A DNA stretch of 64,000 bases from contig NC_092677.1 of assembly GCF_964355755.1 (NCBI RefSeq), forward strand, positions 18,322,101-18,386,100, in the 5' to 3' direction. The notes below the pieces were generated by a model. The model was not told the origin of the DNA, did not search any database, and saw only the letters and a program-made list of their open reading frames with translations. Position numbers and translations under genes: made by a program. Position 1 is the first letter of the stretch; each line of letters begins with the position of its first letter. Of the stretch, positions 1 through 64,000 are shown in pieces. The stretch comes from Antedon mediterranea (Eukaryota > Echinodermata > Crinoidea > Comatulida > Antedonidae).

Positions 1-631
1 ATCACAATTTATTTATTATAACATATTAGACTTCCTAACTTGCAAAATGAAATATCATGCGATTTTTATAAAATAAAACTATAGAGGGAGGTGCTATAAT
101 AATTTGGAAAATAGACACCACCACAAAATCTAAAGGTATTGACATTAATTTATAATAGTTAAAAAAAATATGATGCCAACACAGTATTTCACTTTATTAA
201 TTTAAACTAATGCATAGATTATCTATAACTATGGAGGAAGTAATCATGCTATAACCATGTGCGACTGATGATTTAGTATGTTTTCTATCCACATCTAGAG
301 TAGTAGAAATTGTAAATATTGAAATACTTGTTTACCCAAAATATCGGAAGACTCTCACAATTATCGAAAGAGTTGGGAATTCTAAATATTAGGTCTGCAA
401 AACAGATGTTGTGTGCAATAAGATGTTGTATTATGTAATTCCATAAACCCACCACCTCAGCACAATCTTCTATTCATGTTCATTTTACCCTGAAATTCAC
501 CAACAAGATGTATCATGCACTTTTATCCCCACCCACAAATAAAAATTCAACATTATCAAAATATTATTGAAATTAATACCACTTGTTCATGTCTCTTGAA
601 ATTCACAAAATGCATTCTTATTATTATTCCA
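1..631. other. Region downstream of TAT, no gene seen
   Basis: AT-rich sequence past the TAT stop codon. Minus-strand AATAAA (plus-strand TTTATT) occurs near 8-20 and 196-204. A TAT transcript may therefore extend through the minisatellite to one of these. I see no coding exon. Confidence 0.5.
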
Positions 632-941
632 CTTCCCTTCAAACCCGACCCCTTCCTTCAAACCCCACCCCTTCCTTCAAACCCCACCCCCTTCCTTCAA
701 ACCCCACCCCCTTCCTTCAAACCCCACCCCCTTCCTTCAAACCTCACCCCTTCCTTCAAACCCCACCTCTTCCTTCAAACCCCACCCCTTCCTTCAAACC
801 CCACCCCTTCCTTCAAACCCCACCCCTTCCTTCAAACCCCACCCCTTCCTTCAAACCCCACCCCTTCCTTCAAACCCCACCCCTTCCTTCAAACCCCACC
901 CCTTCCTTCAAACCCCACCCCTTCCTTCAAACTCCACCCCA
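632..941. repeat. 20-21 bp minisatellite in probable TAT 3' UTR
   Basis: About 15 head-to-tail units of CCTTCCTTCAAACCCCACCC, mostly 20 or 21 bp; units differ in the length of the C run and by a few substitutions (CCCGACC, CCTCACC, CCTCTTC). It begins about 55 bp past the TAT stop. On the TAT sense strand each unit reads GGGGTGGGGTTTGAAGGAAG, so it offers many closely spaced G runs. Open frames across it are a by-product of the repeat. Confidence 0.95.
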
Positions 942-994
942 TTCTGTTCTAAAAATATATTCTTTTAAAATCTTCACCTGTAGCTGCTCATAAT

Positions 995-3900
995 CTATGA
1001 GGTTCCATTGTTTAATGTGTAATGTCGCTTGCAAAATTCTTCAATACGTGTGATTGCTTCTTGTGTTTTCTCTTTAGGAATTGAGAGAACGACTCGCATG
1101 TAATTTGGATACTCAAAACACTGTAGCATAAAAGAAAACAATTGTTTATAGTAATAGGGAGGTTTCGCAAAGCTACGAATATGAAAACGGATACGTCACA
1201 CATTTGAGAAACTTTTGAACTTTTAAAGCATATCCATGTTGACAAATATCACCAATCATATTTGTAACCACAAAACGAGTATAGTTTTGATCTATTTTGT
1301 ACATTTTGCATTGAATTAGGAATGATTCACGATTATAATATAATTACAGATTTATTTAATAAAGTAATTTTAATTTCTCAGGTCAATTTTGATAAATAGC
1401 AGTTTTTAAAGTTCTCATTTGATTTGATGTTATGCTAGCCTAGGCAGACAAGCAACGCACACCTGCGCTTCGTTTAAATTTACTGCAGTCATATTTTGGA
1501 CGACGTCCTCAATATTTTGTTGCCATGTGAAACAGATTTTTACTGTCTTACGAAAACGAGTGTGTGACGCATCTGTTTTGTAATAGCGTCTTTATTTTAA
1601 AAATTTATTTGTCGAAAATTTTCAGAGTGGGGATTGTATTTAGCTTTAATATTGTTTGTATTTATATAAGGGAGATTGCCTGAGCAGATTGAACCATGGC
1701 TTTATTTATGTTCAAGTCACATGTGAAGAACACACTAATCAAAATGACCAAGTACTGAAACAGAAGGTTATACTATATTTGGCACTTTACCTTTCCTGGT
1801 AAACAAAACACAGATTCTTCCTCCATCAATTTCTGTACAAAATCCATATCGTCTTTGATATTTGGCATGTGTTCAACATCAACAGCACACTATCAGTTTT
1901 CAAAAAAAATATATATATATTTAATACTAAGTTACTTGCTACAAAATATATTTTGACATGGAGAAAATCAGCATTAACCCGATCCTATGACATCTCTACA
2001 TATATGACATTGTATGTCTAGTATTATAGCCAAATTCTGTAATACAGTGTCATCTGTATAACAGAAGGGCGCGCGACACAGTTGGATGTTGGACTACTCC
2101 TTGAGATCATGGTTTCGAATCCAACGCTTGTCGCATTGCTTGTATCTTTTAGGCCAGACATGAACATTACTCTCCACCCTGGTGTACAAAACACTCACTT
2201 TTGCAGGCTGGAGCTGTCAGCAAGCACCAACAACTATATGTTTATCCAATTTTTAACCTTTATTAGCTATCCAATGTCCTTCAATGCAACACATTAATAT
2301 TAGACTCACCATCATATACATTGCACCTCTGGGCATTATTGGTGTAATGCCTGGAATATTTTCAAAGCCTGAATATAAGATATCTGCATTTTCCTGCAAC
2401 AGAAAAAAAACAAAACATATAACAAAAGTTTATATATAAAGTAGTTTAACCCTAAAATGTTATCTGGCTTGTGTTCACTTTAAAGAACTCCTTGCTCCCG
2501 GGTTACCGGTGTGCTGGTCCCCATCTCAGTCCCCGTTGCTGTGGTCCGACGTCATTTGGTAGCAGCATTTGATTAAATTAAATTGGATGGATATGTGTAA
2601 CATCCTAATATATAGATGGGCTAGAGGTTGGACTCCAAGGTTATCACAGTTCAAATAGTGATTCTTCATGGAGTGGGAACCAACAAGATGGCGGCTGCAA
2701 TCGACTATTCAATAGTAGATTCAATATGTCAGTCACGCTTCCTATACAGTCACGCACTACTGCACAAACGTTGAGCATTAAACATTCTCATATACAATAC
2801 GCAACGCAGTGTGTTGAGCGTAGTAACGTGAGAACGTAACCTACAGATCCTTGTGTGCAAAATTGTTAGACATTTACCAAGAATATATTTTCTTTTATAA
2901 AAATTTCACTGTGCTCTAACAAGAATATTATGTGTATTGATTTATGTGTTCTTAATTTATTATGTTAGATTATTATATTTATATATTAAATAATGCTTAT
3001 CGCGGCGACATTTATGGTTTTTGGTTTATGGCTCCTGTTGGAATCACTTTCCAGCCAGGAGTTTGTCCTCTAGCCAATCTTATAAAATCTTTGGTAACAT
3101 CTGATTCACTGCAATTTGGTTAACTAATGAAGAGCAAAATAAATAACAAATTCAAATTTCACCTTCAACGTCTTTTTTGTATTTTCAAAGAAACTTTTTG
3201 GTGTGTTCTTGAGAATTGCAGGTAAAGCTGCCTCCATGATGGAACATGGGCCAAGAATTTTAGTTGTAAGCTGGAAAAGACCTCTGTGTACCTAATGACA
3301 AAACACGTTAATTCAATTCTAAATTATGTCAACGGATAAATTTTACTATGTACAAATCATTAATGTTCTTAAAATTTTGTAGTATTTTTAAACATTCCAC
3401 AAAATCATTCACTTATGTTATAGCACTGCGGCTGGTCCATCAGGCAGTGGCCTTACTTGCTTATGTGCAACAATGTTATGTTGTAATAAAAAGGGGACTG
3501 TGCTGCATTGGCCAGCACTATTTTTAATCCCATTGGTTGCACCCTAAAAACCATGCACTGAGTGTTTACAACATAATTGTTGTAAAACATGTTTTAACAT
3601 TAACAGCTGTTACAGTACATAATGAAATGCACAATTATGGAACTTTACGAGATGAGAATAGGAAGAGGAGCTGTAGCTTGGTGCTTAACATTCTCCTTCC
3701 AATCCCAAATTCCTGGGTTCAATCTTTACCTAGTGCCAAGGTTTAACTCATGACTCTTTCAACTTTACCTAAGCTTCAAATGAGAATTAGTTTATAAGCA
3801 CAATAAATGATAAAATATTTTATCCATCCTGTAATTGGCAAGTTGCTCGAGGTTGGGTGGATATGAAATGTAAAAAAAAAAACAGAGCTGATAAAAATGC

Positions 3901-6900
3901 AACCATACTGAACAACAAGCTGGTCATTCAATTGCAGACATTTGATCTCATCATATTAGTTTATTATTAAAAAAAATTCAATTTCACTAAATTTTAGAGG
4001 ATATCTATATATATATATATTGCAAGATACAAACCTCTGCTTGGAATGCATTGTGTCGATCATGTACAAGGATCCAACCAATTCGCCATCCTGGAGCAAG
4101 AAACCTGCAAAACAAATACACAACACATGTACAATCTTTAAAAAAAATATATTTGATTTAAATAGGTATGCAGCAAGCATGTAGCTAGAGTGCTGTATTT
4201 GCCTTTTGGCTGCACTGCGGGAACTAAAGCTTATACTATACTTAATATGCTATCGGGAAGCAGCATTAGCTCTCCCAGTCACAGTACAGTAATTTTAAGG
4301 ACTTTCTCCATTCTTTATCATGTTTGTAACTTTAGTTGTAATGTACTAAAATGTATCGTTATTTAATTGCAACTATATGAATTTTAAAATGTTACTGTTT
4401 TCTGTAATTGGCCAATGGATGTATAATTGAAATAAAACAAAGTAAATTACACCAGCACAAATTTCATCCCCGTCCCCACACACTTTTATTACTGTACCTT
4501 TTGGCTGTACCACCACAGCTCAATACAGGTACCTCTGTTGTAATGTCTGCAATGTATGGAGGTTCTTCTCCATTAAACACCATACCAGCATAGATTTCAT
4601 CTGCAATAATTGGCAGTTGATGTCTTGCCGCCACTAAAAAATATAACACAAAGTGTAAGTGAATACACAAAAAATACTATTCAACAAGGCATATAAGACC
4701 AATTTACACAGACGAACGATAATGGTAATCGGAAAACCATGTAGTCTGTCCCATCTAGGATCTGTGTCTATCTTGAGCGGAAGCAATCTGTCTGCACCAC
4801 GTTGTGTGTATATGGTCATAAGGAATAACACAGATTTCATATTTGTATTACTGTTACCACCTGTCTGTGTAAATTAGCTTTTACAGGTTAGCTAACTTGT
4901 CGATACACTTTTTAGTAGAAGACTTGTCTGTTGTGGCACTTTACTGACAAGACACATTTGTTTGTTTATTTACAGAAGAGTTTATAGTTATCATGTTGAT
5001 GGAGCAGGACCAGCCAATCATCAAATAGAGAATAATTTATACACAGTACCTTTTGTGATCTGCATTAGATGTTTTTTATCATAAACTGAACCGCATGGAT
5101 TAGAGGGATTAATGACAACAATACACTTTGTCCGATCATCTATCAACTCCTCCATTTGATTGAGATCTGCTTCCCAGTTCCGTTCAGGCTGAGTTAAAAA
5201 ATAAGAATTTAATTACCATCATTAGTAACTAAATATTAATTAATAACTGAAATATATTTTTTAACTTAAATTTGAACTTATTTATCTGTATATATTTTCT
5301 AATCCATTTTCATATATTTAAGTCCAACAAAAGATGTTTCTTTTCACTCAATTACTGGTTATCGTTTTCTTGATATTTTCCCTTTTTTGCTAATTTGTAT
5401 TTTGTAGACTATTTTTCTTTTTACCTTTTTTGAATAAAAAATGTATTGTATTAGAAAACATCATGTGACTAGCAGTCTACTGGTCTAAATTGTGCAAAGG
5501 TGTGGACGGCAACATTTTCTATACTAGTGTCATACAGCTACCACCAATCGGCGTAATCACCAACTCTTTCGAAAGATGAAGCTAATACTAGAAGCTTAAT
5601 ATAGTGCCAACAAGCTCAAAGTGTAATGGCCCTATAAGTCATTATATATAAGATATTATATATTCTACCACCAGAACTAAGGCAAGCATTATAAACTTTG
5701 CAGATTTCATAGTTACATTGCCCCTGCCATACCAATTAACAATTAAACTTAACTCTACAAATCCCAAATTCTTTCCTATAATTAATTAAAATCCATCGTG
5801 GACCCGGAATGAAGGGTTTACTACCACTAGATGAACAGAAAGTGTCAAAAGTCAAATAGTGTCACGTGAGTGTATGGTTTAGGGAAATTTAAACTGTATG
5901 AATTTCCTATTGAAACTTCTGCAAAATCAAAAACTTACAATTAGGTTATAACTGCGTGTTTCAATGTCAATGTTGCCAGCTACTGTTCGGTATAGTGAAA
6001 AGCCAGGACGTGGAATAAGTATATTATCACCTGGATTGCACAACACAGTAATAGCAATGTTTATGGCTCCTGAGCACCCGCTTGTTAGAATAACGTCCTG
6101 GAAAAAAAAAGATAATTATAAAAACTATGCTGAAAAACTTGTTAATGTAAAGTAGGTAATGTTAATAATTGTGATTATCCTTAAATTATTCAGTGGATAA
6201 TTATGATTTGATTTAGGTTGGTAGGTAGCCTAGTGTTTAGGACACTTTTCATACAGAGAGACCCTGGTCTGGTTCAATTTCTTGCAACTCCCAGCTGTAA
6301 TGACAATAATTATTGTCTTAGAACTTGATTACTGTCCATTTCTCCATACCTAAAAGTCTTTTAATACAAACATGGATCATTATTATGGCAATCAATAATG
6401 ACAATTTCAGTTATTGCCACTAAAACAATTGTTATCTGATGTTATTCCATTGTTTAGGATTCCCTTCTCCAATAAACGATTCTGCTGGCAGTACTATTAC
6501 TACTAAATTAAAAACAAATACTAACCTTAGAGGTCAAGGGTGAAACATTTGTACTGTAGTAACTTGCCACTGCAGCCCTGGCTTCTTCATTCCCTGTAAA
6601 AAAAAGTCACCACAATTTCAAATTTTAGGGAGATTTGAATGCAAAACAATTTTGAAAAAAAACTAACTAACCACTGAAATTGGAAAGAGGTGCTATAAAA
6701 ACACCAGCCTTGCAATTTATAGTTACTAAAAACTATTAATTGCAAGGTAACATTTTTTTAGGAGCAAAGATTGAGCAAAAATGCTCAATTTTTAAATAAA
6801 CGGTTTATTTGGCACTTATGCAGCAGAAACCATGAGACGCAATGTACGAATGAAAATTGCAATGCAAGTCATTTGACCAATCACAAGTGAAGGTTGACCA

Positions 6901-9900
6901 ATCTGATGGTCAACTGCCTTGGTTTGCGGTGCGCTTATACATCCTACCATTGCATCCTAGTAGGTTCACATGAAGTTAGATTTTAGTGATATTTTATCAT
7001 TAAAAGCTAGACAATCCCACCAAAATCGGGGCAGTTTCAATCTATGCAGTATCATATGTAAACACAGTTTCCTAATAAATGATATACTGTTAAAATGACT
7101 TTGATCTCAGACTAATAAATTCAGTTGTGCAAATTACAATATGTATAACTAATAGATACCAGGATTGTCTGGGTTTTAGTTATTAGAAACCTATTGAATA
7201 TATTATACTGTAGGTACAAGTAGGCTACAGTAATATGGAAAATGAAGAATATCCCACATAATTTGATCTACTGTATATTCAAATATAAACATGGTACTTG
7301 GAATTTGCTGGTAGCATCCCAGTAGTTTCTACTTGCAATGAATATTTTGATCTATTAAACCATGTTTGATATACAGATGTTTAACTATCATCTTTACCTT
7401 ATCATATTTTATTGTTCATAAATTATGTTTTCTATTAATGGAAACAATGATGGGATTGTTATGCTAAAAAAAAATCATGTTTTTTTTTTTGCTTTCAATC
7501 AATCAATCAAAGTAACATTTATTTCTCTTCTTGTCATTCATAGAAAATATAAATCAACAGTAAATATGATAAAAATAAGAGGGGCAACATTCCTAAAAAG
7601 TGTAGATTTAATAGTAAGTGAAATATAGTATTTTACAGATGGTCTTATTTAATTGCTATCACTTTTAGTTCATGTGTGCCTGCAAACCCTAGTAGTATGT
7701 GTATACTGCTGTACACTTTCTTTACATAAGTTAGGGGGTACTGGACACATTAGCACTGCTGTACACTTTCTTTACATAAGTTAGGGGGTACTGGACATAT
7801 TAGCTCTTCCACAAAAGCAGCCAGCGTCGGTGCAACATGGTTAATGGGCCTCCTCAGAAATTTCTTTAACTTTAAAGTTGAACATGCAATTTTTAATCCA
7901 CCTAAATAATGGGAAAGACTAGTTTATGTTCATTCATCAGCCAGTTGCAGTATTTAACTGTTAAATATAATATGTTAAATACAAGAGATCTGGGCTTTTG
8001 CATATGCCAGACATCTGAAGTTTTTCTGGAAAAAAAATCAATAATTTATGGTCACCGTAGATCGGGATGGCTTAAAATAATATTGTATTTTACTGTACTT
8101 TTGTTTGAGATTCTTTTTATTATTAAATTGCAGGTTCAGTGATCGTTGAATTCAGAATAAAATGTTGATGTTGTAGGTTGCGAACAAAATATGGAAGTCT
8201 CCGGCCAAAACAAGAGAGTTGGCATGTATACAGTAACTTGATTGAACAACAAAGTGGAGAAAATGGTAAAAAAACTTTCTTAGTATTGTATTAGGAGAGG
8301 AGATGCTTCAGAACTTTAATGTTTTGTGGATGCTGCAGTGTACTGTAAATCTGGAACTTACAATATACACACAAAATCATCTTATTAATATTAGTTAATA
8401 ATTTTTTTTTTTTTACCATATTTAATGAGGGTGATCCATCAAGCAATTTCTGATTATTAGGGACCCTCAGAGATTCACAAGTCAAACATGTACACAAGAT
8501 GCTCTATACTGTATATTAAACAAAGTCTTATTACAAGTCTTTAAGAATGGAGTTGTAATTTTGTCCTTAGAAAAAATCCTGATATGTGACGGGACTTGAA
8601 CCCAGGACCCTTGGAGTGGTAGCCATGGCATCATAACCACCAAACCACAACTCCACAACCAACTCCACATAAGTGATGTATCTTGTATCTGTCACAACGG
8701 CACAGCAATAAAATCAGATTAAATCATAAAACAAATTATTAAAAACTTCACAAATTCAAAGTCAACCAAAATGCAGTATCATATCCAATGTGAATGATCT
8801 AAAGCATTTTATGTTGAAATAGGCTGTTGTGACTGTACAGTACATATATTAGGCCTACATATATACTGGTACCATATCTTGTAGGAGCATACCAGTAGAA
8901 ATACTAATCAAATTAGTTAAAATTATGTTAGGCAAATTCCAACGACTTGAATAATATCAATACAATTGTACACTGCCAGTGAGACTTTGCGGGAAAACAA
9001 CCATGAAAACCTCATGTTTTGTATTTAACTATAAAACGCTTGTTTCGTTACAAACATCCTTATAAGATTCACTGGCACACCATTCCCCCCACCCTCCAAT
9101 AGTAAAATAGAAAAAAAAGGAAACGTCTGCGGGAAATGGGTAAGGATGCGAATACACTGCTTTGAATTTGTTGAGTAGTGGCAAAATTGAACACCATTTT
9201 TATATACTTGTGAATTATACTTGTGAATTATACTTGTGTCAAGATTCAATACAAAATGATTACGAAGTTGTATCACAGGTTTTCAAATGGCACTCCACGC
9301 AAATGCAACATCAAGAACAAAGTCACTCTCAAGTCTATACATCACTATACATTCCAAGAAAAGAGAGAATAGGCCATCACAAAAACCCTAGACTTAAAAA
9401 GAGATAGCAGAAAAATCTTAGGAAAAACAATAGGTGATATACAGTACTGTACATTGTATCACTAACAGGGTAGGATGCCAACAGATAAAATAAATCATTA
9501 TACAGTAGTATGTGAGGTTTTAATGTTTTTATGATTCGGAAATTAGAAATCATAAAACAATATGTTTCAATTGATAAACAATAAATGTGGGTTTATAGCT
9601 TTAAACAATCACTTGGGTACTGTATTTTGCATGTAAAAATTAACTGGTTTTTGAATAAAAGCTAAAACACATGTGTGTACAGTTAGAGGGTGGGAGAGGG
9701 GGGGGGGGAGCATAGTCAAGGCCTGATTATCTATCATGAAAATATACTGTACATCTGGCCTGTATCTACTGCATGTGCTCAAAATACTATTAAACACTGT
9801 AGACACCAATACTGTACTTAACTGTGCTGTCCATAGACTTTGCTTGATTAATCGACCTACAGAAGGCGCGTAGCCATCGACTTACCTACAGAAGGAGCGT

Positions 9901-12900
9901 AGCCATTGTTTTTGTAGATATCAATAACATCGTGTATGGCATCAGCAATACTAGGATCAAGGGGTAGGTTTCCAAATTTGGTTGGGTCACCTGAAAATAA
10001 AGAAATCAAAAATATGTTTGTCACTGGCCTACTCACTGTACATATTCCTGTATTGGCAATTTACATTTGCTTCACAGATTGTAGCTCATGATATACTGTA
10101 CAATCACCCCTGAGTATAAAAAGAAAAAACAAAATCGCATCACCCTCTCTGTGTCATACTAATCAACGCCTGCTAAGGCCCGACAGGGCTTGGTATTACC
10201 TGGTAGGATTTTGTGGTTAAAAATGCTATTTATCAAGTAAATTTAATTTTACGTTTTATACATTTTTATGTAAAAATTTGTCAAAATACTTCGAAGTGTT
10301 TACATTTACTGTATTCCAAGAACCATCCTACAGAAGTAAAAAGTTATGTCTTTTTGCGAAGAAGCGATTGACGCGTATTAGATTGAAAAGTTTAACAATA
10401 TGTTAAATTTAATACTGTATGAATAGTAACAATAACATGTACTTTTTTTTATCATAAAGGCCTACAGGGCATTACAGGATGTACTGTATTAGTAGGACTG
10501 CTTTCTCCACCTTCCATTCTCAATAAGACAAACATACTGTACAACATATGCAAACTCATGGCCACAGTCATGTTTGGTTTTAATAGGTGGTGATTGGTGA
10601 TGATTGGTGATGATTGGTGATGATTGGTGGTGATTGGTGATGATTGGTGATGATTGGTGATGATTGGTGATGATTGGTGATGATTGGTGATGATTGGTGA
10701 TGATTGGTGATGATTGGTGATGATTGGTGATGATTGGTGATGATTGGTGATGATTGGTGATGATTGGTGATGATTGGTGATGATTGGTGATGATTGGTGA
10801 TGATTGGTGATGATTGGTGATGATAGGTGATGATTGGTGATGATAGGTGATGATAGGTGATGATTGGTGATGATTGGTGATGATAGGTGATGATTGGTGA
10901 TGATTGGTGATGATTGGTGATGATTGGTGATGATTGGTGATGATTGGTGATGATTGGTGATGATTGGTGATGATAGGTGATGATACTGTAGGTGATGATT
11001 GGTGGTGATTGGTGGTGATTGGTGGTGATTGGTGGTGATTGGTGATGATTGGTGATGATTGGTGATGATAGGTGATGATAGGTGATGATTGGTGATGATT
11101 GGTGATGATTGGTGATGATAGGTGATGATAGGTGATGATAGGTGATGATAGGTGATGATAGGTGATGATTGGTGATGATTGGTGATGATTGGTGATGATT
11201 GGTGATGATTGGTGATGATTGGTGATGATAGGTGATGATAGGTGATGATAGGTGATGATAGGTGATGATTGGTGATGATTGGTGATGATTGGTGATGATA
11301 GGTGATGATAGGTGATGATAGGTGATGATTGGTGATGATTGGTGATGATTGGTGATGATAGGTGATGATACTGTAGGTGATGATTGGTGATGATTGGTGA
11401 TGATTGGTGATGATTGGTGATGATAGGTGATGATAGGTGATGATTGGTGATGATTGGTCATGATAGGTGATGATTGGGCAAATAACAAACCTACATGATG
11501 GTTTTAACATACTGTACTGTATTTAATCATAATGTACTGTACTGTATGGATTGAAATTTGTTTACTTTGCATTGGTTAGGAGAATTAATAATTATGTAAT
11601 ACTGTCCATGTTAATTTTTTATTTATATGATTATTCAAGATATTACTGTACTTCAATTGACCTGACCTAGTAATATGTCATCGGTCATTGCAAATCGAAT
11701 ATCATGGACAGTAACAACCAAAGTAGTAACTGTACATCAAGGTTATGCTGTTGAGTCAGCAAAATCATACAATTATATTTATCATACTACATCCTACTGT
11801 AGTACAAGTCATAAGTTTGTCATTCATAAAGTTTTGATGAAAATATAATTTGTATAAAATGAGTAATAATAATACTATTATTTGCAGATACCATTATTTG
11901 CAGATACCTTGGCCAAGAATAAAAAATTTAAGTATTCCGTATTCACTCTTAACTGAATTTTTTCGGTCAAACTAATGGTGTTTAGGGTCAAACGGCAAAC
12001 ATTATTGAGAATCTTTATAAAAACTAAAGGTGTAATGTAGAGACTTGTACAGTAATCCAGGGAGTATATAAGCGACCGACTTAAATTAGCTTAGTTTATA
12101 CTAGGTAGCTTGGTCCTGTTTTATCAACGAATTCCACTTTATTTTAAATAAAGTGTAATCTTAATAATACTTAGAATTTAGATCATACAGTTCAGGTAAA
12201 AATGAAAAGAAGTTGCAAAAATTAATTATTTTGTACTAGATATTTTTTGGTCAAGTTGACTGGACATCCGACGTGAACCATGCTTAAAACGGTAATTTGT
12301 ACTATAGGACCAATCCTTATGGAGATTAGAGTAATATTCATCAATCAAATTTCCATTAGTAATTAGGAACGATACCCTACTACGTAGAACCCTGAATTAT
12401 ACAATTTTGTATAGAATAGTTAAAGTTTAGATCTTACCTTGTGGCCAACATGAGTCATTATTAGTAGCATGTAGATTGTTTTTTGGGGAAAAAATTGACT
12501 AAATCATACTGACTCGTGTTTACAAAACCATTATTTTTTATCTGACTCAATTGTCCTTGACAAATGTCAATGTCATTGATGAAATGCTATTTTAAAAATT
12601 ATATTAATACATACTGCAGTGCTTTGTAAATCAAAATTTAAAAAAAAATGTATTCTGTATTATACTTTTTAGCCAGTTTTAGGTTTATTTTAAAGGTTTT
12701 ATTTAAAGACACTAAAGACCTACAGTACTAAGTTTTTTCGACATAATTTAATTTACATTTTTTAAAAGTATTGTAAATATAAATAATATATGGATCTATT
12801 GCCATATTTTCTTTCTTCTTTAAACAATTAATTCAGCAATGAGATGTCAAGATAGGCCTATAGCTAACAATACATACAATGTTTGTATGTTACCGCTCTT

Positions 12901-14445
12901 CCAGCTAGGCCTACAAAACTAAAGACGGTTTATGAGGGAACCTTCGACGCGAGCTACTGTATTAGGTAGCATTGTATTGTTTTTATTTTTTTATCATTTT
13001 ATTAACTTTATAACACAATTAACACAAGAAATTACCTGGTTTAATGTTTTAAAGTTATGTATTAGTATTATTACACTTACACTTAATGTTTGATGGAATA
13101 AGTTCAGGTTAGTGCCTAATTTGCTTCCATGTCTAGTTTTAAGTCTCAACTTAAATGTGTTGACTGAGGGGGATTGAATAACTGACTCGGGCAGGGCATT
13201 TACAATGTTTAAAGACACCTTCCCTACGTTTTTTAATTTAGGATCACAAACTATATTTAATGTAAAAATAATACTATATGGCCCATTTGCAATAACTTTT
13301 TTCGTCTTTAAATGGTTAAAAATGTGAAAAATAAGTTGATTCTAATAATTATAGCGGCCCGCTATAAATCCCAAAATGCATTGCGCGCTGATTGATATTT
13401 TTGTTTTTCTTCTGTAATTCACCCACTTTTCGGTCGATCGTGAGGCCAAAACAAATGGAAGACTCCTATACTTTTCAGCGAAAATACCGGGTTTTCCTCA
13501 ATTTGTATTAACGGAGTCTGGCAAAAATAGAAAGACAATTGCAGCAACTATACAACGTCAGGCAAGGTATATAGCTAGCGTACGATGTTCGTACATTACC
13601 GATGTTTACCAGCTAGGCCTAAAAAACTGAGCCTAGCTAGGCTAGGCCTAAAGACCGTCCACAAGAGGTCAGTCGCCGCGAGCAACTTAGGTAGTGCATT
13701 GTTTCTCACTTTTTATCATAATTTACCATAAAACCTACATTTAAGACAAGGAATGACCTGGTTTAATGTAAAGTAATGTATTATTTTTACAAAACGTCAC
13801 AAATTGTAGGGAAGGTGTCTTTAATTATTCTCATTGAAACAATTATTTCTGCACAAGAGATTTGCTTTGAGTTTTAGGATGATAAAGTTTCAGACTGTGA
13901 CCACAAGTTCTGTTGTTATGAGAGATGGTGAAGTCTTCTGCGTATACTGTATAAAAGCAGAATATATCATATTTCATATGCAGACGTTCGAACTCTATTT
14001 CCCGATTTCTGGAGAGCCTCCCGAATTTTTATTAAATCTCTCGAATGTTAAAAATCTCCCAAAAATGTCTTTTTTTAGGTTAATTTCTGTATTGTTAAAT
14101 ACAATACAATACAATTACATTCAATTAGTTGCTCGAATGCGGGAAGGCCCCTGGTATTGGTAAACATTGAAATGCGGATTGCGCGAGGTATTTTATTAGT
14201 TCAAAATGCGTCAAATAGGTTAAGATTAAGAACAAATTAATTAAAACACAACAAATTTGTTAACAATACAAACCTACCAAAATGATTGGAATGGTACATT
14301 GTGACTTACCAATAGAGAGTGAAATAACTTGTTTTTTAGGGTTAGGTTCAAGTTTCATACCATCAACAATCATTCGGATAGGATTCAATGTATTCTTAGC
14401 AGCTTCTGATGAACGAATATTCCATTTTGGTTTGCTTTCCATCAC
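995..14445 (-). CDS. TAT: Tyrosine aminotransferase, 11 coding exons, complete
   Basis: PLP-dependent (fold-type I, class I/II) transaminase that moves the amino group of tyrosine to 2-oxoglutarate, the first and usually rate-limiting step of tyrosine catabolism. Coding exons, 5' to 3': 14445-14310, 9990-9886, 6593-6526, 6097-5939, 5188-5050, 4633-4498, 4104-4035, 3291-3163, 2393-2310, 1889-1791, 1120-995. All introns are GT..AG. The exons sum to 1,251 nt and join in frame to 416 residues ending in TAG. Visible landmarks: [16 protein letters not shown] (35-49), NPSNPCG (183-189), [10 protein letters not shown] (213-222), SCGGTAKR with the Schiff-base lysine at K247, then PGWRIGW. The C-terminus has [11 protein letters not shown]. 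The start is the first of two ATGs; an in-frame TAA lies 18 nt upstream of it. The N-terminus is shorter than in vertebrate TAT (about 454 aa), so the N-terminal extension is absent or lies in an unseen exon. The TTTTTTAG just upstream could be an acceptor for a 5'-UTR exon. Confidence 0.96.
2062..2130 (+). mobile_element. tRNA-derived SINE head
   Basis: Pol III type-2 promoter pattern: an A-box-like CAGTTGGATGTTGGACTAC followed about 35 bp later by a B-box GGTTTCGAATCC. It lies in a TAT intron. No complete acceptor stem or cloverleaf is visible, so I call it a SINE head rather than a tRNA gene. Confidence 0.6.
3675..3745 (+). mobile_element. tRNA-like SINE fragment
   Basis: TAGCTTGGTGCTTAACA resembles an A box and CTGGGTTCAATC resembles a B box, with spacing close to that of a tRNA gene. 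The copy is diverged and intronic in TAT. Confidence 0.4.
6215..6290 (+). mobile_element. tRNA-like SINE fragment
   Basis: TAGCCTAGTGTTTAGGACA (A-box-like) is followed by CTGGTCTGGTTCAATTTC (B-box-like). It lies in the TAT intron between the exons at 6593-6526 and 6097-5939. It is diverged and no cloverleaf can be closed. Confidence 0.45.
7705..7804. repeat. Two-copy 50-bp tandem duplication
   Basis: Copies at 7705-7754 and 7755-7804 differ at one visible position (GGACACATT versus GGACATATT). The near identity implies a recent duplication. It lies in a TAT intron. Confidence 0.95.
8570..8665 (-). mobile_element. tRNA-derived SINE head
   Basis: On the minus strand, GGTTTGGTGGTTATGATGCC (A-box region) is followed by GGGTTCAAGTCCCGTCACA (B box). 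The spacing fits a tRNA-derived Pol III promoter. It lies in a TAT intron. Confidence 0.6.
9852..9906 (-). repeat. Partial duplication of the TAT exon-2 3' end
   Basis: About 27 bp at the end of coding exon 2 (GGCTACGCTCCTTCTGTAG plus donor GTAAGTCG) is repeated immediately downstream as GGCTACGCGCCTTCTGTAG followed by GTCGAT. The second copy lost the GTAAGT donor core. If its weak GT were used, the frame would run into TAG at the end of the repeat, so the upstream donor at 9885/9884 must be the functional one. Confidence 0.85.
10584..11476. repeat. Decamer satellite, ~89 units, in TAT intron 1
   Basis: An almost perfect 10-bp tandem repeat, TGATTGGTGA, with two common variants: TGATAGGTGA (T to A at position 5) and TGATTGGTGG. 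The variants are clustered, not scattered. Two interruptions, TGATACTGTAGGTGA, sit about 380 bp apart near 10,981 and 11,366. On the TAT sense strand the major unit carries CCAAT. Because 10 is not a multiple of 3 and the unit has no stop in any phase on the minus strand, long spurious open frames appear. Confidence 0.98.
12880..13830. repeat. Diverged ~690-bp-spaced direct duplication
   Basis: A block near 12,880-13,080 recurs near 13,565-13,790. It carries, in the same order, GTATGTTACCG / CAGCTAGGCCTA / AAGAC / CGCGAGC / GTAGCATTGT / TTTTATCAT / ACCTGGTTTAATGT. Identity is moderate and there are indels. The function is unknown. It lies in TAT intron 1. Confidence 0.65.
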
Positions 14446-14518
14446 TACTAAATACAGTTATCTAAAAAAGTCAATGTTGTACAAAATCAAAATATTGGCA
14501 TACTAATTAGGCAAATAG

Positions 14519-14886
14519 GTAGGACATATCGATAACGATCGACGATAAATAGACAAATATGCATTTTTCATACATAAAATAAATATAAAAACTTTTCATT
14601 CTACAGAATAACCATCTATGCTTCCTTTGATAAAAATTATATTTTCACACGTCCAATCAAATGACATCATGATTAGTAAGAGCAATAATATCGTGACAAT
14701 ACAACGATTTTATTGTTTTTATTTATCATGACGTCATTTGATTGGAATTTAAAAAATATTAATTTTTATCAAAGACAGCATAAATGATTATCCTATAGTT
14801 CTAAAACGAAACCCTTTCTAATTTCTTTTGTTTTATGTAATAAAAATGCATGCTTAAATATTTATCGTCGATCTTTATCGTCCTAG
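14519..14886. mobile_element. Fold-back MITE just upstream of TAT exon 1
   Basis: Arms of about 160 bp pair along the element: GATCGACGATAAATA near 14,538 with TATTTATCGTCGATC near 14,858; ATGCATTTTT with AAAAATGCAT; CCTTTGATAAAAATT with AATTTTTATCAAAGACAG; CCAATCAAATGAC with GTCATTTGATTGG. No coding content. It ends about 75 bp from the TAT start codon, so it may overlap the promoter or 5' UTR. Confidence 0.85.
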
Positions 14887-15599
14887 TGTAAATGGGCTTT
14901 TATGCCAAAAAAACCAAAACAATATTTTTACATCCTTCCCTCATCAGATTTTGGAGACACTATTATTACTTTGATTTGTCTTTTTTTCATTTATATTTTT
15001 TTGTAATGAACTGGTACTGGTAACCATCCTAATAATAAAAAGAGAAAAATTGAATCAATCAATCATATCACTTTCACATCAACCTAGGCTGGAACCCTGG
15101 AGAAACCACTCGTTTAAAATACCCAGTGTGTTGGTTAACCATTACCCCACCCCCCACCTCCCCCTCTATTTAACAAAAAATGGATCCGCCAATACTGGTA
15201 AGTCCACAATTTATGCGGTACATTTTCGTGAACCTCATAAAGTATAAGAAGTGTGTAAAATCATGGGGTGACTTACTAGTCCATGGCACGTCCTGTGAAA
15301 AATGTTAAGATTTATCATATAGCGAGGATTAAAAACACATATTTCGAAAACTGAGCTGCACTGACAAGACCTAATAATATCAAAACAATACTGTCATGCA
15401 GATTAGATGCATCGCTAAGATATACTTTTGAATCAGTGAAACCTGGCCGTTAATGTTATAAATCGAAACCAGTTGAATGTTGTATGTGGACGTTCCCCTT
15501 CATCTTTTGGTAAAATGTTGTTCAAATCCATAGGCCTAATATTTTTTAGTAAAACAGGTAGCGCAAGTGCCTCATGTCATGTCTTAAAATTGCACTAGA

Positions 15600-16155
15600 G
15601 ACGCAACACAAGGACATACTGTAACGCAACGTAAGTGAATTGACCAATCACAAGCGATGGATTCGAACTTTCGCTTGTCAAGCTTGGTTCACACTAGCAA
15701 TGCAACGTAACCTACGCAACATAAGCAAATGCCCTTCCGATAATTGTGTTTGCCCCCGCCTGCATGAAATCAAACCTGCTTATTGCGCGTCAATGTTAGC
15801 ATGCCGTAGACCTTGACCTGGTTCACCCCGCATACTTTTGAGTATGCTCTGTACTATGTTTTCCAGTGTTCTTTTGCCTTGTGTTTTTGCGTAAAATCAA
15901 ACTGATTTGATTCCCTGTGGCAATGTTTGTAGCACTGTTGCGTCGTCAATTCCCACTTGTAATTACACAATACAACAATTTGTGCGCGTCGATACGTTGC
16001 TGCGTTACATAGAACGTAACGCAACGCAAATGAATTGACCAATCACAAGCGATGGCTTATTCGCTTGTCATTGGTTAAAACGCTTGCGTTGCGTTTACGT
16101 CCTTGCATTACGTTCTAGTGGGAACCAAGCTTTACGTTCCAATGGGAACCAAGAA
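15600..16155. mobile_element. MITE-like repeats with AACGCAACG ends
   Basis: Two diverged copies of one family. Both carry AACGCAACG(T/C)AA(G/A)TGAATTGACC followed by AATCACAAGCGATGG, at about 15,622 and 16,018. The second folds on itself (ACCAATCACAAGCGA against TCGCTTGTCATTGGT) and is followed by GGGAACCAAGCTTTACG. A third relative lies in a TAT intron near 6,838-6,910. Confidence 0.7.
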
Positions 16156-16276
16156 AGTGGCTCCGCAACGGTAATCGCTGCTAGCTAGTAAGCCTATATT
16201 TGGTAAACTTTACCTTTTGGAATAGGCCTAGGCTATACGTACCTATATAAATATATTGTAGTATCGACCCCAGGGG

Positions 16277-16528
16277 GTGGCCAATGAATGGCCCGAACCT
16301 ACCAACCGTCTGCGGGCGCCTGGATCTAGTACAAGTGACGTATGGACGTCTGGGCGCCATGCGCGGACGGTTGGGGCAGGCCAGAAATTAGGGCAGTTAG
16401 CCACGGAGTTTTCCGTGGTTAGAAGGATATTAAATACGGCTATTAGCAGTATTACCAGAGGATTTATATATATCGAATTGGATTTGCCCCAAGGCAAGGC
16501 CAAGCGGGAAGAAGTCCCAGATAGGTGA
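16277..16528 (+). CDS. Candidate first coding exon, unrecognised
   Basis: An open frame from ATG for about 83 codons, in a segment clearly richer in GC than its surroundings. It runs into GATAG|GTGAGTAT, a strong consensus 5' splice site, just before the frame would close at TGA. The peptide begins MANEWPEPTNRLRAPGSSTS and resembles no family I know. It faces away from TAT. No downstream exon could be tied to it by phase, and the minus strand of the same segment is also open (86 codons), which weakens the case. It could be repeat-derived. Confidence 0.25.
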   Translation: MANEWPEPTNRLRAPGSSTSDVWTSGRHARTVGAGQKLGQLATEFSVVRRILNTAISSITRGFIYIELDLPQGKAKREEVPDR

Positions 16529-16529
16529 G

Positions 16530-19500
16530 TATATCTGTTGCACTTTTATAAACGGGGTGAATACAATAATATTATAAAAGGTGGGGAATTCTAGCGGTTT
16601 ACCCTCCTTCTCTAATTAACTTTTACTTTAGGTCTTGGCTAGGCCTACTGTACTAGCCTAGGCATAGGTCTAGGCCTAACTAGTCCTCTACCCCTCTACC
16701 CCTCTCTAGCTAGCCGGCCGGCCAACACAACCACACTCTCTCTTTTTTATACGGGTTTATTCACAGAAAAAAACAGGATTTCCAAAAAATAAATTACTCA
16801 CGTAAAATATCACTTCTTGTACTCTGTAATAAATGTGAACTATATTATAGTAATATTATAATATTATTACAATTCGTTTTTCTTCGTTAACAAATTGCAT
16901 ACGTCGTAATGTCTCGTGTTTTCAATGTCGTCGTCGATTCATCATCACTGAACAATCCTGTAGTATTTTTTCATTGTGTTTTTGTGTACGATGTGTTGTC
17001 GTCATTGCAGGTATGTCATTGATTGGTCAGTTTTGTGGGCGTGTATAGAGGGGGTGGCTGGTGGTGTGGCGCATAATAAATATTTTTATTTTCTACTATA
17101 TAGACAGACGTCTGAATTTGTATTCAATTCAACTTTTATTTCAGAAAATTGTCCATATGGTATAATACATTACACAAAAAAAAGATGAAGGAGAGAGGAC
17201 CAAAACGTTTATCTATTGGTATATAATGCCTCTCTCCATTTGTAGTACATGTTTGAATCAATCAACAAATATATAAATTAAACGCATTCTGTTTTCGCTT
17301 TTCATTATTCTTGTAGAAATCGGTATGTTGAAATCCTTAAATATTCATAAAATGATGGAATATTGTTTTCCACAAACAAATTCCTCGCACTAACAAATCT
17401 GGGTTGTCACAACAACCGCCGGAAAGCATCATTATAACAAACTTTAAGTCGGTTGATATCTTTTTTTAAATGATTGTTTTAAACAAGAAATATTTCTTAC
17501 AAAAAACACCGCTCGCTTGTTGACGTACCAGTTTTTAAAGATATATTGTCTGAAAAATATTTTTTTTTGTCAAATTTGTTTTTGAATGTGTCATTTTATT
17601 TTTATTTATATATATACATAATAGTTATTCACATTAACCAAAAAAGTATTTACCTGAAAAAATGTAATTTTAAAGCAGAACATACTGTCTGTCAGACACT
17701 GGTTTTTTGGTTAAAATTAAACGTTGCTTTTCTCTCTTTATAAGTGAATAGTTTTTTTTGTATTTGAAGTAAAATACAACAAGAATTTATACTTTGAATT
17801 GAAATTGAGAAATAAAAATACTGAATCTGTAAAAGATGATGTGCTTATTAAATAATTTAAATAAAAATGTCTAAATAATATGTTAAAGCTAGTATTAGAC
17901 CACTAAACAAACTCAATTTTTGTCACTTTAGTTTATTTTATTGCAATTACTTCAAGTCTGGGGGTCACTTCATCAAACTTAGATGTCAACAAGTGATAAA
18001 TGGGACATATTCAAGTGTGAACAAATTGTCCTACTACAAACAAAAACTTTACTATTGACTGTTTTGATCATAATTCAATGATCTGACAGCATTATAATAT
18101 CAGCCTAGATTGACAGTCAAATGGAAGTCAATGTAAATACTGGTATATAGCCAAAATAAAGTTTTGATTATTTGACAGTGAATTATTATAATACCGACCT
18201 AGGCTGACATCAAGAACAAAATCATTATTTATTGAAAAATATTTTACAGATTACTGTCTAGATGTATCTCAATAATAGTGTATTTATCAGCAAATGTTTT
18301 CATAGACTCTCTTCTCCCGAATGTGCTTTTGGGTTTATAATTTTAGCATGACCCATCCTACAGAGTTTACAAATTATCAAAAATGTCAGCCTCTAGAACT
18401 ATAGCTACCGCTTCTGAATGAGTATGTCGACCTCTTGGGACTAAAGGCGCAGTGTGAAAAGTAACCAGTTTAAAATAAATCAGTTGTTAGATTTCCTTGG
18501 CATAATTGCTGCTGCTTATTCTAGTATTATTGTCTTCATTTTACATGGGATATGCAATGTATGGCCATGAAAGTATTGACAAAAAAAACAAACAAACTCA
18601 AATACCAATGTTTATTATACCAAACTCGCCACCACCAAATATTTTATAACAAACTCATACAATTCTGTATTCATAGTTTATTTAGCTAGAGAGAGCAGTT
18701 ACAATATTGCTACCAAATTAAATAATAAACATTTTTTTTAATGGAAAACCCAACACCAATACTCATATCTGTAGTGTAATTTAGATAAAACAGGAAATTC
18801 AATGTCAACAATAGACCTACTAATATTTAAATTAAACATTTTGCAAAAAGTGATGTACAGTATGCAATACATATGGAGTACTCAGTATGTCAGAATGAGA
18901 TCAGAACTATAACATAATGAAGTTAACATTTTTGAAAATGACAAAGATATTAGTACTACATAAAATTAAATGGCTACTAAAAATAACTACTCCAATAATA
19001 ACATTACTTATATTAAAATATTCACAAGCCTGAAATTACAGTTATAAGTGGAATGCTCCATGACTCATCTTAATCTTAAATAATCAATTGTCGTATTCGA
19101 TTGGGACTTTTGGGACCGTTGCGTACAGTTTTTCTGTTGAGTACTTATTTAACAGAGTATTTTTAGCTTAACGAAAAAGCTTGCGTTTTCTATTCAAATG
19201 ACTTTCTGTGAGCACAATTTAACATTCGAATCCAAAAATTATTCAACGATTCTTTATGTTGACAACGAAAGTTCCCATTCGAATATGACAATTGATTAGC
19301 TAATATTATCTAGACTTCGTCTATTTTATTATACATGTATCTATTTTGAGTTTACTGCATTCCATTCAATGCCAATTGTCCGAGGACAGGATGTATAGTG
19401 CTAGCATTATAGTTTAAAAAAATGGTAACAGTCTATGTAATCAGGCTATTTTATTGACGAAATTTAATATAAAATAGAAAGCAAATAACAATTGGGAATG

Positions 19501-20430
19501 AACAAGTTAATTGATGTTCAAAATACAAAATTAATACACTTCATGGAAACATGACAATTGTTTAATAGTTGATACACGAAAGTGTCTATCATCATTTAAA
19601 AATTAATTAGATGCAATTAATTTGCTTGCTACCTACATACCAAATATGCAAATATTTTAGTGCTATTTAGCTGATTAAGATGTGAATATGTTAAGTTGGT
19701 GGAATGTGATAGAAAACGACAATTTGGTCATTACAATTATTTAATCAATATTTCTGGTCAATGTTATACTTGGTCACCTAGTCTATATGGAATGTGTCAA
19801 TCAAAGTGTTAGTGGCAGTAAAACATGGTCAGTATAGACACCATAATGGATATAGACCGATATTATAAACAATTTATTAACGTGGTATGTGTATCAAGGA
19901 ATCTTTTTATTGTGTATTTATAAATTAAACAAGGTGACAGTAAATAATATTCCATGCAACACTTAATGTCCTTATTAGTTGTAATAGTAAATACATAACT
20001 CAAAAACTTTGAAGTTTTTCTTTTTTGCATTACTATCAATCAATCATATGTAAGGTACATAATATGTAAGGTACATATATGGCAAAAATATATAATATAT
20101 AACATTACAAGAATTCACCTACTGTACAGTTTGTAAATATACTTTAAAAATAAAAACAGTAAATAGGCCTATACCAATAATTGTTAGAACTTTTAAATTG
20201 ATTAAAATGATATTGTGGCATAATTTATTTATCTTTGAATTATATTAAACAATGAGGTCCCATTTAAAAAATAATCTGACAACAAAAAAACTCATTAAGA
20301 ACAATGAATTAGATGCATGCAACATTCATAGTAACTCTCCTGTGGTTTAAAGCGGTAAGCCTTTCATGAGAAAAGAAATGCTAAGATGTACACATGCATA
20401 AACACAAATATTATATATCATTATCACATC
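16530..20430. other. Intergenic, no gene recognised
   Basis: AT-rich sequence between TAT and the EGF-domain gene. TAGGCCTA-rich stretch near 16,640-16,720. I found no exon with convincing splice sites and no transposon ends. Short open frames here have no coding character. Confidence 0.5.
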
Positions 20431-20635
20431 AATATATAGGAATTCTGAATTCTATCAGAGATGCCCCAACTTTAGATGGACATATTAATGTTCAACATTA
20501 CTACAGCAACATGCTTCTAAAATGATAGCAGTACTGGTATGAAAAGAATTATATGCCGCATCAATATATAGGAATTCTGAGTACTATCAGAGATGCCCCA
20601 ACTTTTGATGGATATTAATGTTTATATCCACTATT
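20431..20635. repeat. Imperfect ~130-bp-spaced duplication
   Basis: ATCAATATATAGGAATTCTGA followed by CTATCAGAGATGCCCCAACTTT occurs at about 20,430 and 20,561, downstream of the EGF-gene stop codon. Possibly within its 3' UTR: a minus-strand AATAAA lies near 20,682. Confidence 0.8.
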
Positions 20636-20908
20636 TACTTTACATTTACTAACATTCAATAACTTAGTTAAGACTGGAGGCTTTATTTAACAAATAACAA
20701 AACATATATTGTAATCAACTTTGGAATGTGGGGTGGGTGGGCTCTTATTCTTTGTTGAATAGTTTTTGTATTTTTATCGCTGGTTTGTTTTAAATTGTTT
20801 TATAATTTTACTGTTATTGTATTTTGTGGGAGAACAGTTTTTGACGCGGTCACCCAGTGTAAAGAACAAATAAATAAATAAATAAAACTCGCTTTAAGCT
20901 TGATATTC

Positions 20909-23900
20909 TTATTTTGCATCATGGTTTGGCCAGAATTGATTCTTGATCTTTCTGTGGCAGCAACCACAGATGATAGCACACAGGAGTATAAAAACAATTA
21001 TAAATATCCACCAAAGCCTGGTTTCACCTGAAACGCAATTTGTAAATATTATTTACAAACTAAAACTAAATCTCCCTATATTTTGATTGTTGGGAGTCCT
21101 GGCATTGCATGGATCATACATGTACATACACCATCATATGTACAAACCTGGACGAACAAGACACAATTATGCATGCAGGTTTAGCTGTATGAAGTATGCA
21201 AAGCAGTTGCTCAGTCAACTCAATTCTCAATTCAATGTCATGTTATTATATTACATAGCCCATGTAAATACGTGAACGTAATTGGTTGAAACTGTATCAC
21301 ACGACTACCGCTGCGAGGATCGTAAATCGTATATATCCTCGAGTACGATGATATTGACCGAGTAATTTACGCGTAATTATCGTGTCCCTGTCATTAAACA
21401 TATAAAATCCAGCAAATTCTCGAGTACAATGATATTGACTGTTCAATTTTTGTGTGGCAACACTCGCATTTGGTGATAAATAAACAAAAGTCATCTACTG
21501 AGACTTGAACTTGCGACGATTTGTCCACACCATTACAAGACGTGATGTGATGAAAGACCGTTTGTGATTGGTTAATACTCACAGTAGTAACTCGGTACGC
21601 GCGGCGCGCTGAACATCCAGTGATCCGGCTCCTCGAAGAGGAAGAATTATTATTTATTCGGCCTACCTGATAATAATTTTATTATTAATTTATAGGCTTA
21701 TTGTAGGAAATTCTTCTGTTATTCATCATCATCATACCATCTAGTACTGTACTAAGTACTATTGTAAATGTAATTGTGAATAAATGGGGACGTGAATAAT
21801 CCTGATGACGTCATGTTTGGAGAAGTTTTGTTGTTGTATTACACATATAAGTAAATGATTATAAATATAATTATATTTATAGTTGTTAATTTTACATGGA
21901 CCTATAAATCAATTTATAGGTCCATGGATTTTCATGGGTTTGTGGATGAACTGATTTTCATGTTAGTAACGATTGAGGTCTAAAATTCACCTTCTTAGCA
22001 ACTTTCGCATGGTCTATTTGTAAAGAGAATTCATATGCATGAAGAAAAATAGTTTGCGGTAAAAATGATATTAAGTACAATTTTAGAAGAAGCATCCATT
22101 ACATGTGAGATTTTATAAAAACAAGTCAGGCCTGCTACGGGCTCCATTTGTACCAAATTCCATGCAAATTTTTAACTCAAAAATTGTTAGATCATAATAG
22201 CGCAAACACATAATTTATATACCGTATATATTTTAAAAAGTTATACAGATTTGAAATGGGAATATAACTCTTAACCTAAATATATTATTTTTATGTGGGA
22301 TTGATTTTAATGAATGTTTTTTAAATTTGTAATTTTGTTCCATGTATGATGTAATTGTGAATGTTTTGTTTCTTTTACTATATTTTCTGTCAAGGAAAAC
22401 ATGTACACATTTTATATGGAACAAGTAAAGATTTGATTTGATATGATTTTATACCACTTTAAGAAGCCTGGAATTTCAATTAGAATATGGTTGATCAAAT
22501 GAAGTAATAGTAATAAAAAAATACAATACCCGATTCATTCTCACACCTGTCACCTTCGTAGCCTGAATTGCAGGTACACACAGGTGGCAGTTCACTATCA
22601 TCGCATGTTCCTCTATTGTGACAATAGCCAGGACATGAATCTAAAAAAACAAAACAAAAATACAGTATGTGCTTTTTAGAGGGAAGAATAAACTTGTTTG
22701 TAGAAGAAAAATTAGCATTATCATAAAATTATATTTAATAATAAAGATATTTGTTTATCAATATTTTTGACTACTATTGTTTGTCATTGATAATTGGCCT
22801 CCGCCTATATTATATAACACCTAAATAAATTCCTGTCATTGGATTGGACGATCGTTTAACAGTACTTTTTTCGTGTACGAAAAAAAAAAATCTTTTCGCA
22901 TTTGTAAAATATTTTTTTTATACTATTGCTTTTGAAATACAACAGCGCCACCTATTTTGAACTTTCGCAGCGAATATTGAATGGTTTCGCGATGGAAGTA
23001 CATTTTTGGATTGATATATGTACTAATTTAGATCAAAAAGGCATTTAAATTATTTAGATCGTTTTTTTTTTAATTAACATCTCTACAAGTACAAGACGTG
23101 GAATCATTGGGAAAACATAATTAGCCTAGATGAGTTTCAGTTTCCAGTCGAAGTTTTGTATTTTTTGCTGCCTTTCAGCCTATAGTCACAGTATTGGTCT
23201 TTTTTAAAAAGTACTATTTAACAATTTTTAAATAGTGAGTACTATTTCATGCCATGTGACCCACAATCGTCCAATCAAATGACAGGAATTTATTTAGGTG
23301 TTATATAAAAGGCGATTTATGTTACAGTATATTGTATATACTGTATACTGTAGCCAAATATCAGCAGACATGGCTGGGTAGGCCTATCTGCTGGGTCGCG
23401 GGCTAGCCTGCTCAGTTAGGAGTAGCCTAGCGTTATCAACTTACTATGCCAAAGAATGACCGTATACAGGTAAATAATTATGATTAATGTTTCCTTAACC
23501 ATAAAATATTTTAATAATTCTACCGTTTACAGTAATGATATTACTAGCCATTCATCTTCTTTAACCTGAATAGCTGGATGTTTGCCACACGTACTAGTAG
23601 CTTCCTTGAGATTTGACCAATCGCAAACGATCTTTTTGTTGCATTTATAGAAGGCGTATAACAAAATGAGTGAAAATTATACTTTCAGAGCACGCCATGT
23701 ATGCATAGAATTGTTATTGCAAGCCAAATGTGGCTTGAAGAGTGGAAGTCTCTGGGAGTAGTAACAGTATATGTTAGATTTTTATTTGTCTATTATATGG
23801 CAAACACGAATTGCTACACTGGATTTTATATGTCTAATGACGGGACATGAACATTTCAGTCCAAGTCAAAATAACAGTCCTTGTGGATCTATAATGTTTA

Positions 23901-26900
23901 CTATTCTCAAAACAGTAGTCATGTGATTCCATTTTGATATTTACATTACAGGCTATATAATATATACATTGCCTTAGTTAGAGGTTTAATATAATGTGGG
24001 AAACCGGAAGTACCGATAGGGGGATCTATACTGGAACCATTCAGGGGTGACGGACATGCGCGGTAGAATAATTTAGACCGGACTATATATAGCGGCCCGC
24101 ACGTGGGTACAGGTTGTGCATATCCATTGTGGCTGAGTAGAGGCAGTTACTATGCCATTTAAATTGTCAGTTATTCGTTTTCAGGTACGTTGTAATACTA
24201 TCATAGATTAAGATATGAATCATTGAATCAATTATTGTATTTAGTCACGGTAATGAATAGTAGTATTGTATTAAACGTGTTATTTATGCTCATATGTAAT
24301 TGTAATTGATGGTAGAATGACTCGCCGATACACAATGTGCGAGTTCGGATTCCAATATGGCGACCAATATAGTGGTCGTATGTAGTTGTGAATAGTATTA
24401 TGTTAAGAATCTGGTTTACATGTTTATTAACACTTTGACTGCCAAACACGAAGATCTTTGTTTTTGGAAACACAACGCTTGACTGCCAAACACGAAGATC
24501 TTCGTGTTTCGCGTTTTTTTACGAAATCCGGTAGATAGGTTAATTATTGGTATATACTATAAATATGAACACTGTATTCGGTTTGGAGCGTCAATATTTT
24601 ACTTTTTGAAAGTAACTAATCTGGTTACGAACGATTGTCAAAATGGTACCTGTCGAAATAACATACACCGCGCATCACAGTAGCGCGTACAGCGATGGTT
24701 TGGCGCATTGTGTATCGGTCGCTTGCTAGCTATGCCGCCGAAGCATTACAAAGGCTTTTGCAGATTGGCATGTTTGTTTGTTATCTCTGAATAAAAAATA
24801 ATGGATTCATTTTCAATATGAAGTCTTTAATTTTATTATTGTATGTATACCCTAATTGTTTTGGTGTTTTACTGTAAGTGGCCGAGTTTAACGAAACAGA
24901 CTTGTTTAGAAATGGTATGAACATTATCATCAGTTTACTAGCTAGGCTAGTACGTAGTACTAGGCTAGCCTAGGCCTAGTCGTAAAACGGCTCTGGACCA
25001 AATTTAGGCCTAGTTAACTACAGTAGGCCTGGTGTCTTTACTATGTAGATTTTGGCAAAACATTGATGTAAGATTTATGATTTATAAAATGCAATACATA
25101 TTTCGATAGTGATAACTTGTTTTTATAGGCCTATCGGTGCCGTGTAAGTAACTTTTTTGTTGTTTGTTGATCTCACCGGGCGATATTTTCATAATTGTGA
25201 TTGTCCTGCACAAAATCGCGAATATCTCGACTTTCTTGCGCGAAACTAAAAAAGTGGGTTACTTTCATTTTACTATTACAATTTACATATTGCGATTTGA
25301 AAATCGTTGTTGGTACCATTGTAAAGCTAAAATCTTTATGATTATTTTAGACTAAATTACATGTAAATCAGATCACATACATAGTTTCAATCAGCTTTAA
25401 AAAAACATCGAATTGGGCTAAAAACACTGGCGGTGGTCGTTTCTAACTGTAAAAACCTCTGGCAGTCAAAGTGTTAATAGATAGGGCTGAATGGAGATAC
25501 AGGTAAAGATGTGTATGCACCATTCCAAAATTAACATAATCCAGGTATAGATGTGGTTATCACTTGTTATATATAATTGATAATAATGTAACACTTATGC
25601 GATGTGTATGTATTGTACTAAAGATAACGTAATGTGTATAACAATGGTTAGCAATTGTGGAAATGTGGATTATTATGTATGTTTGTTTGTTGTATTTATA
25701 GGGGGTTTTTTCCAAGAGATGGCTGATTGTGGCTGATTGTAGTTTATGTGATAAATGCCAGTGAATATGAATGTGAATCCGGTTGTGGCCGATTGTAGTT
25801 TATATATAATAAATGCCAGTGAATATGAATGTGAATATGAATAAATGAAATACTGATGGAAATCAATGCTGCCTTCATATGATTGTGTTCGACTGATCTC
25901 GAACTACCACAATAACATACACACAAAGTAGATTTGATTGGGGATTATGGGTCACATGATAATGTTCTATTGCACTCTTAATTACGTCATCAAGAGTGTG
26001 ATGTTATATGCGAGAGTACTGCACTTCTTTTTGCATGTTCATTATTGTTCCACAGTTTGAGCAATTCCACCAAAAACCTTATTTTTACCTCAAACTTTCC
26101 AAATTCCATCCGTTTAATAAATAATAATAATAATAAATAACATTTATAAAGCGCAAGAGACAAAGGTTTCAAAGCGTTTAAATCCAGAAAGAATAAGGCA
26201 TTGCACAGATAAAAGGCAAATATTACAAAGCTCTAAACAATGAATGGCCATATAAATGCAAGTAGTGTATTTCATATTATTAAATTCAGGTGCACTGAAA
26301 TATACTTTGTAATACAATATTCACTAACTTACATTGAACAAAATGAAATCACAACAAATTTTGTACATTTGAGTTGTTTTTCAATAATATTGTCGAATTT
26401 GTCTTTATCCTGAGATTTAAACCCAGTCACCATTTTTGTAGATAACAGTTTCAGTGATTTTTTTTTTCACAGTCAGACTTTAGAAGCCAATAAATGTATG
26501 AGGGCGTGTATGAGTAATAGACATTTATTTTAAATAATGGTTTGGATTAGAAAGACAAAGAGTTGAAAACCAAAGACAAAGTCATCAGACTATCTGGCGG
26601 ACCGGCAATAAACTAACTAACTAATGGATAAAAATGAATAGACCATTTGGAGTTTTTTTTAGAAGCATTTTATTAGAAAAACTATATTAGGTTTACCTTT
26701 GGGTTGTGATGTTGCATTGTTTGTGGCAGCTGTGATCAAGCCCACTGTATAAATAAATAATAAGGAAAAACATTTTTTTAATGTAACTTTAGAAAGATAT
26801 ATGTTCTTTCAGAAGGGTGACAATGGCATTGGGATCCATATTTAATACAATGATAAAGAAAAGAATGAGTTTCAAATTATGTACATTATCAAAAAAGTCA

Positions 26901-27348
26901 TTTGACGTTTAATATTCCAACAAAGCTACAATAATGATTAAGTTTTCACCTTTCTGTTGTCCTATGTGTGTGTGTGTTTGTGAACAGCCTGAAGGCCACA
27001 GTTTTTATACACATTTTATCAATCTATGACCCAAAATCCGGACCCTGTGGACACCTCCTGGTTCTGCCCAGAACCTTCTGAAAGATGTTATGGGTTCTTT
27101 AAAGTACACACAAGCCAGCAGGTGTATGTACACTAGATGCTGACTGACAGTCAAACTGGCAGGCAAATTTGTACACTAGCAGCATATTATTGTATATAAA
27201 ACATTTTATTTTTGTACCATAACCGGTGTTCTTACACCAGGTGTTTCCGAATTTGGAAAAAGAGGGACAAACTAAATAAAGTTACCTTCTGTAGATTCTG
27301 TGGTTGTATCATCACCGCCACCAGTATTGTTTGCGCCAGTAAAACGGT
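20909..27348 (-). CDS. Small EGF-like single-pass membrane protein, 4 exons
   Basis: Four minus-strand exons, 27348-27286, 26744-26697, 22640-22530 and 21027-20909. All have GT..AG borders and all are phase 1 at each junction, so they join unambiguously into about 112 residues ending in TAA. The order is: a Gly/Thr/Ser-rich stalk with NNT and NAT glycosylation sequons; one EGF-like module with six cysteines, C-x3-C-x5-C-x8-C-x1-C-x8-C, including CNSGYEGDRC; then a hydrophobic helix WWIFIIVFILLCAIICGCC followed by the basic tail HRKIKNQFWPNHDAK. This fits a type I plasma-membrane protein with an extracellular EGF domain. The short first loop (C-x3-C) differs from the C-x7-C of typical EGFR ligands, so I do not call it a growth factor. 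The 5' end lies upstream; see the exon at 31,428-31,534. Confidence 0.8.
21485..21560 (-). mobile_element. tRNA-derived SINE head
   Basis: On the minus strand, TGTAATGGTGTGGACAAATC (A-box-like) is followed by CAAGTTCAAGTCTCAGTA (B box). It lies in the intron between the EGF exon and the transmembrane exon. Nearby AGTACGATGATATTGAC and AGTACAATGATATTGAC are an 80-bp-spaced duplication. Confidence 0.5.
21895..21926. repeat. Perfect 15-bp-arm hairpin
   Basis: CATGGACCTATAAAT, a 2-nt CA loop, then its exact reverse complement. Intronic in the EGF-domain gene. No terminator role is expected in a eukaryote. Confidence 0.9.
22800..23316. mobile_element. MITE with ~50-bp inverted ends
   Basis: Left end carries TATATAACACCTAAATAA followed by ATTCCTGTCATTGGATTGGACGAT (about 22,812-22,852). 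The right end carries the reverse complement with few mismatches (about 23,266-23,308). An inner AGTACT pair continues the homology. No coding content. It lies just upstream of the EGF exon, within that intron. Confidence 0.85.
24431..25473. mobile_element. Non-autonomous piggyBac-like element
   Basis: Flanked by TTAA at 24427-24430 and 25474-25477. Its ends are inverted copies of CACTTTGACTGCCA, the 5' one continuing AACACG and the 3' one GAGG. TTAA target duplication with CNCTTTGNCTGCC-type ends is characteristic of the piggyBac superfamily. A second TTGACTGCCAAACACGAAG copy lies 47 bp inside the left end. No transposase frame is visible over 1.04 kb, so it is non-autonomous. It sits in the intron before the EGF exon. 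Confidence 0.85.
25720..25845. repeat. Two-copy ~65-bp tandem duplication
   Basis: GGC(T/C)GATTGTAGTTTAT, then AAATGCCAGTGAATATGAAT, occurs at about 25,730-25,775 and 25,788-25,835. Intronic. Confidence 0.85.
26115..26185. repeat. AAT-run plus AAAGCGC repeat fragment
   Basis: Runs of AAT followed by AACATTTATAAAGCGCAAGA and CAAAGCGTTT. I know this motif as a widespread dispersed repeat in marine invertebrate genomes, but I cannot name the family from the sequence alone. Intronic. Confidence 0.4.
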
Positions 27349-28399
27349 CTATAAAAAAGGAAAATCATTTTTAAAGACAAAACTTTTCTTCCAGAAATAA
27401 AAGCTGTGGGACATCATTATTTTACTGTCTAAATAAAAATAAATGAACTTGATAAGGTGAAAAAAATGAGAAATATAATGCTCACTATTCATCATTACTC
27501 ATTGCTAGTGTTAGATATTTGTTAGAACATTAATGTTGGTTGACACACATCAATAATGTAATTACCAGTAATTACATATCTGTGCAGTGAATTTGATATT
27601 GTGTTTTTTTGTATTAAACCACTATTTGGTAAAATACATTGAGCACAAAGAAGAAAGGAATTTAGATACAGTATCAGTCAGGTTTAATTTAAGAGAGTCA
27701 ATTATGTATTGAATGATTTATTGTATCAAATTCTTTTCATGAGTGAATAAAGATGCACATTGTAATCTTTATTTTCATGTGAAATCAAAATTGTCTCTCC
27801 AAGTGCACAATCATATAAATCTCCTTTCAGTATTGCAATGGTACACTAAAGGGAGACCATACAACATTATGGAAAAATGCACCTAACTACTAGTACTAGC
27901 ACCATAAAGTGCTAAACTTAACATAATGTACTGTAATTTCCTGCTTTGGAACCATTATAGAGTATGATGATGACTGGTTTGGTTTTTAGTACAAATAATT
28001 AACTACTAGTGTAGGTGGGTATGTCTTTATGTGCATTTCGTGTATACTTTTTGTTAAAAGCCAACTTTGACTTAATTTTATATCTTGATAATAAAGGAAT
28101 GAAAAAAAAATGTTGCCATTTTTTCTAAAGACATTTAAAGGACCAAATTCAAGATGGAGGCCAACATTCAAATAAACCCTATTTCAAATCAGAACCAATA
28201 ACACAAATTATGATTGTGGAACAAGTCCATTTTATGGTATTACCCATCATACAATCTTAACTATGTAAAGCTTGGATTTTAAAATGGCCACCACTAAAAA
28301 TTAAATTTTTTAAATAACATGTGTGCATAAATTGTTGTTTGTACACAATGGTTGTGGTATAAAAACTCATGTACTAGGGAAAGGCAAGATATACCTGGT

Positions 28400-28530
28400 G
28401 ATTTATTTAACTCGTTCTACCACCAGAACAATGGAGCGAGTGAGCCTCGAACCCTTGCCGATGTTATGGCTACGTAATTACGGTTCCACTGTTTTAACCG
28501 CTTGGCCACTTACTCATGATGACTCTTGCC
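28400..28530 (-). mobile_element. tRNA-derived SINE head (Leu/Ser-like)
   Basis: On the minus strand, AGTGGCCAAGCGGTTAAAAC (A box) and GGGTTCGAGGCTCACTCGC (B box) are separated by about 40 bp, as in a class II tRNA. The 5' and 3' ends do not close a canonical 7-bp acceptor stem. It is probably a SINE or tRNA pseudogene rather than an active tRNA gene. Confidence 0.65.
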
Positions 28531-28776
28531 CAAGATGAGTGGAGGACAGAGATGACATCAAGAAGTAATTCTTATTTTGACCCGGTGTGCTAGGCCTATG
28601 GCTTTTGACAATGATTTCTGCACACATGGACAACTCAAGGACAGAGTTTATGAGAGGAAATTTATGTGTGACAAAGGGATTTGCTGGATTTACATCAATT
28701 AATCCAGATCGCTGGACTGAACAAGATTGTTAACTCAAGGTCATTGAGCATGGTTTTATTGGTATAACAAAAATTA

Positions 28777-28953
28777 ATGATTTCATCAGATCTGGCAAAT
28801 CTAGTTGATGAGTTTGAAAGCCAACATTTAAAGAGAGATGACAGTAGGAACGGCATCCTGATTAATGAAGAATGCTCTCACAGAGGTGTTTGCTGGCCAT
28901 GGCATGATGACATTTCACAGAAAATGTTTGAGGCATTGGTAATAGTCTTGTAG
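28777..28953 (+). pseudogene. Protein-like relic, 58 codons, unrecognised
   Basis: A short open frame on the strand opposite the EGF-domain gene, with protein-like composition and no low complexity. It begins MISSDLANLVDEFESQHLKR and continues with several Cys, Trp and His before a TAG. Further fragments with coding-like codon use appear downstream (about 29,010-29,090) in broken frames. I read it as a decayed transposon or processed-gene fragment in the intron. Family unknown. Confidence 0.35.
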
Positions 28954-30083
28954 TAGGCAAACTGTATGGGATCCTAAGAAAAGGACGAATATTGGCGACA
29001 TACATACGATGGTGAATACAGGTGACAAACTTATCAAAGTAAAAGAGGACTCTCCTTCTCCTATAGAGATTCTTTGTCGTATCACGTAGTCAGCCGGTAT
29101 AGTACTGTATGTGAGTTTGGCGTTATTCCATGTGCACTTTTTACTTCAGACTGGTTACTTCTTCCATCTTTTAGTATATGACAAAGATAATATCATTCAT
29201 TATCTAGAAGCACACTGTAATACATTTCAACAGATGAAACAATACAACCGATAAACTAGGACGTAAAATCAGATCAGTATACAATTAATATTATTATTAT
29301 GGTTAGGTGCTAGTAAACTCAATCTATAAAACATTTGAATGAGGTATTGCAGTGCTTTTGCTGATTTCTTTCTGAACAAGCTTGTTGGTATCGCAGATCA
29401 GTCTGTTTGATGGATACAAAATAGTAGAGAGCGAAAGGAAGGTCAACTTACTATATCACATTCAAGACAGCTCACTGATTAGAAATATTTCATTGAAGGA
29501 ATTTGGCAGAGTTAGTTGTCATTTAACTGAAGACATTTATGAGATGTTTAAATGAAGTGTACTGTAGGCTGCCTGATGGTCACCATTTTGTTTTAATCAC
29601 CATGTTTTTGCAATATGCCTATCATTTTGTTTACAATTTTAATAAGAAAGTTAACCCATTTCTTTTTTAAAATGGCAGCTATCTTTTTTTAAATCATGCC
29701 ATTCTGTGTTAATCACCATGTTGTTGTAATAGGCCTATCATTTTGTTTGATTTCAATCAACGTTATAACTTGCAAACTTTTTAATAAGAAATTGAAATTC
29801 AAAAAGTCAGAATACTGATGAATGTAAGTTTAAATAGTTCTTATATATCAGGGAAGCCATATGACATTAATTTCAACTTGAAATATTTTTCATAATGGGT
29901 GTTACTTTGTCCAATATGGTACATTTATTGGATATTTTATGTATTGGCGGCCATCTTGGATTTGACACCCTTAAGCTTTTTTTTTTAAATGGCAACATAT
30001 TTTATATAAGATAAAAGACACTAAATCAGCTGGAATTTTGCTTTAAACAAAAAAATTACACAAAATTACATAGTTGCCTATGT

Positions 30084-30465
30084 TATGCGCGATTTGCGCA
30101 ATTTATAATTGCGCAAAGAATTCTTGCGCAATTTCAAATTGATTGAGGATTTTCTTGCGCAATCAACTTGCGCAATTTCAAATTGCGCAAGAAAATGCTT
30201 GCGCAATTTCAAATTGCACTGCACAATTTGTAAATTGCGCAAGATAGTTCTTGCGCAATATGACACCTTTGCGCAATTTGAAAACGAACTGTTTGTTATT
30301 TTTGTTATTGTACTCATTTGTTGTTGAGAATGGTACCGAAAGGTCGATCTTTTTTGCCATTAAATTTAATTTTTAAGTTAAATAGTAAACGTCTAATAAT
30401 TCGTAATAATTATTGTTTCTAAAAAAAATCCAATCGCAATTTCAAATTGCGCAAATCGTTCAAAT
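30084..30465. repeat. Cluster of self-complementary TTGCGCAATTTCAAATTGCGCAA words
   Basis: At least ten TTGCGCAA octamers (themselves palindromic) separated by TTTCAAA or TTTGTAAA spacers that are also near-palindromic, between about 30,090 and 30,275. Two further copies lie at 30,432-30,470. The segment can fold in several registers. Frames open on both strands are a consequence of the symmetry. Confidence 0.85.
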
Positions 30466-30612
30466 AGCGCATAACACCTACATTTATATACTGTAAGTGT
30501 AAACTTGCTTCATTTTTCTAAATAATAATACTGTACAACAAATAAACAACCAAATTATTTTAAAAATAACTATACAGGACAAGAAAAATATTATGTATGT
30601 ATACTGTATGTA

Positions 30613-31280
30613 CCGTACTGACGCGGGTATAAGCCCATACTCGGGTATAAGCCCACCCCGACTTTTGACTAATTTTCATGAAATATTAGGCACTCGGGTA
30701 TAAGCCCACCCATTAATTCGAAGATCTACAGTGTGTGTCGTAATACATTATTTTGTATTTGGGGACGTCCATACACCGAATACACCTACCTTTGATCATA
30801 ACCAAGCTAGGCTAATATACGCTAGGCCATATGAGGCCTAGCGGTCCTGTTTTGTTTACACTCCATCGCGGTCGAAGATCGCTTCACACACGATGATGCT
30901 ACAAGTCGCCAAAACGGAAAACCACTATTTGGTATCGGCTGCCATAAACAAGCTTATTAAATTTCTTTGGTACATTTCTATTTAACGAACATTGTATACT
31001 TGCTTTTCTGCTTGATAAATTCTTGTTCAATTGATGTTTAAAATAAGATATTCTACGATAAATTACACAAACTATAAGCTTAATTTTCCACTCTACACCT
31101 CGTGTATTAGGAGAGGCAACGTCGTACATGTACGTGAGGGCATGGAATACACGACATCATGTGCTGTTTTTGACGATCTGCATTTTTGGATCCTCGGGTA
31201 TAAGCCCACCCCCCAAACTTGACATGATTTCATGTTCAAGGGGGGGGGGGGGGGGTGGGCTTATACCCGCATCAGTACGG
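30613..31280. mobile_element. TA-flanked DNA transposon with inverted ends
   Basis: Left end CCGTACTGACGCGGGTATA continuing AGCCCA. The right end is its reverse complement with one mismatch (CCGTACTGATGCGGG). TA dinucleotides flank both ends (30611-30612 and 31281-31282). The word CTCGGGTATAAGCCCACC recurs internally near 30,640, 30,690 and 31,194, and a run of about 17 G precedes the right end. No complete transposase. A 60-bp inner segment (about 30,945-31,000) has a relative near 38,635-38,680. Superfamily unresolved. Confidence 0.8.
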
Positions 31281-31427
31281 TATATAAATGTAATAATTGT
31301 TCAATTGCATAATTGACTTTCATACAGATATAGTAATAGTAGGAAAAAATAAAAAGAAATCTAAACCTAACCGGCATCTGGAAAAAATAATTATGAACAC
31401 CATTAATAATAATGGTACAGTACTTAC

Positions 31428-31534
31428 GCAACTGTCTGTGCTTGTGAAGTAACAGTTTCTGCCTCATCAGACCAAGCAGAAGAACCCATTAGTACTAGTA
31501 GTAGCAGTAGTACTGCATGAAATGATCGTCGCAT
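31428..31534 (-). CDS. Signal-peptide first exon, probably of the EGF gene
   Basis: An ATG at 31534 opens 35 codons. MRRSFHAVLLLLLVLMGSSA is a textbook signal sequence (basic n-region, Leu core, small residues before the cleavage site), followed by a Ser/Thr-rich stretch SDEAETVTSQAQTV. The exon then meets donor GC|GTAAGTAC. The Thr/Ser-rich mature start suits the stalk of the EGF-domain gene downstream. However, it ends with two overhanging bases, whereas the next recognised exon needs one. An exon of length 3n+2 must therefore lie between them, or the two exons belong to different genes. Confidence 0.65.
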
Positions 31535-31995
31535 TTTTAATAACTAGGCCTAGGCCCTATGTATTTATAGAAAAAAATAGAGAATTGACGTTAAACAAAA
31601 GTTTAGTCAGATAACTAGGGGTTTTCCGACTGTGGTACACACACCCTGTCTATGATTGTCCATTTTAAAGCATATACCTGCATCAAATGAAAGAGCAAAT
31701 GGCAAATGGCACTACCGGCTGCCTAGGCTAGCTAGGCCTCTATCTAGGCGCTAGGCCTGGCCTGGCCTAGCCTATATATCCTACTACTACCTACTACTAC
31801 TAGGCCTAGGGCCTAGGCCTAGACCCTTCTCGAATTAATAAATAATAATAATAGCTCTTCCGGAACAAATAGTTCCAAATATTATTTAGTACTATAATCA
31901 AATATCATAGCAATGTAATTAGGACAAATATCATTTATTTATTATTGTACTTAGTTCGGTTTGTCGTTCTGGTTCTGGTAGGATTAGATCCACTT
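31535..31995. other. Upstream flank of the EGF-gene signal exon
   Basis: Dense TAGGCCTAG-type low-complexity sequence at 31,545-31,825, then AT-rich DNA. This is the expected position of a promoter or 5' UTR, but I see no TATA box that I would defend. Confidence 0.4.
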
Positions 31996-32404
31996 CGGCC
32001 GGCCGCCGGCCGCGTAATTTTTTTTTCCAGAGGACGAACAACGTGGGCAGAAATCATGAATAATTCATGATTAATTATGACATAATAGAGAACATTATAG
32101 AGGGCGCTGTATAAGAATGCAGAGAGATTAAATAATTAGTGTAAACAACGTTTGCCAACCGAAATGTTTGTTCTAGTGGTAAAGGCTTTCACCTATTACG
32201 CTGAAGCCCTCGGTTCGAGGTCTTTCATGTACATGTTTTTTTTTTATAGTTGAGAGAGATTATTTAGAGGGTTAGGTTTAGTATATTTAGGAAATAGATC
32301 AGCTATCTTTCAATTCTTTATAATAGAAAATAATTAAGGTAATGAATTATTCATGACTTCTGCCCACGTTCGTCCTGGAAAAAAAAACACGCCGGCCGGC
32401 CAGC
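31996..32404. mobile_element. Fold-back element 1 with GGCCGGCC ends
   Basis: The left arm (GCCGGCCGCG, a T run, CCAGAGGACGAAC, GTGGGCAGAAATCATGAAT) pairs with the right arm (ATTCATGACTTCTGCCCAC, GTTCGTCCTGG, an A run, CGCCGGCCGGCC). The arms are about 70 bp. Between them is a tRNA-like segment at about 32,165-32,225 on the plus strand (TCTAGTGGTAAAGGC, then CCTCGGTTCGAGGTC). Confidence 0.8.
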
Positions 32405-33648
32405 GATTTTTTTTTTCGTACATAAGTTGGGGACCCCCTCATGAAACGTCACAAAATAAACATGAATAATTCATCAGTTAAATTTTCTTGTTCCGTGTGC
32501 ACCCAAGCGTATAGCAACAAGAAGTGATTACACAAGTGCGGTACGATTCTAGGCCTATCTCCGCTGTTGAAGAATAGCGGCGTTTTGTGTGGATTGTCGA
32601 AATAATCGGCCTTTAGTTTATGGTGTTTTTAATATAATTTATTACTAAAGAATTACGTGTTAAAATTATAGTTTCTATTAATACTATTAGGCCTAATTAT
32701 TAGTCTCTAAACCCATGTATATTCTAGTAGTAGCTGTGTGGATGTGTGTGACGTGTGTGTGTGTTAGGTATGACCAAAGATAGTTACACTATCTTTGGTA
32801 ATAGTTACACTATCTTTGGTATGACACAATCCGAGTAATAAGTCAGCAAAATTAAACAATAAACATTACACAAAAATACATTTTTTATTCTCGTGGGTCA
32901 AATCTTCCCATCTCATGTGTTCATATACGCGCATTTTTAAAGTTCCTTTGAGTACATTGCATATTGTTTGATAATTGATAGCAGAATTAAAAAAATACAG
33001 TACACAAATTAAACACATTCTTTATTCTTGTGGGTCTAAGCTTTCTTTGGGCTATGTCCAAGAACGCTTGGGTGCACACGGAACAACAACTGCGATACGA
33101 TTCTTTCTACAATAATAGGCCTAGGATTCTAGGTCAATTCACGTGATTGCCTTCGCGCACTCTTCTTCACACACACGTCCACTATGCAAAATGTGTCGAG
33201 GCTAATCGACAGCTAGGCAAGACATTAAACTAAGTAGTAATTGGACATAGCCCAAAGACACAAGTCACACACACCCACACAGCTACTACTGTACTAGAAT
33301 ATACAGGGGTTTAGAGACTAGTAATTAGGCCTAATAGTATCAATAGAAACTATAATTTTAACACGTAATTCTTTAGAAATAAACTATATTAAAAACACCA
33401 TAAACTAAAGGCTGATTATTTCGACAATCCACACAAAACTCCGCTATTCTATTATGAAATCGCACGCGGCAACCACAGCGGAGATAGGCCTAGAATCGTA
33501 CCACACTTGTGTAATCACTTCTTGTTGCTATACGCTTGGGTGCACACGGAACAAGAAAATTTAACTGATGAATTATTCATGTTTATTTTGTGACGTTTCA
33601 TGATGGGGTCCCCAACTTATGTACGAAAAAAAAAATCGCGGCCGGCCA
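32391..33648. mobile_element. Fold-back element 2, ~370-bp inverted arms
   Basis: Left arm about 32,392-32,760, right arm about 33,280-33,648, near-identical in reverse complement. Shared words include GGCCGGCC, TTCGTACATAAGTTGGGG, GTGTGCACCCAAGCGTATAG, TAGGCCTATCTCCGCTGT and CTAGTAGTAGCTGTGTGG. About 500 bp lies between the arms and includes a second inverted GCTTGGGTGCACACGGAAC. It directly abuts element 1 and shares its terminal word. No coding content. Confidence 0.85.
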
Positions 33649-34855
33649 CAGACAATAATTATTTCGGCCACAGACAATAATACGACAATAGCAAAGAATA
33701 TATATCACAAGAATGAGTAATCCGCGATTTTCCCTGTAACAGTAATATTGTCCATGTGGTAGGGCGCCGCCATAAGTGTGGATGTATCTGGGATGTATAC
33801 AACTTTTTGTGAAGGTTTCACTAATCAAATGCTGGACCACCGGAGTATTTTCCGACGATAAAAATGTTATCAACTACATGCCAACATCATGTTAAATACT
33901 ATTTGAATATTTAATTGTTCGTTTTATGCAATTTTTAGTAAAAACTGCCGTATAAACAGTTTGATTTATCAACCGGGCGCTACGATAGCGTGACCGGGCG
34001 TGTTGGTGTTTACGCGTTTTCACGAAGGATAGTTTAATAATATTCCTATATTTAACTTGTTTCTGGTAAAACAAATAAATGTTAATGACATTTAACATTT
34101 TCTCCTATTAATAACATGTGTTTTATACTAATTTATATCATAAAAACAATACTTAATTTACCGGGCGTAGAGTAGTACACGGCAATGGTAAAGAATAGGC
34201 CGTGCTGAGTAATATTCGTTGATTTTTGGTGTTGCTGTGTTAGGCCTTTTTTGTGAACTAACTTAGCATGTTAGTAAATAATTGTCTGTAAAAGTGAATA
34301 AACATGAGTTTGTTAATAAATATGTATTATAAAATCGTTTACAATTGCAAAAACTATCATCATAATTGTCATGACATGACGTCATTTGTTTTCAATTTGT
34401 GAGTTGCGTGCCAGTGCGCGTACAATACGCAGGCTGAACGAAATCATATACAATTTGGTATCGTGTGAGATATTCATGCTGTGTAATCATCTTTATTTGT
34501 TATTTGGAACCCTTTGGGTGAGTTTAATTAGAATCGTTTATTAATATGTTTAGCCAGGAGTCTGCAGGGGCAGTCTTTGAGTTGTGTATACCTTTAAAAA
34601 ATTAGATATTTTATTGTTGTTAAAGTTCATATATCTAGGCCTCGCTTGACGTTATCACTTCGAGTCGAGTCGGCGTAGGTGACTACTTCTTCGCATGCAG
34701 CTAAAGTAAAATGACGTCACGTTAAAGCGTGTCGTCACAGAGTCTCATGCATATAATTATATGCAAAAGGGATGTTTGTCTCTGCTCTTTTGCGCGCTCA
34801 TGAATGTTTTCAGTGATAAATGATGGTGCGATCGGTGGTACGGAAAATAAAATTA
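33649..34855. other. Intergenic, no gene recognised
   Basis: AT-rich. TGACGTCA-like words at about 34,378 and 34,712. No transposon ends or exons that I can support. Confidence 0.45.
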
Positions 34856-34856
34856 T

Positions 34857-34957
34857 TGGTTATCCGCACTTGGCGGATAACCTCTTGTTATTGTCAGGAT
34901 CTTTTTTTTTTTTGGTTATCCGCACTTGGCGGATAACCCCTTGTTATTGTCAGGATC

Positions 34958-34988
<31 letters not shown>

Positions 34989-36560
34989 TTTTTTTCTATG
35001 TTCTTCTTTCTTTCCACGAATTTTGTTCGCAGCGTATCTCTAATTCTGGCCACCATATGATTGTATAACTTTGTCAAAACATTGCCATGTAGCTGTAGAT
35101 GTGCAAGAAACTTTTTTTTCTAAATTTTGAGTCGCGCATTGTAAGTTACGCGCGATTTTATGAATTTCAATGATTGATCATAGATTAAAAACCAAAACTC
35201 ATTTTGTATTGAAACTTGGTGAAAATTTCAGTTATATCAATCGCAAACTTTCTATGGATTAAAAATGGCATGTTTAACAGAAAGTTACGCGCGCACGCGC
35301 GTTTAAAAATTCAAAATGCGAAAAATCAATTTCTAATCAACTTTCTACGCGTTTCATGTCATTTTGAGCATTTCATAAATTCCCACGCATGCGCAATTTT
35401 TTTACGCGCGCGTGCGCACGTTGCACAAAATGGTTTTTTTTTTTTTGATTTATGTTTTTTTCAGTCTTTTCTAGTAATTTTATCAACTTTTCAAACAATT
35501 TCGACTTAAAATCACGTAATACGAGCACATAGAATTGGACAATTTGCGCGCGTTTTTGATGAAAATTTACAAAAATTTGTGAAAATTATGCCTTTTTTTA
35601 AACAGTCATAGATTCTAAACTACGTGGTGAACTTTTTTTAAATTGCATATTCTGGAAGTAGATGAGTTGTAGATATCGAATCATGAATCAATATGGCTAA
35701 CCGGACATTGTGACGTCATCGTATGGCCACACGAATATAAAATATAGGATTTTTGTCTATTTCTTCATAGGCTATCTTATTTAATAGAGCGCATCTCCAC
35801 TTATTCGTATTCCATTTCCCCCCATTTTTGTTATATTGGCTAGGTCATCAATTATCTTTCGCATGATTCACCATTTTTAAAACTGTTATGATGTCATCAT
35901 GTTTAAAAGTGTGAAAAACTTGGGTCACTTATTTTCATCAAATTTTTAATTTCCATTAAAATTAAATATTATATAGCTCCCCAAAATGAAAAGTGAGACT
36001 CATGATTAAAACGTTTTCTGGAAGCTGTTGAATAGTAGATACAAATTCATGTACTCATTTTGCGCATCGGCTGTTGTGACGTCATCATATGACCAGTTTA
36101 AAAGTCGTTTTTTCATATATTGTGTCATAGTTCATGACTTTTAAAAGAGCGTGCATCCATATTCTACGTACCAAAATTAGTTCAACATATTGATATGTTG
36201 TTACTCAGATAATTCCCTTCCAAAATTGCTTTCTACGTGTTTCATTTTGATGACGTCATCATGTTAAAAATTTGAATAAAAAGCGGGTCCTGTTATTTTC
36301 ACCTATTCTGCCCTGTATGTAGTGTATATACAGTATATAGTGTATACTGTATATACTTAGACAAAATATAGAGGGCACACTTACATTTTATTTTCTTCAG
36401 GCCAAAATGGCATAATCGTTAATCGGAATATTCTAACGTAACCTAATTCGTCTATAGTGACGAGTTCAAATCTATTTTTTTTCTATATTATCCTTCTTTC
36501 TTTCCACCAATTTTGTTCGCAGCGTATCTTTAATTCTGGTCAACATAAGATTGTATAAAT
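34857..36560. repeat. Complex repeat unit A (~1.5 kb, TGACGTCA-bearing)
   Basis: Starts with two copies of the hairpin GGTTATCCGCACTTGGCGGATAACC plus TTGTTATTGTCAGGATC, each followed by a T run. A long unit beginning TTCTTTCTTTCCACGAATTT (35,007) restarts near 36,490, giving a period of about 1,485 bp. Inside, a ~365-bp subunit repeats (TTCTGGAAG..GTAGATA..TGTGACGTCATC..ATATGGCC..AAAAGAGCG at about 35,650 and 36,015). The same unit recurs at 58.9-62.6 kb. No coding content. Confidence 0.85.
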
Positions 36561-37336
36561 TTGTAGTAGACATGCCTTTATGTTTCTTTTTGATGACATC
36601 AAACAATATTGTTCCTGTAATTTCAGTTCTGCTATACACCATACTTCAGTACAACCAGTTACAGAATTATGTGTGAATAATAATAGCAATGTATTGTCTC
36701 CTTTGCTCTGTTTTTTGATCCAATGGAATCTCTGTCACAGTGAAACTTACTCCAATAGATATAATAGTTCTCATAAATCTAATATCATCACACCATAACT
36801 GTTAAAAATAATCTTTTATTTCAAAATAATTGAAGAAACCCCATAATAAGTATAAAATGTATGTATTTATAAAAGCTTTCATTGGTTATTGCAAATTGTA
36901 CCAAATTGTCAACATATAGTAGTCTGTTTATACTATACAGTAGTTTATTTTGTGATCAGTAATTTTACTTAGTACATTATATACATGTTAATTTGTCAGT
37001 TATGGATTCATTAAACTTATATTTATTGATCTATTTATAGAAGATTCTTATTTTTTTAACAATCATTAATGTAATTAATAATTTAATCATTTGCCGCGTT
37101 TAGACAATAGCTATGAAAGAGTCAATGACCGCATTACTGATTGCCTAAAAATCCGGATCCTATTATAATTGAAGAGATGCAACCATTCTATTCAACACCT
37201 AAAAACCAAAACAAAATAAATATATTATTTTTGCAAATGAGCAAATTTATTTTATTTATTTATTTTATTTTTAATCAGTTGACAACCAACAGCGATAAAA
37301 CCGCCACTAACAGGTTGAATCTAAATTAATGTATTA
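36561..37336. other. Intergenic, no gene recognised
   Basis: Very AT-rich. Short open frames only, with no splice-supported exon or transposon end. Confidence 0.4.
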
Positions 37337-37560
37337 GTATTGGTAATCGTATAAAATAAAACGTATTTTCTTCTTCTGTAAAATGTAACTTTTTATTAAA
37401 TATGGAAAGATTATTATGTGCACAGATTGCAACATTGCATATTCAAATTCAGAACAATATATATAATAATATAACTCATATAAAAACAAGATTAAAATGT
37501 GTTTACTCACCGGATATTGTTTCTCCTATTAGGTATCCCAATGTAAAAATTCAAATTAAT
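37337..37560. repeat. Repeat pair member, partner at 39,749-39,960
   Basis: TATTGGTAATCGT..ACGTATTTTCTTCTTCTGTA and ATTATGTGCACAGATTGCAA, followed by CATTGCATATTCAAATTCAG and GTGTTTACTCACC, occur here and again in the same order at 39,749-39,960. Spacing is about 2.4 kb and identity is high. They lie downstream of the Helentron coding region and may be part of its 3' sequence. Confidence 0.85.
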
Positions 37561-38782
37561 GATGGTACTTTTTCTTTCAGTTAATCAGAAGGAACTTACT
37601 GAACATAAACTTTTGCAATTTAAATGATTGAAATCGGATTATCCATTCAAAAGTTATGGTCCGTTAAAGTGCCAAAAAAACAGTGATTTTTGCTTGAAAA
37701 ATGGCACTTTTTCTAATTATATTTGAACCCATTTTTGAAGGGTTATAACTTTTATACTAATAATTTTAAAGTTCTTATTTTTTCCAAACCCATAGATACA
37801 ACAGAGTTGTACAAGAAAAAATTTTTTTTGGGTGTCCTCGACATTTTTTTTTTTAGATATCGCCCTACAAATTTCGTCCGAGGGCTTTTTACGCGTGATT
37901 TTCCCAATGTCTCAAAAATGCCCAAAAAGTTCCTGTCTTTAAATGATTCATAACTTTTGAACCAATGTGTGAATTAACTTCTTTTTTTTGGCATTGCATA
38001 AAATGTAATATGTATTTTAGTAAGGTTATTTATATTGACAGGTAGGTAATTCTGAAATACAACATAAAATATTGTTAAAAAATGTTAAAATGTGAAAAAA
38101 AAAAATATTGCGTTAAAAAACTGTGTGGGTATTGTTTCTTTTCATTAAATATTATTTTTCGTAAGTATACATTTTTTTAATAATTCTAGTATTTGAAGTT
38201 ATATTTATAATCATATATTATTTAAATTGATTTTCGAACCGCCAAAAATAAGAATTAAGCCCGTGCTTATTATGTGTTCGATTCCATTTGGAGCGCCGGG
38301 CCGAACGTAGACTCGGCCGCGCCTACTACAAGTTACGATAGGCCCCTACTAGCTAGCAAGAAGGTCTAAATAAAAGCCTGACGCTAAATTCTGCCTAAGA
38401 AATATCGGGAAGAAATTTTTTATTTAACAAAGTAATTACCTCAATGGTATAATTGTAGCATGTTTAATTTTATTTCCCTTTCGATTATTCTAACCGAAAG
38501 TTGCACTTTGAATTGAAATATACGGAATAAAATTTAGGCCTAGAAACAGCGTAGACATACAACGGCAACACAGGCCAAAGCGCGTTTCGGCCGCCTACAT
38601 AGAATGGCTTACGGCCGCTGCATAGCAAAATCAAAGCTTCTTAAATTTCTTCGGTACATTTCTTCCTAACGTACTTGCTTTATATAGTAGATTTATAAAT
38701 ATTCCACTTATTAAATAATTTAATAAATTGGTAAAATTGACGTTTCGAAGCAAATATTCCATGAGAGGCGACATTTTTCGAC

Positions 38783-38956
38783 ATGCCTCGTGTGCGGCGA
38801 AGACTAGTTCAGAAAATGGAACAGTCCACTGCAGGGGTTATCCAATCATTAATTAACGCGCTAATACATGATTACCATGCACATTGTGTGGGCGACGATA
38901 ATTTAGTAATAAGCGGAGAACTGAATCGCCCCCGTAAGGAAAATGGTAAACACTGA
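38783..38956 (+). CDS. 57-codon open frame, unrecognised
   Basis: Begins MPRVRRRLVQKMEQSTAGVI and ends ENGKH. Composition is protein-like (Arg-rich start, mixed middle). Potential donors CCCCC|GTAAGG and AAAATG|GTAAAC lie near its end, so it could be a first coding exon. Upstream sequence (38,635-38,680) is related to the interior of the TA-flanked element at 30.6-31.3 kb, which suggests a transposon gene start rather than a host gene. No family assigned. Confidence 0.25.
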   Translation: MPRVRRRLVQKMEQSTAGVIQSLINALIHDYHAHCVGDDNLVISGELNRPRKENGKH

Positions 38957-39559
38957 TATTTATGGTAGGGATTATTTTTTTCAGTGGTTGGTCTTGTTGG
39001 CCTCTTCGCACGAGGTCCACGCAAAGTCAAATAAAACGATGTGGTTTATCAAACAGAAATATAAATTAGCTTCAATTCAATACTAAATTAGCCAGATTTT
39101 GATAATGAGAAAGACTAAAAAATTCAATTTTTATCGTTAAAATTGACATTTGAGGCGGATGTACATAATAATAATAACCGATTTACATATCAAAATAAAG
39201 AGTATTTAAAGCCTGATAACATGCAACAAAAATTACTCCACCACCTATTATGGACCTCGTGCGATCGTGTTTTGAAAATGGGTAGGTGTTTTCCAAAGTT
39301 ATTTTTAGCGCGCGGATTTCGGCTCGCCGGCTTTTGTACCTCATTTTTAACTCGCGTTTTCTATTAAAATATTTAATAAACATAGATTAAAAATATATGA
39401 AAATAATCCCTTAAACAAGATCTTTCCAGACATATAATTTTTATTCACATGTGTATATCAGAAATAGTATATTTTTAACTTCAAAGACACGTCACTTTTT
39501 GAAATTTCACGAACGTGTTAAAATCGCGGTAACGAAAATCCGCTTCATTGGGATACCTA

Positions 39560-40215
39560 CTCCTATATAGAAGAATGACATAGGTTGAAGTTACAGATTA
39601 TTCGCTGCCACTTGTGCATAGATAATGAATCGATTATTTTTGCAAATGAGTAAATTACTGTATTAGTAATTTAATGTGGACCTGGATAGATAGAAAAAAT
39701 AATATAAAAAAAATATACAACTGAAATTATGTATAGACCTAATGAAGTATTGGTAATCGTGTAAAACAAAGCGTATTTTCTTCTTCTGTAAAATGTAACT
39801 TTTTATTTTTAACATTACTTAAATACCGGTAGATATTGAAAGATTATTATGTGCACAGATTGCAACATTGCATATTCAAATTCAGAACAATATTTATAAT
39901 AATATAACTCACTTAACAATAAGATTAAAATGTGTTTACTCACCAGATATTGTTTCTCCTATACAGGAGAATGACATGGGTTGAAGTTACAGATTATTCG
40001 CTGCCCCTCTTGCATAGATAATAAATTGATTATTCTTGCAAATGAGTAAATTACTGTATTAGTAATTTCATGTGGACCTAGATAGATAAAAAAAAAGAAT
40101 ATAAAAAACAAGATTAAGATTAAGATTTCTCCTATACAGGAGAATGACATGGGTTGATGTTACAGATTATTCGCTGCCAATCGTGCATATTGAGAGTCAA
40201 ATGATTTTCAGCTTG
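39560..40215. repeat. Three copies of a CCTATA..AGAATGACATGGGTTG unit
   Basis: The block GAATGACATGGGTTGA(A/T)GTTACAGATTATTCGCTGCC starts near 39,573, 39,970 and 40,143. The first two copies continue with CATAGATAATAAATTGATTA, CAAATGAGTAAATTACTG and TATTAGTAATTT. TCCTATACAGGA palindromes precede copies 2 and 3. The array lies directly downstream of the Helentron stop codon. Confidence 0.85.
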
Positions 40216-40513
40216 TTTTTATCAAATTCGGTTTTTTTTCTTGATTTGTATCCAGTTTATTTTCAATTCTTAAAAAGTCTTTATAGTTTTCTCCTGAATG
40301 ATTTTCCTGTATATTATATATTAATATATTTTGACGTTCTTGACCACGCTTGCCCATATAGTGATAGGCCTAATAGTATTTCATTTGGGTTTTTCAGTTT
40401 TTCTACGTTTCATAATGTAAGAATGTAATGAACAATTTGAAATAATAATGCTATGGAAGTTCAATTTTTATTTACAGAAATATAATTCCAATACTTAAAA
40501 ACCATTGCTGCAA

Positions 40514-43500
40514 TTAAAATTTAATTTGAATGGCTTCATGATAGCTATAATAAATTGGAATTACTTCAGCCTGTACTGAATCAAGACCTTTGCTATAAAC
40601 ATGATCAATCAATGTATTGTTTTCAGTTGTAGAACATGTAACATGTTGTTTGTACTCATTCTCTGCCATTAAATTATTCACTCTGGAAGATTGTTTGAAA
40701 AGATTTTCATTAAAATCACCAATTACAATACATTTTGTGCTCATTTTATGTAACTCTTCCAAATGTTTTCTCAAATTTTGACAGAACTGATTAATATCAT
40801 AACTTGGGGGTCGATAAATTACTGACACGGCAACAGAAATCGGACTTGTTATTAAAAATGAAACTGCTTCTATATCATTATTACATATTTTTAATCTGCT
40901 TGAAGACGTGTTCTTGGCATACACTGCAACACCACCATGAGCCTGATGTTTTATTTTGGAACTCAGATCATTTGTATTAGAATACGAATCATACCTTGCT
41001 TGGTGATACAATTTATACGGCTCAATGCGTACGTCAAAAACATCATCATCCTTGTTTAACCATGTTTCAGTTAGACATATGATATTAGAATTCATAAACA
41101 AATCATTACACTGAAGATCAACAAAATGTTGTTTAAGCCCTTGAATGTTATGTAACATTATTGAAAATCTAGAAGCCGAATCATGACCTTGTTTATCACA
41201 TTGTACGTATGAATCCATATTATTTAAGCACTTCTTTATGTTTGGATCACAATAAATCAGACTAGGTTTAAAATTTTCAATAGTAAGTCCAGTTATTGAA
41301 GTAACACGACTGAGGCCTACATATGCTTGTCCATGCGTAAAAGTATCTTTAAGACAAACCACTGCTTTATCCATTGTCATTCCTTGCACTTTATGAACTG
41401 TGCATGCATATGCTAATTTGAGAGGAAATTGTTTTCGACTGTATTTTTTTCCCATAGATTCTTTAAACATTTCAATTGCCTGAATACCAATGTCATTATT
41501 GTCAAATTTTACTTTAATAGATACTGGTTCGGTGTTATGATCAGGTTTGACTATTTCATCAACATGTCCCATACATCCATTCGTTAAGCCTTTTTTAACA
41601 TCTACATTTTTAATCAACATCACTCTGGCATTAATTGCAATCCACAAATAATTTAGTAAACTAGTTTGACGTGAATTCCGAGGTTTGTCACAATTTTTGC
41701 TCTGTTTCTTGCTATTTACTACACTATCTTCTGCTTTAATGCATACAATGTCTGTACAGGTTTTGTGCAACATTTTTTTATTCCATTCATCAACTTGTTT
41801 GTTGCGTGGGTAAATATGAACAGCATCTTCACATTGTTCACCTGTTTCACGTGATTTTAGAACTAATAAATCGTTATCAGACAAACAATCATGTTTTTCT
41901 TTTGTACGCAATTTGTTTAACAATAAAGCAAATTCTTTATCTTCTTTTTGCCTCATGATTTGATCTAACTGTACTTGCTTAAAGTTATCTATCCACAGTG
42001 AGCTTTCCAATGTGTCTTTATATAACGAACTGCCCATCACCGGGGGTAACTGATAAAAATCACCAACAGCAATTACTGAAATGTTACCAAATGGACTATC
42101 GTTGCGTACTTGTTTTATTTGCCTTAATCGTCCGTGGATATACCAAAGTAACCTTTGATTTACCATTGATATTTCATCTATAATAACAATTTGCAACTGA
42201 CCCAATTTATTACGAAGTGCACTTATTTTTTCTTCTCCAAGTGGTTGATACGGAAGTGAAATATTAATCGGGATAGACAAAGCGCTATGAATTGTTTGGC
42301 CTTTAATATTATATGCTGCGATTCCTGTAGGAGCTAATTTCAATATTGACAAATCATCGGGATTTTCCATAATCTTTCCAAGAATACGTGTCGCTTCATT
42401 ATAAATACAATTTACCAAATGACTTTTTCCTGTACCAGCGCCTCCAGTTATGAAAGTGTAAAATGCTTCAGGTTTTTTACCATTAACTTTGTCTAAACAC
42501 CATTGTCTTGTCTTATAAAATATATGTTGTTGTTTTTCATTTAAAGATCGAATCATTTTGTTCAATTCTGGTCTTGGAATATTAGATGAATTAGACTCTA
42601 CTTTAGATGTATGATTTTTTTGAATTCCAAAATCTGGAATGAAAAATTCACCTTCTTCATCATCAACCTCTACATTTGGCTTTGGGTTGTCTAACCTTTC
42701 TTTTTCACTTTCTGGACATAATAGGCTCCATGCATCTTCTTGTGGTCCAAATTTTGATAAACATTCCTGTGCTTCTTCAACATCATCAGCACTTTTTTCA
42801 TATTGTTCCCTGTTTCCGTGAACTATTGACTTTACCGTTTTTAATTGACAGCCACATAATTTCACACATCCTTCCTCGTGAAATTGTTCGTACGTTTCAA
42901 AATTTGGAGGTTTTAACTGTTCATCTTTTCGAAATGGTAGAAATAACTGAAGTATACTCAAGAAATATTTCTCAGGTGCTGTATCCATTGGAAATCGAGG
43001 GTATCTTATTATAGCATTACTAGTTCGTGTTCTTTTTTGGATGAATCCCAACTGTTTTTTTAACTGAAATACATTCTTTTTTTGTTTGTTTCCTTTCATT
43101 TCTGATGAACTCAATATTCTATATTCCGAACAAAATTTTGCAAGGCACATTTTATTAAATTCAGAACTATTAGGTCGAGCTTTATATTTGTCGATCTTAT
43201 TTGGCAACCATGCACTTACATCATCATCTTCTTTGTTTTTAATTACACTTAGTGGTAAACTCATTCTGACAGGATTAGGTCCTACTGGGATAAATTCAAC
43301 TTTCCTTGAACATTCTTTTAATCTTAAACTACAAACACGATAAATACTTTCTTGTGCAGACACTTCTCGATTATTCATATAAACATTACCAAGTTTTCGC
43401 AAACTTTGCCTAGCATCTTCATTGCCTTCTTTTACTTCTGATGCTGCATGATTTAACAGTAAACCCATTTCACGTTCAGATTTTGACATATATCCTATAA

Positions 43501-44254
43501 CGTAAATTATACATGCATAAACATTTGTAATATATTGAATATCCATATTTGCATTCCATGCTCTCAATAAGGAAGGATTATACTGATTTACCCACACATC
43601 TTGAGGGTTTCTCTTTATAACAATTTTTTCCTCAGTAGCTACACAATTATTTGCTTTCTCAAATGCACTCTGTGTAATACCTAAACTTTGGAAAAGTTCT
43701 ATTGCATTTTTATATGTTTCTTCATTAGTCACAGCATCTTTTACTGAGGTTAACAGCTCCATTGCTTGTTTATTGTCATCATTATCATCATTGTCTTTAT
43801 CCACAATTGTAGGTCTCATAACAAATGTATTTCCAGAAGGTTGTCTGGGAAAGTTAAATCTGCAATTTGTTCCCTTTTTTTTACATGATTTAGAATGTCT
43901 TTTACTGTGAATTTGCACACTTTTAACAATTTCATTCAGTTCACGATCTACAGTTTCACATGGCACAGCACAAGAAATATATTTATCAACAAAATTAATA
44001 ACTTCATTATCTTTATCTGTACCAAAAATAGGAGCATTTTCAACCCATACTAACATATGAACATGTGGACTTCCTCTCATTTGAAATTCAATTCGATAAA
44101 AATAATCTACGACTTTACCAATAGGCTGTGCTTCAGACAAAATTACATTTTTCAAAAAAGTATGAAAGCGTTTATCAAACATTCTGGCAACAGTCACTGG
44201 ATTTGATTTCAACAAATTACATTTATCTGCCCATTCTAATTCTTCAATGTTTCT
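40514..44254 (-). CDS. Helentron polyprotein, C-terminal part: Rep, helicase, endonuclease
   Basis: Numbering is from the TTG codon at 44215. HUH Rep: SPHVHMLVW with H51 and H53; the paired catalytic tyrosines are probably Y238 and Y242 (IIYVIGYMSKSE). PIF1-type superfamily 1 helicase: Walker A GGAGTGKS 591-598, Walker B IIDEIS with D680 and E681, GDFYQLPPV 718-726, YACTVHKVQGMT 936-947, and YVGLSR 965-970. C-terminal endonuclease/exonuclease/phosphatase-like domain: CLTETWL with E1050, SVIYRPPS, GDFN 1166-1169, IDH 1203-1205, SYH 1224-1226. The last motif is usually SDH, so the catalytic Asp is replaced by Tyr here. The part ends with a natural TAA. Rep nicks and joins DNA, the helicase unwinds it, and the endonuclease role in Helentrons is unproven. 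Confidence 0.92.
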   Translation of the reverse strand, partial: RNIEELEWADKCNLLKSNPVTVARMFDKRFHTFLKNVILSEAQPIGKVVDYFYRIEFQMRGSPHVHMLVWVENAPIFGTDKDNEVINFVDKYISCAVPCETVDRELNEIVKSVQIHSKRHSKSCKKKGTNCRFNFPRQPSGNTFVMRPTIVDKDNDDNDDNKQAMELLTSVKDAVTNEETYKNAIELFQSLGITQSAFEKANNCVATEEKIVIKRNPQDVWVNQYNPSLLRAWNANMDIQYITNVYACIIYVIGYMSKSEREMGLLLNHAASEVKEGNEDARQSLRKLGNVYMNNREVSAQESIYRVCSLRLKECSRKVEFIPVGPNPVRMSLPLSVIKNKEDDDVSAWLPNKIDKYKARPNSSEFNKMCLAKFCSEYRILSSSEMKGNKQKKNVFQLKKQLGFIQKRTRTSNAIIRYPRFPMDTAPEKYFLSILQLFLPFRKDEQLKPPNFETYEQFHEEGCVKLCGCQLKTVKSIVHGNREQYEKSADDVEEAQECLSKFGPQEDAWSLLCPESEKERLDNPKPNVEVDDEEGEFFIPDFGIQKNHTSKVESNSSNIPRPELNKMIRSLNEKQQHIFYKTRQWCLDKVNGKKPEAFYTFITGGAGTGKSHLVNCIYNEATRILGKIMENPDDLSILKLAPTGIAAYNIKGQTIHSALSIPINISLPYQPLGEEKISALRNKLGQLQIVIIDEISMVNQRLLWYIHGRLRQIKQVRNDSPFGNISVIAVGDFYQLPPVMGSSLYKDTLESSLWIDNFKQVQLDQIMRQKEDKEFALLLNKLRTKEKHDCLSDNDLLVLKSRETGEQCEDAVHIYPRNKQVDEWNKKMLHKTCTDIVCIKAEDSVVNSKKQSKNCDKPRNSRQTSLLNYLWIAINARVMLIKNVDVKKGLTNGCMGHVDEIVKPDHNTEPVSIKVKFDNNDIGIQAIEMFKESMGKKYSRKQFPLKLAYACTVHKVQGMTMDKAVVCLKDTFTHGQAYVGLSRVTSITGLTIENFKPSLIYCDPNIKKCLNNMDSYVQCDKQGHDSASRFSIMLHNIQGLKQHFVDLQCNDLFMNSNIICLTETWLNKDDDVFDVRIEPYKLYHQARYDSYSNTNDLSSKIKHQAHGGVAVYAKNTSSSRLKICNNDIEAVSFLITSPISVAVSVIYRPPSYDINQFCQNLRKHLEELHKMSTKCIVIGDFNENLFKQSSRVNNLMAENEYKQHVTCSTTENNTLIDHVYSKGLDSVQAEVIPIYYSYHEAIQIKF

Positions 44255-44257
44255 TTA

Positions 44258-44656
44258 GTCTCCAGACTGACTTAGCAATGTCGTCATTATTTCTTTCCAA
44301 CGGAAATCAGCACTTGAGAATGAAAGAAAGAATGTTGGTTTTCCAATCTGTCTAACCATTGCTATTATATCTTTTTGTGTAGCTTGCCAGTACGGTGGAG
44401 TTCCACGAATTTGTTTTAGAAATTTATAACCCCTATCAGATTTTAAAATCTCCTGAATTTTGGTAACATTTTTTAAATCGGATACAGTAACTTTGCTAAA
44501 ATCATCTTTTTTACTTGACCCTTTTCGCAATGCAATAGAAATACTTGATAAAATTTGTTGAAGTTCATATAAAGATTGAGCATAAAATATGAATTCTGTA
44601 TTTTGTGCAAACCTGTTATCTATATGCATTAATCTATTGTGAAAATAACGTCCAAG
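44258..44656 (-). CDS. Helentron polyprotein, middle part (Rep N-terminal domain)
   Basis: This is the same reading frame resuming on the far side of the inserted element: the duplicated 5-bp target sits at both borders, and the codon split by the insertion is completed in frame. About 131 codons follow, matching the Helitron_like_N region that precedes the HUH domain (YFHNRLMHIDNRFAQ, GTPPYWQATQKDIIAMVRQI). It ends at TAA 44257-44255, but the frame and the homologous sequence (NIEELEWADKCNLLKSNPVT) continue immediately after. The stop is therefore a nonsense change, not a natural end. Confidence 0.85.
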
Positions 44657-47158
44657 CAGGGCTCGCAGAATCCTAAAATATTTGGTTGCCCTTCGGGCAA
44701 GTAGGTTTTGGATTTTGGTTGCCCTCATCATTTTTTTACTTGCCCACTATTTTAACTTAATTTTAACGTTTTATACCGCGACTGCACCGCGAAAAAACGT
44801 CGGTGAAAAACGCCTATGCTTAATACACTGTGGTGTTTTTTTCGATGGATTTTAAAGTAGTGAAAACAATTTTTCAAATTTTTTCAATTACACAGTGATG
44901 TAGGCCAATCTTTTAAGAACATTTTACAGTAATTTATTTTCTCATACGATCCTCCGTACAAGAGTTGCGATTGTTTAATTAACATGGTGTCCTGAAATCC
45001 CTTGAAAACGCTATGTTATTTCTGTTGGTTACGCTTCGTTGCACGGCATTGTTTGTCATCGATCGAAGATGTGTTCCGTTTCGTGAATGAAAAGGCGTAT
45101 TCACGTGGGTTTACTTTGGGAGCAAAAACGTTTTGCTTCTATTGTGCAATGAAATTCCGAAATCAAGCTATTTTGCGATATTTAAAATGTAGTAGCCTAG
45201 ACATGGCACTAATTATCTTACAATTATTTAATAGATATATCTAAAATATTGCCTATAGAAATGTATGCCTCCTAGGCCTAAAAGTAGATTTCAGAAACTT
45301 TGGTTTTCTTAGGCTCTTTCAATTTACTCCGAAATGATTAAATGTTATTTTTATTAGGCCTGAGTGCTTTAATTTAGTAGTTTTTTTTGACAGTATATAA
45401 AAGGATGACGATGACAAAAGTGTATTTCGACCGTGCCAACCCGATGTTGCCGTCATGAAGGCCCTAAAAAGATTTTTCCCACGTGAAATTGAAATGAATG
45501 CATGAAACGTACGCGAAACGTAAATAAACATTGAGAGAGGCCAATTCCTCCATGGAAATAAAATTAATTAATATATTACTCCATCCATGGCGAGAGAAAG
45601 TAAAAATACTTCTTCCAAGAAACCCTTCACAAGTTCTCCGCTTTTTGGGTTTAGCCGCTCTTATGCGGGAAATTGTAAGCCTCCTCTATCTGTTGTGCAA
45701 GGAGCTAGTAGTTGTCTCAGGCAGCGCGCTCTCAGGCAGCGAGCTATTGAAATGTACGATTCCTACAACACGTAAATTGCTAGCCTAGAGAGCAGTGCGA
45801 GTCGCAACCGCTCTGAGAGTGCGAGGAGGAATTACCTACTGAGGCAAACTGCATGCGTGTGAGTGATTTGAACAACTCACGTGACATCAACATCCAATCA
45901 GAAAACAGTATTCTGGCTAGCTGGCAGTTTCGTTGAGCGAAAAAAAATATCGCCGTCCGTCTCTACGTGACGTGAAACAATACGCATGCGTATAGCAAAA
46001 AAACTCACAGCAGCTGCAGCCGTACGTAGTAGGAGCACATGGGTACGGTGTGTGGTGGAGAGTGCGGGCTTGTGGAAGTTTACTTGTTGTTTCAGTAGAA
46101 GCTCGCACAGGTTGGATAAAAACAACCATCTGCTCGCACAAGTTTGTGATTGAAAACAACACAAGGGAACTGTGCCGAATTGTGATGAAAACCACGTGCT
46201 CCGCCAAGTTGGAGTTTTTGAAATTTCAACTCTCGGCGATACCCGAGGAAGTGTATTATTTTCAATGTTGATAATAAAAAATATACTGTAACTATTTAAG
46301 TATTCAATGTATTTATTAAATAAATTATTAGGCCTATTATTTATTAAATTTATATTCTGTAATATTTATAAAAAAAATGGTAGGCCTACTTGCCTGTGTT
46401 AAAAACATCGGCCGGTGCCTATTTGGCACAGACAATTAAAATTACGTATCTATTATAATTTAATAATATACTGTATTTTCAATACAACTGTACATTTGAA
46501 CAATAATTACAGTAATTCAGCAAATTATTTATTACACACAAAATACATAACATGAATGTAATTAAACATAGGCCTAATCTACTATCAGGCTGTAGGCCAC
46601 ATAATTAATACTAAGTAGTAGATTCAGATTTTATTACCACCGTAGAATGATGTCGATAATTGAGAAAAACAAAAACATACTAGCCCCTATTTTATTTGGT
46701 TTATAGTATAACTAGGGAGTTAATTAGAAACTCCCTGGTATAATAACTTCGAATAAGTTAAAAGCCGAGAGTTCAACGCTTCCTATTTCGCGATCAATGG
46801 ATGCCGCAAGAGACCGCGTGCTATATGACAGACCTGGAAACTCTATACGCAACGACTTGATACGCCCGACTGCATAGAAACACATGTTTTGGCTCCTGGA
46901 GATAACGTTCCATACCGCCGAATTCCGATCCATACATTTACTTAACAAACACTACACTGGTCTCGACGTCAAGAGAATTCGTTCGTGCGCGACTATTATT
47001 TTCATTGTTACAGTTTTTCACAACCCCTGTAAAACATCGTGGACATTTTCGGTGATTTTAAGAGGTTGCCCGTCGGGACATGACATGTTAAATTTTAGTT
47101 GCCCGACGTATTTATTTGGTTGCCGCGGGACGTCGGGCAAGCGATTCTGCGAGCCCTG
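44657..47158. mobile_element. 2.5-kb inverted-repeat DNA transposon inside the Helentron
   Basis: Perfect 16-bp terminal inverted repeats CAGGGCTCGCAGAATC. Further inward, related GGGCAAGT/TTGCCC words form subterminal palindromes (GCCCTTCGGGC on the left, GCCCGACG..CGTCGGGC on the right). Target duplication CCAAG at 44652-44656 and 47159-47163. The CAGGGCTCG end fits the hAT superfamily, but the 5-bp duplication is shorter than the usual 8 bp; 5-bp hAT groups exist. I found no transposase frame, so it is non-autonomous. It interrupts the Helentron Rep N-terminal region and is therefore younger. Confidence 0.92.
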
Positions 47159-50100
47159 CCAAGTGTTATTTTAACATCTCTCGTATCATGGAATGTTGGT
47201 TGGCCTGTTGGAAATAAAACTGGAAATGATTTTGCTTCATTGCTTTTATTACTTAACAATGCAATAGGACTATTATTTTCACATGGTGCACAACAAATTA
47301 TGTCATTAAAATATTCATCAACCAAATTTTGTCGCCTGTCAACAGGTTGAAGACTTGTATCAAAGGTAACACCACATAATCGGTCTTCTATTTCTTCTTC
47401 TTTTTCTTCTTCTTCATTGTTTTCATTTTCATTAGTAGTTTCCCTTTCGATGTTATCTTCAGATAAATAATTGTGCCATTCTTCATTAATAGATATATCA
47501 AAATAGCACTTGTTATAATCCTGTAAATATCTAAGAGCTTGAATAACATTGGCAGTGTTAACAAATTTATATTTGTAATAACCTTTGTAAGACAACTTTC
47601 GCTTCAATTTTACAGATATTAATTGATCATCAACCTGTGGTCTAGGAAGCATTTTTACAGTTTCAATAGTATTTGAAGGTACACATACAACAGGTCCATG
47701 TATTCCATGCTGTCCACCTTTAGGTAAATTCATTAATTTCATAAAAGGAATGTTCAATCCAATCAAATGCTGCTCTAAATTATTTAAACACCTAAGCTCA
47801 GGAGGAATATCGTGTAGTTGTAAATTGTTTGAATTGGCTTCTGCAGGGACTTTCCCGTTTAACAATTTCCTGTGGCATGTGAAACAAATCCATAAACGAC
47901 ATCTTGGTGATTCGATAAATTGACAAGGTTTATTACATTCATTGTTGCAAATATGCAAATACTTTTCATTTATACAAGCCTTATTTTTGTACTTAGCTTT
48001 GGTGCACTTCATAACTTGATCTTTGAATAACATTTTAAAGCATACACAACAAACATATTCAGGACCACGAGAAACTGTTTCTCTGAAGTTTTCTAAAACA
48101 AACTCAAAATTAGTGTTTTTTGTTTTCCTTTTTTCCCGATTCTTCATGTTTTTCTTCATGACATTTTTTCGGAACCCTTTTTCACCATGATACTTTTCTG
48201 TAAATCTTTGCTTAACACTTTCACGGAATTTTAAATTACCTCGATATTTTTCTGCCAATTTTAGTTTACATTCGTGTCTAAATTTCAAATTACTCCGATA
48301 CCTTTCTGCCAAATTGTCTTTGCATTTTTGTCTAAATTTCAAATTACTCCGATACTTTTCAGCCAATTTTTCTTTCCAGTTTTGTCTAAATTTTAAATTA
48401 CTCCGATACTTTTCAGTAAATTTTTCTTTACAGTTTTGTCTAAATATCAAATTACTTCCATATTTCTCGGCCAATTTCTGCTTACAGCTTTGTCTGAATT
48501 TCAAATTACTCTGATACTTCTCTGCCATTTTCTGTTTACAGTTTTGTCGAAATTTTAGATTGTTCCGATACTTCTCTGCCAATTTCCGCTTACAGTTTTG
48601 TCGAAATTTCAAATTGTTCCGATACTTTTCTGCCAATTCCTGCTTACAGTTTTGTCGAAATTTCAAATTACTCCGATACTTCTCTGCCAATTTCTGCTTA
48701 CAGTTTTGTCGAAATTTCAAATTATTCCGATACTTCTCTGCCAATTTCTGCTTACAGTTTTGTCGAAATTTCAAATTACTCCGATACTTCTCTGCCAATT
48801 TTTGGGTAACATTTTCTCTGAATTTGGAATTATTACAATACTTCTCTGCTAATTTTTGCTTCAAGTTTTGTTGAAATGCTGGATCATTGTGATACTTTTC
48901 CTTATTTCTTTGATTATTGTTTTGTCTAGTTGTATGTCTAAACATTGTATCTTTGTTGTATCTATTCTTCTTTGTTTCTTTTTTGGTTGTTCGGTATTCC
49001 AAATTAATGTTGTAGTTATGTCTAGCTTTATTTCGAACCTTAACATTATATTCAGGATCACATCTATACATTTTGTATTGGTTTTTTCTGTTATCTTTCC
49101 TTTTTTGGAATTTATAATCATCATCATTACAATATCTCATTTTTTGTGCCTCTTTTACTTTTCGTTTCTTTTCCTCTCTGTATACAGAATCATTTTGATA
49201 TTTGATTCCGATTTCATTTGTTTCTTCTGAATTATTTTTTTCTTCTCTTTCCCGTTTTATTCTCTGTCGATTCTTGGCACTTTCTTTTCTTATTCTATAA
49301 GATTGTTTTCGTTTTCCTCTCAATATTTTGCCTCTGCTTTCTGAACAAGGTTTTTCAACAGTTTTACTCTGTTTGTGTTTTGGTTCTATATCTTCAAATG
49401 TGTCACAAGTTTCTTTTTCCGTTTTCTTTCGTTTCTTCGTTGCCACATTCATATCAACTTGTCCTGTTGTTTCCTGAACATTATTTTGACTGACATTGAC
49501 AGATTCCACTACATTAAAATGGACATTCATGGTGTACAAAATATATATACCATTGTCAGTTGTAACATCATCTATTCTTCCCGGCTTTTTAGCAGAAAAC
49601 AATTGCCACGTCAAAAGTTGATCATTAAATGAATAAATATCTGTATTAAGCAAATTTGCCATTGCACTTATTTCAGTATTGGATGCCCACGTTCCATTAT
49701 CCATAACTCTTTTTTTTAACACATATTCCTTAACTGATCTATATTCGTGACTAATTAATGTATTAATAAACAAGTCATCAGTCTCCAATAAATGATTAGT
49801 AATTGCTCTTCTTAAAAGTAAATGATTATCTTCAGTACCAGAAATAATGTATGAAATTGCACGATAAAAACAATTACCATCACCTGTAATATTTGTAATT
49901 TGAAAAGGATGTCCAATCTGACTAGCTCTGTTAATACCACAATTCATATCGGTATGTTCACAATGAATACGTAATTTATTACACATGTGTTTCTTTTGTT
50001 CTTCTGAGATCGGAATAAATTTAAAATTCTCGTCAGGTCTTTTTCCATACTGAACATTAACAATGTCAATATCACTATCACTTTGCCATCCATTACTTGA

Positions 50101-52527
50101 TGAGACATGACCTTCTTTATTATGTTTTTTGCCTTTAACGCTAGAATCAATATTCTTGTCTGGTAATCTTGTGCTACATTTATACTGATAAGACGTACTA
50201 GGTTCATCAACATCGACGTTTCCCAAGTTTCTTTGTTCACAATTATCATCGAGCACAGAAGCGGAACATAACATCATAGACTTATTTTCAATATTTACAC
50301 CAGTCAGTTCAAACTCGGTTTCATGTAAATTACAGTTCATTGACCTTGCTAATCTTATACAATAATCGTACACACCTTGCCAAGATGGACTGTAAAGTAA
50401 AATACTCGTTCCATGTTCACTAACACAACCAAATCGATCTCTTGCATGTGGATCAAATATAAGAAATCCATTTACACGTTTGATAATAGAAAATGTGCTT
50501 CTGTTGAAATTCATAAAAAATGCATCATGTTGGTGTAATTCTTGTTCAAGTGCTTGGTTTAATGACAAGGCTCCATATTCAGCCATAAATTCGAGATTCC
50601 CATCTATTATGCCAAAAACTGATTCTTTTGGAGATATTACAAATGTGTTATCCAAGATATCCAATTCTTTTGGCAGTTCAGAAATCATCAAAAGGTCCTC
50701 ATGCATAGTGGAATCTTTCTGAATGTAACGGTACAACTCGTTTCCAAGAGTTAATATTGTATCAAGGTCTTTGGTGTAAAATTCATTTCCATTCCTTTTT
50801 GTAGAATAAAGAATAGCTACAAGACTATTTGCAACACACTGTTTACCACTTGCAAAGCCAAATCTATAATTCCCTTGATTAAAATTACCCTGTGCTACAG
50901 TTATATTTTCATTACTATTATATAGGCCTACTTGTAATTCATTTATTGATTGTGTTTTCTGCCGTTTTCGTGTATTTTTTTGTTTTGGTACCTCATCGAT
51001 TATCAATTCTTCCGAAAAATTATTTTTTGTTAAAACTTCAAAATCTACATGGATAGTATGTTGCTCACATTTAGGTTTAGTATGGAACCTAATTTTTTCA
51101 GTGACTGCTTTTTTGGATCCGTCATTAATTATCAATACTTTATTTTTCTCAAATTCACAACTTGCACATGTTTGATTTTTATGATCTGTACCATTACTAT
51201 CCAATATTCTAATTCTGTCATTCATTTTGCTATTATTTTGTGCTTTCGCATCGTCAGTCGCTGTGTTGTCGTTTTCTACAGTACATTCCATTTTAAAATC
51301 CTCGTCAGTTTTCGTTTCAGAATTGTCATTATTACCCATGTTCTTTATATCTTTGCCAAACCGTTCCATAATATCACAATCATTCTTTAAATTCAGGTCC
51401 ACATTACCTTGTGCTTTTTTATTATCAATCTTCTTAGTTTTGACAAAACGACCCTTGTTATTTCGTAAACGTTTCGAACCACCACCTGATTGTTGTTGTA
51501 TTCCGTGCGTTACTTTTGTATTTTTCAAATCATCACACATAGGCCTACCACTGTCGTCAATTATTGTTTGTGAATTTCCCAATACATTCGTTTTACCATT
51601 TTCTTTGTTGTATTCTCTGTAAGTATTTGTATTCATATTCCATTCCATTTTGTTATTATTTCGTCTTTCATAGAAATCTTTTACACCTTTGCCAATATAT
51701 TTTACACCTGGTTCTATACTTATACCATTTATAACGCGCTTTCTCCTTTTCTTATTTCCTCTATTTTTACATCTTTTTTTTCTGTTGTCGGTTCTTTTCT
51801 TTGATCTTACTCTCATCCAATCACTACCAAGTAAATCTTCACTTCCTGTTTGTTGACATTTTAATTTTGCATTATTACAACGTTTTTCTTTATTTTTCGT
51901 TAATTCTGGAAAGTCTGAAGTGACAGATTCATCAGGTTCTAGAATCGTATATCTATTGAAATGACAGGGAATACCTATTTCACCCAACATGTTATCAACA
52001 AAATTACTATTCCCACACATTGAACAAATCCAAATTAACCGGGAATTACATAGTTTGTCTTCAAAAACATCTCTTACACATTTCACATGAAAATATTGAC
52101 TACAACAGTCACATTTTATGCAATTGTCGTCTGCTTTCACTTCAATACTACATAAATCGCATGTATCACCAAACTTTGAAGTCTCCTCTGTACCATAAGA
52201 TAATATGTTTATGATATCATTAATTATTTCTTTAAATTCAGTTGTATCTTTCATAAATTCACAATTGACATTACCTGTATCATCATTTCTCTCGTCTTTG
52301 ACATTCTCAGTTGAACAGCATTTATCAAGTAGGTCCAAGATGTCATTAACAACTATTTTAAATTCTGCTGTCTTATCCATAACTCCATTATTAACATTAC
52401 CAGTTGTATTGACAAAAATCTGCTTTTTACTTGTAACTTCTTTATTCACATTCTTACACAAATAAATTATGATTGTAAAGATAATCAACAAAAAGATACC
52501 AACTACTGCTATGAATTCCATATCCAT
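47159..52527 (-). CDS. Helentron polyprotein, N-terminal part (~1,789 codons)
   Basis: Start MDMEFIAVVG. Residues 5-24 form a hydrophobic helix, unusual for a nuclear transposon protein. A tandem duplication follows (GNVN..F..I(V/I)NDI, about 43-70 and 85-112). A C4HC3 PHD finger uses C123, C126, C139, C142, H147, C150, C168 and C171. A Lys/Arg cluster at 242-264 is a likely nuclear signal. About 545-760 is a cysteine-protease-like domain with GKQC (C564) and FDPH (D692, H694), like the C76 peptidase fold. About 870-1010 is an OTU domain with GDGNC (C886) and HFNVV (H1003). Then come fourteen 18-residue repeats (about 1206-1451), a DUF6570-like Cys-rich region (about 1490-1700, with CCVCF and GGQHGIHGPVV), and the beginning of the Helitron_like_N region (FPTGQPTF). 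The open frame continues 64 nt into the inserted element by chance. Confidence 0.9.
48175..48910 (-). repeat. 54-bp coding repeat, 14 units, in Helentron ORF
   Basis: An 18-residue motif, consensus KLAEKYRSNLKFRQNCKQ, occurs 14 times at exact 54-bp spacing (Tyr codons near 48,190 to 48,891). The central units are nearly identical and the outer ones diverged, the usual sign of unequal exchange from the middle. The motif is basic and probably helical. The opposite strand is open as a shadow. Confidence 0.95.
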
Positions 52528-53011
52528 TATTCAAAATTTGTATAAAAAAATAATTTCTTCAAATTTAAAAACTTTGTTTACAAATTAAATTAAAATGTAT
52601 TCTGCAATTCCAATGAATATTACAATTAGGTTCTTTTTATCAATTCAAACTTCAAAAAAGAAATCCTTGCTACAACAAAATAAATTATTAAAAATTCCAA
52701 AAACAATTCAACTTTATATTGTCTTTTGTTTCTATGACTTTTAACTTTTGTCCTAATTTCTTTTCTCTTTGTCAATATTTTTTTTGTCTGCTTTTTTTCA
52801 ATAATTCGATTATACAATTTCACTGAATAAAAAAATTAGCTTCTGCTTAATATTGGCTTGATGAAATACTTTATATTAATTTAAACTTCTCTGTAATACT
52901 TGGTTATGCTAAATAGTTTCAGATTCTAATTTTTATTCTTTTTACAATTCTACTTAATAACAGATTTAAATAAAAGTGATCTTTAAATCTTCTTTAATTA
53001 ATTCCTTTGTA
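52528..53011. other. Helentron 5' flank, AT-rich, no gene
   Basis: T-rich on the plus strand. The minus-strand frame at 52626-52823 is Lys-rich low complexity and I do not support it. Probably the 5' leader of the Helentron transcript. Confidence 0.4.
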
Positions 53012-53335
53012 ATAAACTCTGTTTAATATTTATTTCTTTATAATAAGCTTCTGTTTTATTCTTCAAACTTTTGTTTGTATAATCAAACTTTAACTTTACA
53101 CTTTTGCTTTTGCAAAAAATGGTTTTGTAATAAACTTTTGTTTATTAATTGTTTCCTTGTGATTAACTTCTGTTATCTTCAAGGTTTTACACTTTTGCTT
53201 TTGCAAAAATGGTTTTGTAATAAACTTTTGTTTATTAGTTGTTTCCTTGTGATTAACTTCTGTTATCTTCAAGGTTTTACACTTTTGCTTTTGCAAAATT
53301 GCTTTGTAATAAACTTTTGTTTATTAGTTTTTTCT
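53012..53335. repeat. ~90-bp tandem repeat, three good units
   Basis: Unit words CTTTTGCTTTTGCAAAA, TGGTTTTGTAATAAACTTTTG, TTTCCTTGTGATTAACTTCTG and TTATCTTCAAGGTTTTACA, starting near 53,101, 53,191 and 53,279. Degenerate units extend left to about 53,012. Each carries AATAAA on the minus strand. Probably Helentron-linked, since that class often has tandem repeats near its ends. Confidence 0.9.
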
Positions 53336-53493
53336 GAATGTTTTAAAGATACTTTTAAAAAATGTTTAAAAAGAAATTGTGCATAAATATTAAAATTCGG
53401 TAACCCCTCGTAGAAACTCTCTTTGGAGAGTGGATCTTTTTCTAAAGACCCGGATCTCTTCTGAGATCCAGTGGGTTTATATAAGACAGTCAC
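53269..53493 (-). CDS. Possible terminal exon after the microexon cassettes
   Basis: A strong 3' splice site (a pyrimidine run, then TTTTATTGTAG|GTGACTGTC) is followed by an open frame VTVLYKPTGSQKRSGSLEKD and on, closing at TAA within the ~90-bp repeats. The frame is compatible with the 32-nt cassettes upstream (they end at a codon border in the frame CRKYTVSATA). No known family. The last third is repeat sequence and the middle is a hairpin run, so this may be non-coding, for example a 5'-UTR exon of the Helentron transcript. Confidence 0.3.
   Translation of the reverse strand: MTVLYKPTGSQKRSGSLEKDPLSKESFYEGLPNFNIYAQFLFKHFLKVSLKHSEKTNKQKFITKQFCKSKSVKP
53416..53469. other. Three back-to-back stem-loops
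   Basis: ACTCTC-TTTG-GAGAGT (53416-53431); GGATCTTT-TTCT-AAAGACC with one bulged base (53432-53450); GGATCTC-TTCT-GAGATCC (53452-53469). Each has a 4-nt loop and they are separated by no more than 1 nt. Candidate structured RNA or transposon-terminal hairpins. Confidence 0.8.
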
Positions 53494-54087
53494 CTACAAT
53501 AAAAGAAAAAAAAAAAGAGTTAGTTATTAATTTTAAGATACACTGTACAGTATTAAGAATTACAGTCAAACAATTATAAATTGAATCAGTAGATAAATCA
53601 GTGTTTTTACAAATACCTAAATAATAATATACACATCCCCCCTGTGGAATGTAACATGATCTATTGGGCCTAGCAAAACAAATTAGGACCAACTCATTAC
53701 TAAATTCAGGATAGATCCATTTTATAAAATTGCAAATTTATGTCTGGAGAAACTGACCACCACATTTATGTTAAAAAGGATGATTGTCCCAAATTTTGAA
53801 GTAAATTGTGATAATATATTTGTGACTTTGGTTTATACAATATAAATAAATCACTATAGAAGATATTTTGACCTAAAAATATGTCAAAACTTCATTACAT
53901 GGAATGTGTCGGAAACAAATTCTTTCATAACAATTTCACCTTCAAAATTAATCTGAAAATATGTTTAATTATTCAATGTTCTAATAAAATAGAATTTTAT
54001 ACACAAAAATATTTGGTCACTCAGTATAGTAAATTTACAAACAACACATGTTTATCAATTAAGGGAGGGCATAAATTAAGGAAAATA
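53494..54087. other. Spacer, no gene recognised
   Basis: AT-rich DNA between the hairpin segment and the cassette array. Minus-strand pyrimidine tract immediately right of 53,493. A plus-strand open frame at 53881-54213 runs into the first cassette and is not credible. Confidence 0.4.
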
Positions 54088-56689
54088 TGTTTTTTCCGTT
54101 TTACAGATAATTTTCTAATACTCACAGCTGTAACTGGCACTGTATATTTTCTGTACAACTACAATCTAAAAAATAAAAGGAAAATCATTAATAATGGCAA
54201 TAAACAACATTAACACTTTTTCAAAATCAACATGCTTCTTAATCAATGTCTGAAAAATTAAGAAATTTTCTCAAAATGACTTTGGGTATTAGACAGCTGG
54301 TTAGGGCCTACATGTTGTCTCAATGCTAATTTCATTTAATATTTTATTCACAAACCATAAAATCTGAATTATGTAAATGTTTCATAATAGAACATGCCTA
54401 CAAAATAACAGGCAACGGTTCACAAAGTAAAGAAAATATGTTGTATCCGTTTAACAGATAATCTACTAATACTCACAGCTGTAGCTGACACTGTATATGT
54501 TCTACAATCTAAAAAAAAAAAACAAGGAAAAACATTAATAATTGGCAATAAACAACATTAACACTTTTTCCAAATCAACATGCTTCTTAATCAATGTCTG
54601 AAAAATTAAGAAATTCCTCAAAATGACTTTGGGTATGAGACAGCTGGTTAGGCCTACATGTTGTCTTAATGCTAATTTCATTTAATATTTTATTCACAAA
54701 CCATAAAATCTGAATGATGTAAATGTTACATAATAGAAAATGCCTACAAAATAACAGGCAACGGTTCACAAAGTAAAGAAAATATGTTTTCTCCGTTTAA
54801 CAGATAATCTACTAATACTCACAGCTGTAGCTGAAACTGTTAATTTTCTACAACCTAAAAAAAAACAAGGAAAAACATTGATAATGGCAATAAACAACAT
54901 TAACCCTTTTGCTCAATCAACATGCTTCTTAATCAATGTCTGAAAAATTAAGAAATTTCCTCAAAATAACTTTGGGTATGGGCCGGCTGATTGGGGTCTA
55001 CATGTTGTCTCAATACTACTTTCATTTAATATCTTATTCAAAAACCATAAAATCTGAATTATTTAAATGTTTCATAATATAAAATGCCTACAAAATAACA
55101 GGCAACAGTTCACAAAGTAAGGAAAATATGTTTTCTCCGTTTAACAGATAATCTACTAATACTCACAGCTGTAGCTGAAACTGTTAATTTTCTACAATCT
55201 AAAAAAAACAAGGAAAAACATTGATAATAGCAATAAACAACATTAACACTTTTTCCAAATCAACATGCTTCTTAATCAATGTCTGAAAAATTAGGAAATT
55301 TCCTCAAAATGACTTTGGGTATGGGCCGGCTGATTGCGGCCTACATGTTGTCTCAATGGTAATTTCATTTAATTGTTTGATCACAAACAATAAAATCTGA
55401 ATTACGTAAATTTTTCATAATAGAAAATGTCTACAAAATAACAGGCAACAGTTCACAAAGTAAGGAAAATATGTTTTCTCCGTTTAACAGATAATCTACT
55501 AATACTCACAGCTGTAGGTGAAACTGTATATTTTCTACAATCTAAAAAAAAAAAAGGAAAAACATTGATAATGGCGATAAACAACATTAACACTTTTTCC
55601 AAATCAACAAGCTTCTTAATCAATGTCTGAAAAATTAGGAAATTTCCTCAAAATGACTTTGGGTATGAGACGGCTGATTAGGGCAGGCAACAGTTCACAA
55701 AGTAAGGAAAATATGTTTTCTCCGTTAAACAAATAATCTACTGATACTCACAGCTGTAGCTGAAACTGTATATTTTCTACAATCTAAAAAAAAACAAGGA
55801 AAAACATTGATAATGGTAATAAAACAACATTAACACTTTTTCCAAATCAACATGCTTCTTAATCAATGTCTGAAAAATTAGGAAATTTCCTCAAAATGAC
55901 TTTGGGTATGGGCCGGCTGATTGCGGCCTACATGTTGTCTCAATGGTAATTTCATTTAATTGTTTGATCACAAACAATAAAATCTGAATTATGTAAATGT
56001 TTCATAATACAAAATGTCTACAAAATAACAGGCAACAGTTCACAAAGTAAGGAAAATATGTTTTCTCCGTTTAACAGATAATCTACTAATACTCACAGCT
56101 GTAGCTCAAACTGTATATTTTCTACAATCTAAAAAAAAACAAGGAAAAACATTGATAATGGTAATAAACAACATTAACACTTTTTCCAAATCAACAAGTT
56201 TTTTAATCAATGTCTGAAAAATTAAGAAATTTCCTCAAAATGACTTTGGGTATGAGACGGCTGATTAGGGCAGGCAACAGTTCACAAAGTAAGGAAATTA
56301 TGTTTTCTCCGTTTAACAGATAATCTACTGATACTCACAGCTGTAGCTGAAACTCTATATTTTCTACAATCTAAAAAAAACAAGGAAAAACATTGATAAT
56401 GGTAATAAACAACATTAACACTTTTTCCAAATCAACACGCTTCTTAATCAATGTCTGAAAAATTAATAAATTTCCTCAAAATGACTTTGGGTATGAAACG
56501 GTTGATTAGGGCAGGCAACAGTTCACAAAGTAAGGAAAATATGTTTTCTCTGTTTAACAGATAATCTACTAATACTCACAGCTGTAGCTGAAACTGTATA
56601 TTTCCTACAATCTAAAAAAAACAAGGAAAAACATTGATAATGGCAATAAACAACATTAACATTTTTTCATGAGTATATGTAATACTATA

Positions 56690-57230
56690 ATTTGTAATAG
56701 TTTGGAAAATATTATAATTGTCAAGAAGGTGCATGGTTCTTAAATTTAAAAATAAATGTTGTTTTTCGGTAACAACCCGACAAAATCATTAATAAATGTT
56801 GGTCCCTCTCTAATATTTCTATGTTGATTAATTCAATTTTTTAAAACTATATACTATATATTTTGAATATTGATTTTAAAGCATATTGAAATAAATTTTA
56901 CTGTAAAAATGCTGGTTTAGCTTACTGTAATAACACTGGTCACAGACTGACATGTCAGTCTGTGACCAACTCGGTAACAACCAGACACTTTTTAATATCA
57001 TATAAAAATGTAAAAATAAGGTTTTAAAAAAAAGTAACCTCATGAGTGTATGTAAAGCTATAATTTTTAATAGTTTGGAAAATATTATAATTGTCTAGAA
57101 GGTACATGGTTCTTAAATTAAACAAATGTTTTTTGGTAACAACCCGACAAAATTATTAATAATTATGTTGGCCCCTCCTTAATATTTCTATGTTGATTAA
57201 TTCAATTTTTTTAAACAAAATCTCAAACAA
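56690..57230. repeat. Two ~370-bp-spaced copies inside the cassette array
   Basis: AGTTTGGAAAATATTATAAT, GGTTCTTAAAT, GGTAACAACCCGACAAAAT and ATATTTCTATGTTGATTAAT occur in order near 56,699-56,840 and again near 57,070-57,210. They are unrelated to the cassette unit and separate cassette 9 from cassette 10. Probably one inserted element or a second local duplication. Confidence 0.85.
56937..56968. repeat. Perfect 32-bp palindrome
   Basis: TGGTCACAGACTGACA followed immediately by its exact reverse complement, with no loop. It sits midway between the two ~370-bp copies, so it may mark the junction or end of the element inserted there. Confidence 0.9.
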
Positions 57231-57620
57231 TATATTTAGTTCTTTAATTCTAAAAAGAAATGACATGTATAAATTAGGATTTAGTTGTCTGTTATAGGAT
57301 TTAAGTAAACCTCATATTGTTTTATTTTTTAAGTTTTCTAAATATCATTATTTTAAATGGAAATATGTCTGTATATATCTCTTTTTTTTTTACCACTTAA
57401 ATATCCTGAAAGTATATAACATTAGCTTTAGTTTTATATCAAACATGTTAAGACTGCTAAAAGTTGAACATTTTTAAAATCCCCCAAAAAATTGTGGAAT
57501 TGCCCTACTAATACTCACAGCTGTAGCTGAAACTGTAAATCTTCTGTTAATAAAAAACAATTACAATCTAAAAAATACAAGGAAAAACATTGATAATGGC
57601 AATAAACAACATTAACACTT

Positions 57621-58745
57621 TTTCCAAATCAACAAGCTTCTTAATCAATGTCTGAAAAATTAGGAAATTTCCTTAAAATGACTTTGGCTATGGGCCAGCT
57701 AATTGGGGCCGACATGTTGTCTCAATGGTAATTTCATTTAATAGTTTGATCACAAACAATAAAATTTGAATTATGTAAATGTTTCATAATAGTATAAATG
57801 CCTACAAAATAACAGGCAACACTTCACTCCCAATCATGAGACCATAAATCATCTCTACAAATTATTTATTTTATGTTCACTATTTACGATATTCTAGAGA
57901 TTATGAAGTACTGTAGAAACAATAATGTTATTACTGTACATGTATCTCTTCCAACTCTTTAGGAACTGATACAACTAAAAACTAGGCCTAGCCCCTACCT
58001 AGGAGGCCTAGGCTAGTAGGCATAGAAGAGAACTTCGCAAAAAGCAGACTCAGCTTGCTAACAATGCTAAGTAGAGTAGGCTATATTATACCGGTATTTA
58101 ATTTTAAGGCATGGTATTCAAGATAAAGTTTGTTAACAAATTAGGAATTAATATATAGTTATAAGCCAGATGCAAAATGGAACTAGGCTAGCGTCACTAT
58201 GCCTCTACTACAGTACTGTACAACTAAACCTAGGCTAGGCTAGGTCTAGGCCTTCCTGAAGAGGTAATCCGGGACACGGCTAGGCCTAACCTAGCTAGGC
58301 CTAGCCTAGAGGGCCTAGGCTAGGCCATTTCATTTTGATGGCAAACACAAAAACAATTAAATATTACAAATCAACAATCCAAATTAATCAAAATATATCT
58401 TACCTATTTCTAACTATTATATTTAACACAATTGTGTTTAAACTTTTTTAATATAGGCTATATGTTCGTTTTAACAATATAAAATTGCAAAGCAATATCG
58501 GGAGCAATACTAGGCTATAATATTACAAATCCAACATGGAGGTGTAACCACGTTGTTCTTTACTAATATGGCACGCAATCGTCGCCAAAAGTAACATAAA
58601 TGCTGTAGGCCCAGACACAATTCACCACACTTTCACCATAAAAGTAGAGAGCGCATAAACATTTTTTCAATGGATGGCATAATCGTTTTTCTGTGCACAA
58701 TATTCTAACGTATGACGTGCGCTGCGGATAACCTAACTCGTCCGT
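57621..58745. other. Spacer, TAGGCCTA-rich, no gene recognised
   Basis: The last partial cassette flank ends near 57,830. After that, TAGGCCTAGCCTAGG low-complexity sequence (57,985-58,330) resembles that just upstream of the EGF-gene signal exon. If a minus-strand transcript uses the cassettes, its first exon could lie here, but I found no ATG exon with a donor of the right phase. Confidence 0.4.
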
Positions 58746-61700
58746 AGTGACGAGTTCAAATCTAGTTGGTTATCCGCACTTGGCGGATAACCTCTTGTTA
58801 TTGTCAGGATCTTTTTTTTTTTTTTTTTTTTTTTTCTATGTTATTAGTTATCCGCTTAGTAGCGGATAACTCCTTGTAATCGTCCTGTTTCATCAAATTT
58901 TTTTTCTGTATTATACTTCTTTCTTTCTGTCATTTTTGTGCGTCGCGTTTCTCTAAAACGTGTAGACAGAACATATCGTAACTTTGTCAACATATCGACA
59001 TTTACGTGAACTTGTGCACCTCCTATTTTTGAATGACGTCAGAGTTGCGCAACGTGACTTACGCGCGATTTTATGAATTTCAATGATTGATCATAGACTA
59101 AAAACCAAACATAATTTTGTTTTGAAACCTTGTGAAAATTTAAGTCATATCAAGCGCAAACTTTCTATGGATTAAAATTAGCATGTTTCACAAAAAGTTA
59201 CGCGCGCACGCGCGTTTAAAATTTTAACGTGCGAAATATAAACTTCTAATCAACTTTCTATGCGTTTCATGTCATTTTGAGCATGTCAAAAATTCCCACG
59301 CGCGCGAACATTTTTACGCACGCGGTGCACACGTAGCGTTAAAAACATATTTTTTTCGCGTGATTTATGTTTTTTCAGCCTTTTCTAGTAATGTTACCAA
59401 ATTTTAAACAATTTCGACTTAAAATTACGTCATACGAGCACGTCGAATTAGATAATTTGCACGCGTATTTGGTGAAAAAGTTCAAAAATTCGTCAAAATT
59501 ATGCCTATTTTTAAACAGTCATAGATTCTAAACTACATGGAGAACTTTTTTTTAATTACATATTCTGGAAGTTGATGAGTTGTAGATATCGGATCATGCA
59601 TTAATATGGCTAACCGGACATTGTGACGTCATCGTATGGCCACGCGAATATAAAATATAGGATTTTTGTCTCTTTCGTCATAGCTCATCACATTTAATAG
59701 AGCGCATTTCCACTTATTCGTTGTCCATTTTCACCCCGATTTTAATATATTCTAGATCTATCAACTATCTTTTGCATGAATTAAAATTATTTTAATTTTT
59801 TTAACGTCATCATGCCTAAAAATTTAAATTACGTTGGTCATTAATTTCATCTTTACAGTAAATTTTAATCTGTTATAGCTCTTAAGAATAAAATGTGATA
59901 ATCACGATTAAAACGTTTTCAGGAAGCTATTGTATTGTAGATACAAAATCATATGAAAATTGTGCCAATCGAATGTTGTGACGTCATCATATGGCCAGTT
60001 TAATAAAAATGTCGTATTTTCATCTTTTGCGTTATATTTCATTACATTTAAAAGAGCGCGCATCAATATTTCACGTATTCAAATTTCTTCTACAGGTTAA
60101 TATGTTGTTGCTGAGATAATTTCGTTCTGAAATTTCTACTTTTGCATTTCATTTTGAAACCGTCAAGATGTTAAAAATTACAATAAAATACCGGTCCCGT
60201 AATTTCACCTATTTTACACTGTTTGTGATATGTATACAGATTGTGACGAGTTTCATGTCTAACTTCTTTCTTTCTGTCATTTTTGTGCGTCGCGTTTCTC
60301 TAAAACTTGTAAACAGAACATATCGTAACTTTGTCAACATATCGACATTCACGTGAACTTGTGCACCTCCTATTTTTGAATAACGTCAGAGTTGCGCAAC
60401 GTGAATTGCGCGCGAATTTATGAATTTCAATGATTGATCATAGATTATAAACCAAACGTTATTTTGTATTGACACTTAGTGAAAATTTAAGTCATATTAA
60501 GGGCAAACTTTCTATGGATTCAAAATGGCATGTTTCACAAGAAGTTATGCGCGCACGCGCATTTAAAATTTCAAAATGCGCAAAATTAATTTCTAATCTA
60601 CTTTCTACGCTGATCATGACATTTTGAGAATGTCAAAAATTCCCATGCGCGCGAACAATTTTACGCGTAAGGTGCGTACAGTGCATGACAATCATGTGTT
60701 TTTCTCTTGAATTATGATTTCACAGCCTTTCCTAGTCATTTTAAAAAGATTAACATCATTTCAAATTAAAATGACGTCATACGAACACGTTGATTTAGAC
60801 CATTTGCGCGCGTTTTAGTTGAAAAAGTTATAAAATATTGTCAAAATAATGCCAATTTTTAATCTATTATAGCTGTTCAGAATCAATAGTTACCCCAATT
60901 TTTTTACTTATTATGTAAGAAGATAAATTGTAGATATGAATTCATGCAGAATTTTTGTCTCTTTCGTTATTGGTCATCATATTCAACAGAACGCATCTGG
61001 CTTATACGTATTCCATTTCCCCCGAGATTTTAATATTATCTACGTTAATCAACTATCTTTCGTATGAGTTAAAAATATTTTAATTTTTGTGAGTCATCAT
61101 GTCTAAAAATGTAAATAACGTGGGTCACTTATTTTCATCTTTACAGTAAATTTCATTCTGTTATAGCTCGTCAGAATAAAAAGTGATAATCATAATTAAA
61201 ACGTTTTCTGGAAGCTATTGGATTGTAGATACGAATCCATGTGAACATTTTGCCAATCAGATGTTGTGACGTCATGATCATATTTTCATATTTAGCGGCA
61301 TAGTTCATCACAATTAAAAGAGCGCGGATCTATATTTTACGCACTGAAATTTCTTTTACGCGTTAATATGTTTTTGCTGAGATAAATTCTTTCCGAAATT
61401 GCTATCTTAGTGTTTCATTTTGATACCGTTGCCATGTTAAAAATGGATCGAATTTCTGTTATGAGTATACAGTACTTGCCTTTACGACGCCTGAGGGAAT
61501 AGAAACTTGTGGAACAGAGATTGGAATGTTCCATTCATCACAAATCAATACATTTGTATAAACGTATAGTAAATGTATCAAAATAGCATTTTTTAAGGAA
61601 AATCGGCCTGTCTTCAACATTATGATGCTGTACTCGAACTGTTCAACCGGTTTTCAGCTATTAAAAATAATTATCGTAGGAGGAGATAGGAAAATGCGAA

Positions 61701-62640
61701 GCGTCCTAGTATTATTGTGTGCGGGTATTTTTCAAGTTGGACATCCATTAGACAGTGTATACTACGATCGGAAAACACCCCTATTTGGGGCAAATCGTTG
61801 AACCTAAATTCGTTTTAATCGTCAATAACTAATTATCTAACTCAATTTAATTAGTAAACAGGGTTACATCAGGTGGTTAAAATCAGTACCAAAAGTACGA
61901 ACCAACTTTATATACCATCGAGTAAAAATTCTAGAAATAAACCGCGATTTATCGAATTTTGCCCTTACGTAAATTTATATATAGATTATATTCATCTTTA
62001 AAAAATGTGTACATCTAATTATTTTGTTTCAACGTACGTATTTATTTCAACGTACGTGTGCATGCTACACGGTACGTTTATATTGTAACATGCATGCACG
62101 TTGTTATGGCAGAAATATGGTACAATATATTATTATATTCAATTTTCTTTCGTCTAATTTAGAAATAATTATTTTATTAGGTTATCATGTCCAAACAATG
62201 GAATAACTTGGTTCATTTAGTTTATCATATAGTATTTTTCCATCTCTCATAGCTTTTCCAAATTTAAAGTGATATTCATGATTAAAACTTATTATGGAAG
62301 CTGTTTAAATTGTAGATATGAATTCATATTCACATTTCCTTATTGGATGTTGTGACGTATTCGGACAGGCAAAGTAAAAAAGTCAGATTTCAGTTTGATT
62401 GAAGATCATAATTCAAGAGAAATAAACATGATTTTCACACTCTGTGGGCGCATGGGCATGTTTGACAAAATAAGTCGGACTTTCATTTCTTGCGTCATAG
62501 TTTGTGTCATTTAAAAGAGCACGTATGTGGAATATTATGTTATATCAAAACAAACGTCATGTTGATATGTTTTTATTTCCATTTCATTCTGCAATTTGTC
62601 ATTAGGTTTTCTATCCTGTATTTCAAGTATGCAACTATGT
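58746..62640. repeat. Complex repeat unit A, tandem copies
   Basis: Begins with the same hairpin GGTTATCCGCACTTGGCGGATAACC as at 34.9 kb, then a variant GTTATCCGCTTAGTAGCGGATAAC. Long units start at CTTCTTTCTTTCTGTCATTT near 58,916 and 60,261, a period of about 1,345 bp. A partial diverged copy follows at about 62,195-62,640, after a ~700-bp unrelated interval. Shared words are TTACGCGCG, TGATTGATCATAGA, CTTTCTATGGATT, TGTGACGTCATC and AAAAGAGCGC. No coding content. Confidence 0.85.
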
Positions 62641-64000
62641 GTGTAAATAATTGCATTAACTCTATAGATTAAACTCGTTTCATTTAATAGGTTTACACAA
62701 ATAAGAATTGTATTTTTGTTTATACGTATCAATTAATTCGTCTATGAATAAACAATAATACTAATTTTGGTTTATACAAAATTCGTACCCCATATAATGT
62801 ATTATCTATTCCAATAGAATTGGAACCGGCCGTATCATCATACATAACTCATGTAGAGTTCACTTTTGTTACTTTTACTTTTTATTCCTATTTGTACTTT
62901 TATTGTTTTATTTGCTAATTAGATATCTGTATTATAGGGTAATGCGTTTAAGAGCTTCGGCTCATTGCATACCCGTTTTGTATCAAATACGTTTATAGAA
63001 ATATTCTTGTGAAAGAAATACTGTATTATTTTATTGTTGATACAAATAAATGGTACGTATATAGTACCACGAATGATGAATAACAACATCGTTAAGCACA
63101 AAGAGTTCTTTTCTGAAGTCCAAAATTATCTCGTTTGTTAATAACTGGCACTGCCTTGGTTTCTTGTAATGGACCCCATTTTGCTTGACCACAACATTGA
63201 GCACAATTTAAAACCACTTATTCTCATTACACTCCGTAACACTTGCATAAGAAGCCTACTTGTGTTGAATTATTATAATGCTATCTGAATAGAAAGAAAA
63301 ACGAGTAGGATAAAAAAGGTATACATTAAAATATGTCTAATCAAATTGTTAATTGTATCAAATGAAAATGTCTTTTTTAGTTTTGTCATTAATTTAATAG
63401 ATAATGAGGTTGTTACCGTATATTTCGGAAAATAAGTCGTAGGCCTACCTATGTATAAAACGCACTACGGTAACTGACCATATTGGAATTTTTTATATCG
63501 CCAATGTATGTATTATACCGTATTTCATCAAAACAATGTTTTTTTTAATTCTAATTAAAATATTATTGTAATAAAAATATATTTTGTTCATACATCTACA
63601 ACGATGTCTTTTATTTAGGGTTTTTTTTAGGCTTGGCGCTTAAAAGAAGGGAAGTCCCCGAATTCCGTCACTTCTTTCCAAAACGTGCCTAGCCTCGCTT
63701 GATCCGTTTATCCTTATTTAAACAATAATTATAGCCTAGCTACTGATTGTGTGTCTGTTATTATCTCCAGAATAAAGATGATGAAAATAATGTAATTTGT
63801 ATAGGCATACGATGGTAAATAAACCTGATTTGCATAATTATATCATTATACAATTATACCGTAAATGTATTTGCATTTAATGTCATTATACTATATATCT
63901 AATTAAGCAAATATAAAAATAGATATTTCAGTCTTCAATATCTGGCCAATATAACAACTCATTTACTGTCACATTTATTATAAAACCTCGTTTAAAAATT
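62641..64000. other. Intergenic, no gene recognised
   Basis: AT-rich, only short open frames, no transposon ends or splice-supported exon seen on either strand. Confidence 0.45.

Follow-up and report, generated by a model that had tools for sequence, protein, structure and literature searches.

The ten short exon-like segments on the minus strand of the 64,000-nucleotide stretch of Antedon mediterranea DNA analysed here (the window) are probably copies of a single non-coding, internal exon in the 5' UTR of a Helentron, amplified together with its introns. These segments, or cassettes, lie between 54,126 and 57,567 within the Helentron 5' leader. Eight measure 32 nt, another has 40 nt and the 5'-most has 49 nt (or 25 nt), and each is flanked by a T-rich AG acceptor and by the donor GTGAGTAT, which is present in 10 of 10. 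The coordinates bear out an initial annotation of this DNA, which had described ten minus-strand cassettes, eight of them exactly 32 nt long, between T-rich AG acceptors and GTGAGT-type donors, and the downstream acceptor that it placed at 53,493 is indeed there as TTTTATTGTAG/GTGACTG. Its spacing of 242 or about 345 bp describes eight of the gaps (241 to 351) and fails for one of 939; from 5' to 3' the donor-to-donor distances are 939, 241, 242, 345, 242, 343, 344, 346 and 351, and Tandem Repeats Finder reports periods of 343 and 241 for the array. The distinct variant represented by the last cassette is also the 3'-most unit in the arrays of L008-L020. Positions of the features are collected in Table 1.

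Table 1. Features of the Helentron and its leader in the window, in the direction of transcription proposed here
Feature	Positions	Strand	Basis
Putative part of 5' exon 1, from the CTCCATGTTG block (58532-58541) to the last base, 58404	58404-58541	-	alignment and 18/18 loci
Cassette 1, 5'-most variant, 49 nt (counted from the first AG) or 25 nt (from the inner TTAACAG)	57519-57567	-	
Cassette 2, 32 nt	56580-56611	-	
Cassette 3, 32 nt	56339-56370	-	
Cassette 4, 32 nt	56097-56128	-	
Cassette 5, 32 nt	55752-55783	-	
Cassette 6, 32 nt	55510-55541	-	
Cassette 7, 32 nt	55167-55198	-	
Cassette 8, 32 nt	54823-54854	-	
Cassette 9, 32 nt	54477-54508	-	
Cassette 10, 40 nt, distinct 3'-terminal variant	54126-54165	-	
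Putative leader exon (5'-UTR part), from the acceptor TTTTATTGTAG/GTGACTG to the first ATG of the 1811-aa frame	52528-53493	-	
Three predicted hairpins enclosed by AACCC and GGGTT, where the leader exon begins	53402-53477	-	fold and covariation
N-terminal part of the Helentron ORF: OTU, Herpes_teg_N, DUF6570, 18-aa repeats	47095-52530	-	
Rep/PIF1 helicase/endonuclease region, divided between two frames in the window copy	40514-44746	-	

Judged by its predicted proteins, the minus-strand element that carries the array is a Helentron. The three frames scanned match Pfam Helitron_like_N (1.6e-16 and 1.4e-16), PIF1 (2.2e-29) and, at the C-terminus, Exo_endo_phos (1.3e-8, residues 1036-1223 of 1246), together with OTU (3.8e-7), Herpes_teg_N and DUF6570; an OTU-like protease has been reported for Helentrons and is not universal among them, and an RPA-like ORF has been reported for some. 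The ORF is split in the window into stop-to-stop frames at 47095-52530, 44255-44746 and 40514-44254, and it is interrupted at 44255-47094, perhaps by inserted DNA. Within it, at 48227-48877, lies a 54-bp repeat in 12 copies that encodes 18-aa repeats of the KLAEKYRSNLKFRQNCKQ type. For the Rep/Hel region, 32 of the 37 matches scored, out of 751 first-look candidates, fall in single open frames of 3026-3181 aa, which indicates that the family includes many very similar copies with a long ORF. Helentrons characteristically have subterminal inverted repeats and a 3' palindrome and insert in T-rich DNA. In the window, possible terminal features of this kind are GGTTATCCGC hairpin repeats beside T-runs at 34856-34991 and 58766-58845, and a repeat in the same orientation flanks the Helentron (35002-36271 and 58915-60178) and recurs upstream at 60262-61444. 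The flanking repeat and the GGTTATCCGC hairpin may reflect either a head-to-tail insertion or a preferred target repeat.

The 343-bp unit has at least 460 matches in the 354-Mb genome. The 150 of these 460 that were listed form 28 clusters, each located 1.0-2.6 kb from a match to the Helentron leader, and none of these 150 lies away from such a leader. Together with the splice signals in the 179 units described below, the 460 matches indicate that the cassette array is more than a chance arrangement. A dispersed satellite, for which the initial annotation had proposed a genome-wide search, was not found among the 150 matches listed, all of which are associated with Helentrons, and a stray satellite is on those 150 of 460 matches ruled out. 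The related suggestion of a satellite that captured an exon looks, on the same 150 of 460 matches, to be the reverse of what happened: the exon seems to be ancestral to the element and to have been amplified inside it.

Comparison of 26 fetched loci shows how variable the array is. The number of cassettes is 17 in L015, 16 each in L017 and L018, 15 each in L012 and L016, 14 each in L009 and L019, 13 each in L013 and L014, 12 each in L010 and L011, 10 each in L020 and the window, 7 in L024, 4 in L008 and 1 each in L021-L023; the counts for L016, L017, L019 and L020 are possibly low, because the fetched stretch begins near the first unit. An open frame of more than 3,000 aa, paired with the cassettes by position, is present in 15 of these 18 cassette-bearing loci, and the three that lack it are the window (split frame), L009 (a stop-containing fragment) and L017 (no match listed). 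The loci L021-L023 have exactly one cassette each, with an exon of 38 nt, and combine it with open frames of 3108-3125 aa and a Rep/Hel region 98% identical to that of the window, indicating that one cassette is enough for a complete-looking copy. Given copy numbers of 1, 4, 7 and 10-17 among the 18 loci, we conclude from the comparison that the array is a derived amplification.

A range of 1 to 17 units among copies with long frames implies that unit number is uncritical, and this is also what would be expected if the units acted at the level of DNA, either as sites bound by Rep or by some host factor or through drift of a subterminal repeat, the exon and its splice sites being passengers. 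Helentron-derived elements often carry tandem repeats, as described in PMC4067079 and PMC7492417, so the presence of an array would on its own fit such a reading. Passenger splice sites should, however, decay like the introns around them. In order to avoid selecting units by their splice sites, we located them through intron anchors (HMM) on either side, which gave 190 upstream and 185 downstream hits, 179 of them paired. GTGAGT is present in 179/179 of these units and an AG acceptor in 178/179. Both signals were scored by script in 176/179; the remaining three, read by eye, have a TTAG acceptor (L018), TAAG with a shifted donor (L008) and AA in place of AG (L014). Twelve of the 17 unpaired anchor hits (six upstream, six downstream) still have a cassette, and the other five comprise four partial units at the trailing end (L021-L024) and one in L019 that is interrupted.

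Nucleotide diversity was calculated on 158 of the 179 units, collapsed to 129 distinct ones, which, owing to homogenisation within arrays, do not amount to 129 independent tests. In this set pi is 0.000 over donor positions +1 to +7, 0.005 for the TAG and 0.047 for the T-tract, compared with 0.074 for the exon, 0.068 for the upstream intron and 0.050 for the downstream intron. None of 138 seven-column intron windows is as low as the donor, and the longest invariant run among the 129 distinct units is CTGTGAGTA, with 9 columns, the next longest having 4. The signal of constraint on the donor is thus clear. The exon itself varies as much as the introns do: among 88 intron windows, each of 32 columns, 91% are no more variable. 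The earlier caveat that intron parts are as conserved as the splice sites therefore does not hold for the donor (0.000 against 0.050-0.068), yet on the acceptor side it stands in part, since the intronic, acceptor-like TTTTTCAG is about as constant within arrays as the true cassette acceptor. The comparison of cassettes with flanks that the initial annotation had proposed thus finds an invariant donor and an exon (0.074) as variable as its surroundings. In L005 the counterpart of the intronic TTTTTCAG is present without its AG. The case for constraint on the acceptor comes mainly from comparison between families.

Between families, the relevant loci are those with a single, diverged exon. L001-L005, L025 and L026 have one exon each, with an AG/ATTGT acceptor and a donor. 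L001-L004 form a diverged family in which the exon measures 61, 65, 61 and 65 nt respectively, with the acceptor TATTTTGTAG/ATTGTA and the donor TTTAT/GTGAGTC; the Rep/Hel regions of L003 and L004 are 85% and 86% identical to that of the window and lie in open frames of 3070 and 3026 aa. The single exon of L005 has 51 nt and a donor with GC instead of GT, that of L025 has 69 nt and the donor GTAAGTG, and in L026, a relative of L001, the exon read from the printed sequence is bounded by TTTGCAG/ATTGTAG and GTGAGTG. In 300 first-order Markov simulations per locus, the cassette acceptor motif was equalled in 0/300 for L001, L003, L004, L005 and L021, in 4/300 for L002 and in 3/300 for L025. A blind scan of L001-L005 and L025 with the cassette-donor motif of the window does not recover the donor (P 0.22-0.91), and the donors in these loci were recognised solely by their position behind the acceptor and through L005. 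The introns of L001-L004 are mostly without a match in the window, the exceptions being the splice-site regions and one 52-nt stretch shortly before the leader acceptor, which matches L001-L004 at 81% and means that more than splice sites has been kept there. From this comparison, the exon is older than the array, and its splice sites appear to have survived while the introns and the body of the exon changed. That splice sites outlast most of the intron sequence between families, and that the donor shows a pi of zero across the 129 distinct units, both run against the DNA-level reading, which we regard as quite unlikely; drift can account for the amplification but not for the exon.

The sites on either side of the array are conserved as well. 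Upstream, a putative exon 1 ends at the donor AGAAATAG/GTAAGA, with GTAAGATAT read from 58,403 downwards, and the CTCCATGTTG block lies approximately 120-150 nt upstream of this donor, with one mismatch in L022. Donor and block are present in 18/18 of the loci whose fetched DNA reaches that far, the region being outside the fetched DNA for L016, L017, L019 and L020, and neither was found in L005, L025 or the fragments L006 and L007. In L001-L004 only 0 or 1 of 300 simulations gave an exon-1 donor as good. A genome pattern search for a second form of this donor returned 23 sites with 0-1 mismatch and 2 further sites with 3 mismatches, against 3 in the control. Downstream, the leader exon has 27 long genome matches including the window, in addition to the diverged L001-L005, with which the region from the T-tract to the end of the hairpins is 72-75% identical (E 1e-14 to 7e-18). 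The leader acceptor motif taken alone is clear in L005 (0/300) and borderline in L001-L004 (P 0.03-0.07), and in L021 and L025 it has its best match at another place, the TTGCAG leader acceptors of these two loci having been read by eye. A 90-bp repeat in 2.7 copies lies within the leader exon at 53095-53334, and the number of matches to it varies among elements.

These flanking sites bear on a further alternative, in which every unit would act as a promoter monomer that supplies a first exon of its own, spliced from the GTGAGT donor to 53,493, and the T-tract and AG would not function as an acceptor. A tandem array at the transposon's 5' end, with the donor as its most constant part, is in keeping with such an arrangement. 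A first exon, however, needs neither an acceptor nor a donor upstream of it, and diverged loci with one copy and mostly unmatched introns retain the AG/ATTGT acceptor, while the upstream donor is conserved in all 18 loci that reach it; both observations weaken the promoter-monomer reading and leave it unlikely. The interpretations offered in the initial annotation hold in part: a set of Helentron 5'-UTR exons is supported by the single-copy homologues and the conserved flanking sites, and an array of alternative microexons is possible.

The leader exon begins with what appears to be a structured RNA. The segment 53,390-53,500 folds at -36.4 kcal/mol (z -3.3), with a closing stem that pairs GGUGAC with GUUACC in the computed fold and AACCC with GGGTT in the sequence comparison. 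In eight distinct sequences, pairing holds in 94.2% of cells and five of the pairs carry changes on both sides. Shuffled controls reached the observed value in 0/500 cases for four of five measures and in 202/500 for the fifth, further pair types, and alignments that had been slid were 25-58% paired. Hairpin 1 and the closing stem show further two-sided changes in L021. When arms are exchanged among four families, native arms pair in 101/101 cases and swapped arms in 280/300, a modest difference. The three-hairpin RNA, often with AGAA loops, was observed in the window, L001-L005, L007 and L021-L025, and the hairpin unit is duplicated in L003, L004 and L007. At 3900-6200 of L007, copies of the hairpin unit stand beside unrelated sequence which by eye resembles a host gene made up of several exons, all very short. 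A role at the level of RNA, such as in translation, in export or as a protein site, seems likelier for the leader hairpins than a role at the level of DNA. Neither the leader RNA nor the units match an Rfam family at E up to 5. An array of spliced-leader RNA genes is not supported: no Rfam SL family matches between 34 and 64 kb at E up to 5, and the acceptor preceding the exon also argues against it.

A coding function for the cassettes is most improbable. The proposal would be that they are coding microexons which add a CRKYTVSATA peptide to an upstream protein product, and its starting point is that in the window a reading frame stays open from the 32-nt cassette onwards into the leader exon, the shared frame to which the initial annotation had drawn attention. 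Exon lengths across loci, however, are 32, 38, 40, 51, 61, 65 and 69 nt, and 4-nt indels separate the exons of the close relatives L001-L004, so that no frame is conserved and CRKYTVSATA is ruled out as a conserved coding frame. Nor does the rest of the evidence favour a peptide: the exon body is as variable as the intron, the joined frame stops before the main ORF, and the leader that it enters shows paired changes. ATG is absent from the distinct cassette exons, as read by eye, and from six diverged exons, and is present in the exon of L026.

Taken together, these comparisons of DNA suggest an ancestral leader in which exon 1, ending in AAATAG/GTAAGA, would have been joined to an internal exon bounded by AG/ATTGTAG and GTGAGT, and this in turn to the leader exon, with the three-hairpin RNA at its start followed by an ORF of approximately 3,100 aa. 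In the family of the window the internal exon would then have been tandemly duplicated with its flanking introns, to 10-17 units in most of the array copies fetched. Since each unit is a whole set of acceptor, exon and donor, without ATG and upstream of the ORF, the gain of further units would be nearly harmless to the protein, and any one of them could be taken up or left out by a transcript. Where a unit lost its donor alone, intron would become exon, which could account for the invariant donors. We infer from their conservation that the leader sites are spliced. Patterns for the cassette-leader, cassette-cassette, exon 1-cassette and exon 1-leader junctions, allowing up to 3 mismatches, had 0 matches in the genome, so splicing is not shown by any retrocopy. 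A stronger version of the exon-amplification reading holds that the array is a splicing device in which up to 17 interchangeable non-coding microexons vary the leader or buffer its splicing, followed by a structured leader RNA that would itself be new and with the donor of every unit under selection; this we put forward tentatively and think rather doubtful.

Several known systems share parts of this arrangement. PMC4067079 describes Helentrons with a fused endonuclease, OTU-encoding ORFs and, in some copies, tandem repeats, and the element in the window resembles them in its Helitron_like_N, PIF1, C-terminal Exo_endo_phos and OTU matches. As presented there, those Helentrons have several ORFs and no introns, whereas here the leader looks multi-exonic with one exon arrayed, and the words "splice" and "untranslated" do not occur in the main text of that paper. 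Oyster HINE elements, which are non-autonomous, contain satellite-like arrays of mostly 140-180 bp monomers (PMC7492417) and are similar in having short tandem arrays inside Helentron-related elements; in contrast, the array reported here stands in the 5' leader of ORF-bearing copies with an acceptor-exon-donor set in each unit, and "exon" and "splice" are absent from the main text of PMC7492417. Mouse L1 also has tandem units upstream of its ORF, described in PMC9022269 as 5'-UTR monomers that are promoter units, whereas the present units carry the signals of an internal exon. The Dscam genes of Chelicerata, with tandemly arrayed 5' cassettes before a common body (PMC4835542), are comparable in layout, but Dscam is a protein-coding gene of the host, and here the exons are non-coding, 32-49 nt long and part of a transposon. 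In a limited open-access search of titles and the beginnings of abstracts we found no report of a transposon with a non-coding leader exon in an array, or of the leader RNA.

If our reading is correct, this transposon has multiplied a non-coding leader exon, rather than a promoter or a coding domain, with the donors intact. Close relatives with 1 to 17 copies would provide a natural test of how 5'-UTR splicing is shaped by the number of exons, the length of microexons and the strength of splice sites, and the comparison points to a structured RNA, one without a match in Rfam, at the start of Helentron leaders. Two further repeats were observed elsewhere in the window, a GGTGATGATT minisatellite of approximately 88 copies at 10586-11477 and, at 32403-33639, long inverted repeats of fold-back-like appearance with arms of 165/159 nt at 99% and 96%.
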